From positions 62,001-126,000 of the IMG/VR virus record IMGVR_UViG_3300030329_006380: a DNA stretch of 64,000 nucleotides. One strand, written 5' to 3'. The stretch comes from a virus. How positions within the stretch are numbered: the first letter of the stretch is position 1; every line of letters begins with the position of its first letter. Below are positions 1-64,000 of the stretch, one piece after another. The notes beneath the pieces are model-generated. The model was not told the origin of the DNA and did not search any database. It saw only the letters and a program-made list of their open reading frames with translations. A program made the position numbers and the translations under genes.

Positions 1-832
1 GTGTCATAACTTTTTGCATATATTGTTCTACATCAGGTGCACTGATATTTCCAACATCAATATAAAAAACGCGGCGCTCAGGGGAGCGAACAATACGATA
101 AGCCATCATCGCATCTTCTAAGAGATTAAGTTGGCGCCATATTCGGCGGGCCGGATCTAAAACAGAGGTGCCATATGGTGCAAATTTATCATTCCCCAGT
201 ATGCGAAAATGCGCAACTTGCCAATTCTCAAAAGTCAACCCTCCGGAGTTCCATTGATACTGTACATAATTAGGATTGGTACTATCTTGTCCTTCCAGCC
301 TCTCTATCTCTCCAGCGGGGAGACCAATAACGTGTTTAACACCCAGATCTTCATCAATATCCAAATATAAGAAAAAGTCCCCAAATTTACACATGGTGCG
401 ACACCAACCAAATAAATTAAATTCTACATTTAATATATTACTATACAATGCTTCAAGAATCGACTTTATCTCTTGGTTAGGGCAATCAATCGTGAGAAGG
501 GGCTGCAATCCGGAAGAAGTAGTCATCTCATCTGCATATATATCAAGTGCAGATGCTAGCTCCGGTGTGAACTCCATTTGCTGAAAATCGTTATACCTCA
601 AGGTCCTTTCTTGGTTAACCATGAGGTTTGATTGTAGTTGTTCCAGAGGGTTATAGGCAGTCTTTTTGAACTGCTTTCCGGAGGCCGATTGAAATTTGTG
701 TTTATCTAAAAACCTTCTTCTTAATTGACGCTCGGTTTGAGAGCGATAATTCACCAAAGGACCAGAAAACAAACGCGTCAGCCTCTTAAATAAGAGAGAG
801 GATCTATTTTTGGGATTTCTAATTGTTGCCAT
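1..832 (-). CDS. Portal protein (T4 gp20-like), 3' end cut by window
   Basis: The frame is open from an ATG at 832 to the window edge, giving about 277 N-terminal residues. In this family the portal is the dodecameric ring at the capsid vertex through which DNA is packaged and to which the neck and tail attach. The visible sequence has a basic start (MATIRNPKNR...) and then a region of the type LRYNDFQQMEFTPELASALD, followed by IYADEM and IRRPA/DPARRIW-like helices typical of gp20-type portals. The gene begins 2 bases after the terminase stop. An AAGGG ribosome site lies about 8 bases upstream of the ATG. The terminase-then-portal order matches other T4-like phages. Identification rests on recalled family resemblance and context; the C-terminal half cannot be seen. 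Confidence 0.82.
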   Translation of the reverse strand, partial: MATIRNPKNRSSLLFKRLTRLFSGPLVNYRSQTERQLRRRFLDKHKFQSASGKQFKKTAYNPLEQLQSNLMVNQERTLRYNDFQQMEFTPELASALDIYADEMTTSSGLQPLLTIDCPNQEIKSILEALYSNILNVEFNLFGWCRTMCKFGDFFLYLDIDEDLGVKHVIGLPAGEIERLEGQDSTNPNYVQYQWNSGGLTFENWQVAHFRILGNDKFAPYGTSVLDPARRIWRQLNLLEDAMMAYRIVRSPERRVFYIDVGNISAPDVEQYMQKVMT

Positions 833-834
833 GT

Positions 835-2400
835 TTAACCCTTATAGAGCCAAGCAAAATCTTTATATTGCTTAATTTGCTCTTTTTGTTGTTTATGTTT
901 ATACTCCGGCATGCCATTAATCGATGTATTCAAAGTATTACCCACCGTCATTATCGAAGACAAGGCTGCTTTTGTGTATTCAACATCTCTTTTGTTCTCC
1001 ACCAGAGCGGTATCTCTGACCCAACAACCTATGGCACATGCCATAATTAAATCATCATTATAACTTCGTTGAGCTTGTGCCTTTCCATTGTTCCAAACAA
1101 AGGTTTTCATTTCATTAATAAGTCTGGAGGAATACATTATAAGTAGTTTATTTCGAATGAACTCCTCCATTTTCGCGATTATCAAGGGCTTTGTCTTTGA
1201 AGAGGTTGTAAACCCCGCAACAGCGCCGGTTCTATTTTCTGCTAAATATTCTTCTATGTACTCATGTGTTGATTTAATTGAGTGATAAACGTTTGGATAC
1301 TTCCTTTCCTTTAGTTTGTCTAAAACTGTATATCCCACAGTATTGTTTTCAACGACGATCATACAGTTTCCATATTCTCGGCCGGCATTTTCAAGAATCT
1401 CTGAAAAAACATCTGGGGCTATTTTCCCTTGGTATTCGGCAATTATCTCCATGGTCTCCAGCTTAAAAACATGAAAAACCGAATAGTCAGCACCGTCTCC
1501 ACGTGCAACATCTGCCGATATCATATAAGAAAAAGACGCGTCAAATTTTTCCCATATCCAATAGTTCCGATCATACCCTGTTTTATATAATGGCTCTCTT
1601 ATCCCCTTAAATATCCTAGTAATATCATCGGAATGAAAAACTGTTTCACCGGAAGCATTGAAGTTGCACTCCAATTCTTGGGCAATTTGCCGTTTGGACA
1701 TATTTCTGGTTTCATGAGCAAACCACTCTTCATCACGGTCTGGGTGTACATTCCAATGCAATTTTATTGGGTTAAAATCATTTTTACCTTGGTCTGAATC
1801 GATATATGTTCTGTGAAACCAATTCCCAACGCCATTTGGTGTCGAAAGGGCAATGCACCGGCCACCGGTTGAGAGTGTCGGGTAAAGGCCAGTCCATAGC
1901 TCTTCCAATCCATCAACATGAGCAGCCTCATCAATTATCAGTAAAGAAAGAGCCTCAGAACGGCCCGCATCTGCACTAGTTGATGATGCTTTTATTTGAG
2001 AGCCGTTACTTAAGATAAAAGAAGTTCTATTATTAGTTGATATCTTTGCAATTTGCATCCACGGAGGGAGACTTTTAATTATACCTTTAACTTTTTTAAC
2101 TAAATTTGCTGCTGTTCCAAATTTGGTCGCCATCACAAGAATATTTTTATCGCGGTGGAACATCATCATCCATGAAACATAGGCCGCGGCGATTGTTGAG
2201 ATCCCCAACTGTCTGGCCTTGAGAATGATATTATATCGATAATCATTAAAGTCTTTCAATAAGCCGTCTTGGTAGTCGTATGTTCGAAATGGGATCAGAC
2301 CCTTCATGGGGTGAGAAATTTTTGCATAATTATTTACAAAATAAATCGGGTCTTTGCCCGATTTAATAATTTCCTGCATAATTTCTTTTTTTGTTAACAT
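835..2400 (-). CDS. Terminase large subunit (T4 gp17-like)
   Basis: This is the DNA-packaging motor ATPase and headful nuclease, 521 aa. A Walker A-like motif (ARQLGIST) is at residues 62-69, Walker B (LLIIDEA) at 153-159 and the coupling motif (STP) at 186-188. The C-terminal RNase H-like nuclease shows its acidic residues: Asp297 in ISADVARGDGADYS, Glu351 in VVENN, and Asp449/450 in SYNDDLIMA. Length and domain order fit gp17, although the N-terminus is shorter than in T4. It lies between a 53-aa protein and the portal gene. The ATG at 2400 is one base past the upstream stop codon. Confidence 0.95.
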   Translation of the reverse strand: MLTKKEIMQEIIKSGKDPIYFVNNYAKISHPMKGLIPFRTYDYQDGLLKDFNDYRYNIILKARQLGISTIAAAYVSWMMMFHRDKNILVMATKFGTAANLVKKVKGIIKSLPPWMQIAKISTNNRTSFILSNGSQIKASSTSADAGRSEALSLLIIDEAAHVDGLEELWTGLYPTLSTGGRCIALSTPNGVGNWFHRTYIDSDQGKNDFNPIKLHWNVHPDRDEEWFAHETRNMSKRQIAQELECNFNASGETVFHSDDITRIFKGIREPLYKTGYDRNYWIWEKFDASFSYMISADVARGDGADYSVFHVFKLETMEIIAEYQGKIAPDVFSEILENAGREYGNCMIVVENNTVGYTVLDKLKERKYPNVYHSIKSTHEYIEEYLAENRTGAVAGFTTSSKTKPLIIAKMEEFIRNKLLIMYSSRLINEMKTFVWNNGKAQAQRSYNDDLIMACAIGCWVRDTALVENKRDVEYTKAALSSIMTVGNTLNTSINGMPEYKHKQQKEQIKQYKDFAWLYKG

Positions 2401-2401
2401 G

Positions 2402-2563
2402 TTACTCTTCTCGTGAAGGCTTAGCTAGTTCCTTGCTTATGAGATCCTGTAAAAGATCTGCGTCAACCTCTAACACATCCTTATTATTTAAATTTTCAAC
2501 AAATGTCTCAACCTCTTCTTTAATAAGTTGTTTAAGTCGTTTCTGAGAAATGTTCAATTTCAT
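2402..2563 (-). CDS. Small acidic protein with LKQLIKEE-type N-terminus
   Basis: A 53-aa ORF starts MKLNISQKRLKQLIKEEVE and ends AKPSREE. Its start overlaps the upstream stop by ATGA, and it ends one base before terminase begins, so it fits the packed operon. The N-terminal pattern, a short basic amphipathic helix followed by LIKEE, is one I have seen at the start of many small marine-phage proteins, but no function is established. Position just ahead of terminase would suit a small-terminase-like partner. It is much shorter than known small subunits, so I do not call it that. Confidence 0.7.
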   Translation of the reverse strand: MKLNISQKRLKQLIKEEVETFVENLNNKDVLEVDADLLQDLISKELAKPSREE

Positions 2564-3084
2564 TGTTTACCTCCTTTTCCCAAGCTAAGCCAGTTTTTAA
2601 CCGCGTCACTTAATCTATCTTCGCTGCCGGCAGCAACTGATTCAACTGCGGGTATTCCACCAATTTTATAAAACTTCTTAGCGGTAACCCATGCTCTAAC
2701 TCTAGAGATATATTCTGCTCGCGCTTGAACGTCACCCTCGGATGTCAAAGTTAAAGCATCTCCAGTAACGGCTTTATACTCTTTTTTGAGGAATTTAACA
2801 ATATCTTTCAATTTGGATTCTATTTCTCCCTCAAGATCCTTGAGGTTGTGAAGCTCCCTCAGCGTTAACTCACTATGATAATGCAAACAAAGCACGTTAC
2901 CGTAAAAAGAGACACCAAACCCATCCATAACCCTTTTGTCCACCAGTGGGTCGCCTTCTTCTCTACTTAATCCAATTTCCCTTGCCCTTCCATCGGATGC
3001 ATATGCCTCAACATGCGCACCATCAGGCTTTCCATTTGCCGCTGCTTGAGAGATTCCTCTAATTATCTCTAATGTAGTCGCCAT
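2560..3084 (-). CDS. Conserved-looking phage protein of unknown function
   Basis: This encodes 174 aa, starting MATTLEIIRG. The start at 3084 was chosen because a strong GGGAGGAG ribosome site sits just upstream and the stop of the previous gene overlaps it (TAATG). The longer open frame upstream reads the previous gene out of phase. The sequence is soluble and mixed alpha/beta. A central segment (GVSFYGNVLCLHYHSE) is followed by a lysine-rich helix (LEGEIESKLKDIVKFLKKEY). No signal peptide or membrane segment is present. Position two genes before terminase suggests a head-completion or packaging role, but that is inference only. Confidence 0.8.
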   Translation of the reverse strand: MATTLEIIRGISQAAANGKPDGAHVEAYASDGRAREIGLSREEGDPLVDKRVMDGFGVSFYGNVLCLHYHSELTLRELHNLKDLEGEIESKLKDIVKFLKKEYKAVTGDALTLTSEGDVQARAEYISRVRAWVTAKKFYKIGGIPAVESVAAGSEDRLSDAVKNWLSLGKGGKQ

Positions 3085-3467
3085 TATTTGTCTCCTCCCG
3101 GTCGCCACCCAGCTTCCCAACGTTCTTCTCGGTCCTCGACCCATTGAATGTAGCATCCAAAGCAACACTCGTATTTATTCATATAGAGATCGTCTTTTAA
3201 ACTAAAAGAATAATTGCCACAAACCTGGCAAGACCTCTTCGATTCTTTATTAAGTAGTTTTTTTGAAATGAAAAAACCATTGTTATCAACCTTGTCCCTA
3301 GATTCTCGTCTTTTTCTCTCTTTTTTAGAAAGTTTCTTTAATTGCTCTAAATAATCTCGCTCTTTTTCTTCATTCCAGTTGGATTTCGGGTTCTGAACTG
3401 TTTCTTCGCCATATTTTTCTGCTATGGCTTTCTCAACTTTTATTACATACTCTGGATCGTCTCTCAT
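3084..3467 (-). CDS. Zinc-ribbon-like protein
   Basis: This encodes 127 aa from the ATG at 3467, which overlaps the upstream stop as ATGA. The longer frame only runs back through the upstream gene. The N-terminal half is highly charged (about residues 1-70, ending KKLSKKERKRRESRDK) and probably helical. The C-terminal half has two cysteine pairs, CQVCGNY and CCFGCY, spaced as in a four-cysteine zinc ribbon, and ends in a tryptophan-rich tail (EERWEAGWRPGGDK). A nucleic-acid or protein-binding role is plausible; no specific family is recognised. Confidence 0.75.
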   Translation of the reverse strand: MRDDPEYVIKVEKAIAEKYGEETVQNPKSNWNEEKERDYLEQLKKLSKKERKRRESRDKVDNNGFFISKKLLNKESKRSCQVCGNYSFSLKDDLYMNKYECCFGCYIQWVEDREERWEAGWRPGGDK

Positions 3468-3964
3468 TGTAAACTCACATCTAAATTTTTGTTGATAATA
3501 CTCTTGCTTAAAACTTCGCTCGATGCCCAGACAACCAAAATAGTTAGAAGGATACCCCCTAATACACCACCGGAAAACCATAAAGCAGAATAATCCTCTT
3601 CAGGGACAGCTAACTCTCTAAGTTTCCTTATTTCTTCGTCTTTTATCTCAATTATTTCTTTATGTTTCATTATAGCAGAATCTAAAGACAATTGCAAGTT
3701 TTCTATTTGTAATTTATACTCTGCTTCTTTCTTTTTTATTGCAAATTCAAGTTTAAGCTCATATCTTTCCTTATCTAACTCCATACGAGCCATGATCTCT
3801 GACATTGCCCATGGGTTTAATAAGATCCCTTCGAACGGAGCTTCTTGGTTTTTTCTGAGATTTGTTATTTTTGAATTTGGATTTGAAGTTAGCTCCTGAG
3901 AGAGCGCAGCAATAGGGTTAAGTATGAAAACTAAACATAATATTGCTGCAATATATCTTCTCAT
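3464..3964 (-). CDS. Exported coiled-coil membrane protein
   Basis: This encodes 166 aa. The first 23 residues (MRRYIAAILCLVFILNPIAA...) form a signal peptide or N-terminal anchor. Residues about 60-118 are a long charged coiled coil (ERYELKLEFAIKKKEAEYKL and onward). Residues about 128-148 are a second hydrophobic segment (GGVLGGILLTILVVWA). This would place the coiled coil in the periplasm, anchored at its far end. The topology resembles some phage spanins or envelope proteins, and it lies near two other small membrane proteins. No lipobox is visible and there is no clear partner, so spanin is only a possibility. Start overlaps the upstream stop as TAATG. Confidence 0.75.
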   Translation of the reverse strand: MRRYIAAILCLVFILNPIAALSQELTSNPNSKITNLRKNQEAPFEGILLNPWAMSEIMARMELDKERYELKLEFAIKKKEAEYKLQIENLQLSLDSAIMKHKEIIEIKDEEIRKLRELAVPEEDYSALWFSGGVLGGILLTILVVWASSEVLSKSIINKNLDVSLQ

Positions 3965-4716
3965 TATGAATAAGTGTAATCGAGTTTCGGATCCTGACTA
4001 GTGCCGCTAAGCGGTGTGAGACTAAAGGTTGGGGCGCCGATACCGGTCGGAGCGGTTTCGCCATAATCCAATTTGCAAACCAGCATGAAAGCAACGTCTG
4101 CTTGTGACTGTGCTTGAGTGCTGACATATGATAGTAGATCACCGGTTATGGGAAAGCTTATATATGCTCCGCCAGTAACGGTTGCTTCATCACCGGAAAT
4201 AGAAGTGTTCCATCCAGCAGAATTATTATCATTTCTAAAATTTCCGACAGCCAAGTTGCTGCTTGTTATATCATTGTGTTTAAAGGCTTTCCACTTATTC
4301 ACATCCGTGTCCGGGTCGTTATCTATGGATGTACAGTAAACTTTAAGTGTTGCTGCGGAGACAGAACTGATGCCCGCTGCAAAAGCACCACCGTTAAACC
4401 TAAAATAGAAACGAGTAGTGCCGAAGTTTCCGCGTGAAACTTGAATATGGCCGGCCTCACTCCCTTCGTCATCAGCGGCTTGGCCCGACTCTGTGGCATC
4501 AATACAAGCTGCCCAAGAAGATTTCCCGGCAGACGGCAGTATTTTAAGAAAGCCGTCCAGTTCGCAGCCGGTGAGTGTTGCTTCAACAGAGGCGCTAGCT
4601 TCTTTTGAGCGCTTATATCTAAGAAACTTGCTACTTCTCTTTCCTATAGACACTGTTCCGCCAAAACTTGCCCTAGAATTACCAATACTCTGTCCTGTTT
4701 CAAAACCTGATGTCAT
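3964..4716 (-). CDS. Beta-rich protein resembling a DNRLRE-type domain
   Basis: This encodes 250 aa, rich in Ser, Gly, Ala and Asp with almost no charged helices, as in many virion surface proteins. Alternating hydrophobic strands such as TRFYFRFNGG, AATLKVYC and AYISFPITGDLLSY, ending in SQDPKLDYTYS, resemble the DNRLRE-type jelly-roll found in secreted and virion proteins, including the closing DPKLDY-like strand. There is no signal peptide. I infer a capsid-decoration or tail-adhesin role. The start (MTSGFETGQS) follows directly after the upstream TAA. Confidence 0.7.
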   Translation of the reverse strand: MTSGFETGQSIGNSRASFGGTVSIGKRSSKFLRYKRSKEASASVEATLTGCELDGFLKILPSAGKSSWAACIDATESGQAADDEGSEAGHIQVSRGNFGTTRFYFRFNGGAFAAGISSVSAATLKVYCTSIDNDPDTDVNKWKAFKHNDITSSNLAVGNFRNDNNSAGWNTSISGDEATVTGGAYISFPITGDLLSYVSTQAQSQADVAFMLVCKLDYGETAPTGIGAPTFSLTPLSGTSQDPKLDYTYS

Positions 4717-5133
4717 TTATTCACTCTCCACAAATGTAAAACCAAAGTAATTAGCTATCTCCCGAGTATAAGCCTCAGGATCCTTCTCGTATTTTTTTGC
4801 TAATTCTTTGACAGTTTCTTTTTCTTTCTTTGTTAGTGTTTTCTCTTTTTTCTCATATTCTTTCTCTAATTGAGAAATGGTCTCTTGATATTTTTTTATA
4901 AGCTTATCGCGCTTTTCAAGCTCTTCAGAGTGTACTCGATTAACAGCTTCCAGTTCTTTTTTGTGACTTTCCTTTGTTACCTCCAGTACTTTGAAAACTT
5001 TATCTTCGCCAGATTTACCTTTCCATATCAGATAGACCAACCCAACAACCGCAAAGAGAGGCATATACCAATAATGTTTGATAAAAACCCAAACTTTCTT
5101 TAAAAACGTTTTAACGGCCAACCAAGTCAGCAT
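4717..5133 (-). CDS. Single-pass membrane protein with long charged coiled coil
   Basis: This encodes 138 aa, starting MLTWLAVKTFLKKVW. This ATG was preferred because GGGGAG lies about 7 bases upstream, whereas the longer frame lacks a site and overlaps the upstream gene more. A transmembrane segment (WYMPLFAVVGLVYLIW) lies at about residues 22-38. It is followed by roughly 80 residues of Lys/Glu-rich coiled coil and a short C-terminal tail (YFGFTFVESE). It overlaps the holin-like gene by 23 bases. An inner-membrane anchor with a periplasmic coiled coil would suit an i-spanin, but this is not diagnostic. Confidence 0.75.
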   Translation of the reverse strand: MLTWLAVKTFLKKVWVFIKHYWYMPLFAVVGLVYLIWKGKSGEDKVFKVLEVTKESHKKELEAVNRVHSEELEKRDKLIKKYQETISQLEKEYEKKEKTLTKKEKETVKELAKKYEKDPEAYTREIANYFGFTFVESE

Positions 5134-5323
5134 CGGTACTCCCCGCTTGTCGCCATGCAGTGGCCATATCAGCAAAACCTTGAATCCCAACGTAACCCAG
5201 TGCGATCGCAACCCACTGATCTGCTGTGATATATCCGGAAACCAAAAATCCAGTTGACACCAGCCAGACCAATAATTTTCTGCTTATAAGCTTTTCTAAA
5301 TATCTATCCAATAGTTTACTCAT
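5111..5323 (-). CDS. Small hydrophobic protein, holin-like
   Basis: This encodes 70 aa from the ATG at 5323 (MSKLLDRYLEKL), preceded by AGGAG at good spacing. An alternative ATG at 5350 overlaps the upstream stop (ATGA) but has no ribosome site. A basic N-terminus is followed by two hydrophobic stretches, KLLVWLVSTGFLVSGYI and QWVAIALGYVGIQGFADM, with a polar tail. The pattern (SRK, hydrophobic segment, ITxxQW, hydrophobic segment) resembles small phage holin-like proteins. Position next to a coiled-coil membrane protein supports a lysis role, but holins are too diverse to confirm by eye. Confidence 0.6.
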   Translation of the reverse strand: MSKLLDRYLEKLISRKLLVWLVSTGFLVSGYITADQWVAIALGYVGIQGFADMATAWRQAGSTDADLVGR

Positions 5324-5346
5324 GGTTTTTCTCCTACAGTAATTAG

Positions 5347-8300
5347 TCATTTTACATGATTCACGTAAGCGTAATTATCTTTTTTATCAATAATAATCTG
5401 AGTATCGACACAATCCTTCAATCCTTCGAGGTGAGAAATCAATAAAACTGTCTTGAAATACATTTTAATTATATCCAAGATCCTCACGAATCCCTCAAGA
5501 TTTGCTTCATCTAAAGCAGTTCCAGGCTCATCGAGAATAAATATATTCGGCTTGGGAAGATTAGAAACAGATAGGAAGGATAAACGAATGGCCATAGCTG
5601 CAATGGTTTTCTCAGCCCCAGATCCCATTGATATCGGTCGAGGCTCTTGATCCTCGTGTTTAATAAAAATATTCAATTGCTTTTCATCTTCCTCGAAATA
5701 AACTTCAAAATTCGCTATATTTGCCAAAACTTTAGCAATTTCATTGTTGATTATTGGAAGCTTTTTCTTAATGATATCATAAGAAATTCCACAATTATGC
5801 ATACATCTTAAAAATAAATCATATATTGTGAATTGTTCATGAGCTTCTAGATATTCTTCTTTCTGAACCGTGACACTTTCATACTTCTGTTCCAGTGAGC
5901 CATGTATTTTATAAAGCTCCAGCTTCTCTTCATTGCATTTTCTCAACTCAGAAGATAAAGAGTGTATGCTGTTTTCGATGGTATCTAATTCTCCAACCAA
6001 AGATTCGAGATTTTCAATAGCTTCCTTATTCTCCTCATACTCCTGAATCTTATCTTCATTCTTTTTTATTTCATGCTGTGTGGTCTCAAGAACAGCTTCG
6101 TTCTTATCGATTTTTAAATTAATCTGAATTGCTTCTTTTTCTATATTTGATTTCCTTTCAAGCACCTGTTGATATTTTTGAAGATGTTGATCATTTTTAT
6201 CTGGCTCCATATCTTTAATAGCTTGCTCAAGTCCCTCTGCTTGACCTTTGATATCTGCTAAATTATCTTCAATAGAACGCATGCTATCTTTGGCTTCAAA
6301 TGCGTCCTTTATAAAGCGACATGAAGAGTATTCATCACCACATGGCACCTGATTCAATAATTTAATTTTCTGGCTCTTTCTCTTGATTTCTTGATCAACT
6401 GACTGGATATTTCTTAAAATATTATCTAACTCTTGTTTTTTCTCAATAATCAATCCCTGTTTCTCTTTTATCTCTTCATACTTGAATGTTTCGAGAAAGT
6501 GGCCGATTTTTTCTAGAAGTCCCAGATTAGACTTAACATCTTGTCTTAATTGCTCATTTTTGGCCTTTAGAGAAGCAAATTTAGATGTATTATCGCTCAG
6601 AGCCTTTCGAACGGCTACAACATCGATTATCTCACTCGGAAGAGATTTTATCAATAAATTTATCCTCTGTCGCTCCTCCTTGAGAATATCAATTTTTGAG
6701 TCAATCTTTAAGCATTGTTGCTTCCTGTCTTCTATTTTTTCAAGACTAAAGTCTATTTTTTCTTGAATTTCTTTTAATTCCTCTGAAAAATCTCTATCCT
6801 GCAATCGTTTAATATTTGCTTTCAATAATGCCGAGTCTTCTTTTGCTAATTTAAATTTCTTATCAAATATCTCCAAATCTAAAAACTTTGCCAATATCTC
6901 CTTTCTCTTGGTGGACCCCTCATTTATAAAATTTAAAGCGCCCATTTGACTAGTCATCGAAGTAAACAAAAAATCCTGTAATGATCCAAAATACTTTCTT
7001 ATATTTTTATCAGTGTCGTTTCTTGTCAAGCCATTTAAATCAACGGTTTCTTCTGTTACCGTGTTCTCAACCGAAAAGTTTAAATCTGTTTTCGCTTCGA
7101 GAGTTTCCTTGCCCTTTAATTTCTTAACATATTTTTCTGAGTTTCTCTTGACCCTGAAAATATTATTCCCAACGGCAATCTCTACTTCTCCAATTCCATA
7201 ATCTTTCTTCTCGTTGATAATATTAAGATTTTTTCTTTCATTCTTCGAGGTACTGTTGAAGAGTGTATAGAGAATAGTATCGATAATGCTGGATTTTCCA
7301 GAATAGTTTTTACCAAAAATTCCGACGACTCCGCTAAGATTTTCAAAATCGATAATGTTGTCTTCCCCAAAATTAAACAAATTACTCCATTTCAGTGCTT
7401 TAAGCTTCCAGTTAACATTTCTCCCAATCTCTTCATTCTCTTCAATTAGTGTATTGTATTTTTTATTTAAATCATAGATCTTTTCTAATTTCTCATCACT
7501 GAGTTCGTAATCCTTGAGATAATCGGCAATCAAGTCTTTTTGAACGGCGATATCGCGAAGATCTTCTTGTCCAATCGATATACTGTCATCGTCCAAGTCA
7601 ACAGAAGATCCCTCCGCTTTATTGAGAAAAGTGACAGATTCAGGCTTAAATTTGGTCTTTGAGATCTCGACGGCACGTCGAAGCTTATCCAAAGGCAGGT
7701 TGTTCCTCGAAACCAATCGTAGCTTCGCATTTTCTGGTAGTGTAGTATTCTTGGGGATCCTTCCCTTCGGGGTTAATTCAATTGTAATAAAAGGGCATGT
7801 ATTTTTTACTAATACATGCTTAACTGTAAAAGAATCTTTATTTTCAATATCCCAAATCAAAAAACCTTTGTCGTTGGTTTCCCCATGGTTCTGTTGAATC
7901 AGACTGCCAGCATATCGAATTTTACCTTTCGGATCCAATGCTTGATTTGTCTTGTGGATATCACCCAGCATTCCATAATCGAATTCATTAAAAATATTCA
8001 ATTCCTCTTCACCATGCTTCATGACCCAGCCAACATCGGTTTGACACCCACTTATTGATCCATGATAAAGGGCGATATTTATTTTATCTTTATTTGTCGG
8101 AGTTATCCAATTATCTTTATCGAAAATAGATAAACAATTGAAAACGACACCCTCTTGTATTTCAACCTCTTCACTGTTTTTGATCAGAACAATGTTGGGG
8201 TTGTCTAAAGCCTCAACAACCGGAGTAACTGCGTCTTGACGATGAGCAGTTCTCAGATTTCCATCGTGATTACCTAGTATTACATATGTTTTTGCTATAT

Positions 8301-8508
8301 TGGATAATTTACAAAGGAAGTCTGAACATAAATCAAAGTATTCCGGACTTAATTGTGTTTTTGTGTGAGCAATATCGCCAGCAACATAAATTACATCAAC
8401 CTCTTCCCTCTCAAGTTTAATGTAAAGATCGTCAAAGCACTCACGATATTGTTTGTGAAATTTTAAATTTCTAATATGTACATCTGCTATATGAGCAATT
8501 CTTATCAT
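5347..8508 (-). CDS. Fused Mre11-Rad50 (SbcD-SbcC; T4 gp47-gp46) recombination nuclease
   Basis: One uninterrupted 1053-aa frame carries both halves of the recombination complex. Residues about 1-280 are an Mre11-type metallophosphoesterase: Asp9/His11 (ADVHIRN), Asp45 (GDIAH), Asn80/His81 (GNHDG), His149 (YHGS) and His185 (GDIHK). Residues about 365-1053 are a Rad50-type ATPase: Walker A GKNYSGKS at 399-406, Q-loop TSQMG near 519, long coiled coils, signature SMGSGAEKT at 960-968, Walker B IFILDEP at 989-995 and an LLISH H-loop. The coiled-coil apex has Cys723 and Cys730 (CGDEYSSC) instead of the usual CXXC hook. The complex resects DNA ends for recombination-dependent replication. GAGGGTG precedes the ATG. 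T4-like phages normally use two genes here. Confidence 0.93.
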   Translation of the reverse strand: MIRIAHIADVHIRNLKFHKQYRECFDDLYIKLEREEVDVIYVAGDIAHTKTQLSPEYFDLCSDFLCKLSNIAKTYVILGNHDGNLRTAHRQDAVTPVVEALDNPNIVLIKNSEEVEIQEGVVFNCLSIFDKDNWITPTNKDKINIALYHGSISGCQTDVGWVMKHGEEELNIFNEFDYGMLGDIHKTNQALDPKGKIRYAGSLIQQNHGETNDKGFLIWDIENKDSFTVKHVLVKNTCPFITIELTPKGRIPKNTTLPENAKLRLVSRNNLPLDKLRRAVEISKTKFKPESVTFLNKAEGSSVDLDDDSISIGQEDLRDIAVQKDLIADYLKDYELSDEKLEKIYDLNKKYNTLIEENEEIGRNVNWKLKALKWSNLFNFGEDNIIDFENLSGVVGIFGKNYSGKSSIIDTILYTLFNSTSKNERKNLNIINEKKDYGIGEVEIAVGNNIFRVKRNSEKYVKKLKGKETLEAKTDLNFSVENTVTEETVDLNGLTRNDTDKNIRKYFGSLQDFLFTSMTSQMGALNFINEGSTKRKEILAKFLDLEIFDKKFKLAKEDSALLKANIKRLQDRDFSEELKEIQEKIDFSLEKIEDRKQQCLKIDSKIDILKEERQRINLLIKSLPSEIIDVVAVRKALSDNTSKFASLKAKNEQLRQDVKSNLGLLEKIGHFLETFKYEEIKEKQGLIIEKKQELDNILRNIQSVDQEIKRKSQKIKLLNQVPCGDEYSSCRFIKDAFEAKDSMRSIEDNLADIKGQAEGLEQAIKDMEPDKNDQHLQKYQQVLERKSNIEKEAIQINLKIDKNEAVLETTQHEIKKNEDKIQEYEENKEAIENLESLVGELDTIENSIHSLSSELRKCNEEKLELYKIHGSLEQKYESVTVQKEEYLEAHEQFTIYDLFLRCMHNCGISYDIIKKKLPIINNEIAKVLANIANFEVYFEEDEKQLNIFIKHEDQEPRPISMGSGAEKTIAAMAIRLSFLSVSNLPKPNIFILDEPGTALDEANLEGFVRILDIIKMYFKTVLLISHLEGLKDCVDTQIIIDKKDNYAYVNHVK

Positions 8509-8517
8509 ACACCCTCT

Positions 8518-9222
8518 CTAGAGATCTCGGCAACACCGAAATCCCGTTTCATAAAATCTAAACAAATCTCCGTGATTGCTCACGGACTGTCGACAGTTTC
8601 GTGGCTCAGACCAGAACCTGCCTTTAAGTCTTCCGTTAAAATACCCCCTTCTGGTTTTTCTTTTCTTTGTCCACTCTTCCACATTCCCAAGCATATCGTA
8701 GACTCCGTAACCAGAGACACATCTCTCCATTGCGCCACTTGGTTCTGCCTGATATAATTCATGGATGTGGTTTGCCGCTTCATAAGAAATTGCCGAATGC
8801 TTTTCTGCATTGGACAATAACCCCAAGAAGCTATCAACCTCTGGATTAGAAAATCCTTTCCTCCAGACTCCAAGATAATATTTTGAATATTTTATCCATG
8901 TTTTACTGTCATTACACACTCCTTTTTCATATTTTGTCCCATATTTCCATGGCAAATCTTTTGGACCAACACAGGCTTTTGTCCACTCATCATCATAACA
9001 CAAGCGCTTGCCACGTGCCTGACACCATGCTTCACTCTCAACCATAGAATACATCACCAAAGGCTCGTCTCCTTTTTGATTGGGAGCTTCATATTTATCA
9101 ATACAAAAATCTTTTACTTTTATCATTCCCGCTGGACATGTTATTGTTTCCTCTGTTGCATAAAGAAAACCCATGCAAGTAAAAACACCAGTGAGTATAA
9201 CAATTGATGGCAACCTCTTCAT
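8518..9222 (-). CDS. Secreted FGE/SUMF1-fold protein
   Basis: This encodes 234 aa with an N-terminal signal peptide (hydrophobic stretch IVILTGVFTCMGFLYA, cleavage near ATEE). The rest matches the FGE-sulfatase/SUMF1 fold: ITCPAGMIKVKDFCIDKYEA, then AWCQARGKRLCYDDEW, a central YGVYDMLGNVEEW block and the closing GFRCC strand. Known members include formylglycine-generating enzymes, but many are non-catalytic ligand-binding relatives. It is rich in cysteines, suggesting disulfides in the periplasm. Its placement between recombination and primase genes gives no functional clue. I infer an exported protein acting on or binding envelope components rather than a true sulfatase activator. Confidence 0.85.
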   Translation of the reverse strand: MKRLPSIVILTGVFTCMGFLYATEETITCPAGMIKVKDFCIDKYEAPNQKGDEPLVMYSMVESEAWCQARGKRLCYDDEWTKACVGPKDLPWKYGTKYEKGVCNDSKTWIKYSKYYLGVWRKGFSNPEVDSFLGLLSNAEKHSAISYEAANHIHELYQAEPSGAMERCVSGYGVYDMLGNVEEWTKKRKTRRGYFNGRLKGRFWSEPRNCRQSVSNHGDLFRFYETGFRCCRDL

Positions 9223-10160
9223 GCAATCATCGTCCTATAAATCATATATTTTTCCATACTCATAAACTCTGCCTCCTTCTTTCTTTTCTGAAATTCCGAT
9301 CGTGGCATCTCTGCAACATCTTGATAGCCATCGGTGTCGATCTTAAAAACCTCGACGTCATATTTTAATAACTTTTCTATCATAGAGAGTGATTTCTTCT
9401 CCGCATCGCGGTCGAGCGCAATAAAAACCGAAGTATCGTTTTTTACTATTTCCCAGAATAACTTGGAATTTTCTGACAGCGTCGATCCCATCAAAGGAAT
9501 AGAATTTTCCCCTGCATTGATCGCGTCAAAGACGCCCTCCGTTATGACAACTTCTTTTGAGAAATCAACATATAATTCATTAAAAATAATTTTATTTTTT
9601 GCAACTCTGGGATTCATATATTTTCGCCAGTCATTAATATAATTTCTAGCAATAAAGAAATTAACTTTGCCCTCTGCATTAAAAGATGGTATTATAATTC
9701 TATCTTTAAAGATACCAGACACACAATAACCAATTTTCCACTTCAAGATATCTGCATTGGATACCGATCGATCTTTAAGATACTTTCGGGCCGGCATCGA
9801 AGAAAAAGCAATCTCTTTCGTACTCAACGGCAAGAAACCATCGGGAAGGTCTAGCGTTATCTCTTCCTCTTTTTCTTCCAATTGAAAAAGAATCTTCTCA
9901 AATTCACTGATATTGACTTTACGATCAAAGTTAGACCATTCGCGGCAATCTGTGAAATCCCCATATCTTTTAACAAGACGATAGATATTTTTTCCACGAT
10001 AATCGCAGACCCAGCATTTGAACACATTCTTCTCAATGTTCACGGAAAGCTTAAGTTTGTGATGATTGCATTGTGGACAGTGAAATTGATATTCTTTGGT
10101 GGACTGTTTATAGGATCCGAATATTTTCTGTAGAATTTTTAGTTTTGCAGTTGTTTCCAA
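9219..10160 (-). CDS. DNA primase (zinc ribbon plus TOPRIM; T4 gp61/DnaG-type)
   Basis: This encodes 313 aa that would synthesise RNA primers for lagging-strand replication. A four-cysteine zinc ribbon is at the N-terminus (Cys28/31 in CPQC, Cys49/52 in CWVC). The TOPRIM core has Glu208 in VVITEGVFDAINAG and Asp250/Asp252 in FIALDRDAEKK. A linker region (KYMNPR, IIIPSF) matches DnaG-type catalytic domains. The frame must begin with TTG at 10160 to include the zinc ribbon, since no in-frame ATG lies ahead of it. It overlaps the RuvC-like gene by 22 bases and the next gene by ATGA. The short length fits phage primases that lack a helicase domain. Confidence 0.92.
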   Translation of the reverse strand: METTAKLKILQKIFGSYKQSTKEYQFHCPQCNHHKLKLSVNIEKNVFKCWVCDYRGKNIYRLVKRYGDFTDCREWSNFDRKVNISEFEKILFQLEEKEEEITLDLPDGFLPLSTKEIAFSSMPARKYLKDRSVSNADILKWKIGYCVSGIFKDRIIIPSFNAEGKVNFFIARNYINDWRKYMNPRVAKNKIIFNELYVDFSKEVVITEGVFDAINAGENSIPLMGSTLSENSKLFWEIVKNDTSVFIALDRDAEKKSLSMIEKLLKYDVEVFKIDTDGYQDVAEMPRSEFQKRKKEAEFMSMEKYMIYRTMIA

Positions 10161-10675
10161 GTATTTAACCCCGAGCGTGCGATAATCAGCGAATCGGCCC
10201 GGTCATACGTTCCAGGCACAGGATTATCATTTCTGGTATATGATACCACGAAATCACGCTCGTTGTCAAGGATATATTCCAAAACAACTTGTTTTGCTTT
10301 CTGTCCGCGCATCACTTTGATACCACAGGACTTTCTTGCCGACACTGCTGCAAGAGGGGTAGGGGGCTCACCAAAAAGTTCATAAACAAGATAAGAGGTG
10401 ATGCCATTAATCTTAGAAAGCACTGAGAGAGTTTTTGCTGACGAAAATCCGGATCTGAATGATTGCAGACTCTCTTCAATGAAGACTTTCTCAATCTCAT
10501 AGCTTTCCTTGAGATCCAATAGTTTATTTTTTATAAATTCTGCTTTATGGAACAATGTTGGAAAGTGTCTTTTATTTCGCGTGTCCCAAGCTTCGCAATA
10601 TAAAATTTTTCCACTTTCATCAATTACTGTAGCGCCAGTGATGCTGGTACTAACGTCAAGGCCAAGAATATTCAT
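10139..10675 (-). CDS. RuvC-like Holliday junction resolvase
   Basis: This encodes 178 aa with the RNase H-like fold of RuvC: first strand with Asp7 (ILGLDVSTSITGATVID), an acidic residue in VFIEESLQSF near residue 67, and a C-terminal acidic pair in YDRADSLIIA. The protein would cleave branched DNA before packaging, replacing T4 endonuclease VII. It sits beside the primase and shares a TAATG junction with the upstream structural gene. Activity on replication forks or other branched DNA is equally possible. Confidence 0.88.
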   Translation of the reverse strand: MNILGLDVSTSITGATVIDESGKILYCEAWDTRNKRHFPTLFHKAEFIKNKLLDLKESYEIEKVFIEESLQSFRSGFSSAKTLSVLSKINGITSYLVYELFGEPPTPLAAVSARKSCGIKVMRGQKAKQVVLEYILDNERDFVVSYTRNDNPVPGTYDRADSLIIARSGLNTWKQLQN

Positions 10676-11877
10676 TATATATCCAGTTTGAGTTTAAAGG
10701 TGTAAGAGTCGGCCTCTTTCTTCCGTACCGGATTGGCCAACTTCGCAATTGCAATTAAGTTTTTATTCTCATCATATATGCCGATTTTTGATATAAATGT
10801 TTGCTTGAGAAAACTAGCTGTTGGGTCCGGATAAGAACTACTAACAGTATTCTTAAATAAGACCTCTGGGTCTCGATAATAAGTGGTATCATAGTCCGCA
10901 GAAGCTGTCCTGTGTTCATAATCAATATAGGTGGGATTAGCAGAATAATTCAAATGCATCTTTGGAGCATGCGCATACGCAGTCATCGTACTAACATAAT
11001 TACTGCCAGAAAAAGACAAACTAAAACTCGAACTGGGGAGCTTTGTCGATGTTGCACTAGTCGTTTTTGATCCAGTGGCAGCAAAATATATCCATGCGGG
11101 GTTCTTTGCAGTGGCACCTGGTTTATAGTTCTCCCAAGTCAGCGAGGTTAACCTTGCGCTGCCAGTTAATATAAAAAATCCCTCTTTGTATAGCGCTATG
11201 CCGGCGACACTGCCCGATTCAACGCTTCCTACCGGACCAGTCTGTATTAACTCTCCATTTTTATTTAAATCCTGTAGGCGGCTAATCAAAGTTCCAGTTA
11301 CAAAGAATTGTAAATCTATCGTCCCGCGCTTAATTGAAGACCCATAGAATATACTGGGTATGCTTATAAGATTTACGGCTGCACTGGCGAAGTCCCGCGC
11401 ATGCGGGTGGCCATCTGAAGATGAAAAAGCGTAGTGCATGCTGTTTTTCGTATAGTAGTCTAGGACATTCTTAAGGGCAGTAACGTGGGGGCGCGTGAGG
11501 TCGTCTTCTGCAAAAAACTCACGCGATATACTAGCTGTCATAGGATAATGAAATTTTTGTATGTCGGCCCAATCGTTAGTGGCGAAGGTACCAGTAGAAA
11601 CAGTTCGAAATGAATTCCTAGATGAGTGTTTTTCTAGAAATGCATATGGCATGCAATCAGCCGGTCGGTCGACAACCATTTCATACAAGCTTATACCCGG
11701 ATGGCCATAAGCTATATCTGCACCGGTCATATGTAACACAGCATTATCAAAAGAGCCGGCTCGGTATGGTCTATGGTTATAATATATACTGCCGCTATAT
11801 ATAAAAAAATTAACGCTAGGATAGGTTTTTATTCTATTAACAAGAATATCATTTTCTTTAAATTTATAATAAGGCAT
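10675..11877 (-). CDS. Virion structural protein, paralogue of the next gene upstream
   Basis: This encodes 400 aa, rich in Ser, Thr, Tyr and Asn, beta-strand-like and without membrane segments. Its C-terminal third aligns by eye with the 11884-13020 product: NYSANPTYID here and NYSSNPTYLT there, then IGIYDENKNLIAIAKL versus VGLYSEDNELLAVAKL, and both end on a lysine-rich strand closing LKLDI or VRLDY. The N-terminal part includes the segment SSSDGHPHARDFASAAVNLI. I recall similar C-termini in virion proteins of marine T4-like phages. A role in the tail or baseplate is inferred from position. Confidence 0.8.
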   Translation of the reverse strand: MPYYKFKENDILVNRIKTYPSVNFFIYSGSIYYNHRPYRAGSFDNAVLHMTGADIAYGHPGISLYEMVVDRPADCMPYAFLEKHSSRNSFRTVSTGTFATNDWADIQKFHYPMTASISREFFAEDDLTRPHVTALKNVLDYYTKNSMHYAFSSSDGHPHARDFASAAVNLISIPSIFYGSSIKRGTIDLQFFVTGTLISRLQDLNKNGELIQTGPVGSVESGSVAGIALYKEGFFILTGSARLTSLTWENYKPGATAKNPAWIYFAATGSKTTSATSTKLPSSSFSLSFSGSNYVSTMTAYAHAPKMHLNYSANPTYIDYEHRTASADYDTTYYRDPEVLFKNTVSSSYPDPTASFLKQTFISKIGIYDENKNLIAIAKLANPVRKKEADSYTFKLKLDI

Positions 11878-11883
11878 AGCATA

Positions 11884-13020
11884 TCAGTAATCTAATCTAA
11901 CCCGTAGAGTTAATTCATTTTCTGGTGTTTTCTTGATTGGCTCGCTTAATTTAGCAACTGCTAAAAGCTCATTGTCTTCTGAATAAAGCCCAACTGTGGT
12001 GATATAAGTAACAGGAGGATCTGTTGATTGCTCCTTGACTCTTATTTGACTTCCGGTAAGATATGTTGGGTTTGAACTATAATTAAAATCATTGTGATTG
12101 GCTCGACAGAAATATATTGCTGAATTTAGCTCTGTTGTGTTATTAAACTGAAGATTGTAAATTCTGGCTCTAACACCATTAGCAACAGTGTCAATAGTCG
12201 AAGCCGTAATGTGGTTAAAGCCGCTAGCGCCTAGGGACAGATTCATAATAGTAGTGCCGGCATCAGCGTTGTGTAAAAGGCCGCCGTCAGCCTCATCATT
12301 AAAAATGGACCCAGAGATAACTGCGATGCCGGCCTGATAATATATCAAACCAACCGCATGATATGCGTCTGTTTTAAGGGCATTTTTCTGTGCAACACTA
12401 GAGGTTGCGTAAAGCACTCCATACTCGCCAGCGGGTGAATTTTTGAAGTAGCCGTCTGATCCACTATAATCAGTAATTTTTACCCTTTGAGCGTTGTCAA
12501 AAAGATCCCCATCATAATCAAAAGCAGACGTTAAACCTAGTTCTAATTCAAATGTGCCTTTTTTAATTTCATCTTTAGTTAGTAAACGAGAGAAGTTTAA
12601 GAAAAACACATCGTCCATTTTGTTGGCCTCATCACCAACTCCCGGCGAGGATCCATCCATATCAAAGCGTCCAACACTGCCAGTTAAATCGTATCCAACC
12701 AATATTTGTGCCATCTGGTTGTAGATATTAATTTTTTTAGCCTGCTGGCTAGTTGTAGACCCTGAAATCCGTGAATTAGATGAAATACCACATGTAATAT
12801 CAAATATATGATTAGCCGAAGAACTTAAATACGGATAATCATAAACGGACTGAAATTGTCCATGTGAAAAAGTTTTAATGTGTCTCTCACTCCCCAAAGC
12901 AGCATATGGATCACTACCATAAGTACCCGATATGATTGATCCTGTAATTGGGATCGCTTCGTGTAAAAGAGTCCTTGAGTCGATAACATCATTATTGGTT
13001 AACATCTTAAAAGTAGACAT
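11884..13020 (-). CDS. Virion structural protein, paralogue of the downstream neighbour
   Basis: This encodes 378 aa, starting MSTFKMLTNNDVIDSR. It is a beta-rich Ser/Gly/Asp protein with a C-terminal module (about residues 310-378) matching that of the 10675-11877 gene: NYSSNPTYL, VGLYSEDNELLAVAKLSEP and a final RVRLDY. The repeated module suggests tandem duplication followed by divergence of the N-terminal parts. It is probably a virion component of the tail or neck. A ribosome site (GAGG) precedes the ATG in the 26-base gap. Confidence 0.8.
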   Translation of the reverse strand: MSTFKMLTNNDVIDSRTLLHEAIPITGSIISGTYGSDPYAALGSERHIKTFSHGQFQSVYDYPYLSSSANHIFDITCGISSNSRISGSTTSQQAKKINIYNQMAQILVGYDLTGSVGRFDMDGSSPGVGDEANKMDDVFFLNFSRLLTKDEIKKGTFELELGLTSAFDYDGDLFDNAQRVKITDYSGSDGYFKNSPAGEYGVLYATSSVAQKNALKTDAYHAVGLIYYQAGIAVISGSIFNDEADGGLLHNADAGTTIMNLSLGASGFNHITASTIDTVANGVRARIYNLQFNNTTELNSAIYFCRANHNDFNYSSNPTYLTGSQIRVKEQSTDPPVTYITTVGLYSEDNELLAVAKLSEPIKKTPENELTLRVRLDY

Positions 13021-13046
13021 ATTTTTTCCTCTAAACTATTGTCTTT

Positions 13047-14009
13047 TTAAGCTAGCTTAAAAAATCGTATTGGCAGATCTATTCTTTGACCGGTTACTGC
13101 TCCAGTTACCCGAATAACAGTATCGATTACCTTGCAACTTGTGTCTCCTGCGCCCATCTTAGCCGTTTTGCCTATTTTGTTAAATAAAACATTGCTATCT
13201 GCTAAATCCGGGTGAGATCTAATTTTAAATTTTAATCTAGTCCCTTTACGGCCAGTGATTGGGCTCTTTCCTCCCTCATCTGCCTCGGGGACAACGCCGA
13301 CAAAATTTCCGGCTGTTTTATTACTGATAAAGTATGTAGCGATTTTATCATCATCAACAAATGATGGTTCCGGCGAAGTTGTGTTTCCATCGCCATCTTG
13401 CTGTGGGCCGACAATCGATCCCAGCCGGTCATCGATTTCTATTAAATACGCAGAATCAATAAGCGAGTGGGGGAGTTGGCCAACATTTTCCACAGTATCA
13501 ACCAAGCCTTGATCGATCATAATATGAGTTGTTGAGTTCTTCGGTCGAACGCCATCCAGTACACCAGTTGAAGCTGGGGCCGCAGCATTTGCTGTTGTTT
13601 GTGTTCTTGTGGCTTCATTAACCGCAACACCAAATATATTATTACCAGATGGGCCGCCAACAGTTGCTAAAGATCCACCAGCCATTCGTTGATTTGGTGC
13701 CTCTTCCTCATTCAACCTGAGAACCGGAAGGTACAGAATTTGTCGATTATTAATCGTCATTAATTTATGTTTCAGTGAGGCCCGATTATCTGTGAATGCT
13801 TCCAGCACCGGTGTCTGCATAATATCTAGATCGTAATAAGCTGAGCCGCTCGAATGATTTCTGTTATATGTGGTATAATCAATCTCGTCATCCGAAAGTG
13901 CAAAATATTTTATACGAAAAGAGCCATCGCCCTTTGCGAGCCTCATTCTACCAGTATCAGTCAACACTGCATCCAGAATGATATCGCCTGAGTTATCTAA
14001 AAAAGCCAT
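13047..14009 (-). CDS. Virion structural protein (MAFLDNSGDIILDAVLTD family)
   Basis: This encodes 320 aa. The N-terminus (MAFLDNSGDIILDAVLTDTG, then a KGDGSFRIKYFALSDDEIDY block) is a pattern I recall from structural proteins of marine T4-like phages. The middle is low-complexity Gly/Ala/Thr. The C-terminus (KVIDTVIRVTG, then TGQRIDLPIRFFKL) resembles the closing strands of the 1013-aa protein upstream (TGRKIDFNVKF). A distant counterpart is the 365-aa product at 20939-22036. It has AAGGAG before the ATG and is preceded by the window's largest gap, which contains a promoter-like octamer. The exact place in the virion is unknown. Confidence 0.82.
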   Translation of the reverse strand: MAFLDNSGDIILDAVLTDTGRMRLAKGDGSFRIKYFALSDDEIDYTTYNRNHSSGSAYYDLDIMQTPVLEAFTDNRASLKHKLMTINNRQILYLPVLRLNEEEAPNQRMAGGSLATVGGPSGNNIFGVAVNEATRTQTTANAAAPASTGVLDGVRPKNSTTHIMIDQGLVDTVENVGQLPHSLIDSAYLIEIDDRLGSIVGPQQDGDGNTTSPEPSFVDDDKIATYFISNKTAGNFVGVVPEADEGGKSPITGRKGTRLKFKIRSHPDLADSNVLFNKIGKTAKMGAGDTSCKVIDTVIRVTGAVTGQRIDLPIRFFKLA

Positions 14010-14070
14010 GTCTTTCTCCTTAATATAAGTAGTTTTTCTATATAATTAGTCATAAAAACCTTATATTTCT

Positions 14071-14078
14071 TATTTATC
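14071..14078 (-). promoter_or_regulatory. Candidate late promoter octamer
   Basis: The largest gap in the window (14010-14076) begins at a minus-strand GATAAATA, one mismatch from the T4 late consensus TATAAATA. It lies about 60 bases ahead of the ATG at 14009 and partly overlaps the upstream stop codon. A gp55-like sigma factor, which reads this element in T4, is encoded at 49053. The AT-rich background makes chance matches likely. Confidence 0.3.
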
Positions 14079-17000
14079 AGCGAATAATATCTGAAACAGG
14101 GGACTCTGCTGAAGTAGCCCTTCCTCTCATTCGCGCCTCCAGTTCTTCTAAGTTCACTTGTGGATCTTCGTAGCATGTCTCTTGTTGCACCGTTGGCTTG
14201 TGTATGTGCTTAAACTTAACATTAAAGTCTATTTTACGCCCTGTTGACTTAGATGTCAACCTAATTTTAAATTTTTGTCCATCCCAAATCGAATGATCAC
14301 TGTCTCCCATCGTAACTGGTATCGAAGATAGCTGGTCTGTTAAATTATCATATCTAGTACCATCATCAATTTGTGCTTGAATGTCTAAAACTGCGTTTAA
14401 AGTTTCTTCACGAGCTTGCGTTTGATTGACCGACGGTGAAATATATATATATTTTCTGGCCGGTTTTATATAATTTACTTCTTCAATCGGGAATTCAATG
14501 ATATCAATCCTAGGAAATACACCGCCATTGGTGTCAATTAATTCCACTTCAAAAACCGGAGATGGGTTTGATAAGTGACCATGCACGTCCTTAGACCTAA
14601 ACATATAATAATATTTTATATTTGGTCGAATTGTTTCATCTAAAAAGTCTATAGTAGAGGCTTTGAGATCACAAAGTCTTTGATGGTGATCAACTTCGAT
14701 TGTTGTGGCAACCTCTGCTATCATATTATCTTTAAAATCAATATATGCTGACGGTCTAGATGTCATCCTATAGACAAAAAATGACTCAATCCTGTCATCG
14801 CTGCGAAACATTATCGGAGAATCTTCAGGAAGCTCCTGTGCTTGTCTCACCGAGTCATACATGGCTTTTTCTATATCATTGAATGCTATGGGGTGTTGTA
14901 CTAATTTTCCGGGATTGTCACGTAAGAAAAAAGTCAACTTATCGGATCTTCCACGATGAGGTAATACCTCAACAACGGGCTGACAAGGTGGACTATCCAT
15001 TATAATGTTTTCAAATTCATGAAATGGAACTTCAACCATCTTTAAACAGGGTTCATAATGCACTTTGAATCTATAAGGATTAGTTAGATGTCTGGCATAT
15101 TGATATTGTGTCCCATATACAACTTGATAAGCGTATACTTTATATCGATACTTTTCTCCATACTTAACTTGAGTATCTAACCACTGCAGTACCTCTATTC
15201 TATTTGAATTAATTAAATAAAAATCTTGTATTTTTTCTTCTTTTTCTTCGCCGGCGACGCTAACTAGGGCATGCTTCTCTATCCTATAGAACATAGTCTC
15301 AGACTTGGCTTTCTTTCCGGCCATTATTTCTCGCCATGTTCTATTATATTGTTTCATCGAGCTTTTAATTTTTGCATTCATTAGAAATGAAAAAAGTTTT
15401 TGTTTAATTAAAGAGCCGGTTCTCAAAGAAGTGCTTGAATAAAACCAACTGCTGCCGCGGCTCAACTTAGAAAAGCCAAGATAAGTTATAATATCATCAC
15501 TTACAAAATCATAGGTGTTGGTGCCCCTTTCTTTAAAAAGTTGCAGCCAATTATTGAGATCCCACACCCTTAACATTTGTTTTAGGTTTTGAGTGCCCAA
15601 GTCGGATGTAAGACTAGAAGTATTTATACCGGACTCTTGGCCTTGTACTATTTTATTATAAGCGCGCCATGTAAGAATATCTGTCTGGAGTACTGGTCTT
15701 CCGTCAATTATTCCTCTTTGCCGCTCGGATCTATTGCCCCTATCTTCTGCTTCAGGGATTCCCTGAATTATCTCCTTGATCAAGGGAACATCATAATCAA
15801 ATTGAGTGAAACTACTCACTAAATCCGATTGATTAATCGGCGGAGTTTTAAAGTTAATTTCCAAAAACATAGGAAAATCATGTTTCTTCTGTAAACTAGC
15901 ATTATTAACATGATTGGATGTGGATAGAAAATCAACTTCTCCCGAAAGCATAACCATGTTTTTTTGTTTTTCCTTAAGAGACTCTAAAGGTTCATCGTCC
16001 TCCGGATAAAAAAGCGAAAAAGCATCAAAAAGATTAATACCAAGTTTTAATTCCGGCCCTGTACCTGTTTGCTTAATTAAAAAATTACTATCCATTATCT
16101 TGTTCAATGAAATTAGATTGTAAAGATCGGAGACTATTGGGGCCCAAAGATTGTCCCTCTTTACGCGTTCTATGAATGATAGCCAAACATAAAGGTTTGG
16201 TAGGGCGCGTTCTGGTATTGCTAGGTCTGAGATTCTATTTTCATATCTTCGAATATAATAATTATAGCGGCTAAAGGAATTAAAAACAAGCACATTTTTT
16301 AAATCCGGAAAGTCTTTAACAAAACGATCAGAAAATGGTAGGCTTATTTGAAACGTAGTATCGTAGTATATTTTATTTGGATTATTCGGTATTGTCGGTC
16401 TAAAATTATTTTCAAAGCCTCCTATACAATATTTTTCAAACAACCCCATGTCACCATTGAAATATTGCTGCAGTCCTTCTTGTGTGGGTTGTATGTTCAT
16501 CCTCTCAGTATCAGCCAGATCGGCAAAGGGCGTCGATGGCCAATTATCAATATCAACATAGTTTTCTGTCTCAGCCTCAGGATCCTGACTCACATACCCT
16601 ACACTAAAAACCCGTGGGACTGCCAAATCGAAACCGGTGCGTGTTCTGCGAATAGCACTTAGATCGTCCATCCACATTAATTTATTATCTTGATATATCC
16701 ACCCTTTCCTAGCCCTAAATCTAAAAATGTCCTCCATACTTGTCGTATCTAGGTGAGGATTCGTAGAGATCTGGCTCCACGGAATAGCACTAACTTGCCC
16801 TCCGGGAGCTTTATCGTCACTAACTCCGCCTGGTATCAGACCTGCCGTAAAAACCTCGGGCCATGGCTGATAAAGGCCAACATTTAAGGGGATCTGTCTC
16901 TCCTCTCCTATAGCAAATTCGCCATTGAATATTGCACTATCAATAAAAAGTGCATCTTGAGCGATGGATGTCGCCTCTGGTGAAAAACGTAATTCCGCAT

Positions 17001-17118
17001 CTTCTACCAATACCGGGTCTGGCTCAACAGGAGCGGGTTCCGGAGGAAGCTCGGGCTCAGAAATCTCCGGAGGACATACCAAGGCTCTCAATCTTTGTAA
17101 AAATTCACTCTCTGCCAT
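14077..17118 (-). CDS. Large virion structural protein (1013 aa)
   Basis: This encodes 1013 aa. A proline-rich acidic linker (PELPPEPAPVEPDPV) at residues about 22-36 follows a short N-terminal helix. The long middle shows no recognisable catalytic motifs. Residues about 630-900 contain repeated Tyr-rich strands such as VKYGEKYRYKVYAYQVVYG and NIKYYYMFRSKDVHGHLSNP, which look like fibronectin type III modules. The C-terminus (FKIRLTSKSTGRKIDFNVKF) resembles that of the 320-aa neighbour. GAGGTGA precedes the start. A tail or baseplate component is likely from its place in the virion block. Confidence 0.8.
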   Translation of the reverse strand: MAESEFLQRLRALVCPPEISEPELPPEPAPVEPDPVLVEDAELRFSPEATSIAQDALFIDSAIFNGEFAIGEERQIPLNVGLYQPWPEVFTAGLIPGGVSDDKAPGGQVSAIPWSQISTNPHLDTTSMEDIFRFRARKGWIYQDNKLMWMDDLSAIRRTRTGFDLAVPRVFSVGYVSQDPEAETENYVDIDNWPSTPFADLADTERMNIQPTQEGLQQYFNGDMGLFEKYCIGGFENNFRPTIPNNPNKIYYDTTFQISLPFSDRFVKDFPDLKNVLVFNSFSRYNYYIRRYENRISDLAIPERALPNLYVWLSFIERVKRDNLWAPIVSDLYNLISLNKIMDSNFLIKQTGTGPELKLGINLFDAFSLFYPEDDEPLESLKEKQKNMVMLSGEVDFLSTSNHVNNASLQKKHDFPMFLEINFKTPPINQSDLVSSFTQFDYDVPLIKEIIQGIPEAEDRGNRSERQRGIIDGRPVLQTDILTWRAYNKIVQGQESGINTSSLTSDLGTQNLKQMLRVWDLNNWLQLFKERGTNTYDFVSDDIITYLGFSKLSRGSSWFYSSTSLRTGSLIKQKLFSFLMNAKIKSSMKQYNRTWREIMAGKKAKSETMFYRIEKHALVSVAGEEKEEKIQDFYLINSNRIEVLQWLDTQVKYGEKYRYKVYAYQVVYGTQYQYARHLTNPYRFKVHYEPCLKMVEVPFHEFENIIMDSPPCQPVVEVLPHRGRSDKLTFFLRDNPGKLVQHPIAFNDIEKAMYDSVRQAQELPEDSPIMFRSDDRIESFFVYRMTSRPSAYIDFKDNMIAEVATTIEVDHHQRLCDLKASTIDFLDETIRPNIKYYYMFRSKDVHGHLSNPSPVFEVELIDTNGGVFPRIDIIEFPIEEVNYIKPARKYIYISPSVNQTQAREETLNAVLDIQAQIDDGTRYDNLTDQLSSIPVTMGDSDHSIWDGQKFKIRLTSKSTGRKIDFNVKFKHIHKPTVQQETCYEDPQVNLEELEARMRGRATSAESPVSDIIR

Positions 17119-17135
17119 CCGTTCACCTCTTCTTC

Positions 17136-20100
17136 CTAGTAATCACTAGCACCGCCTGTTGCTGGGCCCGTCATATATGTTGATGTGTTGGTGGCTCGGG
17201 GGCCGACGCCAGTGTTAGTTATAGTTCGTTGCACCGTAGCTTGGGGTGCTGCCGTCTGTGTTGTGACGCTGTTTAAGTTATCCCTCAGAAATGCTCCTTC
17301 GATTGCTGATCCATGAACTTCGTATTTTCTAGACACACTAGCATTCCTAGAAATAATCGCTTCCGCCTTAAGTCCAGAGAGTGGCTTAGGTGGTCTAAAC
17401 GTAGATGGGCGGAGAATAAAGTATTTATTATAAATAGGCATCTGTAGTTTGCTCGAAGAGTTGACACCAAACTCCGGCAACTCGTAGGGCACTAATCTAC
17501 AAATAAACTCCTGATCGCTATTTGTTATCTGTTCCATCCATCTGGAAGTGATAGGCACCCAAATAGGGCGACTAATTGATTTCCCCATGTATCCGGATAA
17601 TACCTCTACTCTAACTAGAGTTTGGTGTTTGAAATAAACCTCCAGTAGATCCTTGGTGTTGTTTTTAGCGTCCTTGGAGCCATTAAAATAATTAGCACTA
17701 CTATTCAGTGCATCAGTTTTGTTTTGTGCGCTTAGTATTAACGACTTGATTTGGTTTGGGAGATTCTGCACCTTACTAGTCAACAGGTTTTTTCTTTCTG
17801 ATTCTGTTGGGGCGCGGATGCCCGATTCTAAATCGGTCAAACCCTTGACTGGGCTAAATGTTCTGAAGGAATCCAGCGGCCGAACACTGGATCTAGATGA
17901 AGAATCTTCCATCTGTTGCTTAGTATGAAAAATACTAGATTGTGCTAGATTAGCCAAGACTTCTGGCATAAAATTATTAGCATCGTCTTCATTATGAATA
18001 TCACCCAGTGCACTATCTAGCATGATTACCGGCAACTCTAGAGTTGTTTCTTTTGGCGTTGAAAAACAAGTACCAAAACTGGTGTTAAAAAAATCTTCTA
18101 CATTAGCCGCAACTGTTGCAACGTTAGTGGCTGCCCTAGAGTTGCGCCATGGTGCGCGAGATTGACGCTGATTTAATATCGTTACATTAACATTCGATTC
18201 ATTTGCCAAGTGACCTGCCATGGAATCTGCCGCCATAATCTCTTCTCTTTGGGTGTCAGTAATTATCATCTTTTTATTGGACGGCACATTAGAGAGTTTC
18301 GGCGCCGTTCGCGGGATTGATGATAAAGAATTAGATGGCTGCGCAGATAAAATATCAGCAACAGCAGAAATACTAGCATTATTTTTAAAATTATCAACAG
18401 AAAAAGCTCTATTGGGGCTAGATCCGGGAGTTCTTATAATATTCGGTGATAAATAAGTATACCTTGTTCTTTCTGTGGAGTCCTCACCGTCGACACCATC
18501 AATTGAAAATGTTGTATCTGGTTTGAAATCCCTAGCAACCTCTTGTCGTGTCCTGTTGATATAATCTGCTGCAGTGAAAGCTGTGAGGCCCATACTAGTA
18601 TTGCTAATTTGTCCGCCTTCGCGTTCGCGTTGATTCGCCATCTCGGTCGCTTGGCCTTTAAAGCTTTCAACCGGAGCCGTCGATAAGAATTCCAATCCAG
18701 GAGACATAGTTTCTAAAATAGAAGTCACGTCGTTATTAAAATATTTTTTTAACTTAAAGGATCTAATGGAATGGTTCTTTAAACGAGTAGTTCCCGATGC
18801 ACCAGTTACTTCATCTGGCTCATGAGAAACCTTTGATTTTACATTGACTCCTATAGCACTCTCTATAATTTCTATAATTTGGTCAGTCATCTCTAAAACA
18901 TCCAATATCCCATCGGGACTTCCAGAGCTATAGTGCACTGCATAAAACATCAATTCAATTCCGTTGGAGCCAGCAGAAAGAAAGCTCTCTAAAGTTTGGC
19001 CCGTTATGACATTAAAATACGCAGCCATGGATGTTATAGCTTCTTTTGCTAATTCGTTATAGCGCTGAAATTCTGCTAACTGATGACCGGAAGAATTAAA
19101 TCGATTTGTTTTACGGTTATAGTTCCCCCTCATAATCGAAAATTTATAATAAGCTGATAAAGATGCTCGGTGATTTTTAAGTTTGCTATAAATTTCCTGT
19201 AAATATCTAACCGATCCGTCTTCAATCTCCACCTCTACAGCATATTGGTAATTCCCATATCCCTTCTCTTTTAGTTCACCATCCACTCCAGTATATGTAT
19301 AAATTCCCGAATTTGGGTTCCAGTTAACCTTACGAATGATGTTTTTAGAAAAGGAGCCCGATGGAACATGAACATTCATCGATGCATCTGACAATAATCT
19401 AACCACAATATCTTCTTTCGGGTTGTTTCTATCAAAAGGAGTAAGGCCAGACTCTCCAAAAAGATTAATTGAGTCTCTAGCCTCTAGAGTCCTTTGAGAG
19501 TCATTCCTACCTCTCAATATTGCCGGCGCCTCTTTTACCCGCCGGCGAATCACATCGATCTTTTTAATTTTGAAATACTCTTCAATATCTCCGGGCACCC
19601 GAGACAGTACTTCCGGAAAAATACATTTGTCTTTTGCGGCAGTAATATAATCAAACTGAAACATAAACATGTGATTATCATAATGATCGTTCGAGAGCCA
19701 AATATCAGAGAAATATGATTTCTCCTTGCTCCATTTATAATAATTCTTCCCTTTTGTCACTCTACGCATCATCGAGTCATGCATCGATTTAAAAGCGGGG
19801 AAACGAAGTGAAATATTATTGCTGTATTTCTTAAACTTCTGAGATGCTCTTCTATCTTGTACCCTTGTATCGAAAACATCAACTGCATATAAAAACCTTG
19901 AAGAATTACTGTGGCTTTGACCCGTCATCCAAGATCCATTTTCCATTTGATGCGCTGGTCCAGTATAAACTGATTCCGAACTAAGAGATGCTTCACTGAA
20001 TAACGCTACGGATTTAGTATTTAACTTTTTATCATGAAAAACCGTTTTTGTTATGACTTGACTAGCCATTGAAGCTAACTCAAGAATTATGCTGGTGTTT

Positions 20101-20939
20101 TCGTTGGCGGCATCAAAAAGAGGGGGGTCATCAATCTCAGACATCAAGCCTGCATCTCTCATTAAGGAATTAACATCTAGGTAAGAAATAACAAAATAAG
20201 TTAAATGATTCGGAGTAAAAGCTGGAAGAGTTGTGTCCGTTGTCATTACCCTCTCTCGATCCTCTGGCTTAGCCAGCGAATAGGACACATCTGGGTCATG
20301 AGCATCGTCAAAGTTGAGTCTAAATCTATAACTGTAGACAGATTCCGATCCCGGCCCAGAAACCTGCATTATGTTCTCTTCTATATCTTGCATGCTTATA
20401 CTAAATAAATTCATATTGCGTGCGCGGCCAATTTTTAAGTCCTTTGCCCACCCCTCCACTAACTGCTTACTGTACAAAGATTTTTGATAATTATCCCAGT
20501 TAGCTGGAGTATTCAGAGTGCTGACTTTATAGGCGGCCAATTTCTTTATCATATAAGAATAACCAAAGGGAGCGTATTTAAACACATCAGCTTCTTTCCA
20601 TAATTGCGTCATTTCAACATCAGTGCTCTGAATGGCTATAACTTTTATATAATCTTTAAAGGAATTAGGTGGGCCGTTTGGATCTACTTTAACATCACCA
20701 AAGAGACCATGGTGTCTAGAAAAAAAATTATCATGACCAACTTTCTCTTTCACGCATAAATCCAGAGATACAGAAAGTCCAGGATTGGTAGTCAATTCCT
20801 TATTAACTATTTCGGACCACTGTGCGCCGCCCGGATCTTGTGAAGATATTGTTTTCTCCTTAGAACTACGAGAGGTATCCAAAGTGATTTTATCAATATA
20901 AGCTGTCGGGGCGCCATGGCCATGCAATAATTCAGTCAT
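17136..20939 (-). CDS. Large virion structural protein (1267 aa), family unrecognised
   Basis: This encodes 1267 aa with no signal peptide, membrane helix or enzyme motif that I can identify. The N-terminal two thirds is mixed alpha/beta with many aromatic residues. The region around residues 800-1000 is low-complexity Ser/Asn/Arg and probably flexible. The C-terminus is Thr/Ala/Gly-rich (TNTSTYMTGPATGGASDY). It has a TAATG overlap with the upstream 365-aa gene and only a 17-base gap to the next. Its location between known baseplate genes and other structural genes supports a virion role. Nothing ties it to a specific T4 protein. Confidence 0.78.
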   Translation of the reverse strand: MTELLHGHGAPTAYIDKITLDTSRSSKEKTISSQDPGGAQWSEIVNKELTTNPGLSVSLDLCVKEKVGHDNFFSRHHGLFGDVKVDPNGPPNSFKDYIKVIAIQSTDVEMTQLWKEADVFKYAPFGYSYMIKKLAAYKVSTLNTPANWDNYQKSLYSKQLVEGWAKDLKIGRARNMNLFSISMQDIEENIMQVSGPGSESVYSYRFRLNFDDAHDPDVSYSLAKPEDRERVMTTDTTLPAFTPNHLTYFVISYLDVNSLMRDAGLMSEIDDPPLFDAANENTSIILELASMASQVITKTVFHDKKLNTKSVALFSEASLSSESVYTGPAHQMENGSWMTGQSHSNSSRFLYAVDVFDTRVQDRRASQKFKKYSNNISLRFPAFKSMHDSMMRRVTKGKNYYKWSKEKSYFSDIWLSNDHYDNHMFMFQFDYITAAKDKCIFPEVLSRVPGDIEEYFKIKKIDVIRRRVKEAPAILRGRNDSQRTLEARDSINLFGESGLTPFDRNNPKEDIVVRLLSDASMNVHVPSGSFSKNIIRKVNWNPNSGIYTYTGVDGELKEKGYGNYQYAVEVEIEDGSVRYLQEIYSKLKNHRASLSAYYKFSIMRGNYNRKTNRFNSSGHQLAEFQRYNELAKEAITSMAAYFNVITGQTLESFLSAGSNGIELMFYAVHYSSGSPDGILDVLEMTDQIIEIIESAIGVNVKSKVSHEPDEVTGASGTTRLKNHSIRSFKLKKYFNNDVTSILETMSPGLEFLSTAPVESFKGQATEMANQREREGGQISNTSMGLTAFTAADYINRTRQEVARDFKPDTTFSIDGVDGEDSTERTRYTYLSPNIIRTPGSSPNRAFSVDNFKNNASISAVADILSAQPSNSLSSIPRTAPKLSNVPSNKKMIITDTQREEIMAADSMAGHLANESNVNVTILNQRQSRAPWRNSRAATNVATVAANVEDFFNTSFGTCFSTPKETTLELPVIMLDSALGDIHNEDDANNFMPEVLANLAQSSIFHTKQQMEDSSSRSSVRPLDSFRTFSPVKGLTDLESGIRAPTESERKNLLTSKVQNLPNQIKSLILSAQNKTDALNSSANYFNGSKDAKNNTKDLLEVYFKHQTLVRVEVLSGYMGKSISRPIWVPITSRWMEQITNSDQEFICRLVPYELPEFGVNSSSKLQMPIYNKYFILRPSTFRPPKPLSGLKAEAIISRNASVSRKYEVHGSAIEGAFLRDNLNSVTTQTAAPQATVQRTITNTGVGPRATNTSTYMTGPATGGASDY

Positions 20940-22036
20940 TAGTCACAAGGATCCTCATATTCTTCAGGTCTATAGATATTGGGCCTGATTGATGGGGCAA
21001 CGCCCTCTTCACATTGAATTTGCAAATCAGAGAAAACATCATTCTTCACGCCACCTTCAATTATGTTGCGGCATAATACCGGAGGATCTATTTCCTCGTC
21101 AACAAAAAAATCAAAATAATATTCAACATCTGTCGGTGATGCATCCCCGGTCAGCAATGTTGTTATATCGTCCATTCGCGACCCCTCAAAAAGTGTCTCT
21201 GATTCTGGAACGTCGATTAAGATACCGTCAACAACTAAATTTCTTGTTGGGTCCTTCTTGAATCGCAATGGCTCAAGTTGAGCCGGAACTGTTATGTTTC
21301 CGGAAGTATCAACCTCTGCCTCTTTCAATACTTTAAATATCTCAATATCAAAATTTTTTCTTTGTAATGCATCTGCATTTTCTTCTAAAACCTCTAAAAC
21401 AATATGATTTTTAACTATCTTTACATACGCTGTTTGATCTTGCTGGGTGATTGTTAAATCATCCAAAACCACTTCAGAATCGTGACCGGGATCATCAAAA
21501 TCATCAGCACCAACAAAACCTCTAAATCCTAAGGACGATGTCCAATATGGCTCAATATTTATTTGAGGTATTTTTGCAATAGATACCCTATCATCCCCTA
21601 TACTGCCACTAATCTTAGATGATAGGGCACGTATACTCCACTGTGGGGCCTTCTGATTGCTGACAGAAGAATTCCCAAGCGGCGAGGATAGTGAATAAAA
21701 TTTATCCTTCACTGGCTGTATTGGCTCTGAAAGAAGCACATTCCTGCTTTCGGCGGGCGAAGATCCAAATTTCTTCTCCATTTTTCTATTAATATCAACA
21801 AATTCAGACTCGATTCCATAGTACAAATATTGAGCCTTGGTTCGAACAGTTTCTTTGATTCTCTGCACAATATCATTTTGATTCTCTTCGAAGCCGCCAT
21901 ACTCGGAATCATACAATATATCATCATCATAGAAGGCATAATAAACCGGCTTAAATAAACCACGGGATAATTTTGCCTTCCCAAATTGTGTCAACTCTAT
22001 ATCAATAACTTCTTCTTTTTTATTAAAAAAGGTCAT
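20939..22036 (-). CDS. Virion structural protein (MTFFNKKEEVIDIELTQFG family)
   Basis: This encodes 365 aa. The start (MTFFNKKEEVIDIELTQFGK, then YYAFYDDDILYDSEY) parallels the 320-aa protein at 13047 (FLDNSGDIILDAVLTDTG, then KYFALSDDEIDY). This suggests the two are ancient paralogues: an N-terminal strand pair, a TxxGxxxL turn and an acidic DDDI/DDEI motif. The C-terminus is acidic (YRPEEYEDPCD). It overlaps its neighbours by ATGA and TAATG. Similar openings are known to me from marine phage structural genes; the precise role is not known. Confidence 0.8.
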   Translation of the reverse strand: MTFFNKKEEVIDIELTQFGKAKLSRGLFKPVYYAFYDDDILYDSEYGGFEENQNDIVQRIKETVRTKAQYLYYGIESEFVDINRKMEKKFGSSPAESRNVLLSEPIQPVKDKFYSLSSPLGNSSVSNQKAPQWSIRALSSKISGSIGDDRVSIAKIPQINIEPYWTSSLGFRGFVGADDFDDPGHDSEVVLDDLTITQQDQTAYVKIVKNHIVLEVLEENADALQRKNFDIEIFKVLKEAEVDTSGNITVPAQLEPLRFKKDPTRNLVVDGILIDVPESETLFEGSRMDDITTLLTGDASPTDVEYYFDFFVDEEIDPPVLCRNIIEGGVKNDVFSDLQIQCEEGVAPSIRPNIYRPEEYEDPCD

Positions 22037-25000
22037 TCGTTTATACCTTCATGTATTCTTGATTTTTCGTGGCCCTCTGGAATTTCATCGGGCTCGGAAC
22101 TTAATGCAACTTCAGCCTCTAGATTAACTAATTCAACAAAAGAAAAATAATCATACGGCCAATTATAACTATATCCCCTTGTGACCGCATGATTAACATT
22201 AGTCATGGGAGAGGCACCAACACGATTTAATAAATCAAGCCTTTCAAGCCTTTTTGTCAGCGACATACCAGGAATTGGAGTATAATCCGTAAGTGTCGAC
22301 AGCTTGACTGCATCTCCATAATTATTTAAAGCTCTTTGCTTTACCTTAAAGACCATCCATCTTAATTCTTTTCCCACTTTTTTGGTGGGATCAAAAAAAG
22401 CAGTTCTCAAACTAGGATGGACCACCGAAATTTCAGAAACGTCGGGTATACGGGCAGACTCCTCATGAGAACTGTGGCCCGTGGGTATCGGACCCCTTGT
22501 CTTGTTAGTTGCTGGTAAAAGATTTTGCCAAATATTCGCTAAATCTTGACCAGAAAACTTATAATTAAATTCAAACACAAACATCACTGCCGGAGTTACT
22601 TCCTCAAATTCAACAAAATTAAAGGAAGGCGGAAAGACATACTTGTCCATCATTGCAACAATATTCACAATAGACCTGTGCGGAGGGTCGTCAATGACTT
22701 CCTGTGGTATTCCGGTGAAATCTAATTCACTTGTGGCGCCTTTGAGTTTCTTCTTGGCATATTCTATGTGATCGCGTGGGATAGTAAAAAATTCCTTTTC
22801 ATTGCTGTTATTTAACATAAAAGGCACAGCAACAACTGCTTCGAAAACTTCTCTGGTTTTCTGGGGCATGTCGCCAATCTTGATTTTGGCGCCGCCACCA
22901 ACAAATTGCGCTGCTGTTCTAAAAGTTTCTCCCTCCATCGAAGAAAATCCCAAAACTTTCGCTAGGGATCCAGTCATTGTATGGTCGGTGGCGAATTTAT
23001 AGTCCTCAACCGAAAGATATATACCCTTATCCACACTCGGCAAAGATCCATACTGATGCCACATACCGCGGGATAAACATTCGCTTCCATAAGCTCCAGA
23101 TGTTACCGAGACACTTTGAAAATCTAATACCGGGCATTCAAATTTTGGCGAAATAACCCACTGAGATTCGGGATTCCCCGAGGAAGGATCGTTTGATATT
23201 GACTGTATGCCACCTGCTTCCGAAAAGGATATCTGCTTTCTTTTAACAATGTTAAATAGATTAACAGAAGAATCCAATTGCATTCTTTGGGCGCCTGGCC
23301 CAGTATATACATATGCGAAGGAAAAAAAGCCCTCCTCGTGAGCAGGAGTAGATCTTCTAAAAGTTACACTGCTGGAATTGATGATCTCCATTAAAGTATA
23401 TTCTTTATTTTCTAGAACAGTATCGCCGGCCGGGAAAGTGATAATTGCTTGTGCGCCCTTCTCTGTTCCAAAGTAAGGAGGTGTATGAGGCCAATAAACT
23501 GAGGCGGTGTTGCTATAGTTTGTAGGTATGCTAAGTACCCCAAATTGAACAGCGCTTGGCGGACCAAAAGCCGATGCTCTATTGTACATTGTAAAATCTT
23601 TTGTTTGCCTTAGATTTATTTCCATCGCATATCTACCAAAACTTTGATTATCGAAACTTATTTTATTAACCGGTTTGCTAACAATGGCGCCTGGTCCTCG
23701 TTTTTTTAAAAAGAAGTTCATCGTCTCAGCCAAAAAATTATTCATTGCAATGCTGTAAAGAGGGTCAGGTTGAACAGACGGATTAAAAGAAGCCGTGAGA
23801 TTAAGAGAAGCAGACGGATGAGGTTCATTGTCAATTATCTTAATTGATTGATTAGCAAGACTTGCGCCACTCGGGCCTGGAAAATAAATTTCCGGAAACA
23901 TTAACCCTTCAAAAGGTATTCGGTCGTCATAGTTTTGTGCAATGGACATCTGAGGTACGTGCTCAGGAATTGTTGAGGTGCCAACACTGGCAGAAGGATT
24001 TAGTTCCGAAGACACATGCACAGGGTAGTCAACCGCTATGCCCGATTTAATACTATTAAAAAGAATTCCGGGAGCATACAACGCAGAGGCTATCGGCCTG
24101 TATCTAACGGGCGCAGTTACTCTTTCATCATCTGAATCTGCGCCTGACGATGTCAGCGCGTTAGCATATGAACTAGAAAACAAGCTTGCAACTTTCAGCG
24201 CTCTTTGCGCAGGATAAAAGCCTTCATATGGTAAAAATTTCTTAAAAGCCTTACATGTTAGTGTGATGGCAGAAGCGTTATTGGATTCATGGTCTTTCCG
24301 GAACACATCAAAAAATTTCATAAAATCAGAATGTAGATATTCGCGACAAAAGGAGCTAAACGAACTGTCACTCGATGCTGCGCCGGTCAAAGAAAATAAA
24401 GAATCTCTTGTTGCAGAGAAATCCGACAAATTGTCTTTAATATAATATTCTAAGTGCTCACTTATTCTAAATTCTGGTATGAGACTATATTCTTTTCCTT
24501 GGGCGCGCATGACTTCCGCATATGATTCATATGAAGTATAATATGGTTCTAATCCAGACTGCGTGGCTGCCTCCCACATCGTGTCGCCGGCTATTTCAGG
24601 AAATGATGCAGTTGCTGCATCAGAAACTGTTCTTCGCGCATACACGGCGCCGGCTTTGAGTTTATACTCGTTTGCTGGCATCAAGAGAGAACCGGAATGC
24701 CAACGCACGTAAGATGCCTGGAGTGCGCCTGCGCCATCAGTTTTGTTGGCATACCCCGGAACTGCTGTTGCAAAATCTGCTCTTGCATCCAGCGGCCACA
24801 CGCTTTCGGTTGGGATTGTTTCACCAAAATCGTTAATACGATTAGTTTTTGTTCTATCAGCACGCGTGGAGTTCCAAAGATGATTATATGTAAACTGCGT
24901 TCTTGCACGTGTACCAGAAAGATATGTATTTGCCTCAGCCGGATATACAATTTCTCGATATATCATATTCCTGAATATGCTTTTTCCTGCTGGAATATTG

Positions 25001-28000
25001 CCAAGTCTTTCGCGTTCAGAAGGAGAACGGAAATTTAAACTATAATCTTGGTACAGTTGATCATAAGTCTGGGTTCTCTCATCATTGTCTGATCCGAACA
25101 ACTCCAGATTCAGATCTCTATTTGTAAATCTAGTTTTGTTGTTTCCATAACTGTGATCGACTTTATATCTAAGGCCCTCGGGGGCGCCGGCAACAGCAAA
25201 TTCATGGCTAATATATTTATGTTTTGATGTTATCGGAGGCTCTGTATATTGCTTGAGAGAGGTACTTTTGGAAAATTTGAAAGTTGCTCCCTCGTGGGCT
25301 CTCTCTTCTGTTTTCACTATTGAGAATCTATTGTGTTGGACCTCGTCTCTTCTAATTGGATGATTTCTTCCTCTGATTTGCTTCCAAGAGGGCCAGCCAT
25401 AAGGACCTTGGCGATGGTGGATGAGAGCGTTTAAAACACCAGCATAGGAAACCCAAGACGGCCAGTCCGCGTTCCTTTTAATGGTGGAGATATTCTGATA
25501 ATTCGACAAATCATCAAAATCACCACCAATACAGTTTGTCGGGCAATCAAAACTAGAGTATCCTAAAATATTACTTGAAGCTGTTATTGGTTCATATATA
25601 TGATAATTTAAGCCGGCGAAATCAGTACGTAAAAACCCAGTTGCACTCGCTGCGTCAGATTGTGCCAGAGTAATACCAAATTCTCGATTCGGATACGGAA
25701 CAGTACTACCGAGTTCACTCGCACTCAAGAAGTTAATCTCATCTTCTTCCAGCGCATGGCCAAATGGTAAAGAAGAAGCAACCGCGGAGGCGGTTATCCA
25801 TGCATATCCCGAGTCTTGCGCCGGTATTGGCCTTTGGATAAATTCATTATCATATATACTGGCTGTGGAAAAAGCGCTGCCATCGCCTGGATCGCTGGCT
25901 GTATCAAATCCCGCATTGTATTTAATGCGGCGAAAACCATTTCTTTGAATTTTTCTAAAAGATGCCGAAGGTGCAGAAGTATACCAACTGGCAACATCAT
26001 CTTCGTGAGACGAATGGCCGCCCGGGCCACAATGTATTGAAGCAAAATCATTTAAAACCTGACGAACGTTAAAGTTTCTATAATTCAAGCAATTATAAAT
26101 AGAATATTCGGCTGATAGGGCGTCGAGGCCGGGACCGCCATCAGTATCACCCATAGTTTCGGGGCCACCAGGAGCAGAAAATCTTTCAACGATTACATGT
26201 TTCCCGCGGGCGCGTATTGGCTTCGTATAATCCTTTAACCCACCAACTAAACCAGAATCTGCGGTCGTACTTAAATTAAAACTATCTTTTGCGAAATCCA
26301 AATCACTGGATTCTAAATCTCCGCCTTCCGTATCAACAAACCATCGATTGTTGAGTCTTCGATTGGAAGTCTGGACAATCTGATAATCCTTTTCATAATT
26401 TCCTAGGAAATTTGATGCAGTAGTGTGCTGAATGTTTTTAATATTAATCGGTCGCCTTGACGTGCCGTCTTTATAAAAATCAGACCTAGGGAGATGATAT
26501 CTAGCATTACCAAATGGATTGTTTCTCGGGTTAACGATCTTCAGCTTAGTTGTGTCAGCATAAACTCTAAACGCTTCTGCGCGTGTATCTTGCGTATCTG
26601 TACCATCACTAACAAAATTCGAACGATGGGGCATGCCACCAACATGAGTTCTAGTGAATGGGCCCTGCAGTGGTCTCTCATACTCCGGGCCGTAAACATC
26701 TTCGTGAAGGCCGGTTATATCAATTTTAATACTCTCCGGAGTGCTTAAAGTATGCAGATCGGTGACACCATAACCAACATCTACGGATGAGCTATAAATA
26801 CTAAAGGGAAAAGCCATATCTCCGGTGGGGGCTGCATCACCTGCGCCGTCTTGTATTTGAACATCTAGCTTTTCTTTTTGTATGAGTTCTGAATAATCGA
26901 CTGTATTGATTCTTCTATCGATAAATAGTTTTGAGGAACCATCTCTTGTTATAACGTTTGCCTGTAAAGTTGAATTTGCTCTGCCGCTTTTATATAAATC
27001 ATATTTCTTTTGCGTAGGAAAGTTCACGCCACCTTTAATGTATTTGTCATGACCAAACGTTGTTCGCAAAGCAGTTTGTCTTTTTCTATCGGTTGTACGC
27101 TGAAGAACATCGGCAATTGTCTGTCGACTTGTATCAACAGAAGTATCACCGCTAGTCAAATCAGGATCACTTCTCTCTGTTCTAGTTTTCCACCACAGCA
27201 CATTATCTTTCTGAGACTTTGAAATAGGAGCGTGACTAACACTCCAGTTATCTGACATTCGTGCAAAAGATTGCTTGTACAGTGGTATATTAACATTGTC
27301 ATCATCGTCAACTGACATTTGTTCTGAAATGCCTTTGGCAACACCTTCAATAATGTTAAGTTTTTCTTCTATAGTGGGGAATTTAGCTCTATATTTATTT
27401 CTCTCTAGAATATGACTCTCAATAACATTCTGTACATTATCGGGCATTCGTGCAGAAACCGGCACAAGCTCCTTAATAAGTTTATTAAGCGCACTATCAA
27501 ACCAGCGATAAAAATCAATAAACCTTTCGACATCCGGAGTATTAGACACTTTAGAAAAGAATATTTCCCTTAATTTTTCTAAACCTTTATACCCGTCACG
27601 ATAGCGATGTACTGGGTCGCCAATTAAATTACTAAAAGCTGCAATCGTAGAGAACATATTAATCATCTCTTCCGAAATATTTTGATACATGCTTTTTTCA
27701 ATCGACAAGAAGTAAGTTGTTGGTCTCTCGTCTCTACCAAAAGTCTCCTCAGCGGATCCAGTTATGATATTTACCATATCATAGCTATTCATAATCTCAG
27801 GTAAGGATTTCTTTGCGGATTGTACATGTTCAACCACAATCGCGCCGTTATGATCGGTCGGGAAATCATAGCCAACGCCGGGGTGGTGAGTCAACGCTAT
27901 TTTTCCTATTGTACCATAATCACCTTGCGCAGTTGTTGAGCCTGACGAAATGTCAGTAACTGTAAAGGCTTCAACTGAAGAATCTCCGGATCCAGTAAGA

Positions 28001-30771
28001 TTGCTGAAATCCCAATGTAGTGCCAGAGTTTTAACCTGAGGGTGGTGGGATCCCGTCAACACATATGTACCGGCGCCGGAGGGGGAGCCACCTAAACCTT
28101 CATATAAATACGCATTTCTGTATGGATCTCTGGTTCCGTAGTTCAGTGGACTTCTTGCATGAAAATTAATAGTTTCATTATCTAGATAATCCAACCAATA
28201 TCTTACAGAGGATATCTTAGCATAAGATTGCTGTAATACTGCACCAGTAAAATTAGTTCTGTGTGCACCAACAAATATCCTTTTGCGATCGGATAAAAAC
28301 CTAGTTCCGGGAGTTTCATCAATAGTACCGTGTATGTGAAAGCTACTAGATTGATTTGACAAGATAGAATGTACACCATAGAAATCTACATCATATGTGC
28401 TGGGGCTTGTCCCATTATATGTGGAATCACCTATTAGTGACTGAGGAGTTCTTGAAGGTTTAACCCTAATGGCAAAATTCCACCGTTTATTGTCAAATAC
28501 GTTAACAAATACACTGCTGCTTAACGTAGGAAAATTATTTTGAGAACTGGACAAATAGAATCTGGCATTTCGGCTATATCTACTATTTCTAACTGCATAA
28601 ACATGAAAGCTACCAGAATCTGAGGTATCCCATGTCATATCTGCATCGGCGCTGCCAGACGCTTTGGAATGGCCACCGAATAAAGAACACGTTACTGGTA
28701 CCTCAAAGAAATTTTTATCCTGCGGAAATGCCACGCGCGGGAATATACACTCAGCTTCCACTGTTACAGCGTGATCTTTTTCACGTAAAATCAAACCTGA
28801 TCCACTTATATAAGATAAGGAATCGCTTATCGCGCTAGATGTTTGCTGAAATACTGTTGCATTAAAGCTACCAGTATTATAAAAATTAACATATCTTTTT
28901 TTCTCGACAACTTCTCGATAATGATCTTCAAAAGTATAAGTTTCATTATCAGCATATAAGTTAATTCTTAAAAGTTCCTCATCAACGCCAAAGCAATGAA
29001 AAAGATTTCTAAAAGATTTTTCCGTACCTTTCGACTTATAAATATAAATCAAATTATTATATATATTTTTATAAATTAAATTTTTAATATCATGTATGGT
29101 GTCTCTATAGAGCCTGTCTTCATCTCTATCCTTAAAAAATTCTAAAATCTCTGCATCTGCAAATAACTCTGGGGCGGGGAACCCACGAGACTCCAACATA
29201 CGGTCAACAAATGGATACGGTTTAAAACTACTAGTGGCTACGTGGGACCCAGAAGTGTATTCAATGGCAGAGAGAGAGGGCAGGACCTCAACTTGCAAAT
29301 GAAGCATATCAAAATAGCTAGCTATTATCTGAGTTAAGTGTTTTAACTCGCTGGTACCTTCTTCCTCGTCTTCTTCAATAATCCACGCAGGTACGCTTTT
29401 AATAATGGATGCATTATTGGTATAATCATACTCTTGGCCAACCTTAACCTTCTCATCGTAATAAGAAGATACATCCGGGTGATCTGAATAAATAATTGGA
29501 TCCTTGGTTTCAAATTCTGCCGCCGATGCAGAAACAATAGCTGAGCCAACATTTCTTGATGCATCGCCCACATAACCAGTCCATGTTGCGTTAGAGACTC
29601 TTCCAGAATAATCTAACACTTTAGAATCGCGAGTGGATTTGCCAGTAATCCCCTCATTAAATTTAAAATAAATCCCCAGAGAAGTGTTTGACGTATCAGT
29701 GTTAGTGCCACCATCAACTTGTGTAAACCAATTCCTACCAATATCGCGAGAAGTCCTGGATTCCTTCCAAAATCTGAATTCATCTAGCGAGCCTGAGAAT
29801 TTGCCCCACCCTTTCATATCATCGCCAAATGTGTGATATATATTGCCTGAGGGAGCAGTCAGGAGCCCACCAATGTTCATTTGACTTCCGGTACTAATTA
29901 TCTCGGTTAGGCCGCCGCCGCCGAAAGTATTAAGCGTTTGATTTAATTCGCCATTAACATAGAATTTTAATAAATTTCTAACGGCGCCGGATACGATCGA
30001 AAAAGCATAATGATTCCACCCGTCTAGCAGGCTAGCCGTTGTAAAGCCACTACCTATCATCTGATTGCTGTATCCGGATGTTCCGGACATATATGTAACT
30101 CTAAAGGGTGAATCATCTGCTGTTGTACTAGCACTCACTTCAATAGTAAATCGACCATATTCAACACTAGATGAAGGTGCACCATTCCAGAGGTCAAATA
30201 TTACCTCTTTGCTGGTTAGTGCCAGACCTGCATATGCTTCCTTCTTTAACCAAAACTCAACAGTGGACCCGGACCCGTTAAGCCCAATGTTAAAAGTTTG
30301 ACCGGTGGCGCTTTCAAAAACATTGTCAACATTTATACTCTGTGACACATGGATATACTCATAGGATGCCGTTGCGGGGGCGCCATAATCACCTATTGTC
30401 TCTACTTTGTTCCCCCAGCCTGCGCATGCTAAATTTATATATCCATTAGTCTTGGGGTATTCATTCTTAAAAATATGTAAATCTAAATAAGAAGAACTAA
30501 GCTCCCACAGTGTCTTTTCATATCCAGAGCCATCATACGGATACGTATGTATGATTCTTCTTATTGAGTCTTTATAGTATTTTTCAGCCGATCCATATTT
30601 TGCAAAATTCTCAGGCACATACAGATCAACATGAGGAATTGATCTATCTTTATTCTTTACATAAGCATCAATATAATTTTCTGATTCGACTTCTTCGCCT
30701 AATTTTCTCAGCGATTTGCCAACTAAAGCGCTAGAAGCTTCTTCATTTCTAAAAAGATCTTTTATAGCCAT
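22033..30771 (-). CDS. Giant virion protein (2912 aa) with LamG-like lectin domain
   Basis: This is one continuous 2912-aa frame. Residues about 110-375 form a LamG/concanavalin A-like jelly-roll: STVEFWLKKEAY, then LLDGWNHYAFSI, LKFYVNGELNQT and SGSLDEFRFWKESRTSRDIG. This domain typically binds glycans. A second set of similar strands appears farther in (FYLSSSQNN, KRWNFAIRVKPSR, then ISSVRYWLDYLDNETI near residues 750-900), suggesting another LamG-like domain. The rest has no motif I can name. The protein ends in an acidic tail (EGHEKSRIHEGINE). It lies between structural genes and overlaps 20939-22036 by ATGA. I infer a large tail or baseplate component, possibly involved in adsorption. 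Confidence 0.85.
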   Translation of the reverse strand: MAIKDLFRNEEASSALVGKSLRKLGEEVESENYIDAYVKNKDRSIPHVDLYVPENFAKYGSAEKYYKDSIRRIIHTYPYDGSGYEKTLWELSSSYLDLHIFKNEYPKTNGYINLACAGWGNKVETIGDYGAPATASYEYIHVSQSINVDNVFESATGQTFNIGLNGSGSTVEFWLKKEAYAGLALTSKEVIFDLWNGAPSSSVEYGRFTIEVSASTTADDSPFRVTYMSGTSGYSNQMIGSGFTTASLLDGWNHYAFSIVSGAVRNLLKFYVNGELNQTLNTFGGGGLTEIISTGSQMNIGGLLTAPSGNIYHTFGDDMKGWGKFSGSLDEFRFWKESRTSRDIGRNWFTQVDGGTNTDTSNTSLGIYFKFNEGITGKSTRDSKVLDYSGRVSNATWTGYVGDASRNVGSAIVSASAAEFETKDPIIYSDHPDVSSYYDEKVKVGQEYDYTNNASIIKSVPAWIIEEDEEEGTSELKHLTQIIASYFDMLHLQVEVLPSLSAIEYTSGSHVATSSFKPYPFVDRMLESRGFPAPELFADAEILEFFKDRDEDRLYRDTIHDIKNLIYKNIYNNLIYIYKSKGTEKSFRNLFHCFGVDEELLRINLYADNETYTFEDHYREVVEKKRYVNFYNTGSFNATVFQQTSSAISDSLSYISGSGLILREKDHAVTVEAECIFPRVAFPQDKNFFEVPVTCSLFGGHSKASGSADADMTWDTSDSGSFHVYAVRNSRYSRNARFYLSSSQNNFPTLSSSVFVNVFDNKRWNFAIRVKPSRTPQSLIGDSTYNGTSPSTYDVDFYGVHSILSNQSSSFHIHGTIDETPGTRFLSDRKRIFVGAHRTNFTGAVLQQSYAKISSVRYWLDYLDNETINFHARSPLNYGTRDPYRNAYLYEGLGGSPSGAGTYVLTGSHHPQVKTLALHWDFSNLTGSGDSSVEAFTVTDISSGSTTAQGDYGTIGKIALTHHPGVGYDFPTDHNGAIVVEHVQSAKKSLPEIMNSYDMVNIITGSAEETFGRDERPTTYFLSIEKSMYQNISEEMINMFSTIAAFSNLIGDPVHRYRDGYKGLEKLREIFFSKVSNTPDVERFIDFYRWFDSALNKLIKELVPVSARMPDNVQNVIESHILERNKYRAKFPTIEEKLNIIEGVAKGISEQMSVDDDDNVNIPLYKQSFARMSDNWSVSHAPISKSQKDNVLWWKTRTERSDPDLTSGDTSVDTSRQTIADVLQRTTDRKRQTALRTTFGHDKYIKGGVNFPTQKKYDLYKSGRANSTLQANVITRDGSSKLFIDRRINTVDYSELIQKEKLDVQIQDGAGDAAPTGDMAFPFSIYSSSVDVGYGVTDLHTLSTPESIKIDITGLHEDVYGPEYERPLQGPFTRTHVGGMPHRSNFVSDGTDTQDTRAEAFRVYADTTKLKIVNPRNNPFGNARYHLPRSDFYKDGTSRRPINIKNIQHTTASNFLGNYEKDYQIVQTSNRRLNNRWFVDTEGGDLESSDLDFAKDSFNLSTTADSGLVGGLKDYTKPIRARGKHVIVERFSAPGGPETMGDTDGGPGLDALSAEYSIYNCLNYRNFNVRQVLNDFASIHCGPGGHSSHEDDVASWYTSAPSASFRKIQRNGFRRIKYNAGFDTASDPGDGSAFSTASIYDNEFIQRPIPAQDSGYAWITASAVASSLPFGHALEEDEINFLSASELGSTVPYPNREFGITLAQSDAASATGFLRTDFAGLNYHIYEPITASSNILGYSSFDCPTNCIGGDFDDLSNYQNISTIKRNADWPSWVSYAGVLNALIHHRQGPYGWPSWKQIRGRNHPIRRDEVQHNRFSIVKTEERAHEGATFKFSKSTSLKQYTEPPITSKHKYISHEFAVAGAPEGLRYKVDHSYGNNKTRFTNRDLNLELFGSDNDERTQTYDQLYQDYSLNFRSPSERERLGNIPAGKSIFRNMIYREIVYPAEANTYLSGTRARTQFTYNHLWNSTRADRTKTNRINDFGETIPTESVWPLDARADFATAVPGYANKTDGAGALQASYVRWHSGSLLMPANEYKLKAGAVYARRTVSDAATASFPEIAGDTMWEAATQSGLEPYYTSYESYAEVMRAQGKEYSLIPEFRISEHLEYYIKDNLSDFSATRDSLFSLTGAASSDSSFSSFCREYLHSDFMKFFDVFRKDHESNNASAITLTCKAFKKFLPYEGFYPAQRALKVASLFSSSYANALTSSGADSDDERVTAPVRYRPIASALYAPGILFNSIKSGIAVDYPVHVSSELNPSASVGTSTIPEHVPQMSIAQNYDDRIPFEGLMFPEIYFPGPSGASLANQSIKIIDNEPHPSASLNLTASFNPSVQPDPLYSIAMNNFLAETMNFFLKKRGPGAIVSKPVNKISFDNQSFGRYAMEINLRQTKDFTMYNRASAFGPPSAVQFGVLSIPTNYSNTASVYWPHTPPYFGTEKGAQAIITFPAGDTVLENKEYTLMEIINSSSVTFRRSTPAHEEGFFSFAYVYTGPGAQRMQLDSSVNLFNIVKRKQISFSEAGGIQSISNDPSSGNPESQWVISPKFECPVLDFQSVSVTSGAYGSECLSRGMWHQYGSLPSVDKGIYLSVEDYKFATDHTMTGSLAKVLGFSSMEGETFRTAAQFVGGGAKIKIGDMPQKTREVFEAVVAVPFMLNNSNEKEFFTIPRDHIEYAKKKLKGATSELDFTGIPQEVIDDPPHRSIVNIVAMMDKYVFPPSFNFVEFEEVTPAVMFVFEFNYKFSGQDLANIWQNLLPATNKTRGPIPTGHSSHEESARIPDVSEISVVHPSLRTAFFDPTKKVGKELRWMVFKVKQRALNNYGDAVKLSTLTDYTPIPGMSLTKRLERLDLLNRVGASPMTNVNHAVTRGYSYNWPYDYFSFVELVNLEAEVALSSEPDEIPEGHEKSRIHEGINE

Positions 30772-30774
30772 AAT

Positions 30775-32274
30775 TTATTCTACTCTGAATTTGAATATCT
30801 CGGGTTGTTCATGATATTGACCATTGATGTAATAAGTGAATCTTAAGTTGTATAAGTAATCCGGCTCGAAAAAACTCATATCTAGATCAAGATAACTCCC
30901 AGAGATATCATACGACATCTGTGTATGCTTCGTGCTCCCCGTGCCATAACTTATAACTTCTAAGTTATCGATGGCGCGTTCAACTTTATAATAAGCATCA
31001 TCAATTATTTCAGAAGCCATCACACTAGTTGCTTTTGTATAAATAGTTGGAGACCAATCTTTTTGTCGAATGAACAATCGAAGTCGCGGCTTCTCTTCTG
31101 CGGAGTATGTAGATTTCAAATTCTTTATAGTTGTTACGTATTCTGGATTGGTGCTATAATTTTGTGAACCAAATGTTTTGACTGTTATTGCACTACCGGT
31201 ATGATAAATAGTGTTGACGTGGGCACCGAGGCCTGAGCCAGAATGCCACACTGGATATATCGTTGTTGTTCCGGAAGAAGTATAAGCAAAGGAAGCTGAG
31301 TATATTCCCGTTGTAACCCAGCTAGCCGTAATATTTGCATCATTATTGGTCAATACGCCGCCGCCCAGTGGAAGTGTTATGTGATCACCACCGAGAGTTG
31401 AATAAAGGCTAACTAGCATATGACTAGTGCCAACACCGGGGATATCTTGATATTGTCCCCTAATATTATTATAGAGATATATATTGTTTAGATTATCTGC
31501 CGGAGGGGCGAGGGCGCTACTCAAATAAAAACTACCAGCATTATCTTTCTTCGCAGAATCCCAGCGCGCCTCTATTAGAGGACGTTTATTGAAATATTGT
31601 GTTCCGCGGGCAAAAAACTTCTTCGTATAAAATGATCCGGATGTTGATCCATCTTCTTGGCTGCCCGTAAGATAAACAGCAATGCCGAAATTATCATATC
31701 CGCCGGCCCCAGTGCCTGCAATCCATTTTTCCACTAAATCTGAAATATCGATTTCTAGATCCTCGGTGCCGCGGTCGAAATATTGAGTATAAATATTGCT
31801 AGTATAATCGTAATCGGAGGACGTTAAAAAATTGCCGCCTTCGGAAACCCACGCTGTTGTGCTACTAGCGGATATCCAGTTGGCATACCCTTTATCGGTA
31901 TACCCTTCCATATCGAGTCCTTCTCCTTCATCCCAAGACTGTGATATAGCAGAAGCCACCAGTGTAAATTGCCTAGGCAAAGTCTGACTATGGACGGCAT
32001 TGAACAAGCGTAAATAAAAACTTACGCTACCACTAGCAGGTATCGTATTGGCTGTTCGGTCATCCGATATTGCCGTAATCGGGAATTTATATAAAGCTCT
32101 AGATTTTTCTACAGAAGCTCCATCAGTGCTACTTGACACCTGCGAATAAATAGAAAATATTTCCGTAATATCTGATTCGCCCATATTTGAACCCGTGCCG
32201 CGGGTGGCGAGACCAGATTTATATGCATTTGTTATTGTGGTGTCAGCACTAGCTGTATATCTTGTTATTGCCAT
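30775..32274 (-). CDS. Virion protein with DNRLRE-like domain
   Basis: This encodes 499 aa. The N-terminal half (about 1-235) matches the DNRLRE-type jelly-roll: TASADTTITNAYKSG, SRALYKFPITAI, SVSFYLRLFNA, QSWDEGEGLDMEGYTDKGYA, the DLEIDISDLVEKWIAG strand-helix and the closing KRPLIEARW. The C-terminal half is beta-rich and includes NYSTNPEYVTTIKNL, reminiscent of the NPTY motif in the 10675 and 11884 proteins, and ends PEIFKFRVE. Such domains occur in secreted adhesins. A tail-surface role is inferred. It sits between the giant LamG protein and the gp6-like protein. Confidence 0.8.
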   Translation of the reverse strand: MAITRYTASADTTITNAYKSGLATRGTGSNMGESDITEIFSIYSQVSSSTDGASVEKSRALYKFPITAISDDRTANTIPASGSVSFYLRLFNAVHSQTLPRQFTLVASAISQSWDEGEGLDMEGYTDKGYANWISASSTTAWVSEGGNFLTSSDYDYTSNIYTQYFDRGTEDLEIDISDLVEKWIAGTGAGGYDNFGIAVYLTGSQEDGSTSGSFYTKKFFARGTQYFNKRPLIEARWDSAKKDNAGSFYLSSALAPPADNLNNIYLYNNIRGQYQDIPGVGTSHMLVSLYSTLGGDHITLPLGGGVLTNNDANITASWVTTGIYSASFAYTSSGTTTIYPVWHSGSGLGAHVNTIYHTGSAITVKTFGSQNYSTNPEYVTTIKNLKSTYSAEEKPRLRLFIRQKDWSPTIYTKATSVMASEIIDDAYYKVERAIDNLEVISYGTGSTKHTQMSYDISGSYLDLDMSFFEPDYLYNLRFTYYINGQYHEQPEIFKFRVE

Positions 32275-34091
32275 TATCTAACACTTCCCTTAATATTTGT
32301 AAAAAGTTTTTTGAATTCAAAGACTACATTCAGTGGAGCAGTAATATACCTCCCAGAGGGTGCTGTCTGATCCTCTACACTAAAGATTGTCTGAGAATAT
32401 CCAACGTTGGTCACTTGGTTGACTTTTACATGCGCAACATCTAATACACCCTTAACCTTTCGAAGTATATCATAAACCTTCGTTATGTAAAAAGGTTCGC
32501 CCATTTCCATAGTTTTCTGTCCTAATTTATTCACCAGTGCATTGGTGCATGATTGTAGGACCTCATATTTATTGTGATTATTCTCCGACACCACTATAAA
32601 CTCTAAACCCAGATTCACAATTTTACCATCAACAATATCTACGGCATCGTTAATCATTTTGTATTTCTGAATCCAAGTTTTTAAATTTGTCTTAAGTGCA
32701 TTATTTGGAACGGTTAAAAATCCATCGGCATCTTCGGATAAAATGTAAATATTCACGGTTCTTCTGTTACTATCATAATTTTGTATTACATTACATTTTT
32801 TAACTGCGCCGAAAGCAGCAGGCATATTATATACTATAGCACTGTAATCTGACTTGGTGACTGCGCGGTTTTGTGAAGCGAAAGTATCCATTATTCTTAT
32901 CTTCATTTCTTCAATCGTGGGTTTACTTATATCTCCAACGATCGATTCAACATTGTTACATTCAATTGAACTCTCCACGAATGTCTTGAGGGAGGAATCT
33001 AAAGCAGCCAACTCTTGCTCTTCGTAGGGAAACTCTAAAGTATATTCATTTACGTTCGCTACTGATCCCGCCTCAGCGTTAACCAATCCGGCACTATTGT
33101 GCCGATAAACTATATGCAGTGAAGTATCAACTGGGGCAATGCCAAATTTATCAGTCTCCACTATTTTAGTCGGATCAAATGTTTTATCAGTAATATAATC
33201 TCTCCCATAAAAATCAATTGCAACATTCTTCGGGTCATCAATTATATTGGTCTTCAATTCTGCTTCAGATCCATAGCCAAAAACTAATATTGTACTAGTT
33301 CTGGTATGTTCCACTGTGAACCTACGTGGGACAATTTGAGGTACCAAAACATTGGGTATGCTTACCTTACCTTCGCCAGTATTTGGAATCGCTCGATAAA
33401 TAACATTTTGAGAAAGATAATCAACCTCATAATATTCATTGCCCTCTGAATCTATAACACTGATTATCTCCGAGATATTTGCAGCCGGAATTGCTACCTT
33501 CTGGAATCTTCTAAATCCGCCGACTGCTATATCCGTGGAACTCTCCTGTCCGGATATAATTCGACCGGAAACTCTAACTGCTATAGCATTAACTCCTCCG
33601 ATAGACGCATCGTCTATTCTCGCAACAACATAATCAGCAACGGGTGAAGAAAAATCAACATCTTCAATTAAAGTAAATTGGACGCCACCGGTGGAAGATA
33701 CCTTTGATCCCTTCTTGAGGACCGGTAAATAAAATGGATCGGGGGTCAATCCATCAGTAGATGCTGGCACCAATACATAAAAATCTACAATCCCCTGTGA
33801 TACTGGGCTACCAGAGTATTTATATCCCATCTGGCGACCAATGCGCGATACATTGACGAATTCAGTTGCAGAGTCCAGATACAACTCATTAACTTGATAA
33901 TCTAAATAAAAAGATAAAATATCGCCAACATACGCTACGGTATCGATCATCAAAGAAGCAAATGATGCCTTGCTAAAATCTTTGAAAGAGTCTGAATAAT
34001 ATCGTGTAGCATAAGAGAGGAGGTCGCTTCTTATACTATCGTAATCTCGGCTAGTGTATTCGATTGGGACATATTTACGTTCTATTGGCAT
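32274..34091 (-). CDS. Baseplate wedge protein (T4 gp6-like, baseplate J type)
   Basis: This encodes 605 aa. The N-terminus has the conserved wedge pattern: IEYTSRDYDSIRSDLLSY, FASLMIDTVAYVGDILSFYL, NELYLDSATEFVNVSRIGRQ and MGYKYSGSP. Farther on, NRAVTKSDYSAIVYNMPAAF and the VNIYILSEDADGFL strand are typical of gp6/gpJ proteins. In T4, gp6 forms the inner iris of the baseplate and holds the wedges together. The gene follows gp25 in transcription as in many T4-like phages. GGAGTAAGT precedes the ATG. Confidence 0.93.
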   Translation of the reverse strand: MPIERKYVPIEYTSRDYDSIRSDLLSYATRYYSDSFKDFSKASFASLMIDTVAYVGDILSFYLDYQVNELYLDSATEFVNVSRIGRQMGYKYSGSPVSQGIVDFYVLVPASTDGLTPDPFYLPVLKKGSKVSSTGGVQFTLIEDVDFSSPVADYVVARIDDASIGGVNAIAVRVSGRIISGQESSTDIAVGGFRRFQKVAIPAANISEIISVIDSEGNEYYEVDYLSQNVIYRAIPNTGEGKVSIPNVLVPQIVPRRFTVEHTRTSTILVFGYGSEAELKTNIIDDPKNVAIDFYGRDYITDKTFDPTKIVETDKFGIAPVDTSLHIVYRHNSAGLVNAEAGSVANVNEYTLEFPYEEQELAALDSSLKTFVESSIECNNVESIVGDISKPTIEEMKIRIMDTFASQNRAVTKSDYSAIVYNMPAAFGAVKKCNVIQNYDSNRRTVNIYILSEDADGFLTVPNNALKTNLKTWIQKYKMINDAVDIVDGKIVNLGLEFIVVSENNHNKYEVLQSCTNALVNKLGQKTMEMGEPFYITKVYDILRKVKGVLDVAHVKVNQVTNVGYSQTIFSVEDQTAPSGRYITAPLNVVFEFKKLFTNIKGSVR

Positions 34092-34113
34092 TATACTTAC
34101 TCCTGAAAAATAA

Positions 34114-34491
34114 TTAGTCCGTGAAGAATTTAAAATCTAATATATCGAATTCGTTTAGAGCAGGTATGAAGTAGCGAACATTCACTGTAATTCTATTGTC
34201 AGGTGAGTCGAAACCATCAATAGAAACCGTCTGCAGGCTTACTGCGGGTAAATATCGAGCTATTTGTTCTTGAATTCTTCCCTCGATTTCAATTGCAATT
34301 GCTGATGTCTTTTCTCTGAAAAGATATCTTTTTATTCCAACTCCAAAATCGGGGTCCATCATTCTTTCGCCCGGACTGGTCAATATTAACATTTTTAAAT
34401 TTTGCTTTGTTAGTTCCTTAAAGTTATTAATTAAAAGAAATCCATTTAATGAGTTCCTTGATAATGGTAATTTAACTGCTAATCCGGACAT
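34114..34491 (-). CDS. Baseplate wedge protein (T4 gp25-like)
   Basis: This encodes 125 aa, the normal gp25 length. Characteristic elements are NLKMLILTSPGERMMDPDFG, VGIKRYLFRE, a helix EGRIQEQIARYLPAVSL and closing strands ITVNVRYFIPALNEFDILDF. gp25 joins the sheath to the baseplate wedge and nucleates sheath assembly; despite the old name it is not a lysozyme. The ribosome site GGAGG overlaps the end of the 2964-aa gene. Confidence 0.94.
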   Translation of the reverse strand: MSGLAVKLPLSRNSLNGFLLINNFKELTKQNLKMLILTSPGERMMDPDFGVGIKRYLFREKTSAIAIEIEGRIQEQIARYLPAVSLQTVSIDGFDSPDNRITVNVRYFIPALNEFDILDFKFFTD

Positions 34492-34494
34492 TTT

Positions 34495-37400
34495 TTATCC
34501 TCCAAATGGAAAATCGTTATCTGCGCCACCAGAAAAACTATTGGGCACCGATGTCCTAGCTTTTCTACCTGCAGCGCGGGCTTCCCTCTCTTTAATTTGT
34601 TCACGTGTGCCACAACCATAGCCATCGCCCAATCTCCTAGGAAGATTTTCCTCATCGTCATCGTCAGATTTTCGATTCGGAGGTAATCTGCCCAACAAAT
34701 CTTTACAAGTCGTCCACTTACCCGTCCATGGCCAACCACTGAGCACCGAACAAAGAGGATCGACAATTGCCGCGAACCATGGTACTGACAGAATTATTTG
34801 CAACAGCTTCTTGGGCACATATGTGATAAATGCTAATAAATTAAAAGATAAGTCAGTCTGAAGTAGCTTCATCCACCATGGTAGTGGATCAAAAGCTCCA
34901 TTCTTCATCATCTCCGGTATGTCAACCCTCCACCAACCTGGCCGGCCATTTTCGTCACTAACAAAACTAGATGCCATTGCAATAAATAACTGCTTAGCAT
35001 GCAACTTTGTATCTGCGAATACATTCCTATATAGAGTTAGCCCGGAAATTTTTGACGTCGAATATATACTAAACAACGATGCGAATCTCTTAAGAGGAAA
35101 AATATAATCGGTTAACAGAGAATAATTGTGACTAGAGATTAGATCCTCAATAAGGCGATGTTTATATCCTCTTTCACCGTTCCTGCCGTTAAATAAATCT
35201 ATTGCATCGGCAGGGAGATTTGGAAAATCAAAGGAACTGCTGGACGATCTATAATTTTTCTGCAAGTTATTAATTGAGATTAAAGCTCTTCTCATTTTCC
35301 TTTCATATCGCATATTGATTCTCTCAATTGCATCATTAATTTTTTGATTAAGAGTGAGCCTAAACTCCTCATATGCGTCTGAGTCGAACACAGTCCTCGT
35401 TTCAGTAAATATAGCTTGATGATAATATTCTTCATAGCACCCGCCCGGTTCGAATAAAACACGATTACCGGAGTGATGTTCTATACGGTTGCCGCGATGT
35501 ATAAAGCGCCTAACCACATCCGGGCGGATCGCTTTGGGGTCGCCGGCTTGATCAACCGGACATCGTCGAATGAGTGCCCATGCAGGCGCCATATTGTCCG
35601 TCCATGTACTATGAAAATCTTCATCAACAGGAATCTCTGTATCTATATCGGGAAGTGAATTTAGCCAGCCCTCGGTACCAACAAGCATGGGCGTCGTTCT
35701 CCCAGTTTGAACTGTGATTGTTTTTGTAAAGGATCCCGGACCCGCAATGGATTCAACCCACGAGGTTGATTTCTCTGGTAAATATCTTTTAAAAATAGTC
35801 TTTAGTCGCGTAGTCCACGATTCCCAGCATGGTGCTGTCGTCTGTGTTTCGTATACGTTGGATGATTCCCAATAATCCTCCATGCATTGAGCCACAGGAA
35901 ACGACAACTGTCGATGATTAAAAGTAGCTGGATTGTTAGTATCGCAAGTTCCAGGAACAGTCCTCGTTTTTTTCGTCCTTGTGGTATCCACTACTACTTG
36001 TATTGGTGTGTTCCAAAAAGTTTTCAGGCCGGCCGAAGTATTTATAACTGCAAGAACTGTACTTAAAAAAGATGCATCACTAAAATGTCTGAAACCTTCG
36101 GGCCCAAAAGCACCTTCAAATTCAGGCGAGCGTACTAAATCTGCACGAAAGATTCTGGAGCTTCCAAATGGATATTCTCCGCCATCCTGTGGCAAAATCC
36201 AGAGATCTTTTTCTACCCACGGGAACCGCGAAATAAAATACTGTTGTATTTTATCTTCAATTTCTCGAATACCCCTATCCAGGGCCTGTATGGCAAGAAT
36301 AGCCGAATCATTGTCCTCGGAAAACGAATTTGTCATGTCATTATAACGCCGAAGACTTACAAAATATGACAGATTCTCCCAGTATCCCGCATCGGTAATT
36401 TTTCTAAGGATCTCAGTCATATCGCCACAAACACTCGAAGCGGGAATAATTTGCTTGCCGGCTGCATATTCACGATCAATACCAAAAATTATAGCATATA
36501 AATCATCTAAGTTGCCAGAGTGAGTAACACCAACTTTAGTATCGCCCACATATGTTGGCTCATAAGATCGCCACTGCAAGAGTTCGCCGCCGGCGGACAT
36601 AGAGTCGGTATGTATTGACAATTTTGGAAATTCAGGCGCGGTGAACCATGCATATTCTAAATCCTCACCGCCCTGTATAGAGGTAGAAAGCTGATTGATA
36701 TCTATCTTCTGGAGTTTTTCGACAACCGGTACCGATAAAAAGGCTATTTCTGATTCAGGATATCTTACTGATGCTACCTGATGGGCGAATGGGACGCCGG
36801 ACGCACTAGCATTAAAGGTTGAATAAGTCGATTCTGTCAACAGAAAAGCTTTATTCTTTCTAGAAATAATTCCTTTGGCTTCGTCCGATAACTCTTCTAG
36901 AAGAGAAAATGTTCCTTCGTTCTGCGTATCACGATCTTTAATGATGTCAATAGCTTCTTCATATGTACTAACATCAGACAGAATTTCAACAATTGATTCT
37001 TCCGAATATACGCTCTTTTGGTACTGCTTATCAACCATCATCAATCTTAATCCAAATTCCATGTTTTCAAACATGTGTTCATAATTAAAAATTGCTTTTC
37101 CGGTCTCACTATTGACCTGCCACATGGGATTAACTTTATTCCCATTTTCATCCTGAAATCCTAAGCTAGCCAACCACTCAAACCACTGTTCGATCGGAAC
37201 TATCGACTCTTTAAAATACGTATTATCTTGTTTCTTCTCAGGATTTAGGTCTAAATAAATTGATTCAGGATCCTGAGGATTGGATCTGCTTGGATTGGGA
37301 TAAGTGAGGAATCTGTTTCCGGGTGCCATCTTTTCCCATAATTGATACATCTGGTCCGATGTATAGTTTGTATCGGGTCCAAAGAAATCTTGTATATTTG

Positions 37401-40400
37401 CAGACTTAAGATCATTCCAGAAAACGGATCCATAGTCTGTCACCTTTATATACCGCTCTAAGATAAACGGCAGTGCTGTACCATCGAAAATCTCTTCGGG
37501 GAGTCGAGGAGCGGAACTCAAATTTTGTTCTTCTTTTAGGAGGGAGGGAATATCAACAACCTGTTTAACGAAATACTTGTTTACCGGATCACGTGCGATG
37601 GGATTAATATTTCTAAATCTAGGATTAATATTTCCTAAAAATAAACTATTGATATCCTCTATCTCTGATCCTATATAGCTCTCTACTTCGTGCCTCACGG
37701 TATAGAGTTGTTCGCGTGCCATGAACTCCAAATATCCCATTTTAATTTTATTAGTTTCTGGGTCTCTCTCCCATGAACTAAATTGACCCGAGGCCTCCTC
37801 GTCGCTCACAACTATACACTCGCAATCATAAGATCGGGATACCTCGTCATACCATGTAAAGAATGTTGGCGGATCAATCATAAATTGCGGAGTGTGTGGA
37901 ATTAAGCTTTCCGGGTCTAGACCGTCGCGATACATTCTTTCCGAAATCTCATTTATACTCTGTGGTGTCCAATCCGGAGAGCGAAGATCAGAGGCAGCAG
38001 TGGCGATAATCTCTTCCAGACCCTTGAAAATTTGTTCTCGGAGAGCATCTAGAGTTTGGAGTCTCTCTGGATATCTCTCAATCTCAAGTGCCGGGCCTTG
38101 AGTATAGTCTTTGTCCGGCCACCAATTCAACTCCACCTCAAGAGCATGCAAAGATTCATGATTTTCCGTCAGTCTAGGATCGAAATTATCTCTTCTCTCT
38201 CGATCATCAACAAAATCTGCCGGAAGTTCTCCATTAGAATCTCTCAAAATATCTAAATTTTGTTTATAAGCCCAGTAGACATTATACCAATTACGAAGAG
38301 CAAAATAGTATCTAGAGTGAGGAAGCATATCATCAACATCCTGAAATTTAACACTGATCCTCTCTTGATTCATAATGGGATCAAGCGTAACGATAACTTG
38401 CTGTCCTAGGAATTTATCAAAGAAATTCTCCTCGGCCTCTATTCGTCGCAGAATAGAAATTTCACACCATCTTAAAAATTCTTCATAAAAAGTTGCCTTC
38501 CAAGAAGAAACGTTTTTAATTAATAATCTTTCATGAACTCCTGCATTTTGTAAGAACTTTCGAATTTCTTTGAATCCATGGATTCTCCCACTAAGAGGAA
38601 AGCTCCCTTCTCTTGTTAAGCCATCCCGCAGATGTTTTACAGCTAATTTTAAAATAGGTTCGTCCATAACATCCTGCGAATTGAACCTAGAAAATGGGAA
38701 TATCCCACTTAAAATAAATTCTAACATGTACACTCTTATGAAGGTGTTGACAACGCCCTCAAAAACTGCCATACCAAATCTCTCTTTGTGGTCACTTATA
38801 ATCTGATCGGAATAATATCTGTCTCTCACATGCGCAGTAATTGTATCGATATTAACTAAGCTATCCTTGGGGGGTACACACGCTTTATCCCCCTTGAGCG
38901 CCAGATTTCTCAGTGCCCCGTAGCTAAAATATTTAGAATTACCAACGGCTGCAGCCATTGATTGTAAAAACTCCTGTGTCAATACATTAAAATTATCACG
39001 GAGATAGTAATCATAAAGAGGGGAAGTATCAGCCGTGAGATTAGAGACATCCACACCTACACCTGCGAACTCACGTTGCCAAGTTTTCATCATGAAGTGG
39101 GCGAAAATTTCTTGTTGTAAAGATGCGAAACCCTTAGGTTCATAATTCTTCACAACATCCATATTTAATATTTCAGGTTTTATTTTTTTCTCACCAGCAA
39201 TATTAAGTACCGGGCCGCTTAAAACATTTAAGAAATCTTGTTCATATCCAGATACCGTCGGGCCAGCTACAGACACTACTTCGCTATCTAACTGCACTTC
39301 GTAAAAATCCCTCTGCTTATCCCATTCAACACAGAAAGAAGAAAGAGGAAGAGAATAGGTCATCTTTATTTTCCCAACTATAGGTTCCATACCCATTGCT
39401 CGGGCCAAGGGGGACTGGCCCGATTCATGCTCATTTGTCGGTGTGTCTCCTGCTCCCGGAATATAATCTAATATATTATCCCCCTCGTTAAACTGCAGGT
39501 CGATAGTATCATATGCAAACGATTTAAAGGGTGCCATCTCTAGAGTAAATGCTGTGGCGGTTTTACCCTTGATATCCGCCGCGCTAAACTTGAAATTCTC
39601 CGGTGTACGTAAATCATCCTGCAAGCCTGATCCAATAATCTTTTTTCCTGTTGGTGTCGACATCTTAATTTGTGATAAAGGTCCTCCGGGAGCAGTTAAA
39701 TTACCCAACTGGAGTGGAGAATCGCTATCTGAGTCGACTAAATTCTTAATCATGTTAGAGAATCCGGCCATAGATAAATCCGGAGTAAACATATTGTTTT
39801 CTCTATCTTCTACCGCAGAGGAGACATCTAGAGAAGTGTTACCCGCTAAGATTCCATCAAGATCACTGGGTGATGAATACTTATACTCAGTCTCAATTAG
39901 AGATTCAGGAAAAGAAGTGGCATCACGGTCGAAGGCCATGGCCACTGGCAAGAAAATAGTATCGACGGTTTTGTCAACCATACTTCGAAGCTCTGGTGGG
40001 TCGCGAGGAATCAAACTATCTTCGCCTGGAGCCCCCATTATTGGTGGTATTAACTTTTTAAGGAAGTCCTGCGGGTTCTCAGATAACTGACGAGCGACAT
40101 CACTAACCGCCAAAAGGCGTTGCTGACGGCACAAGCGGACTCCCCTAAGAAGCTCAGCTATTTGATCCGAACTAGAATCTCCTGCCCGCAAACGTTCCTT
40201 AAGTTCATCGATTGGAGCGCCTTCACATATATGATCTGCGATTGGAGTATTATGAATAGAGTTTGAAAGATCAACCAGTTGATCACATATTGTAGTATCC
40301 GATAATCTTCGACCAACAATTATAAATAATTGCTGTATCTGAGTCTGGTCTCTCAAATAAGCTGTTAGTGCGGTGTGTTGACTTTGAAGCAAATCTTCCA

Positions 40401-43389
40401 ACGTATTTAGCGTTCTAGGGTCTGCTTCTCCGCGGATAAGCTGACAAAACTCTTTGGGGCTAACAACTAGAGGAACATCATCCATATATGGCCGCAGCAG
40501 ATCCATATTCATTGGATCTGAGTTGATTCCGGAGCTAATAGCTTCGGCGCTTGCGGGGTCTCCAAAAATATCAAAATTTGTCGCATTGTTCAACAATTGA
40601 TTAAATTCTTCTTGCACCTGTGGATCTGATTTGTCAAATTCGCACCGTAACAAATCATCCAAAAGTTTTTGTATGAGACCTAAGATTATATTCAATAATA
40701 TATCAATAAGAATATCAATTAGCAGGCCCACTAAATAACCAAAAATACCCTCAATAGTGAACCTAGGAATGTCAATATTTGGCAACGACAAATCTATACA
40801 CGAACACAGTAATGGAAGTGCCTTGCAAAGATCTTTACAGATTGCTTCATGAGCAAAGGCAGCGCCCTGTGCGCCTGCGCCCGGACCAAACATCGAATCC
40901 AATCCAGCGACTGCTCCTCCAATTGCCAACTCTGAGGCAACGGCTGCAGCAGGTGGCAAATATGCATCATCGCCTTGATCCAAAATTACGCCGGAGGGAG
41001 TATACTCAAAAGACATTTTATCTGATATCGACACTCCCATAGCATCGGCTGCGGCCTTTATTCCCGGCGGAGTCGGAATCGTGACTTCCCTATTGGCCAA
41101 AGTTGTATTGCGTCCCGGTGGAGACGCAGTGTGAGCCCGAACATATCTCCCTGCACGCGCGCCGGCTGGAAGTTTTTCTGTACTCTCGTTATTTTTAAGA
41201 GAGTCAATAGTTGGTCTAGTTGAATGCCACCATTCTTCTGGTGATTGTGCCGGAGGCGGAGCACCGGTCAAGTTGGCTTGTTCAATTAGGTCTTCCACTT
41301 CTCGCAATTGTTGCTGTGCGCGGTCGCCTTGGGCCTCCAGAACGCTACATGTACACTCTAACGCCTTTTTCATTATTCCGCGTACATTAATGGCATTCCA
41401 TATTTTACCCATATCTTCCCATGTTGGTGATTGATAGTCCTCCGCTGAAAAGAATTGACCGTTAGCGCCGAAGGCACCCTTACCTGCAAGCCTTTTAATA
41501 ATATCAGAAATAACCGGTTCATTAATAAACTCATAATCCGTCTTAAGGCACTGCGAAAGGCCGGGCGACATAAGTTTGATGTCCGCATCTTCCAATAATT
41601 TAAAACTAGCCTTTTTAAGCGGAGAATACTTACTTCGATAAGCTTCAGGTGGTTTAAAATCTATATATCCCTTATCATGCACTTGTTTAGCAGCATCTAT
41701 CAATGCTGTGACGGTATGGATTCCGGATGGTGCGCGGGGGTTGTCTATAGTCGTAAACAAATTAATCGGGGTATTTTTACCCGGACAAGAAGCTAGAACA
41801 AAGCCCTCTTGGTAGTTCAAGAAATCTTTTTTAAGTTTCTCCGGATCTAACAAGTTTTTAATTTGAGCCTTGGTATTTTTACCTATTTTTCCAAAATGAT
41901 CTTTGATCCCATCACTACTCCACAAATCAAAGTCGCAGCATTTTAATGGACGTAAGGGATCGGGTTTGCATGGTCCTTTATCTGAGCTAGCTAAATTTGC
42001 TACTTTATCAGGAGTAGGCATTATAAAGTCCTGAATAAAATCCTCTGCGGATACCTGATTTCTCTTGGATCTGATCACCTCAACCAAAAAATCATAATTT
42101 TCCAAAAGGACCATGGTTCTGGTCATGGAGCAGGGGGCATTTTCCCGGAAGAAATTAAAACCAACCGTCAATGGGATATTCCCTAATCCCTGATCGATCA
42201 TGACATAACTTATCTTGTGGTCCATGTCGAATCCAATTTCGATAAAATCGTTATTTTGTCGACGAAAATTAAAACCGTTTGTCCTCAAAAAATTAGCCAA
42301 AAAAGGTATAAATTCACTTAACCGCTCTGCTTCATATGCAAATGAAAAATCACCATAACCCAGTGGGCCCTTGTACATCCCTTCAACATCTCTCCATTTA
42401 GCATCTTGATGAAACTCCAAAAGATAAAAATTAATTAAATTTATATTCTCTTGCATCTCAGATGTATTGAATCTAACAGTAGTAAAGTGATTTGGTATCT
42501 TCTCTTCCAAGAAGGTGTGTAAATTTCTAGTTCGCTTTGGGATTGCATCGAAATATTTTGCAGGCACAGTAACTAAAACCTTAAGCCCGCCGCCAGGAGG
42601 CGGATCAATATGCCAAGCTGTCGCTCTAGCAAATTCATATGCATCATGCTTAAAGATGTTTTTAAAATCTTCATCTCTTACTTTGTCATAATATTCAAAA
42701 AGTGCATCAATACCCAGAGATATCGCATGATTTTTTCTAGCCTCCAGTTCCTGCTCCGAGCCTCCGGCGCCAGAATCTCTTGTCCTCACGGTAATCCAAT
42801 ATTCACATCTAGGCGCGTACAAATAAGGCTTAATTAAATTAACCCACTGAGAGGTTGTTGCGTCACAAACAGTGCCTTCTAAAGTAGAGGTTATCCTACA
42901 TGTATTGTTGGTAACCGGCAACAATCGCTTGGTCTGGGAAAGTCTTCGAATATATTTTGCCTGAATAAAAGCTTCTGTGTCTGCTAATTCCCCATTCAGT
43001 ATGCGAATTTTGTGAAATTCGGAGTTCCTACCAACATGAGTATTGGTTAATTTGACAATTGTACCAACATGAGCGTTTTGACCGGTGGCCTGCGATAAAT
43101 AATAAGAGTTAACTCTGGCCAATAAGTTGCTTCCGTCAATCAAAACTGCGGGACTGGTGAACACCGGTGGGCACCAAGATCCCTCCACTTTATCTCTCCC
43201 AGTGAAAACAAAATGGGAAGCCTCGGGATATCTTATTGCAGCGGTGTCCGCGGAGCCCAATATTGTCATATATCGCTGAAAATCTTCCTCTTCATTAATG
43301 GACTCTATTTCTTCTATGTAAGAATTCCGGGATGATAGATACTGTATTCGAGCTAGTTGTTGTTTTCTTTCAAAAATTGAATCAGACAT
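34495..43389 (-). CDS. Giant virion protein (2964 aa), function unknown
   Basis: This is one uninterrupted 2964-aa frame and the largest gene in the window. It starts MSDSIFERKQQLARIQYLSS. Two unusually hydrophobic stretches stand out: IFGYLVGLLIDILIDILLNI near residue 880 and LLAFITYVPKKLLQIILSVP near 2870. A short Ala/Gly-rich region precedes the first. No catalytic motif is evident in the remainder. The C-terminus is Gly/Arg-rich (SGGADNDFPFGG). It lies directly between the hub-spike genes and gp25, so a baseplate role is likely. The hydrophobic stretches could insert into membrane on ejection, which is speculation. A tape-measure function is less likely because no long coiled coil is apparent. 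Confidence 0.82.
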   Translation of the reverse strand: MSDSIFERKQQLARIQYLSSRNSYIEEIESINEEEDFQRYMTILGSADTAAIRYPEASHFVFTGRDKVEGSWCPPVFTSPAVLIDGSNLLARVNSYYLSQATGQNAHVGTIVKLTNTHVGRNSEFHKIRILNGELADTEAFIQAKYIRRLSQTKRLLPVTNNTCRITSTLEGTVCDATTSQWVNLIKPYLYAPRCEYWITVRTRDSGAGGSEQELEARKNHAISLGIDALFEYYDKVRDEDFKNIFKHDAYEFARATAWHIDPPPGGGLKVLVTVPAKYFDAIPKRTRNLHTFLEEKIPNHFTTVRFNTSEMQENINLINFYLLEFHQDAKWRDVEGMYKGPLGYGDFSFAYEAERLSEFIPFLANFLRTNGFNFRRQNNDFIEIGFDMDHKISYVMIDQGLGNIPLTVGFNFFRENAPCSMTRTMVLLENYDFLVEVIRSKRNQVSAEDFIQDFIMPTPDKVANLASSDKGPCKPDPLRPLKCCDFDLWSSDGIKDHFGKIGKNTKAQIKNLLDPEKLKKDFLNYQEGFVLASCPGKNTPINLFTTIDNPRAPSGIHTVTALIDAAKQVHDKGYIDFKPPEAYRSKYSPLKKASFKLLEDADIKLMSPGLSQCLKTDYEFINEPVISDIIKRLAGKGAFGANGQFFSAEDYQSPTWEDMGKIWNAINVRGIMKKALECTCSVLEAQGDRAQQQLREVEDLIEQANLTGAPPPAQSPEEWWHSTRPTIDSLKNNESTEKLPAGARAGRYVRAHTASPPGRNTTLANREVTIPTPPGIKAAADAMGVSISDKMSFEYTPSGVILDQGDDAYLPPAAAVASELAIGGAVAGLDSMFGPGAGAQGAAFAHEAICKDLCKALPLLCSCIDLSLPNIDIPRFTIEGIFGYLVGLLIDILIDILLNIILGLIQKLLDDLLRCEFDKSDPQVQEEFNQLLNNATNFDIFGDPASAEAISSGINSDPMNMDLLRPYMDDVPLVVSPKEFCQLIRGEADPRTLNTLEDLLQSQHTALTAYLRDQTQIQQLFIIVGRRLSDTTICDQLVDLSNSIHNTPIADHICEGAPIDELKERLRAGDSSSDQIAELLRGVRLCRQQRLLAVSDVARQLSENPQDFLKKLIPPIMGAPGEDSLIPRDPPELRSMVDKTVDTIFLPVAMAFDRDATSFPESLIETEYKYSSPSDLDGILAGNTSLDVSSAVEDRENNMFTPDLSMAGFSNMIKNLVDSDSDSPLQLGNLTAPGGPLSQIKMSTPTGKKIIGSGLQDDLRTPENFKFSAADIKGKTATAFTLEMAPFKSFAYDTIDLQFNEGDNILDYIPGAGDTPTNEHESGQSPLARAMGMEPIVGKIKMTYSLPLSSFCVEWDKQRDFYEVQLDSEVVSVAGPTVSGYEQDFLNVLSGPVLNIAGEKKIKPEILNMDVVKNYEPKGFASLQQEIFAHFMMKTWQREFAGVGVDVSNLTADTSPLYDYYLRDNFNVLTQEFLQSMAAAVGNSKYFSYGALRNLALKGDKACVPPKDSLVNIDTITAHVRDRYYSDQIISDHKERFGMAVFEGVVNTFIRVYMLEFILSGIFPFSRFNSQDVMDEPILKLAVKHLRDGLTREGSFPLSGRIHGFKEIRKFLQNAGVHERLLIKNVSSWKATFYEEFLRWCEISILRRIEAEENFFDKFLGQQVIVTLDPIMNQERISVKFQDVDDMLPHSRYYFALRNWYNVYWAYKQNLDILRDSNGELPADFVDDRERRDNFDPRLTENHESLHALEVELNWWPDKDYTQGPALEIERYPERLQTLDALREQIFKGLEEIIATAASDLRSPDWTPQSINEISERMYRDGLDPESLIPHTPQFMIDPPTFFTWYDEVSRSYDCECIVVSDEEASGQFSSWERDPETNKIKMGYLEFMAREQLYTVRHEVESYIGSEIEDINSLFLGNINPRFRNINPIARDPVNKYFVKQVVDIPSLLKEEQNLSSAPRLPEEIFDGTALPFILERYIKVTDYGSVFWNDLKSANIQDFFGPDTNYTSDQMYQLWEKMAPGNRFLTYPNPSRSNPQDPESIYLDLNPEKKQDNTYFKESIVPIEQWFEWLASLGFQDENGNKVNPMWQVNSETGKAIFNYEHMFENMEFGLRLMMVDKQYQKSVYSEESIVEILSDVSTYEEAIDIIKDRDTQNEGTFSLLEELSDEAKGIISRKNKAFLLTESTYSTFNASASGVPFAHQVASVRYPESEIAFLSVPVVEKLQKIDINQLSTSIQGGEDLEYAWFTAPEFPKLSIHTDSMSAGGELLQWRSYEPTYVGDTKVGVTHSGNLDDLYAIIFGIDREYAAGKQIIPASSVCGDMTEILRKITDAGYWENLSYFVSLRRYNDMTNSFSEDNDSAILAIQALDRGIREIEDKIQQYFISRFPWVEKDLWILPQDGGEYPFGSSRIFRADLVRSPEFEGAFGPEGFRHFSDASFLSTVLAVINTSAGLKTFWNTPIQVVVDTTRTKKTRTVPGTCDTNNPATFNHRQLSFPVAQCMEDYWESSNVYETQTTAPCWESWTTRLKTIFKRYLPEKSTSWVESIAGPGSFTKTITVQTGRTTPMLVGTEGWLNSLPDIDTEIPVDEDFHSTWTDNMAPAWALIRRCPVDQAGDPKAIRPDVVRRFIHRGNRIEHHSGNRVLFEPGGCYEEYYHQAIFTETRTVFDSDAYEEFRLTLNQKINDAIERINMRYERKMRRALISINNLQKNYRSSSSSFDFPNLPADAIDLFNGRNGERGYKHRLIEDLISSHNYSLLTDYIFPLKRFASLFSIYSTSKISGLTLYRNVFADTKLHAKQLFIAMASSFVSDENGRPGWWRVDIPEMMKNGAFDPLPWWMKLLQTDLSFNLLAFITYVPKKLLQIILSVPWFAAIVDPLCSVLSGWPWTGKWTTCKDLLGRLPPNRKSDDDDEENLPRRLGDGYGCGTREQIKEREARAAGRKARTSVPNSFSGGADNDFPFGG

Positions 43390-43406
43390 TTTTTACCTTT
43401 CGTGCA

Positions 43407-44453
43407 CTAATTTGTTGAATTATGGTGGCTTAAAATATATTGTGGTGCCAGAGGTTGCAAATATTTAAATGAATCGGCAACTAAATTAATCCTACCCAAC
43501 AAACAAGGGAACGTACATTGCATTAACATATCAATATTAACTTTTATTCCGGCCGGCAAAGCAGAAAAGGAAAGAGAGGTGGGGGTGGCCGGTGTCGTCG
43601 TCGCGTGGCTGTGGAACATTAGTGCATTATTATATAATGCTTGTGTTTGTATGATATTATCGATAACATTATATATATCATTCAAGGTATCTAACACCGT
43701 ATTACAAAATTCATAAAGATTATTGCCCTTAACTAAGGGCTGTAGCTCCCATTTAGTACCGGGAGTATCCTTGTTGCCGGCTATTAAGTCAATTCCCTCA
43801 GGATGTGCCGCTTCCCAGCCTTGACCCAAAGAGTTTCTCTCATCGGCCCCAGTTATAATTTTAATTCCCGCATCTCGTGAAACCAATCTTATACCGTCAG
43901 CTTTTGCTAATACAAAAGACCTCGGCCAATAATCATTCCCTATTGTCCCTCCGGCCAGCGAATAATCCAAATCCATCCTAGATTTCTGCACAATTTTAAC
44001 ACGTGCAGCGTCCAAAGAAACATGGGGATCTGCATATAGTGGTTCAATCTCAAATTGATCCAGTGCTTTATCGCGAGATTTTGGATCAGAAACTGTTCTA
44101 GCAACAGTAACTTGATTAGTGCGTATCTTAGAATCAACTGTTACTGCACGAACTGCTGGGCCACATGGACCAGCGACTAAATCAATCATGCCGCATAGAG
44201 AGTGGCCCATGCCGCCATACCCAGTCAATCTAGATCCGGGCCTGTCAACACCTAAAGTTATTCTAGCCGTCCTTCTGTCGCTTTCAAGGACTTTTTCTGC
44301 ATCCGCCCTATTATAATAAGGCACTGGCTCAGTCATAAAAGTGCATGCCACTCCCTGAACCCTGCCTTCTATTTCTGCTACTGATCTCTGCACTGGATCC
44401 AATCGATCCGGATCATTAATTTTTTGATAAGTTCCAAAAACTGGATTTGTCAT
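43407..44453 (-). CDS. Baseplate spike-associated structural protein
   Basis: This encodes 348 aa. The central part is beta-rich with phrases such as SDPKSRDKALDQFEIEPLY, IRLVSRDAGIKIITG and EGIDLIAGN, followed by QPLVKGNNLYEFC, a helix, and MFHSHATTTPATPTS. Short beta repeats followed by QPxVKGxNL and a His-x-His segment recall central-spike proteins of contractile tails, where paired histidines can bind metal. It directly follows the three OB-fold hub genes in transcription, which supports a spike or hub role. This is a moderate-confidence inference. Ribosome site GATGAGGAG precedes the ATG. Confidence 0.75.
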   Translation of the reverse strand: MTNPVFGTYQKINDPDRLDPVQRSVAEIEGRVQGVACTFMTEPVPYYNRADAEKVLESDRRTARITLGVDRPGSRLTGYGGMGHSLCGMIDLVAGPCGPAVRAVTVDSKIRTNQVTVARTVSDPKSRDKALDQFEIEPLYADPHVSLDAARVKIVQKSRMDLDYSLAGGTIGNDYWPRSFVLAKADGIRLVSRDAGIKIITGADERNSLGQGWEAAHPEGIDLIAGNKDTPGTKWELQPLVKGNNLYEFCNTVLDTLNDIYNVIDNIIQTQALYNNALMFHSHATTTPATPTSLSFSALPAGIKVNIDMLMQCTFPCLLGRINLVADSFKYLQPLAPQYILSHHNSTN

Positions 44454-44479
44454 CTTTTCTCCTCATCATAATTAGAATA

Positions 44480-44487
44480 TATTTAAA
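44480..44487 (-). promoter_or_regulatory. Weak late-promoter-like octamer
   Basis: The 36-base gap before the gene at 43407-44453 holds minus-strand TTTAAATA, one mismatch from TATAAATA, about 27 bases from the ATG. This is one of the larger gaps in the window. The AT-rich context makes this a weak call, listed because a gp55-like sigma factor is present. Confidence 0.2.
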
Positions 44488-44489
44488 TA

Positions 44490-45800
44490 TTACGGCCGGA
44501 TTATCTGAACATAGTTATCCGGCCATGTCAAAACTTCACGTGTTCCAACATACCATGGCTGTTTAAGAGACTTTTGACTACTAGGATTTCCCGGATCTGG
44601 CTGGACCGATACGTGCTGAAATACGCACCTATCTCCATCTTGACATGTTCCTCCCAGTCTAACCGGTACATTTTTCCTAGTTACTGAGCCCAAAGCAAAA
44701 TCTGTGACTTTGGGCTTGGGATTTCTTACTTGACCCTTTGCCCACGACATCGTTAAGTTCATCATTTTAGATTTTTTATTAATTGTTTCTGACAGGGTCC
44801 AAGATTGAAGTTTTGCTCGCCATGATGTGCGATGTGTAGAGCACTTATCTGTTCCATGGCTCTTTGCACCTTTAGCGCAGAATTTACCAGACGCCAACCA
44901 AAGAGGGTTAATTGGTTGCGAATACGCTCGAATTGTCTTATAATAAGAACTACCATAGCTGTTACCACGAAGTTTAAAAATAACAAATTTTAAGGCCATA
45001 GACCATAGAGTCAAATCTAGATGACCACCTTCTCCAACAAGCATCTTGGCGGCCCAAAATATATCTGCATCTGTAAGCTGATAATTGATTTTTCTATCAG
45101 AAGTAATTATTCTCCCCCATTTCCCATCGAACCCTAAACGTCGGGCTTCCTGCAGATCGGCGGCGGGGATTGATGGAGGAGGAATTGTTGCAGTAATTGG
45201 GCCGGATTGTCTTCCAGAAGTTGAGGAACCCCCCGCAGTACCTATAACATTTGTTCTTTTCAGTCCTGCCGCGGCTTCGGCACCTAGATATAATGGGTCT
45301 TCTCTGGTAGCGAGATTCCCGAATCTAACACGAACTATTTGACCGGGGTTTGGTATTTCCACAGAATCAGATTGCGCATAAAAAGTTGGATACATATCAA
45401 TTATTGGATGCCAACATTTCGAAATCTTCTTACCGGTAAGTTTTGATAAACAATCTTCACTGCCGGTAAATACTGGTACCGGCAACATATAATGTAATTC
45501 TGGGATTCTAACTTTAACGGCGACTAGTGTTGGCGGAGTAGAAGACTTACCTCTATATTTTTTCATTGGAAAGGAACCGGGCTCATAAGGAAACTTAGAA
45601 TTATTTGAACTGCCTAGCGATTGTTCTACACGCAATACCACACCAACAAAATCTTCTCTTTTGCTGGTAATATCATGATTGTGTTGGTCCTCGGCTATCT
45701 TTTTAGAAGTATTAACAAAATTAGTGTTATTGTTCTTTCTGTGACCAAACTTACTAGCCTTAGTGGGGTTGATAATTGAGTCTAAATTTTCAATGCTCAT
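44490..45800 (-). CDS. gp5-like OB-fold hub protein with unassigned C-terminal domain
   Basis: This encodes 436 aa. Residues about 50-175 are the OB-fold module shared with the next two genes upstream: FVGVVLRVE, YEPGSFPMKKYRG, VAVKVRIPELHYMLPVP, HPIIDMYPTFYA, and a PGQIVRVRF strand. A Gly/Ser/Pro linker follows (190-213). The C-terminal domain includes LTDADIFWAAKMLVGEGG, IRAYSQPINPLWL and a cysteine-bearing block near CAKGAKSHGTDKC. The WAAKMLVGEGG motif is faintly like the (A)RxxxGEA motif of SleB-type cell-wall hydrolases, so a peptidoglycan-active domain is possible but unproven. T4 gp5 is the trimeric hub with a lysozyme insert. Confidence 0.82.
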   Translation of the reverse strand: MSIENLDSIINPTKASKFGHRKNNNTNFVNTSKKIAEDQHNHDITSKREDFVGVVLRVEQSLGSSNNSKFPYEPGSFPMKKYRGKSSTPPTLVAVKVRIPELHYMLPVPVFTGSEDCLSKLTGKKISKCWHPIIDMYPTFYAQSDSVEIPNPGQIVRVRFGNLATREDPLYLGAEAAAGLKRTNVIGTAGGSSTSGRQSGPITATIPPPSIPAADLQEARRLGFDGKWGRIITSDRKINYQLTDADIFWAAKMLVGEGGHLDLTLWSMALKFVIFKLRGNSYGSSYYKTIRAYSQPINPLWLASGKFCAKGAKSHGTDKCSTHRTSWRAKLQSWTLSETINKKSKMMNLTMSWAKGQVRNPKPKVTDFALGSVTRKNVPVRLGGTCQDGDRCVFQHVSVQPDPGNPSSQKSLKQPWYVGTREVLTWPDNYVQIIRP

Positions 45801-45809
45801 GATATGTTC

Positions 45810-47453
45810 CTAAGCCTTCACGCTCGATGCATTTGGAGAAGAAGTTTTATTATATGTTATTTCATTGCTTTTCTTCCAATATAATTCTAAACCTGGAGTG
45901 GGAGCAATTCTTTTTCCCGTTGCCCCTGAAGTTGTATGAGTGGTTATTGTCGCGGCCATATGTATTCCGGAGACCTCTACCTCTATCCATCCATATTCCT
46001 GTCCAACATCGCTCTGTAATCTCCTTCGAACCATGCTGCGAAGATGGAAGCCGGCCTGTGCTTTTTTTGAAACGGTGGCGATAAATAATTTTGCGCAAGG
46101 GTCAGGATGGGTCTTTACTCTCATGAATTCGCCTGTTTTTTTCCATCCATATGGCTGAGTTTCTCCGCGGCCGATGAATCTAGGCTGCGAAAAATTAAAT
46201 ATTGGACTCGTAGCACAGCGGCCGCGTGGAACAAATTTTGCACCAGATGATGGTGTGGATGTACCAGATTCACGCTTTGGGGGCCCAGGGCGGCCCTTAC
46301 AATAAGGGTTACCATCATAAGATTGTTTCGACGAGCGGGCGGATTCAGCAACCGATGGATCGCCCTTAAACTCAAAATGCATAGAATCAACATACCCCTT
46401 CCAGTCGCCGCCCCAACTAAATCCATACCTCTTAAATGCTGCTATCACACACTCCGGAAGATCATAAATTAATACACCTTGTTTTGCGGGGTTTTGTGCA
46501 GGATTAATGTCAATTGCTGTTCCCCATGCATGATTACTAATACCTATCTTGCAATCATTAGGAAACGTACCTTGATGTCTCATGCACCTGCAGGCATACG
46601 TTCCGGGTCCCGGAAGGCCTTGATAGAATTTATAATTCTGAGCTTCTTGGCACATGGCTATATCTGCTTCCACCATCTCAAAAGCAGCAGCAGCAGCGGG
46701 ATTAACCGGTATTTTTCTATTCCTAAAATTCACGTTTGCCCTTTTACCTTTACATGGTGCACCATAAAATTGATCTCTCATTTGGGCGTTTCTTACAACT
46801 ACCGGAACACGTGGATAACTACCACATGTCGCAGCCGGAATATTGGCTCCGCCGCCCGGTATTCCTCCGCCTCCGCCTCCGCGGCCAACCCCATAGCTTC
46901 TTGCGCCACCGGTGGTTGCAACCGTTGGAGCAAAGTACTTAGTTTCGGAGCTTATATATATGGGATCGGTGCCGGCATTAAAATTTCGGAATGTTACACG
47001 TACAAGTTCTCCGGGATCTGGGGTTGGGAGATCACTGGTTTCCGCATAAAAAGTTGGATATAGGTCTATTATCGGGTGATGACATTTCTTTACTGTGTCT
47101 TTATCGCTACATGGCTCTGACCCCAATTGGTTTGGGACAGGAAGCATGGCATGGATCTCCGGTATCCGAACTTTAATCGCAACTAATTGCGGGGCTGTCT
47201 CACCACGATATTTTTTAGTCATCAGTGATCCTGGCTCAAAGGGCCATGAAGAATCACCAACAGTATTAGTTTCCACCCTTAAAACCATCCCAACATAGAA
47301 CTTTCTTTTTTTTGTTGTATCCTTTGTGTATTGAGCTTCCGCTAGTTCTTTAACTGAGGAAGTATATTTCTTGCCTCGCGTATGTCGCGGGCCATATTTA
47401 GACGGCGCATCATGCGTTATGTGCGATTCTAAAAATGATTTATCACTTACCAT
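45810..47453 (-). CDS. gp5-like OB-fold hub protein with M15 peptidase domain
   Basis: This encodes 547 aa from the ATG at 47453 (MVSDKSFLES). The open frame extends 10 codons to a TTG that would run into the upstream gene. The OB-fold module spans about 50-175 (VAIKVRIPEIHAMLPVP, HPIIDLYPTFYA). A glycine-rich linker lies at about 190-203. Residues about 240-365 are an M15-type D-Ala-D-Ala or L-Ala-D-Glu peptidase, with zinc ligands His308 (SNHAWGTAIDIN), Asp315 and His359 (MHFEF). A further 175-residue C-terminal region is unassigned. It would cleave peptidoglycan cross-links or stem peptides during tail penetration. Confidence 0.9.
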   Translation of the reverse strand: MVSDKSFLESHITHDAPSKYGPRHTRGKKYTSSVKELAEAQYTKDTTKKRKFYVGMVLRVETNTVGDSSWPFEPGSLMTKKYRGETAPQLVAIKVRIPEIHAMLPVPNQLGSEPCSDKDTVKKCHHPIIDLYPTFYAETSDLPTPDPGELVRVTFRNFNAGTDPIYISSETKYFAPTVATTGGARSYGVGRGGGGGGIPGGGANIPAATCGSYPRVPVVVRNAQMRDQFYGAPCKGKRANVNFRNRKIPVNPAAAAAFEMVEADIAMCQEAQNYKFYQGLPGPGTYACRCMRHQGTFPNDCKIGISNHAWGTAIDINPAQNPAKQGVLIYDLPECVIAAFKRYGFSWGGDWKGYVDSMHFEFKGDPSVAESARSSKQSYDGNPYCKGRPGPPKRESGTSTPSSGAKFVPRGRCATSPIFNFSQPRFIGRGETQPYGWKKTGEFMRVKTHPDPCAKLFIATVSKKAQAGFHLRSMVRRRLQSDVGQEYGWIEVEVSGIHMAATITTHTTSGATGKRIAPTPGLELYWKKSNEITYNKTSSPNASSVKA

Positions 47454-47473
47454 TTCGTGATATCCCCATAAAT

Positions 47474-48772
47474 CTAAGACCAATCAACTATGCCATTACT
47501 AACTCTCTGGCAGCGTTCTATCATTTTTTCATAAGCGGCGCGTGGTGGAAGACCCCTTGATCTAAAATAAGTATATGTCATTTGCGTAGTACCATCTGCT
47601 CTGCGAGAAGGCGATATGTGAGAGTGCGCCAATAGGCCTGGCGGGGGTGGATTTGACCGGGACCAATCTCCCTTAATAGTATAGTCTGTACCATTAAGAC
47701 CCACCCACCTCATCGGTGTAGAAGTCTGACCAGTGACTTGTCTAACAATCGTCCACGCTGATTCATAAGAAGCTAGCGGAGGTACCGGATATGTTCTAGA
47801 AATCCAATGTGAAAAATTATAAATTCGTACCGGAACCTTCTCTACGCTTTGATATGTTTTCCTATGCCACCCTTGTAAAGCTCTTGCTTGGAATGGATTA
47901 ACGACTTCGAAGCCAACAGATCTAGGGTTGTATAAACTCCCTGCGTGAACGCCCCATTGGTCATAACTAGCTAAATTCCACAGTTTTCCATCCCATCCAA
48001 CATAATGGTGCAAAAAACCCGATTTACTGTTATTGACATAATTAATACTCTTCCCAGCATGCATTGGGCCGCCAGTTTCATGCATAACTAACCACACCAC
48101 ATCGCTTGTAGCTCTCTGATATGTTCGGTTCCATCCTGTAAACCCTTCAGGGAGGACTGCGCCCTGAAAATTCTTCCAATTTCCCGAAACGGTCTTGACT
48201 GCGCCATACGCAGATACAGAAGTTCCATCACCAATGGCCATCCTTAGGTTCCCTGTCTCCGGCGATAAATAAACCGGATCTTTAAAATTATTTAAATCAC
48301 CATATTTAACCCTAACAATATCACCGGGTGCTGGAGTTGGGACCCCCGGATTGATTGCATAAAAGGTAGGATACAAATCAATAATAGGGTGGTGACATCT
48401 TTTTAAAATATTTCTATTTCTTTTCCCAGTGCAATCAGTGGCTGGTCCTCCAGAGGGAATGGATGGCACTGGTAGCATGGTGTGAAGCTCTGGGATACGA
48501 ACTTTTATCGCAACCAATTTGGGAGGAGTCCCTGTTTTAGCGCGATATTTCTTAAGAGGCATTGAGCCAGGTTCGTATTCTCCCTCTCCACTAGTACTAG
48601 CTTCAACACGAAGAACGATGCCGCAAAAAGTACCCTGTTTATCAGTGGCATCATTTTGAAATGCCTTTTCATTGGTTTTTTTTGCAGATTTTACAAAATC
48701 TGTATTAACATCATCTCGCGGCCCGTATTTCGGAGCATCGAACCAGTTTAAGAAGGTATCTAAAACCGACAT
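47474..48772 (-). CDS. gp5-like OB-fold hub protein with N-acetylmuramoyl-L-alanine amidase domain
   Basis: This encodes 432 aa. The OB-fold module is at about 48-172 (FCGIVLRVEAST, VAIKVRIPELHTMLPVP, HPIIDLYPTFYA, PGDIVRVKY). The C-terminal domain, about 215-425, is Amidase_2/PGRP-like: VVWLVMHETGG with His231, SGFLHHYVGWDGKLW, GVHAGS with His276, VGFEVVNP with Glu289, and a final HSHISPSRRADG that supplies the last zinc ligand. It would cut the bond between MurNAc and the stem peptide. It is the first of three tandem OB-fold paralogues. GGCGGAG precedes the ATG, which overlaps the upstream stop (TAATG). Confidence 0.9.
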   Translation of the reverse strand: MSVLDTFLNWFDAPKYGPRDDVNTDFVKSAKKTNEKAFQNDATDKQGTFCGIVLRVEASTSGEGEYEPGSMPLKKYRAKTGTPPKLVAIKVRIPELHTMLPVPSIPSGGPATDCTGKRNRNILKRCHHPIIDLYPTFYAINPGVPTPAPGDIVRVKYGDLNNFKDPVYLSPETGNLRMAIGDGTSVSAYGAVKTVSGNWKNFQGAVLPEGFTGWNRTYQRATSDVVWLVMHETGGPMHAGKSINYVNNSKSGFLHHYVGWDGKLWNLASYDQWGVHAGSLYNPRSVGFEVVNPFQARALQGWHRKTYQSVEKVPVRIYNFSHWISRTYPVPPLASYESAWTIVRQVTGQTSTPMRWVGLNGTDYTIKGDWSRSNPPPPGLLAHSHISPSRRADGTTQMTYTYFRSRGLPPRAAYEKMIERCQRVSNGIVDWS

Positions 48773-49074
48773 TATTCTCCGCCTTGAATTATCTCAAATA
48801 GTTCATCGCGATCCTCGTTGGTCAACTCATTTGAAGCATCTTTTTTCTTCTGCAACAAGGAAGCTAATTTAACCAACTGTTCATTTGAACGCTGCAGTGT
48901 CTCTACATATTTTGCTGCGATCAGGCCGACGCCTCTATGGTTTTCATCTGATTTCTTTATATAGGCCAAAAGATCGACCAACAATGTTTTTGTTAACGAG
49001 CGATCTTCATGGATATTTTCTACGGCCTCTTTTATAAATTCTTCAGTGCTTTTTAAATCTTTCCCGTATCCCAT
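48772..49074 (-). CDS. Small helical phage protein, unknown function
   Basis: This encodes 100 aa, wholly helical and charged (MGYGKDLKSTEEFIKEAVEN, then LLVDLLAYIKKSDENHRGVG, AAKYVETLQRSNEQLVKLAS and the acidic end DELFEIIQGGE). There are no cysteines, signal or membrane segment. It overlaps the sigma-factor gene by 22 bases and the amidase-hub gene by TAATG, so it is probably co-transcribed with both. I recall similar small proteins beside gp55 homologues in marine phages, but no function is known. Confidence 0.78.
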   Translation of the reverse strand: MGYGKDLKSTEEFIKEAVENIHEDRSLTKTLLVDLLAYIKKSDENHRGVGLIAAKYVETLQRSNEQLVKLASLLQKKKDASNELTNEDRDELFEIIQGGE

Positions 49075-49763
49075 TTCTTTTTAAATTCCCTATATCGTGC
49101 GCGGAGCTTGTTAAGGTTATTGACAATCTGTTTTGTGTTAAGTCCTGTAAGTTCTCGCAAGTATAGATAAATAGCCTTTTTATTGAAAATTTCTATTTCG
49201 TCACAGCTTTTAAGAAGTATTTTAACAGCCTCAAGTACTTTCTTTTCATTCTCCTTTAAAGAGCCAGTATCCCAAGTTTCGATCTCCGTCCATAGGTAAT
49301 GCCAGAATTCTGCTTCTTCGCGCCATGTGTCATATTCATTATATACAACCATATTATCTGATGCAGGTTCCTCCATGAAATAGTCTTCATAAAGCACCTC
49401 TCTCTTGTTTCTTTTAGAAGTTTTCTTAACCTCGTGAATAAACCAATTTTTTGTAATTACACTGAAATAGGAAAATGCCTTTGATCCCTTGTTCGGATCA
49501 TATTTGTCCAATATTGTTGTTAACCAGATTTTACAATCTTCCCGAAGACAGTCGATATTCGGAAGTGTTGTAAATTTGTAAGTATATACGATTTTATCAA
49601 CCATTTCGCTAAACACAGGCCCAATAAATTTAATATATAAATCACTTCGAATATCGGCATCTTCTGTATTAGCATATGCTACTATTGCATCTTCATGCAC
49701 TTGAGTGAAGTACTGCTTCTTCTTGCTCCGTCGGCGCCGGGTCTTCCTCTTCTTCTCTGTCAT
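49053..49763 (-). CDS. Late-transcription sigma factor (T4 gp55-like)
   Basis: This encodes 236 aa. After a strongly basic N-terminus (TEKKRKTRRRRSKKKQYFTQ), the region HEDAIVAYANTEDADIRSDL, then KFIGPVFSEMVDKIVYTYKF and the YDPNKGSKAFSYFSVITKNW block match gp55-like or sigma-70 region 2 core-binding helices. gp55 directs host RNA polymerase to late promoters, together with the sliding clamp in T4. AGGAG lies about 9 bases before the ATG at 49763, so the 71-base overlap with the upstream gene appears real. The long C-terminal part lacks a clear region 4, as in gp55. Confidence 0.88.
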   Translation of the reverse strand: MTEKKRKTRRRRSKKKQYFTQVHEDAIVAYANTEDADIRSDLYIKFIGPVFSEMVDKIVYTYKFTTLPNIDCLREDCKIWLTTILDKYDPNKGSKAFSYFSVITKNWFIHEVKKTSKRNKREVLYEDYFMEEPASDNMVVYNEYDTWREEAEFWHYLWTEIETWDTGSLKENEKKVLEAVKILLKSCDEIEIFNKKAIYLYLRELTGLNTKQIVNNLNKLRARYREFKKKWDTGKI

Positions 49764-50070
49764 CTATTAACTCCTCTGAGGTCTCTAAGTCCTCCTCGGT
49801 TAAAGAAAATATTTCTTCAAATTTATCTATCTCATCTACTAAAAATCTTGAATGCTCTAACATCGCCATAATTGTTTCATCGCCATAAAACAGTTCCATC
49901 TCAGATAACGCTGTAAGATGTTGTTTAAAATCCAAAACAACGTCCATCAAGTGGCCTATGTTTTTAGAAACAAACACTAGTTTATCAATAGTGCCTCTTA
50001 TGTACCACACCAATAATATATTTATTGCCGATGATAGAATTAACAATAAACTGATTATAAAAATAGTCAT
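49693..50070 (-). CDS. Membrane-anchored acidic-tailed protein
   Basis: This encodes 125 aa. An N-terminal transmembrane helix (MTIFIISLLLILSSAINILL) is followed by a helical cytoplasmic region and an acidic tail (EELIDDREEEEDPAPTEQEE). Its final 71 bases are also read as the basic N-terminus of the sigma factor in another frame. No family with known function is recognised. It overlaps the zinc-ribbon gene upstream by ATGA. Confidence 0.78.
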   Translation of the reverse strand: MTIFIISLLLILSSAINILLVWYIRGTIDKLVFVSKNIGHLMDVVLDFKQHLTALSEMELFYGDETIMAMLEHSRFLVDEIDKFEEIFSLTEEDLETSEELIDDREEEEDPAPTEQEEAVLHSSA

Positions 50071-50336
50071 TCCGGTTTATACTCCTGTTTTCTCAAATTT
50101 TGACGTTCTTCTTGTAGTTCCCCCTTTGCATCCTCAATGAATTCTCTCACGAGATCCCCTGTTCTAGTAAGTCTTGACTGTTGTTCAGATTTGGTAAAAA
50201 TAGACGCTACAGGAGGAATTTTCAGCAAATTACCGTCTTCAAGGCAGTTGGGGCAACATTGATGTATATCAGACATCGAATGGCGTTTTTGGTGAACAAA
50301 ATCGCATTTTTGACATTGGTATGTATATCTGGGCAT
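50067..50336 (-). CDS. FmdB-like zinc-ribbon protein
   Basis: This encodes 89 aa beginning MPRYTYQCQKCDFVHQKRHS, with a second pair in CCPNCLEDG. This is the CxxC...CxxC ribbon and start of the FmdB/CxxC regulatory-protein family. The C-terminal half (REFIEDAKGELQEERQNLRK) is a charged helix. The family is found in many bacteria and phages with poorly defined roles, often suggested to be regulatory. It is four bases downstream of the small gene at 50340. Confidence 0.85.
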   Translation of the reverse strand: MPRYTYQCQKCDFVHQKRHSMSDIHQCCPNCLEDGNLLKIPPVASIFTKSEQQSRLTRTGDLVREFIEDAKGELQEERQNLRKQEYKPE

Positions 50337-50339
50337 GGG

Positions 50340-50525
50340 TTAATTATATTGTTCCCCTTCATCAATGTCAAATTTAACTTTAGGAGGGTTAGTTACAACT
50401 ATCTCACTATTCTCATCAATTTCTAATTCAAATCCTTTAAGGGTGCGGGTTACATCTGAGCGCTCCAGTATTGCTTTCTGTAATGCTAGCATAACTGCTC
50501 CCAGTGCTTGATCTGATAATTTCAT
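50340..50525 (-). CDS. Small conserved phage protein, unknown function
   Basis: This encodes 61 aa from the ATG at 50525 (MKLSDQALGAVMLALQKAIL), preceded by GGAGAG and overlapping the epimerase stop as ATGA. The frame extends nine codons farther but reads into the epimerase. An N-terminal helix is followed by strands (LKGFELEIDENSEIVVTNPP) and an acidic end. I recall similar short proteins in marine T4-like phages. No function is known. Confidence 0.8.
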   Translation of the reverse strand: MKLSDQALGAVMLALQKAILERSDVTRTLKGFELEIDENSEIVVTNPPKVKFDIDEGEQYN

Positions 50526-51379
50526 TCTCTCTCCTTTAATTTTTGAAAACAAGAGTTTATCCCCTGTTCAATATTTATTTTTGTTTTCCATCCCAACGAC
50601 TCTAGAGGAGCAATATCTGCTCTGGTCTCCCTTACGTCTCCACTCCTCTCTGATATGCGCGAGAACGTCACATTTGGAAAATATTTATTAACAATCGACG
50701 CTACCTCATTTAGAGATATATTACTACCAGTTGCTGTATCATAGTGGCGACCTTTGAAATTGCCCTTGTAATTCATACAGAAAATATTAGCAGATACAAC
50801 ATCAGAAACATGAATCATATCTCGGCGCTGATCTCCGGCGCCAGTAATATATGGATCTTTCCCCTTTCGAATGTAATCCATAAAATTAGCAATTGCCGTT
50901 GCATATGGACCATCGACCTCCTGATCCTCTGAGTATACATTAAAGTAACGAAGAGATACTGTATCTAAGCCATAAACATCAGAATAGTTTTTACATAAAA
51001 TCTCTGGTATTAATTTTGATGCGCCATATGGGCTGGTTGGCCCATCTCCATTGCCAACTACAGATGAAGAACTAGAGTAAATCACCCTCTTGGCACCATT
51101 CTTTCTGGCGTATTCCAGAATTCGAATTGTGGAAAGAACGTTGTTCTCTAAGACCTCCTCGGGAAATTCCATGCTATATGGAACTCGTGGAATCGCCGCA
51201 AGGTGAAAAATGTACTCTGGTCTGAAGCACTTATATCTTTTGTGATTTAAGTCATGAATTATATCCAGCCCATCTTTTAAATCAATACCTCGAACAACGC
51301 AACCCATCTTCTTCAAGGCTTTGTAAACACGAGATCCAATATATCCTCTATATCCTGTTACTAAACATCTAATAGCCAT
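50522..51379 (-). CDS. NAD-dependent sugar-nucleotide epimerase/dehydratase (extended SDR)
   Basis: This encodes 285 aa from the ATG at 51379 (MAIRCLVTGYRGYIGS); an in-frame ATG at 51400 is also possible and neither has a clear ribosome site. The dinucleotide fold shows GYRGYIG near residues 9-15, then YIFHLAAIPRVPYS. Catalytic YxxxK is in SPYGASK after the SSSSSVVG strand. RRDMIHVSDVV is the substrate-domain motif of GalE/Gmd-like enzymes. The product likely epimerises or dehydrates a nucleotide sugar for the glycan built by the upstream glycosyltransferases. Exact substrate is unknown. Confidence 0.9.
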   Translation of the reverse strand: MAIRCLVTGYRGYIGSRVYKALKKMGCVVRGIDLKDGLDIIHDLNHKRYKCFRPEYIFHLAAIPRVPYSMEFPEEVLENNVLSTIRILEYARKNGAKRVIYSSSSSVVGNGDGPTSPYGASKLIPEILCKNYSDVYGLDTVSLRYFNVYSEDQEVDGPYATAIANFMDYIRKGKDPYITGAGDQRRDMIHVSDVVSANIFCMNYKGNFKGRHYDTATGSNISLNEVASIVNKYFPNVTFSRISERSGDVRETRADIAPLESLGWKTKINIEQGINSCFQKLKERE

Positions 51380-51390
51380 ATAGTCACAAT

Positions 51391-52005
51391 TTATATCCAT
51401 TTGAAGTTAATATTTTTTAAGTTCTCCTCTTGAACGCGGCGCTTAATCTCTTCTGTGGCCGGCCTCAAGGATGGAATCTTTTTCTCGTGGGTCTCAACAA
51501 AGACATAGGGGATATCATGCAAAGCCCCATTATCCAATAAATGCTCTAGGAGATCACACTCAGCACCCTCGATATCTATTTTTAAGACCTGTATATTCTT
51601 TTTAAATTTATTCTTAATTTTCTGAATTATTCGATTGAGATCAATCGTTTTGACTTCTACATAATCATCAATGTTAACGTTGCTCTTCTCACTCACCAAG
51701 GAACTCCCAGTAGAATATTTTAAAGGATCTTCTGGTGATTTCTGGTGCATATATAACTTTGAAACTCCGTCACTAGAAGAAACTGCCGCTTTAAAACACC
51801 TTACATTGCGATTATTCTTAAATCGATTAGACAATACATCAAAAGCTCTATCATTCGGCTCATAAGCTAACACTATTGCTCCATGATTTATAAATAAATT
51901 TGTAATATCGCCGATATTTGCACCACAATCAATAACAATATCGCCTGAGTTTATAATCACGTCAACGAGGCTATTATCTTTAAGCTTTACTTGCAACACA
52001 CTCAT
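51391..52005 (-). CDS. FkbM-family methyltransferase
   Basis: This encodes 204 aa. SAM-binding motif I is DIVIDCGANIGDIT near residues 22-35, then VLAYEPNDRAFDVL, and the FkbM hallmark LKIDIEGAECDLLEHL. These enzymes usually O-methylate sugars in polysaccharides or natural products. It overlaps the upstream FkbM gene by ATGA, and the two differ enough to suggest different targets. It sits in the surface-glycan block. Confidence 0.9.
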   Translation of the reverse strand: MSVLQVKLKDNSLVDVIINSGDIVIDCGANIGDITNLFINHGAIVLAYEPNDRAFDVLSNRFKNNRNVRCFKAAVSSSDGVSKLYMHQKSPEDPLKYSTGSSLVSEKSNVNIDDYVEVKTIDLNRIIQKIKNKFKKNIQVLKIDIEGAECDLLEHLLDNGALHDIPYVFVETHEKKIPSLRPATEEIKRRVQEENLKNINFKWI

Positions 52006-52895
52006 TGTTTCTCCCGCGATATCATCATACTTCTGGCTATTTTTTTAGTATACCCGTTGAGCCATGGCTCTAAGTTTTCTCTACAGGTTATAGCTATAGC
52101 ATCTTCGTTTTTAATATTTTCATAAATGCCACGATTGAATCCATCTGTCTGGACGATATGGGTTGGTTTATACCCCAGTTTTGCAAAGAGTTCAGGTTGT
52201 GGTCTGGGCGTTGCAACAATGTAGCTACACCTAAAACCGATATCAAAATATTTTCTCAAAATATTTTCAAAATCATTGTTTTCTGAATATTCTGACGGGT
52301 GGATTTCCAAAAGTATGTGAGTTTCCCCCATATTTTTTTTAAAATATTCATACCCTCCGTTAAAGACTGACACCTCGTGACCCTCAATATCCATTTTTAT
52401 GAAATTGGGGTATCTTCTATTTTGAAAAAATGTTTCTAGTGTGAAGCATTCAACTGTCTCTTCCCTCACACTGTGTTTGGTTTTATTAATACTGTTTAAG
52501 TTTGGCTGTCGTGCAATCCAAAAAGATGATTCCCCATCATGGTCGGATATTAAACACTTATTAAGCTCGCAACGATCTGGTGTTAGATATCCATTTTTTT
52601 TAATATTTGTTTTTAAAAATTTCAAATTATGGGCGTCAGGCTCAATGGCGTAAACAAAGCCAGAAAACCCACTATTCCTGAGCATGATCATTGTAGCGTA
52701 GCCTATATTGGCGCCCAGATCTAAACATGTCATACCAGGCTTGACCGTCTTATTCATGATAGCCATAAAGGCGCACTCTCGTGAAAAAGAAAAACCTTTG
52801 CCATCAGTGTGCGAATAATACAGAGTGCTTCCAATACCGCCATCATTAATGTCTAGAATCCATTTAAAATCATCAACTTCTTTTCTATATAACAT
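52002..52895 (-). CDS. FkbM-family methyltransferase
   Basis: This encodes 297 aa from the ATG at 52895 (MLYRKEVDDFKW), which has GGGGG a few bases upstream. An in-frame GTG at 52907 is the alternative. Motif I is TCLDLGANIGYATM, then YAIEPDAHNLKFL, and the FkbM signature FIKMDIEGHEVSVFNGG followed by ILLEIHPSE. The C-terminal extension is charged and unassigned. It probably methylates a sugar of the phage-directed glycan. It overlaps the methyltransferase/P-loop fusion by 11 bases. Confidence 0.9.
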   Translation of the reverse strand: MLYRKEVDDFKWILDINDGGIGSTLYYSHTDGKGFSFSRECAFMAIMNKTVKPGMTCLDLGANIGYATMIMLRNSGFSGFVYAIEPDAHNLKFLKTNIKKNGYLTPDRCELNKCLISDHDGESSFWIARQPNLNSINKTKHSVREETVECFTLETFFQNRRYPNFIKMDIEGHEVSVFNGGYEYFKKNMGETHILLEIHPSEYSENNDFENILRKYFDIGFRCSYIVATPRPQPELFAKLGYKPTHIVQTDGFNRGIYENIKNEDAIAITCRENLEPWLNGYTKKIARSMMISREKQ

Positions 52896-54027
52896 CACTA
52901 CCCCCACTAGAATCTATCACACAATAATTAATATTCTCTTGTTCCAGTGCATAAAAAAGATTCTGATATGAAAAAGGATAATTGTCTAAATGTTGATTTA
53001 TTGAGTTCCCTCTCTTATTCTTTACTCGATTCAAAAGTCTCTCTCGATGAATATACGGCTTTACGTAGCATATAATCGCAGTTGCATCTTTATCCCGCAG
53101 TATCCTTACCCACTCATTAATGTTCGGCTTAAACCCACTAAGCGATTTGTAATTCGGAGCAATATATATCACAGGATAGTCATCTGTAAACGTTGTTATA
53201 TTTTTCCCATATTTTAGCGATCTCCCCTCACCATCAAAAACCTTGTTTTTAATGATATTCTCCCCCTTGTATTCTACTGGTATATTATAAAAATCATGCA
53301 AGAGCCTCGTTTTCCCAGAAGCGCCGGGACCAATTACAATCCCCCTCTTAAGATTTCGAACCGATTCTAAATCACTAAAAAATATTTTTCTTTTTTGAAA
53401 AATGCAAACATATCTCTCTGGGCCCATAAAGCTTTCTTGATTATCACTAGCCTGTTTAATTAACAAGTCATAATTTCTCTCCCGAAGAAAGGAGATTATA
53501 TCCTGTAGGTTTAGATTTCCTTCAAACTTAACTTCCTTACCTATATCTCTCTCGTAGGCGTCATAGAATCCAAATAATGGAGCTTCTATGCAGATCATAT
53601 CATTCGATAGTTCTGCTACTAAGTCCAATATCTTGTAAGGAGTCTGTACGTGATGTAAAATATTTAATAAGAATATACAATCATATGATTCTTTCGTTTC
53701 ACTTAAAAATGGTTCAAGTTTAGATAATATAAAATTTATATTATCGATATTATTTTTTTCAGCAATATCGATTCCAATATTTAATTTTTTATCATCGATA
53801 TCAACCGCGGTACCTTTTAATATTTTATCTTGTATATTAAACAAAATTGCGCCGGCGGCGGTACCCAAATCTAAAACACTTTTATTATTAAAATAATCAC
53901 CACCAAACATATCAATAATATAATTAGGTGTTCTATTTTTGTCGCCATCTTTCCCCATATAAACCCTGTCACCTATCTGTATATGTCTATAGGTTTTTTG
54001 TGGGTATGCTATATTCTTTTTACCCAT
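52885..54027 (-). CDS. SAM methyltransferase fused to a P-loop kinase-like domain
   Basis: This encodes 380 aa. Residues about 48-215 are a class I methyltransferase: SVLDLGTAAGAILF, AVDIDDKKLNIG, YDCIFLLNILHHVQTPYKIL. Residues about 228-375 begin with a Walker A motif, IVIGPGASGKTRLL (GPGASGKT 233-240), followed by VIYIAP and an Arg/Lys-rich segment HRERLLNRVKNKR resembling a nucleotide-kinase lid. This domain pairing is unusual. A role in modifying a sugar or its carrier is suggested by the neighbours. The substrate of either domain is unknown. Confidence 0.82.
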   Translation of the reverse strand: MGKKNIAYPQKTYRHIQIGDRVYMGKDGDKNRTPNYIIDMFGGDYFNNKSVLDLGTAAGAILFNIQDKILKGTAVDIDDKKLNIGIDIAEKNNIDNINFILSKLEPFLSETKESYDCIFLLNILHHVQTPYKILDLVAELSNDMICIEAPLFGFYDAYERDIGKEVKFEGNLNLQDIISFLRERNYDLLIKQASDNQESFMGPERYVCIFQKRKIFFSDLESVRNLKRGIVIGPGASGKTRLLHDFYNIPVEYKGENIIKNKVFDGEGRSLKYGKNITTFTDDYPVIYIAPNYKSLSGFKPNINEWVRILRDKDATAIICYVKPYIHRERLLNRVKNKRGNSINQHLDNYPFSYQNLFYALEQENINYCVIDSSGGSDVI

Positions 54028-54901
54028 CGTTCACCCCATTTTGTTTTTTTATAAATTCTTCTAAATCAATAACATCTTTTGAGTATTTTTCATTAGCAAA
54101 TTTCTTCCATAAATTTATTCTATGATTTAAATTTTTTCGTTGTGAATCTGTAAGCATGTATATTCCATTGTTGATAAAATTGTGATATCTATTTTCCTTT
54201 TCAGTCTTTGTAATGATTGTATTTTGCACTCCCTTGAAGTGCTGTATACACGTTCCATCAAACCAATCAGATTTTGGATTTGATCTGTTCAGATAATCAC
54301 AATGTATTGCCAAAAATCTTATACCTCTTTCATCAAATTTGAAATAGTCATCCCTAGAAGAGGACAACACACTATTAACAAATTTAGAGTCTCTATTTAT
54401 TAAATTTATAAAAGTATACTGGTCATTTTGATTCCTTTTTATATCAGCAATCATATTAGATTCATAATCTTCAAAAAATTTAAGAGCTTTTTCATTTCTC
54501 CTGACAAGCATAACTCCACTGTTAATCCACTGTGGAAGACTATGCCTCCAAGTAAAAATAAAGTCTGCGGCGTTCTCCTCCGCCATTTTTATAAAGCTAT
54601 CAATATTTTTCAACAAAGCAGTATCGTTATCCATAAACAAAACCCATTCACTATCTGCTTCTTTAAAACCCTGATTCCAGCAAATAATTTTTAAACTCCC
54701 AGGTGAAATTCTAACAAATCCTATTTCATCTCTAAGCTTATTAATTCTATCTTCATCTGTTGGAGTGTCTTTTCCAACAACATTGATTTTCATTTCTGGA
54801 TAAATAGCCTTTACACTATTTTTTAATGATCCGACATAAGGATCACAGCAAGTTCCGAATGAACTTGCTACAACTGATATTTTATCTTTTGTTATTGCCA
54901 T
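54020..54901 (-). CDS. Putative GT-A glycosyltransferase
   Basis: This encodes 293 aa from the ATG at 54901 (MAITKDKISVVASSFG), with GGAG 8 bases upstream. The longer frame overlaps the LicD gene. The sequence WVLFMDNDTALLKNIDSFIK carries a DxD-like DND motif. SGVMLVRRNEKALKFFEDYE and the NDQYTF block resemble sugar-nucleotide-binding GT-A folds such as family 8 or galactosyltransferase-type enzymes. It would add a sugar to the glycan made by this block. Family assignment is tentative. Confidence 0.8.
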   Translation of the reverse strand: MAITKDKISVVASSFGTCCDPYVGSLKNSVKAIYPEMKINVVGKDTPTDEDRINKLRDEIGFVRISPGSLKIICWNQGFKEADSEWVLFMDNDTALLKNIDSFIKMAEENAADFIFTWRHSLPQWINSGVMLVRRNEKALKFFEDYESNMIADIKRNQNDQYTFINLINRDSKFVNSVLSSSRDDYFKFDERGIRFLAIHCDYLNRSNPKSDWFDGTCIQHFKGVQNTIITKTEKENRYHNFINNGIYMLTDSQRKNLNHRINLWKKFANEKYSKDVIDLEEFIKKQNGVNDG

Positions 54902-54902
54902 A

Positions 54903-55499
54903 TTATTTTCTCCAGTTATTATTTTTGTTAAGGTATTCATTTGGATTATAAGACTTAATCGGTGTTTTCCAGTCGCCATAATAAAATGTCAAATATTCTT
55001 CTGCGGGACCAGGAAGAATAAAATCTCTGCCCCTGAAATTAAATTTCTCGCCATTGTTATAATATTTATTAGGGAATTTCTGTTGTAAGTCACATCGATA
55101 TCCCATGCCATTATCATAAAGAGCACTAGTTGCAATTTTGATGCCGTGTTTAAAAAATGCCATTTTGCTAGTTTTTCCCCTGAATGTGGCGCGGGTGATG
55201 AATCCATGACTAATAAACGTCTCCTTAATTTCTTCAAAACGTGGTACATAAACCTCAGAAAAAATCTCAATATCAATTTCATCATCCCATGAGATAAAAT
55301 CCCCATCGCGATAAAACCCTAAAGCGGTACCGCAAGACAAAAAATATTTTATTCCCAATTCTCTAAAGATATCATCAACCTCTAAAAGTGCTAACGATGC
55401 TGCTTCCCTATCCATACCTTTGTTGGGTACATGATAATTGTGCCTCACTTTTCGCCATTCCTCAGTTGATAAAAGACTTATTATTTCATTTTGTTTCAT
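54903..55499 (-). CDS. LicD-family phospho(no)transferase
   Basis: This encodes 198 aa. The LicD/fukutin nucleotidyltransferase-like core is clear: ELGIKYFLSCGTALGFYRDG followed by DFISWDDEIDIEIF, the acidic residues being metal ligands. LicD proteins move phosphocholine or a similar head group from a CDP/CMP-activated donor to a sugar. Next to a cytidylyltransferase and a 2-aminoethylphosphonate pathway, the natural donor would be CMP-aminoethylphosphonate; this is inference. It is one of two tandem paralogues (ATGA overlap). Confidence 0.88.
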   Translation of the reverse strand: MKQNEIISLLSTEEWRKVRHNYHVPNKGMDREAASLALLEVDDIFRELGIKYFLSCGTALGFYRDGDFISWDDEIDIEIFSEVYVPRFEEIKETFISHGFITRATFRGKTSKMAFFKHGIKIATSALYDNGMGYRCDLQQKFPNKYYNNGEKFNFRGRDFILPGPAEEYLTFYYGDWKTPIKSYNPNEYLNKNNNWRK

Positions 55500-56086
55500 A
55501 TATACAGACTCCTGTTAAAGTAATTTTCTTTCGACGGAGTATTCCAATCTTTACCATATGTATGTTCTACATATCCCAGTACATCAGGAGCCTGGAAATT
55601 CATATTTTTAAAAATTATATTTTGACCTCTCTCGTATAAACTGGCTGGCCATTTGTACCTATACCTATAGCGTATTTTTTTGACCGGATTTAAATAAAGG
55701 GCAGCGATGCCGACTTTTTCACCAGAATGATAAGCATTAATCTTCATATTGGGGTACTCTCTAATCCCCCTAGTGATATATCCTAAGTGAGTTAATTTGT
55801 TTTTTATAGTATCAAATTTAGGTATCAATTGTTCTGCAAAGACGTCCATATCTACATCGGGATCCCACTGGATGAAGTCGCCTTCTCTTAGATAACCCAA
55901 TAGAGTGCCGCCGGAAAGAAACAAATCTACACCTTCCTCTGATAATATTTTTTTAAAATTTGCCATTATTTCCATTCTTGCGTTGAAATTGTAATTTGGA
56001 AACGAATTCAAGAGCGCATCTTTGTTCTTCTTTTTATATCTAATCCACTCCGAATGTGACATACTGCTAATCTCAATATTATTCAT
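55496..56086 (-). CDS. LicD-family phospho(no)transferase, paralogue
   Basis: This encodes 196 aa. The core reads EEGVDLFLSGGTLLGYLREG then DFIQWDPDVDMDVF, the same layout as the neighbour but with a Pro in place of one acidic residue (WDPDVD versus WDDEID). The N-termini also match (MSHSEWIRYKKKNKDALLNS versus LSTEEWRKVRHNYHVPN). Two copies may act on two positions or two glycans. It starts 8 bases inside the cytidylyltransferase gene. Confidence 0.88.
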   Translation of the reverse strand: MNNIEISSMSHSEWIRYKKKNKDALLNSFPNYNFNARMEIMANFKKILSEEGVDLFLSGGTLLGYLREGDFIQWDPDVDMDVFAEQLIPKFDTIKNKLTHLGYITRGIREYPNMKINAYHSGEKVGIAALYLNPVKKIRYRYRYKWPASLYERGQNIIFKNMNFQAPDVLGYVEHTYGKDWNTPSKENYFNRSLYI

Positions 56087-56486
56087 AATCCTCTTTTATT
56101 CTCTCAATGATAGCGGTCGTAGAGACATGCTTAGTTCTAGGTACATATTTCATAATACCCATTTTTATTGGTACTGCCTGCTGTCTTAGGAGTTCGGGCG
56201 TGATATCATCGCCCCTAACAACATAGTCAATTTTGTTCTCCCCTAAGAACTGTTCGGTCATGATAAGAGGTGCTGCCTCTATTACTTCATCGACATATCT
56301 ACAAGCGCGGACCAATTCATATCTCTGTGACTCATTGATGATAGGTACTCTTTTATAACTAGCAATATCAGCATCTGAGTGGACACCAACAATCAAATAG
56401 TCTCCTTGTTCGCGCGCCCTCTTAATCAGATTTAAGTGACCCAAGTGGAATAAATCTGCTGCCATATCAGTGTATATACGTATCAT
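56079..56486 (-). CDS. Cytidylyltransferase (TagD / ethanolamine-phosphate CT-like)
   Basis: This encodes 135 aa, the length of single-domain TagD-type enzymes. The HxGH nucleotide-binding motif is in ADLFHLGHLNLIKRA (residues about 10-24), then YLIVGVHSD, ERVRACRYVDEVI-like VRACRYVDEVIEAAP, and the C-terminal ISTT-like motif in RTKHVSTTAII. These enzymes couple CTP to a phosphate, giving a CDP product. Here the predicted acceptor is 2-aminoethylphosphonate, giving a CMP-phosphonate. Known phosphonate-activating PntC enzymes belong to a different (LicC-like) fold, so this would be a non-orthologous replacement. Phosphoethanolamine is the alternative substrate. Confidence 0.9.
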   Translation of the reverse strand: MIRIYTDMAADLFHLGHLNLIKRAREQGDYLIVGVHSDADIASYKRVPIINESQRYELVRACRYVDEVIEAAPLIMTEQFLGENKIDYVVRGDDITPELLRQQAVPIKMGIMKYVPRTKHVSTTAIIERIKEDYE

Positions 56487-56487
56487 C

Positions 56488-57471
56488 TTATACTGTGTCC
56501 TTAAAGGCTTTAACTATTTTTTTAAATTTGATATCAAAATCCACGCTCATTGTCGCGACTCTGAAGCTACGGTCTACGCCATCAACACCCGAGTAAATAA
56601 CAATCTTGCGACTCAATAGAAAATCATGTAATTTTTTGTATCCCATTCTAGGATGTTTAAATGCAATTATTGAATTCGCCGGATTAGAATTAATACACTC
56701 GATTCCGATAGATGACATAGCGGATATTAATTTTTCTCTTCGAAGGTTAAATATTTTTTCATTTTCCAAGCTTTGGTCAACAGTATATTCTAAAGCATAT
56801 ACCGATTGTGTTGGCAGCGTAAAAGGCAAATGACCCAATTGATACTTCGAAAGATTTCCATAATAAGATCGATCAAAAATCTGCATCTCTTTATTCCACA
56901 ACACTATTCCTAAGCCCGGAGTTGACTGTAGGCACTTGTTACTACAAAAAGACAATGCCGCTATCCTATGACCAAGTTTTTTATAGTCGGAGGCGCCAAA
57001 AGCAGAGGTGGCATCAATAATAAATTTAGCCTCTGGGTAGATCTTGCACATCTTCTCTAGAGAATAATGCTCCCCTGTAGAAGTCTCATTTTCAACATAA
57101 TAAACATACTTAACATCTCTATTTTCAACCAAATCATCAACTATTCTAGAGTTGACCTGCGCGCACTGAATGTTATATGTTTTGAAAATTTCCATTGCAC
57201 GTTGACCATACTTGCCGGCGTTGACAACAAGCGTATCATTTGGTGCCAGTGAAGATATCATGGCTTCCATTGCCGCTGTTCCGGATCCACAAAGAATTGC
57301 GATTCGGCCGGCCGATGAAAATTTTACAGCACTTAAAAGTTTCTCCTGTAGTGATCTGAGTACTGCCTTGAAGGTGTCTTCTCTATGACAAATATCACTG
57401 CCCAGCCACTGCTTTATTTTAGTCAGAAACCTAGTATTTGTAGGTCCGGGATTCAATAGGATATCAGACAT
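56488..57471 (-). CDS. PLP aminotransferase, PhnW-like (2-aminoethylphosphonate:pyruvate)
   Basis: This encodes 327 aa, class V aminotransferase fold. It opens with LLNPGPTNTRF and has CHRED at 28-32, the cofactor loop GSGTAAMEA at 62-70, Asp153 in FIIDATSAFGA, and the Schiff-base Lys179 in SFCSNKCLQSTPG. The NPGPTN and SNKCLQ motifs are those of PhnW-type enzymes, which interconvert phosphonoacetaldehyde and 2-aminoethylphosphonate. Placed directly after the decarboxylase genes it would work in the biosynthetic direction. Serine-glyoxylate-type aminotransferase is a less likely alternative. Confidence 0.88.
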   Translation of the reverse strand: MSDILLNPGPTNTRFLTKIKQWLGSDICHREDTFKAVLRSLQEKLLSAVKFSSAGRIAILCGSGTAAMEAMISSLAPNDTLVVNAGKYGQRAMEIFKTYNIQCAQVNSRIVDDLVENRDVKYVYYVENETSTGEHYSLEKMCKIYPEAKFIIDATSAFGASDYKKLGHRIAALSFCSNKCLQSTPGLGIVLWNKEMQIFDRSYYGNLSKYQLGHLPFTLPTQSVYALEYTVDQSLENEKIFNLRREKLISAMSSIGIECINSNPANSIIAFKHPRMGYKKLHDFLLSRKIVIYSGVDGVDRSFRVATMSVDFDIKFKKIVKAFKDTV

Positions 57472-57928
57472 TCAAAAAACTCCGGAGATTCTCAATATTC
57501 TCTTTACATGAGAGGCCAACACGAGGAGTTTTACCATCATTGGAAATTTTTATAATCTCGTTAACGCCAACATAATTAAGCTCCAAGTCAGAGCATTTAT
57601 ACTCGCCAACTGACTCGTGGCAACCATTATCCAGTACGTAAATATATAGATTACCGAGGGCCTCATCCCTAATGGTATGGGTAATCCCCAGATGCATAAG
57701 AAGTGATGCATCACCCACAAATACTACAACATCTTTATCAATATTCCTTGCAGCCCCCAGCCCTATTGCCGGTGAAAGACCCATACTGCCTTGCATATAA
57801 AGAATATTTTTATTATCCGGGTATATATTATATATTGCGCGGGACAAATACCCAGTATTCGTAATATATAAAGAATTCTCTCCGTGTCTTTCAAAAATAT
57901 TTTTTATCGCTTCCTCTCTACTTAGCAT
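57464..57928 (-). CDS. Phosphonopyruvate decarboxylase, TPP-binding (C-terminal) subunit
   Basis: This encodes 154 aa from the ATG at 57928 (MLSREEAIKN); the frame could begin at a GTG four codons earlier. Typical elements of the TPP pyrophosphate domain are GSMGLSPAIGLGAA near 47-60, the metal motif GDASLLMHLG beginning at 72, and Asn101 in VLDNGCHESVGEY. In most bacteria this domain and the partner encoded upstream form one protein. Here they are two overlapping genes, as in archaeal sulfopyruvate decarboxylase. Context with PEP mutase and PhnW favours phosphonopyruvate. Confidence 0.88.
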   Translation of the reverse strand: MLSREEAIKNIFERHGENSLYITNTGYLSRAIYNIYPDNKNILYMQGSMGLSPAIGLGAARNIDKDVVVFVGDASLLMHLGITHTIRDEALGNLYIYVLDNGCHESVGEYKCSDLELNYVGVNEIIKISNDGKTPRVGLSCKENIENLRSFLNV

Positions 57929-58313
57929 TATTTTCACCACATATCAAAATATAATTTGAGTAACCAATTAAATCCAAGATCTTTTGATCAACCTCCCCCA
58001 TCACTTTGTGTTGAGGAAGCGTGTGTCTGTGTCCAATTATCAACAATGGTTCAATACCAAAGGGGATACACAAACTAGTCAAGGGATTAATACAATTTCC
58101 CAGTCCAGAATTCTGTAAATATACACATGGTTTCTTGCCGGCTAGGGCTGCGCCGAAAGCTATAGCTACCGCCTGCGATTCATGTACCGCTATTATATTT
58201 GGCACACCAGATGCAAGGATATCATTTTGGAAATTCTTTAAAGCACTGTCCGGAACACCGGTGAAAAAATCGTATCCCTGTTTAGATAATCTTGAATAGA
58301 GGTCATGATCCAT
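57918..58313 (-). CDS. Phosphonopyruvate decarboxylase, PYR-domain (N-terminal) subunit
   Basis: This encodes 131 aa. The family motif FTGVPDSALKNF lies at residues about 17-28. The TPP-activating glutamate is Glu45 in IAVHESQAVAIAFGAAL. YLQNSGLGNCINPLTSL and LLIIGHR complete the match to phosphonopyruvate/sulfopyruvate decarboxylase N-terminal domains. It ends with a stop codon overlapping the next gene by 11 bases, so the two halves are probably made together and form a complex. It overlaps the PEP mutase gene by 11 bases. Confidence 0.9.
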   Translation of the reverse strand: MDHDLYSRLSKQGYDFFTGVPDSALKNFQNDILASGVPNIIAVHESQAVAIAFGAALAGKKPCVYLQNSGLGNCINPLTSLCIPFGIEPLLIIGHRHTLPQHKVMGEVDQKILDLIGYSNYILICGENNAK

Positions 58314-59169
58314 ATTTATCCTGATTCTCCTTCATTTCATCCACAGCAATCAAATCAAAGATGGTTGTCATGGGAACCACAAAATCATTTCCGGCAGAAA
58401 GAGTACCCTCTTTAATAATAGTCGTAAACATAGATTCTAGAGTGTTAACTGTAGCCCTGACGGAGTAATTAGCATAGATTGCCAAGCTTACACCACAGTT
58501 CCTCATCTGTTCCGTTGTCATCTGGTTGTATGTGGTGGGAACAATAACCAAAGGCGTTGTCAACCCCTCTTTGTGATATCGATCGCAAAATTTTAAAACT
58601 TCATCCGGTGTCTTATTCTTGTTGTGGATCAGGAAGCCGTCGCAACCAGCATCAGTATATGCCTTTGCTCTCTCGATGGCGACGTCAATGCCTCTGTTTT
58701 GTATGAGAGCCTCTGTACGTGCAATCACCGCGAAACCTTCCTTGTTATTCTTCTCCAAGGCCGCTTTAATCTTTCCAACTGTCGTAGGTGTTTTTTCAAG
58801 TACTTTCTTCATACCATAAAAAGAACATCTCTTAGGCGAAGGGTTATCCTCGATGCACATCGCCCATGCACCAGCCTTAGAATATTCACGTGCCATCCGG
58901 ATAGTGTTGATAGCACTTGGACCACCTTCATCTGCGTCAACTAAAATAGGTATATTCACTCGATCTGCAATCTTGCTAATCGCGTCTGCATAGTCAGCTA
59001 CATTCAAAATTGATGCATCTGGGAATCTGTTCCATGCGTGCATCTCAAAACTAGAAAGCCAAATCGCGTCAAATCCTGCATTTTCGGCCAACTTTGCTAT
59101 CATTGCATTACTTGCACCGCAAGCCAAACTTAATTTTTCATCTCTCAATAAATCTTTTATGGTTCTCAT
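58303..59169 (-). CDS. PEP mutase-like enzyme (isocitrate lyase/PEP mutase superfamily)
   Basis: This encodes 288 aa, the usual PEP mutase length. It begins LLRDEKLSLACGASNAMIAK, then GFDAIWLSSFE, an Asp at 51, PILVDADEGG with Asp78/Asp80, and CIEDNPSPKRCSFYG with Glu107/Asp108, Lys113 and Cys115. PEP mutase makes phosphonopyruvate, the entry to nearly all natural phosphonates. The loop is unusual: the family hallmark EDKxFPKxNS has Asn where this protein has Cys, a feature of lyases in the superfamily. Gene context (decarboxylase and PhnW next) argues strongly for PEP mutase. Phosphonopyruvate hydrolase or a lyase cannot be excluded from sequence. Confidence 0.85.
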   Translation of the reverse strand: MRTIKDLLRDEKLSLACGASNAMIAKLAENAGFDAIWLSSFEMHAWNRFPDASILNVADYADAISKIADRVNIPILVDADEGGPSAINTIRMAREYSKAGAWAMCIEDNPSPKRCSFYGMKKVLEKTPTTVGKIKAALEKNNKEGFAVIARTEALIQNRGIDVAIERAKAYTDAGCDGFLIHNKNKTPDEVLKFCDRYHKEGLTTPLVIVPTTYNQMTTEQMRNCGVSLAIYANYSVRATVNTLESMFTTIIKEGTLSAGNDFVVPMTTIFDLIAVDEMKENQDKYGS

Positions 59170-59179
59170 ATCACTTCCC

Positions 59180-60070
59180 TTATTCCGTGACGAAGTTTAA
59201 ATACTCTTTTGCTACGTTATGCATATTATAGCAAGAATCATAGGAATTGTCAAGTTTATTATTAAAGTTCAAGACCTTGGGGGAATATAAATCTATTGGT
59301 GAAAAATCCCATTCCTCTTCTTCAATAATAATTGCATTAGGGCCTGCTATTTCCTTGGTCCCTCCGGAGGATGAACATATCACCCTGCACCCGCACGCGC
59401 GGGCGTCGACAACAACATTTGGACAATGATCTAGCCATGCCAAGTGAATAAAATACTTTGAAGCTTTGTAGATTGAAATTAACTGCCTCTGATTTAAGTG
59501 GCCCAAGTATTTAATTCTAGGATGTTTAATCGGTTCTTCGTTAGTTGAACCAGCAACCAAAAGACAATCTCTTGCGCCCGAATGCTCTAAAAAATATCTT
59601 ATATTTTCTGATAATCTTTTGTGAGGGCGCCACGATGAAGCGCATACCCAAATATTATCATAATTCTGCGAGAACTCATCAATAGGAGAAACCTGATCAA
59701 TTAATTCTAAATCTGCGCCATTGTGAATGACCCTGTAGTTCTTGTGTGGGCCAAACCACCTAAAAATAAGATCTTTGTTGAAAGTGGACTGAAATATTAC
59801 CCCACTAGAATGTCTGTATGTTCGAAGAATATTACTATTCTTTATATCATAATTCTCTTGTGTATTAAAATAAATGCCATCTAATCTCTGAAAAGTGGGC
59901 ATAGAATTAATGTTTTTACGATGGGACTCGATAAAACATAGGCTGATATCGGAGATTCTTAGGTCGGTAACCTCACACCCCAAGATATTGAATTGATTTT
60001 TTAATTTTTGAGCAAATGAATTCGGGCCGCTGTTGCTACCCAAGTTAACATTTTCTAGGCATATTTTCAT
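59180..60070 (-). CDS. GT-B glycosyltransferase (GT4-like)
   Basis: This encodes 296 aa, starting MKICLENVNLGSNSGPNSFA, a GxGxFA-like acceptor-domain start. The donor half carries VCASSWRPHKRLSENIRYFL, VAGSTNEEP and YLGHLNQRQLISIYKASKYF, and the sugar-nucleotide site HCPNVVVDARACGCRVICSS with the GGTKEI turn. It is shorter than most GT4 enzymes but looks intact. It overlaps the double-domain transferase by ATGA and precedes the phosphonate genes by 11 bases, linking the two pathways in one transcript. Confidence 0.9.
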   Translation of the reverse strand: MKICLENVNLGSNSGPNSFAQKLKNQFNILGCEVTDLRISDISLCFIESHRKNINSMPTFQRLDGIYFNTQENYDIKNSNILRTYRHSSGVIFQSTFNKDLIFRWFGPHKNYRVIHNGADLELIDQVSPIDEFSQNYDNIWVCASSWRPHKRLSENIRYFLEHSGARDCLLVAGSTNEEPIKHPRIKYLGHLNQRQLISIYKASKYFIHLAWLDHCPNVVVDARACGCRVICSSSGGTKEIAGPNAIIIEEEEWDFSPIDLYSPKVLNFNNKLDNSYDSCYNMHNVAKEYLNFVTE

Positions 60071-61713
60071 AAAGACTTTAATCTCTCATATTGAGACTTC
60101 TTTCTTATCTGTGCTTCGATTCGTAACTGATCTCTCCGTTGCACCCGATCAACAGAAAGAGGATTTAGGCGATTGTAAGTATATACAATCTGATCGATCG
60201 ATTTATAGTGTGTTTGGCCGGCCATCTCTAACATAGGATACATCAAGGCTCGATCAAAAGTACATTGGTAAAATTTACCATCTTCATCTTTTAAATCTGA
60301 TTTGTCAATCTTATCAAAAAGTTTTTTTCGAAAAGTTCTAAGGTGGGAAAAAACATTTGGGTGACCCGAACCATCGTAATATTTTCTTAAGTTACCATTC
60401 CACATTGCATCATCAGAGTTAGCCGATTTAACTACCCGACATGTCGTTGATTCTATGTATGTTCCTGCGGTAATCCATGTCTCCTTATCATATTCCTCAT
60501 TAAGCCTAGCTAACACATTAAAACTAGATAACCAGTCATCGCCATCGAGCAACACTATAATTGAGTCATCACGGACTTGCTTTATAGCATTGTTAATATT
60601 ATACAGAGCCTTGTAATTCTTCTTATTCCTTATAATATTTAAACGATCTTCTTTGTCATAAAGATCTTTTATCTCAGAAACCAAATCATATGTGGCATCC
60701 TCTGAATCATCGTCGATGTAAATAATATTAAAATTACCATATTTTTGGTTTAGTGCAGATAAAACATTTTTTTCAACCCATGGGGCGCAATTATATGCAG
60801 GTATAATAATCGTAAAATGGTTTTTCTCTAATAAGTTATTGCCTATAGGAGTGTCAATGCTGGATATCTCTTCTATCTTTTTCCAGAATGTTAGCGGTCT
60901 AGATGATAGATACTCTTCTATCTCCCTCGTTGACGTTGAACTAAACCATGTCTCATCTTTATGTTGAACATGGTCATTTATAATCAATTCCTTCCCTAAT
61001 AATTTAGCCTCTATTACCATTCTAGGGCAAGTATCTGATCCAATTGGCAAAAAAAGCAACCCCCTGCATGCTTGCATTTTTTTTAAAAACTCTTTATGAG
61101 GTAGATCCCCAACTAATTCATACTCTAGATTATTTTCTATCGCATACTCAATCGCTTCTCTAACCCCCTTGATTTTTGAACTGGAATTCATTATAAGCCA
61201 TTTATTAGTATGACCCTTCTTCTCTTTCAAAAGAGAAATATATTTCAAAGTGTCTAAAGAGAAAATAGAACTGAGTACATAACTCTCTTTGTTCTTCAAG
61301 AAGGGAAATTTACTATGATATTTATCTCTCTGTCCCTGTGACATCCACCACAATGATTTTGCACCCTTGAAAAAGATAGATATTAGTTTACCATGTGATT
61401 CTTTGTGGCATTCGCATTTCCCCTCGGCCATTTCATGCAACTCTTCACATCGAAATTTACAAAATTTATAATCGTATTCAATCACTGAATATTCTAAATT
61501 TTTATATGCGTGCAAAAGAAGCGATGTATCTAAATTATAAAAATTTCCAAAAACCCAGTGATAATCCTTATAAGAATGCATATGCTTTTTGGTACAATGA
61601 TGTGAGTGGAGTTTAATAACTGGGAGCGGGCATTTCTCTATCAACGCCTCAGAAGTTAATTCTGCTCCACCTGCATGATCTTCTTTGAAGAAGTCCGAGA
61701 CAAATACAATCAT
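60067..61713 (-). CDS. Two-domain glycosyltransferase (GT-B-like plus GT2)
   Basis: This encodes 548 aa from the ATG at 61713 (MIVFVSDFFKEDHAGGAEL), with GAGGT just upstream. The frame extends eight codons farther into the next gene. Residues about 1-270 form a GT-B-like unit ending in LLFLPIGSDTCPRMVIEAKL. Residues about 300-548 are a GT2 domain: FTIIIPAYNCAPWVEKNVLS, YIDDDSEDATYDLV and the metal motif LLDGDDWLSS. Two transferases in one chain could add consecutive sugars. The cysteine/histidine cluster near residues 93-108 (CKFRCEELHE... KCECHKE) may bind a metal. Confidence 0.88.
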   Translation of the reverse strand: MIVFVSDFFKEDHAGGAELTSEALIEKCPLPVIKLHSHHCTKKHMHSYKDYHWVFGNFYNLDTSLLLHAYKNLEYSVIEYDYKFCKFRCEELHEMAEGKCECHKESHGKLISIFFKGAKSLWWMSQGQRDKYHSKFPFLKNKESYVLSSIFSLDTLKYISLLKEKKGHTNKWLIMNSSSKIKGVREAIEYAIENNLEYELVGDLPHKEFLKKMQACRGLLFLPIGSDTCPRMVIEAKLLGKELIINDHVQHKDETWFSSTSTREIEEYLSSRPLTFWKKIEEISSIDTPIGNNLLEKNHFTIIIPAYNCAPWVEKNVLSALNQKYGNFNIIYIDDDSEDATYDLVSEIKDLYDKEDRLNIIRNKKNYKALYNINNAIKQVRDDSIIVLLDGDDWLSSFNVLARLNEEYDKETWITAGTYIESTTCRVVKSANSDDAMWNGNLRKYYDGSGHPNVFSHLRTFRKKLFDKIDKSDLKDEDGKFYQCTFDRALMYPMLEMAGQTHYKSIDQIVYTYNRLNPLSVDRVQRRDQLRIEAQIRKKSQYERLKSL

Positions 61714-61714
61714 C

Positions 61715-62986
61715 TTATACCTCTGAGAGTTCTGCAAATAGCTTGTCTATCTCTTCATCCCTCTCTAGCTGATCACCCATGATAGCTTCGACCATCTTCT
61801 TGTTGATCTTTTGCACCTCAAAGGCCTCTAGAGTATAATCCTTTAGTTTCTCAGCCTGCTTCTCATACATCCCCAAATTTTTATATACATCGCGCATTTT
61901 CATCTTTGCGCTGCCCTCCCTAGGATAACACCACATTGAACCCTTCTCTAGGACACCCTTCCAAACTGCTTTTTTAGGTATTGGTTTAATATCATAAGAC
62001 ACGCTGGCGAAGAAGGGGCGCTTCTTCTTTTTCCCATTCTTCTTAACAGTGTCCATAAAGAGGAAATCATTTTGACCGCTCCACTCGGTAGTCACCACAG
62101 GTAAGCCATGATACACTGCCTCAAAAATCGGCAACCCATAACCCTCGCCATGACTTAAAGATATTAAAGCTTTGATTTTTTCATGATTATATAGATATGA
62201 CATTTGACCCTCTGAAAGGGAGCCATGAAGTAGATGTACCTTGCACTTTCTCTTGCTATATTCTTCATTCGCCAATAAATTTTTAATCTTTTCTCTAAAG
62301 TGGTAATAATCCATCAAAGAATTGCTTGCAATATTACATTTAAGCACTAATCCCACCTCTTGATCGATAAATTCTTCAACAAACCACTTAATAGTGTTCT
62401 CTAAGTTTTTACGAGGGGACCATTGGGCTACTACTAGAAAATTAAAATCATACTCCAGATCAATCGTCACCTCCTCTGGTTCAAAAAATCGCACTGGGTA
62501 TCCAACGACCTCTATAGGGGTGTTGCATTTGAAATTAGGAATCGTCTGGCCGGTTTGAGGGTCTCTCGCTTCATAAGAAGTTGATTCATAAACATTCTTT
62601 GCATGATTCGAAACAACTATAATCTTGTCCATGCCCATGGATTTCTCAATCCACTGTGGAGCGACTTTTGTTGTCTCGATGCCCGCGGTGTATCCAATAT
62701 TAATTGGTGCTAGGCGCTCCCATTCGTTAGGTATTGTCACTTGAAGAGATATATCGAAATGCTTTGAATTCTGCATGTACACAGCCGTTTTCTGAATTAA
62801 GTGATCAATCCATTGTCTCTCTTCAGTGTCTCTCCATTGCCAACTGGTGCGGCCCCAATTTAAAGTATGTACATATATATCAAAAATCTCTTCATGTTCT
62901 CGGAGGGCCCGCAAAGCAAATCTGGCCTGCTCACCATACCCACTCTGACTTAATATGGGTCCTCTCACTAATATCTTTTTTCTCAC
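61715..62986 (-). CDS. GT-B glycosyltransferase (GT4-like)
   Basis: This encodes 423 aa. The N-terminal domain begins VRGPILSQSGYGEQARFALR, and the donor domain has NFLVVAQWSPRKNLENTIKW, VHLLHGSLSEGQMSYLYNHE and the EX7E-type motif SHGEGYGLPIFEAVYHGLPV. The C-terminal helix is acidic (ERDEEIDKLFAELSEV). It is probably a retaining sugar transferase for the surface glycan. Its stop lies immediately before the next start, consistent with translational coupling. Nothing shows which sugar it uses. Confidence 0.9.
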   Translation of the reverse strand: MRKKILVRGPILSQSGYGEQARFALRALREHEEIFDIYVHTLNWGRTSWQWRDTEERQWIDHLIQKTAVYMQNSKHFDISLQVTIPNEWERLAPINIGYTAGIETTKVAPQWIEKSMGMDKIIVVSNHAKNVYESTSYEARDPQTGQTIPNFKCNTPIEVVGYPVRFFEPEEVTIDLEYDFNFLVVAQWSPRKNLENTIKWFVEEFIDQEVGLVLKCNIASNSLMDYYHFREKIKNLLANEEYSKRKCKVHLLHGSLSEGQMSYLYNHEKIKALISLSHGEGYGLPIFEAVYHGLPVVTTEWSGQNDFLFMDTVKKNGKKKKRPFFASVSYDIKPIPKKAVWKGVLEKGSMWCYPREGSAKMKMRDVYKNLGMYEKQAEKLKDYTLEAFEVQKINKKMVEAIMGDQLERDEEIDKLFAELSEV

Positions 62987-62994
62987 AGTATCTC

Positions 62995-64000
62995 CTATAA
63001 TGTTGTGTAGCGATATGATTTATAATTTTCCCTAGAGTCCCAAGAACCATGGGTTTCATGTACTCGAATCAAAAGATTCTCCCAAGATTTTGCATACTTA
63101 TCATATCCATATTCACGGAGCACATGTTGTCTTCCCTTTTCCCCCATTTCTTCGCGCTGTTCCTTCGTCATATTGAAGAAATCAAGCAATGCGTCAATAA
63201 AATCTTCCTTGTTGAGGCGATCTTCGTAAATCCATGGAACTTCTTGCGATCCTATCACAGCTTTCGAGCTAGGTTCGAGGCCTATCCCATACCACTCTTT
63301 ACCATTCGTAACTTGTTGCTGTAATCCGCCGGTCATATTCACTATAATGGGTGTACCAGCAAAAAGAGATTCCAGTGTGGATAACCCAAACCCCTCAGCA
63401 TCAGCAATATTAATTGTACAATCAGCAGCATTATAAATCATATTTAATGCTGCTGGTGGAAGTTTTTCCATGGATAATAAAACTTGCCCTTTGTTCATCC
63501 CTAATTCATGAATTATCGCATGTAAAGATTGACCATGCTGGTCATTGGGATCAGTGTGCATTAAGAGCATTGCTTTATCATGGCCAACTTTGTCTAAAAA
63601 TTCTTTAAACCAAAATATCAAAGTTCCAGACTGCTTTCGCCTAGCATTTCTATTGTTCCAGAAAAACACTAGTTTATCCTCTCCCTTTCCATGGAAAAAA
63701 TTTTCTTTTCGAAATTCTTGTATCTCTTCTTTCGAAAGTTTTTTGAATTCTTGGTCATTGGCCGTATGAGGTATATATTCAACATCAACAGAGGGCGACA
63801 CATTTCGTACAATATCGTCTGTGACTTTAGATATCGTCACTACCATATCATTTGATTCATAAAATGGCGCATTAAATTTAGGATATGGGTAGTTATCCCA
63901 TACATGATAATAAACCATAGGGCATAATGGCCGTATCTCATCTGAGATTTCCCATAGCCATGCCCAAAATCGAGGATCTGTCATAAACCACAACATATCC
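62995..64000 (-). CDS. GT-B glycosyltransferase, 5' end outside window
   Basis: At least 333 aa are visible, the frame running to the window edge. The visible part starts in the acceptor domain (MTDPRFWAWLWEISDEIRPL, YYHVWDNYPYPKFN), continues through VVTISKVTDDIVRNV and LVFFWNNRNARRKQSG, and has the donor motif IADAEGFGLSTLESLFAGTP followed by VNMTGGLQQQV. An ATG at 63996 is in frame, but the fold implies more N-terminal sequence. It is the first of four tandem glycosyltransferase genes in transcription order. Confidence 0.88.
   Translation of the reverse strand, partial: DMLWFMTDPRFWAWLWEISDEIRPLCPMVYYHVWDNYPYPKFNAPFYESNDMVVTISKVTDDIVRNVSPSVDVEYIPHTANDQEFKKLSKEEIQEFRKENFFHGKGEDKLVFFWNNRNARRKQSGTLIFWFKEFLDKVGHDKAMLLMHTDPNDQHGQSLHAIIHELGMNKGQVLLSMEKLPPAALNMIYNAADCTINIADAEGFGLSTLESLFAGTPIIVNMTGGLQQQVTNGKEWYGIGLEPSSKAVIGSQEVPWIYEDRLNKEDFIDALLDFFNMTKEQREEMGEKGRQHVLREYGYDKYAKSWENLLIRVHETHGSWDSRENYKSYRYTTL

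Follow-up and report, generated by a model that had tools for sequence, protein, structure and literature searches.

The window analysed here is a 64,000-nucleotide stretch of DNA, positions 62001-126000 of a 136,483-base linear IMG/VR virus record (a genome fragment). On its minus strand, an open reading frame of 1053 codons (5347-8508) runs from an ATG to a stop codon without internal stops, and encodes the nuclease Mre11 and the ATPase Rad50 as a single polypeptide. The gene, its parts and its upstream neighbours are as follows.

5347..8508, minus strand: Mre11-Rad50 (SbcD-SbcC, gp47-gp46) fusion gene, 1053 aa (open reading frame, Pfam, PHROG, homologues, AlphaFold2)
7621..8508, minus strand: Mre11/SbcD nuclease and capping domains, residues 1-296 (Pfam Metallophos; match to structure 7dog)
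7954..7965, minus strand: G182-D-I-H185 catalytic motif (GDIH in 143 of 145 intact fusions)
7435..7551, minus strand: two helices at the position of the Rad50-binding helix-loop-helix of Mre11, residues 320-358 (AlphaFold2)
7411..7434, minus strand: true Mre11-Rad50 junction, residues 359-366, with invariant R363-N364 (alignment, AlphaFold2)
6829..7410, minus strand: Rad50 N-terminal ATPase lobe, residues 367-560 (Pfam AAA_23; Rad50 structures)
7291..7314, minus strand: Walker A motif GKNYSGKS, residues 399-406 (sequence motif)
6352..6828, minus strand: ascending coiled-coil arm, residues 561-719, about 160 aa (AlphaFold2)
6310..6351, minus strand: apex loop QVPCGDEYSSCRFI, residues 720-733, with hook cysteines C723 and C730 (alignment, AlphaFold2)
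5827..6309, minus strand: descending coiled-coil arm, residues 734-894, about 160 aa (AlphaFold2)
5350..5826, minus strand: Rad50 C-terminal ATPase lobe, residues 895-1053 (phmmer match to P. furiosus Rad50, 3.3e-10)
8518-9222, minus strand: small FGE-sulfatase-like gene (formylglycine-generating enzyme fold), between primase and fusion (Pfam 1.9e-14)
9219..10160, minus strand: DnaG-type primase, conserved neighbour upstream of the fusion (phrog_47 5.9e-39; TIGR01391)
10139..10675, minus strand: RuvC-like Holliday junction resolvase (phrog_159 2e-7)

Within the single frame, Pfam places Metallophos at residues 1-156 (E 2.7e-10) and AAA_23 at residues 372-592 (E 7.7e-13), NCBIfam matches sbcd at 3-86 and sbcc/Rad50 at both ABC lobes, and PHROG 77 (SbcC-like) spans residues 183-1049. 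Sequence comparison with solved structures leads from the N-terminus to Mre11/SbcD and from the C-terminal lobe to Rad50. A full-length AlphaFold2 model, with 57 full-length fusions as input (mean pLDDT 82), matches Staphylococcus aureus SbcD (7dog) over residues 1-296 (Z 25.9, rmsd 3.0, 274 aligned) and Rad50 (5dny) from residue 364 (Z 31.3, rmsd 9.4, 354 aligned). The preliminary description had placed both sets of motifs in one 1053-aa frame with Mre11 first; reading frame, Pfam, NCBIfam and AlphaFold2 structural matches all agree with this, and the HMM domain assignment that it had proposed as a check gives Metallophos/sbcd N-terminally and AAA_23/sbcc C-terminally. The Rad50 part has the bipartite ABC ATPase of canonical Rad50/SbcC, with Walker A, signature (SGAEKT, 963-968) and Walker B (FILDEP, 990-995) arranged around a coiled coil.

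The covalent connection between the two halves is much shorter than the linker of about 80 residues first proposed, most of which is Mre11's own Rad50-binding helix-loop-helix (HLH; 320-358). In the AlphaFold2 model, helices at 320-330 and 338-358 occupy the HLH position and follow a disordered loop (about 300-312), so that the junction is confined to about residues 359-366, some eight residues; most Rad50 structures align from fusion residue 367, which corresponds to Rad50 residue 1. Of 112 aligned homologues, drawn from many metagenomes, 111 have exactly 81 aa in the segment 320-400, whereas the loop between cap and HLH (297-319) varies in length from 10 to 24. Judged from the alignment, the junction is not a loose tether, its length being fixed and R363-N364 invariant.

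The catalytic motifs are invariant across the aligned fusions, including D9, H11, D45, N80, H149 and H185. When these are mapped by motif, not by superposition, onto the metal ligands of P. furiosus Mre11 (D8, H10, D49, N84, H173, H206 and H208), the motif order puts Asp183 at His206. Aspartate is able to bind metal, and it also takes the second motif-V histidine position in some unfused phage SbcD. Given this histidine-to-aspartate replacement, the activity could differ from that of model Mre11. Aspartate likewise replaces His206 in Mimivirus R555 (PMC3175470).

Mre11-Rad50 fusions as a kind are already known, and the present gene fits their original description closely. R555 was identified as such a fusion along with twelve more in bacteria, plasmids, eukaryotes and Bacillus phage 0305phi8-36, defined by SbcD-type and SbcC-type domains in one frame with the nuclease first (Yoshida, Claverie and Ogata 2011; PMC3175470). 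These fusions keep the HLH and have linkers of 9-12 residues, and most were argued to reside in aquatic viruses, probably phages; hook, zinc and cysteines go unmentioned in that paper. The window protein shares the domains, the order and the retained capping and HLH regions, with a linker of about eight residues. R555-type fusions also carry the aspartate for His206, whereas R555 itself is longer (1351 aa) with a long coil.

Related fusions are widespread in viral contigs. A protein-pattern scan, unselected for the hook, returned 98 relatives, of which 80 were kept; 69 of the 80 have a single full-length frame. With later additions, intact fusions number 145 loci, a total that includes the one in the window and counts a few contigs twice. 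The search for the same fusion in other phages suggested in the preliminary description thus yielded about 140 other intact loci, among them a 735-kb uncultured phage with a version of 1202 codons and Microcystis phage Mel-JY01. The Mel-JY01 protein (WWT39521.1; PP395634) is a single 1067-codon fusion beside a DnaG-like primase, as here, is 29% identical to the window protein, and carries a C-X2-C hook (DPKCKHC). Of the two things that the preliminary description had named as counting against it, that the fusion is common and that it is already characterised, the first applies: the fusion was described in 2011 and viral contigs hold many such genes, although no biochemical characterisation of any such fusion was found. 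In a fold search of viral proteins (BFVD), giant-virus proteins of fusion length rank at the top, with Tenacibaculum phages among the matches. GTDB genomes contain only four fusion loci, all in MAGs and likely phage sequence, and no plasmid record covers 80% of the fusion. A MAG chromosome assigned to candidate division WOR-3 (CP070664.1) holds the N-terminal two thirds of one fusion, adjoining a primase-type ORF, and the C-terminal half of another elsewhere (L084, L085); these fragments are either what is left of a prophage or phage sequence that was assigned to the MAG in binning.

Two-gene systems are also among the closest known counterparts. T4 gp46-gp47, SPO1 gp21.9/21.3, Bacillus SBSphiJ and cyanophage gp46/47 have the same domains, the same order where the genes are adjacent, and a presumed role in recombination. 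Unlike the window fusion, T4 gp46-gp47 and other phage SbcC/SbcD pairs are encoded as two separate polypeptides, with C-X2-C hooks where these are visible. E. coli SbcCD and the Mre11-Rad50 of P. furiosus and T. maritima resemble the fusion in fold and domain architecture, but consist of separate chains with a CXXC hook, and the coil is longer in SbcC and Rad50. In a tree composed of fused rows, nuclease-split rows (discussed below) and seven phage gp46/47 pairs, the fused and split rows fall on one side of a starred branch and the seven pairs on the other.

The apex of the coiled coil carries the hook cysteines as C723-X6-C730 instead of the canonical C-X2-C, a spacing that had been noted at the outset and is confirmed in the sequence. 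The two coil arms, each separating the apex from an ATPase lobe by about 160 residues, are connected by a 14-residue loop (720-733) that contains both cysteines. Modelled separately with 81 sequences, residues 655-800 form a confident helical hairpin around this loop, with a mean pLDDT of 93, and about 80 in the loop. Scoring of 72 hook-unselected loci gave 48 with C-X6-C or C-X7-C and 24 with C-X2-C, the latter in two forms at the same alignment place (DPxCxxC...KFV and CxxCxPL). P722, C723, C730, F732 and A736 are invariant in all 48 C-X6-C (or one residue longer) sequences, in which coil columns average 44% identity. A degenerate DNA pattern for the C-X6-C hook matched at least 120 stretches, and all 120 that were listed lie in fusion-type frames or fragments; loci found by this pattern were kept out of the hook-frequency estimate. 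The C-X6-C hook is a conserved class that was not found described: open-access literature yielded no non-CXXC Rad50 hooks, which counts as a weak negative.

By the proposed mechanism, the tips of two coils would join through shared metal binding, the C-X6-C hook replacing C-X2-C. The main alternative is that the tip is not a metal hook, with the cysteines playing a structural part within one chain or dimerisation occurring through other contacts. Known Rad50 hooks are, to our knowledge, all CXXC, as are those in the literature reviewed, and in the full-length model the inner structure of the apex loop is predicted without confidence (pLDDT <50). However, the cysteine pair is placed at the very apex of the coil, with equal arms on either side, and both residues are invariant although the coil otherwise varies freely. 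The 14-residue loop is also the size of the 14-residue minimal hook of canonical Rad50, and relatives without C-X6-C have C-X2-C at the same place, so that a cysteine pair is always kept. The non-metal alternative is considered improbable on this evidence, while still deserving some weight. A C-X6-C tip that functions as a zinc hook would be a natural exception to the CXXC rule for Rad50 dimerisation; the dozens of C-X6-C sequences and their near-identical CXXC relatives amount to a ready-made experiment on hook requirements.

Hook class does not simply follow clade. The starred branches of a tree built from the nuclease plus the ATPase lobes require the C-X6-C class to have changed at least five times. 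Between pairs with 90-97% identical heads, coils are 56-95% identical where hook class is shared and 39-44% where it differs. In three pairs (L038/L047, L057/L076 and L035/L078) the ATPase and nuclease domains are nearly identical, while the distal coils diverge strongly and the hook classes differ. L038 falls inside the CxxC group in the head tree and outside it in the coil tree, and its DNA is mosaic, with an identical 5' flank followed by a drop; together these support recombination for L038, an 11-kb contig that could be chimeric. Recombination was not accepted as the sole cause of hook differences: synonymous sites in the head are near or at saturation even where proteins are 97% identical, and strong head conservation combined with fast coil divergence therefore explains part of them. 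The differences are read here as probably reflecting fast coil evolution together with at least some intragenic recombination. More speculatively, the coil tip may be an element that varies and confers specificity. Phages with nearly the same nuclease and ATPase domains have at least three types of hook (C-X6-C, DPxC-X2-C and C-X2-C-PL), which would replace one another by recombination or very fast divergence, so that each hook pairs chiefly with hooks of its own type rather than with host SbcC or the fusion of a co-infecting phage. This suggestion is tentative and the balance of probability lies against it; were it true, C-X6-C would be the first non-CXXC Rad50 zinc hook. The overall interest of the locus is modest, and would be higher if the C-X6-C hook binds metal and pairs selectively.

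It is very unlikely that the frame is read as two proteins, through an internal start near the junction or later cleavage, with the fusion only nominal. The ancestral arrangement, as in T4 and other phages, is two genes, and one of the three in-frame TTG codons between codons 300 and 430, codon 377, is preceded by a weak 4-base purine-rich stretch. Against this, the same interval contains no in-frame ATG or GTG, and the gene no internal stop, the features that the preliminary description had named as a sign of two proteins. A start at codon 377 would fall within the first Rad50 strand region and remove the N-terminus of the ATPase lobe; an internal start was rejected as unlikely. The constancy of junction length in 111 of 112 homologues also speaks for a single chain. 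Misassembly or gene decay as the source of the fused frame can be practically dismissed: one relative (L042) has an in-frame stop within Mre11 and another contig (L167) has several frame breaks, one near residue 363, but the frame recurs in about 140 independent loci, with the 81-aa segment across the position in question (near 7400) constant in all but one of the 112 aligned homologues, is one annotated CDS in the complete isolate genome of Mel-JY01, and is under strong purifying selection. Estimates of dN/dS for the L038/L047 pair are 0.008 in the nuclease (dS 0.49), 0.022 in the cap, HLH and junction (dS 1.9, imprecise) and 0.014 in the C-terminal lobe (dS 1.25, imprecise), indicating such selection on both halves. 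L042 is a 160-kb contig whose fusion is intact apart from this stop (L042:6595-6597), which may represent sequencing error, decay or recoding.

Some relatives have secondarily lost the single frame. Six forms about 30% identical to the window protein (L101, L131, which equals L212, L140, L195, L213/L215 and L102) are broken inside the nuclease, just past the LGDIH motif and not at the Mre11-Rad50 boundary; a re-split locus (L208:2944-7166) was listed with them. The first gene comprises residues 1-187 and a new tail of about 30 residues, and the second, which opens with a start codon of its own, covers the remainder from the AYPG strand to the HLH and Rad50. The two overlap by about four bases (ATGA or GTGA) in most split forms, with a small ORF between them in L102. 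Four split forms placed in the tree make up one group (SH-aLRT 97) nested among unsplit fusions, which shows that the fusion came first and was split later. In the 484-kb phage LR756508, placed on a different branch, the frame is broken at the same point, with a 305-codon ORF carrying a TnsA-like nuclease domain between the parts; this split is apparently independent of the distant split clade. Insertions of mobile nucleases that leave genes in pieces are known from other phage genes, and such an event is a plausible origin of split Mre11.

The genes around the fusion also bear on its role. A primase-type zinc ribbon lies upstream of the fusion in 68 of 70 related loci with enough sequence. 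A RecA-family recombinase is encoded in the same virus record outside the window (G000:C1:28670-29470; E 1.6e-38), and no second AAA_23 (Rad50-like ATPase) or metallophosphoesterase was detected in this 136-kb linear fragment. The recombinase, the adjacent primase and RuvC-like genes and the lack of a second copy were counted in favour of a role in end processing. The gene very probably specifies one polypeptide that constitutes a complete Mre11-Rad50 (SbcD-SbcC) enzyme. Two chains would form the usual M2R2 head, with each HLH probably contacting Rad50 within its own chain. Mre11-Rad50 enzymes are ATP-regulated nucleases that also tether DNA ends. By analogy, the likeliest role in the phage is that of T4 gp46-gp47: the fusion would resect and tether double-strand ends for RecA/UvsX-type recombination-dependent replication and repair. 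As suggested initially, fusion would fix the stoichiometry at 1:1 and may alter the opening of the complex. The fixed 8-residue junction offers structural work on head opening a single-gene, obligately 1:1 Mre11-Rad50.

In phage proteins, folds such as that of the small FGE-sulfatase-like gene between primase and fusion are found either in enzymes or in modules that bind carbohydrates or receptors. Elsewhere in the window, two very large ORFs of 2912 and 2964 aa (22033-30771 and 34495-43389, minus strand) and two further ORFs of 1013 and 1267 aa (within 14077-20939) have no PHROG match at 1e-3.

Follow-up and report, generated by a model that had tools for sequence, protein, structure and literature searches.

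Tandem genes joining a gp5-like docking domain to different wall-degrading modules in an uncultured T4-related phage

In the baseplate locus of an uncultured T4-related phage, three consecutive genes encode paralogous proteins (A, B and C) that share an N-terminal domain (N-domain) resembling the OB domain of T4 gp5 but end in three different modules, i.e., an Amidase_2 amidase, an M15 peptidase and a third, distinct module. Contractile tails usually have a single spike base, which is a trimer, and tail-tip bases are normally described as the homotrimer of a single gene product. We propose, at chances that we would put at about even, that A, B and C are co-made spike-base subunits which carry different enzymes and most likely meet as a mixed trimer at one tail tip. 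The stretch of DNA analyzed, called the window below, comprises 64 kb (positions 62001-126000, G000:C1) of an IMG/VR record of 136,483 bp.

Three tandem paralogues with different C-terminal modules

An earlier note on this DNA had claimed three tandem paralogues with differing C-terminal parts, and both statements hold. A, B and C are ORFs that follow each other on the minus strand with almost no gaps (Table 1), and their N-domains align pairwise over 170-215 residues with 41-49% identity (BLASTP E-values of 1e-46, 6e-46 and 6e-51, far beyond chance). Homology extends over the first ~175 residues, and further on the sequences are unrelated. A three-way alignment of the N-domains contains 65 invariant columns, and the two signatures quoted in the note, VAxKVRIPExHxMLPVP and HPIIDxYPTFYA, are present and nearly invariant in all three proteins. 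The reading frame of B opens with a TTG at 47483 (45810-47483, 557 aa), and the ATG at 47453, which gives 547 aa, is the likelier start. The stop of the small gene preceding A overlaps the start of A (TAATG). A, B and C probably form one operon and would hence be co-transcribed.

The C-terminal modules appear on the coding strand in the order amidase (A), M15 (B) and third module (C), the first two scoring well over the Pfam cut-offs (35.9 bits for Amidase_2 in A with a cut-off of 26, and 68.5 bits for Peptidase_M15_4 in B with a cut-off of 25). In B, the motifs SNHAWGTAID and SMHFEF correspond to SxHxxGxAxD and the later H of M15 peptidases. A further Amidase_2 gene resides in the same genome outside of the window; it is a candidate for the lysis endolysin, so that A is less likely to function in lysis.

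Table 1. Features of the locus, listed in coding-strand order with window positions
Feature	Position	Strand	Evidence
Late sigma factor-like gene, syntenic marker of the locus	49053..49763	-	PHROG 234 (late sigma transcription factor), 3.3e-5
Small conserved gene directly upstream of A, 100 aa	48772..49074	-	Counterpart in L206
Paralogue A, 432 aa: gp5-OB-like N-domain, Amidase_2 amidase	47474..48772	-	ORF, Pfam, BLASTP
N-domain of A (residues 1-179)	48236..48772	-	HMM match
Amidase_2 match in A (residues 224-313)	47834..48103	-	Pfam PF01510, 1.1e-8
Paralogue B, 547 aa from ATG: N-domain, M15 peptidase, C-terminal ~120 aa without family	45810..47453	-	
N-domain of B	46887..47438	-	HMM match
Peptidase_M15_4 match in B	46371..46541	-	Pfam PF13539, 7.8e-19
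Paralogue C, 436 aa: N-domain, SQPINP module	44490..45800	-	ORF, BLASTP
N-domain of C, predicted helix 26-42 followed by five beta strands	45243..45800	-	HMM match, structure model
SQPINP module of C (LVGEGG from 45041, SQPINPLW from 44921)	44490..45095	-	Pattern, phmmer, model
Candidate spike protein, 348 aa, conserved downstream gene	43407..44453	-	Alignment
Giant gene between candidate spike and gp25, 2964 aa	34495..43389	-	ORF, synteny
gp25-like small baseplate gene	34114..34491	-	By position and size; annotated counterparts
gp6-like baseplate wedge protein	32274..34091	-	tblastn to Immutovirus baseplate wedge protein, 7e-65

Relationship of the shared domain to T4 gp5

When a profile of the N-domain (91 rows) was compared by hhalign with the gp5 OB domains of T4, Vibrio phage D525, Campylobacter phage Los1, cyanophage S-RIM2 and Salmonella phage Maynard, a probability of 83.3% (score 33.5) was obtained, whereas 60 column shuffles reached at most 1.8% (maximum score 16.2) and the reversed profile 0.2%. 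The alignment is colinear and places VKVRIPELH opposite VRVRVVGLH and PGQIVRVRFGN...LYLG opposite EGTRVYGHFLD...IVLG. Judged from this profile comparison and its controls, the N-domain is a remote homologue of the T4 gp5 OB domain. Direct searches with the single paralogues or a three-sequence profile yielded no match in named phages, IMG/VR patterns or PDB sequences, and Pfam Gp5_OB (PF06714) and Phage_base_V (PF04717) did not match the N-domain at E<=10.

Nearly all of the best PDB matches that Foldseek lists for the model of C are to ribosomal protein S12, which has an OB fold too; these matches are weak (E 0.06-0.4). In BFVD, four stronger unnamed proteins are followed by a gp5/VgrG OB protein and several hub or tail-lysozyme entries. 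The best BFVD matches, A0A1B1IUR3, A0A1B1IUR4 and A0A1B1IUT8, bear near-consecutive accessions and are perhaps tandem paralogues in another phage. As to the gp5-like hub proposed in the earlier note, the profile comparison bears out a gp5-type OB docking domain, but the C-terminal triple-stranded beta-helix of gp5 is absent from the A, B and C chains, which terminate in their enzyme modules.

The third module defines a conserved family

The C module carries ...MLVGEGG...AYSQPINPLW... and was not recognized as a member of any Pfam, PHROGs or NCBIfam family. When IMG/VR was searched with a degenerate DNA pattern encoding [FY]SQPINPxW, 20 sites were hit, with none expected from shuffles of the window, and 17 of these sites encode relatives of the C module (phmmer E-values of 2e-31 to 1e-9), many of which are small free-standing proteins. 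One of the 17, in L206, is an N-domain protein with a SQPINP module at the syntenic place. The family is marked by E...[FY]SQPINPxW, in which no variation is seen in SQPINP, two W and one R and hardly any in the glutamate; none of nine relatives scanned has a confident Pfam or PHROGs family.

The core of the module is predicted to be alpha-helical (pLDDT about 90-95). No PDB match to it is present among the 50 matches listed, and the BFVD matches of the C model include several SleB or cell wall hydrolase entries, all weak (E 0.4-4). Pfam SleB/Hydrolase_2 (PF07486) found nothing in the G000, L206, L202 and L191 records at E<=10, with controls matching. What had been described as a possible SleB-like motif thus proves to be part of a real conserved family, but this family is not Pfam SleB. 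The module is probably a glycan-strand hydrolase or transglycosylase, and it presumably cleaves glycans in the manner of SleB or a lysozyme, in which case the glutamate of GEGG would be the catalytic acid.

Neighboring genes

The membrane-piercing spike is probably provided by the separate gene downstream of C. Its product features an HxH at residues 281-283 that is invariant in 12 relatives and that we tentatively liken to the HxH of spikes such as P2 gpV. Iron-tipped spikes of the P2 gpV/phi92 gp138 type are beta-helices with a C-terminal HxH. The model of the candidate spike is poor (pLDDT 58) and puts the HxH between two helices; a fold search with this model gave no matches, and comparison with Immutovirus-type spike proteins gave no profile match. 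The counterparts of the adjacent giant gene in relatives range from about 1.4k to 4.3k aa.

Two further regions of the window, both on the minus strand, merit mention. An apparent 2-aminoethylphosphonate pathway at 54903-60070 comprises PEP mutase (2e-41), a phosphonopyruvate decarboxylase that is divided between two ORFs, an AEP aminotransferase-like gene, a cytidylyltransferase, two LicD-family genes and a glycosyltransferase; NCBIfam equivalog scores are under their cut-offs. An FGE-sulfatase (formylglycine-generating enzyme-like) domain protein is encoded at 8518-9222 (PF03781, 1.9e-14).

One docking domain and many enzymes in related phages

Relatives were reached via searches with TerL and the adjacent late sigma factor. 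Altogether, 93 syntenic loci including the window have sigma factor and spike-like genes flanking one or more N-domain genes, the order being late sigma factor, N-domain gene(s), spike-like gene, giant gene and gp25/gp6 (where the contig reaches that far), which places the N-domain genes in a baseplate cluster. Of the first 93 stretches examined with an iterative HMM, 85 gave an N-domain match, and L206 and the L161 pair are additional. This census overlooks divergent N-domains (the L161 pair was recognized by eye and BLAST, and single genes in L128, L144, L145 and L164 are unmatched), and the copy numbers given here are therefore lower bounds.

Most loci contain one N-domain gene. The 62 single-copy members inspected with Pfam combine this one domain with about a dozen enzyme classes: Amidase_2 and VanY (9 each), M15_4 and SLT (4 each), M23 and DUF2272 (3 each), muramidase, phage lysozyme, GDSL and GH19 (2 each) and Amidase_3, CHAP and M74 (1 each). 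Moreover, the N-domain proteins of L114, L103 and L182 lack a recognized enzyme, and a free-standing enzyme gene lies beside the N-domain gene in L112 and L124 (VanY-like), L114 (SLT-like) and L206 (SGNH-like, by motif). The variety of enzymes and the existence of N-domain proteins without one point to the N-domain as a docking unit; taken together with the free-standing enzymes, they make the domain the constant structural part and the enzymes its interchangeable loads. As the range of classes is already present in single-copy relatives, enzyme swapping is general, and multiplication the special feature.

Some loci show peculiarities of their own. In L096 (11387-12481) and L160 (8721-9791; PF00091, 1.3e-7), an inserted tubulin/FtsZ-like gene separates the sigma factor gene from the N-domain gene. 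The C-terminal modules encoded at L161:10407-11930 and L128:9050-10573 have H...S-x-GC-like motifs that recall L,D-transpeptidases, and the module of L161 is unmatched in Pfam.

Recurrent multiplication of the docking domain

Two or three N-domain genes are present at six of the 93 loci. The search for the arrangement in related phages, which the earlier note had suggested, thus led to five loci besides the window, and within each of them the modules differ: Amidase_2/VanY in L096 (= G008), M74/M23 in L098 (= G005), GDSL/weak muramidase/Amidase_2 in L135, M23/module without class/GDSL in L139 and Amidase_2/module without class in L161, compared with Amidase_2/M15/SQPINP in the window. Mapped on a tree of the sigma factors, the multi-copy state requires six changes, at least five of which are forced by supported branches. 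According to this tree, the multi-tool arrangement arose independently, in about six separate changes, and it therefore probably represents a genuine means of arming a tail and not a curiosity of a single genome.

N-domains are 42-84% identical within a genome, the best match in another genome reaching 30-42%. The L161 pair is the extreme case, with 84% identity over 191 residues and unrelated sequence thereafter. In the N-domain tree, within-genome clades are strongly supported for L139, L096 and L098 and weakly for the set from the window, and the clade of L135 is broken, its third copy grouping with L148/L149. Where estimable, dN/dS between copies is about 0.1-0.27, indicating purifying selection on the docking domain, and dS ranges from about 0.6 to over 2, most pairs being at or near saturation at synonymous sites. 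Both observations imply that most copies are old and have been maintained under constraint; the L096 copies (dS 0.64) are possibly a younger pair or have undergone gene conversion. No multi-copy set repeats an enzyme class. Resampling from the 62 single-copy proteins, many of which lack a Pfam class, with M15 and VanY merged by hand, yields the same outcome in about 15% of trials, and the unrepeated classes therefore do not by themselves prove selection for complementary activities.

How the paralogues may be assembled

We propose that A, B and C function as subunits in the spike base of a contractile tail and that each is presumably docked at the tail tip by a short N-terminal helix and the gp5-type OB domain. 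A would serve as N-acetylmuramoyl-L-alanine amidase, B as M15 peptidase on stem or cross-link peptides and C as a probable glycan-strand hydrolase or transglycosylase. The docking domain would be an interchangeable holder for lytic enzymes, several versions of which are co-expressed to arm one tail tip; packing into one operon implies that versions with matching docking faces and different enzymes are made together. As a first guess from the gene analysis, these versions would most likely be built into one tail tip as a mixed trimer, and one injection event would attack several peptidoglycan bonds. An obligate heterotrimer, composed of one copy each of three gp5-type subunits so that amidase, peptidase and glycan-cleaving enzyme are presented together at a single entry point, is a tentative refinement that we hold to be rather less probable than its negation; if true, the maximum copy number seen, three, would reflect the trimer.

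We favor mixed trimers over alternative homotrimers and the latter over separate baseplate sites. Homotrimers of each copy could equally fit the docking domain and the apparent operon that the copies have in common, and single-copy relatives manage on one enzyme, so that one homotrimer must be functionally sufficient. Each paralogue would then form its own spike base, and the virions of one burst would differ in their enzyme, a form of bet-hedging on hosts or wall chemistries. We regard this as rather unlikely, as each activity would be diluted across virions and mixing accounts at least equally well for the resemblance between the N-domains of one genome. Less probable still appears a scenario in which only one paralogue is the true spike base, the others having been relocated to different sites of the baseplate, where they act as accessory hydrolases of the virion: L112, L124, L114 and L206, which pair an N-domain protein with a free-standing enzyme, illustrate that enzymes can join without a docking domain, but the complete docking domain would be superfluous for an accessory enzyme, and all three N-domains have kept the core signature with none being degenerate.

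The rarity (six of 93) and scatter of the multi-copy state might also be taken to indicate transient duplications that stem from the swapping of enzyme modules, with the extra copies being lost or unused. The dS values combined with a conserved domain speak for mostly old, maintained copies, and the reading frames are intact, which makes this explanation improbable. We attach the least weight, a very small one, to late endolysins or wall enzymes that have a binding domain in common and are not parts of the tail tip. Their enzyme families are indeed those of endolysins, but the similarity to the gp5 OB domain, the baseplate synteny, the N-domain proteins without recognized enzyme and the separate amidase gene in the genome all argue against such a role.

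Comparison with known systems and implications

T4 gp5 likewise has an OB domain near the N-terminus followed by a wall-cutting enzyme and is encoded near gp6 in the baseplate cluster. T4 differs in having one gene, one enzyme (lysozyme) and the C-terminal beta-helix on the same chain, whereas here up to three genes provide different enzymes and the spike is probably a separate gene. In cyanophage A-1(L), the spike gp25 also starts with a helix and an OB fold and several hydrolase domains are located at one tail tip, but lysozyme, endoglucanase and peptidase domains all reside on a single polypeptide, the hub gp15, a trimer of one gene product (PMC10966104), and are not spread over paralogous genes. 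The hub gp147 of Bacillus phage 0305phi8-36 is fused to transglycosylase, NLP and M23 domains, which are swapped in a relative (PMC2147016); unlike the proteins described here, it is of the gp27 type and a single large chain. The sets of 'evolved' VgrGs in type VI secretion resemble A, B and C in being spike paralogues that are related to gp5 and differ in their C-terminal effector domains, although they belong to a secretion system that exports effectors. For VgrG1-3 of V. cholerae, a heterotrimer with the C-terminally extended VgrGs has been reported as required, while in Aeromonas several effectors, and not heterotrimery itself, have been argued to be needed (PMC8668125).

Immutovirus and Microcystis phage Mel-JY01 have related TerL and gp6, but a single larger spike-like protein takes the place of the genes in the window, and no N-domain paralogues were detected in their baseplate locus; in Mel-JY01, a separate putative chitinase lies beside the baseplate genes. 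Several hydrolases at one tail tip on a single chain and paralogous effector spikes in type VI secretion are thus already known. With limited terms, our search of the open-access literature turned up no phage for which tandem paralogues of the gp5 type carrying different wall enzymes had been described.

In the environmental phages of this large group, one docking domain holds enzymes of about a dozen classes, and in several lineages, independently of one another, two or three loaded versions are kept next to each other. The SQPINP module adds a phage family that is absent from Pfam, PHROGs and NCBIfam. Heteromeric phage spikes, as reported for type VI VgrG, become testable, and the docking domain offers a naturally modular scaffold for wall-cutting enzymes.
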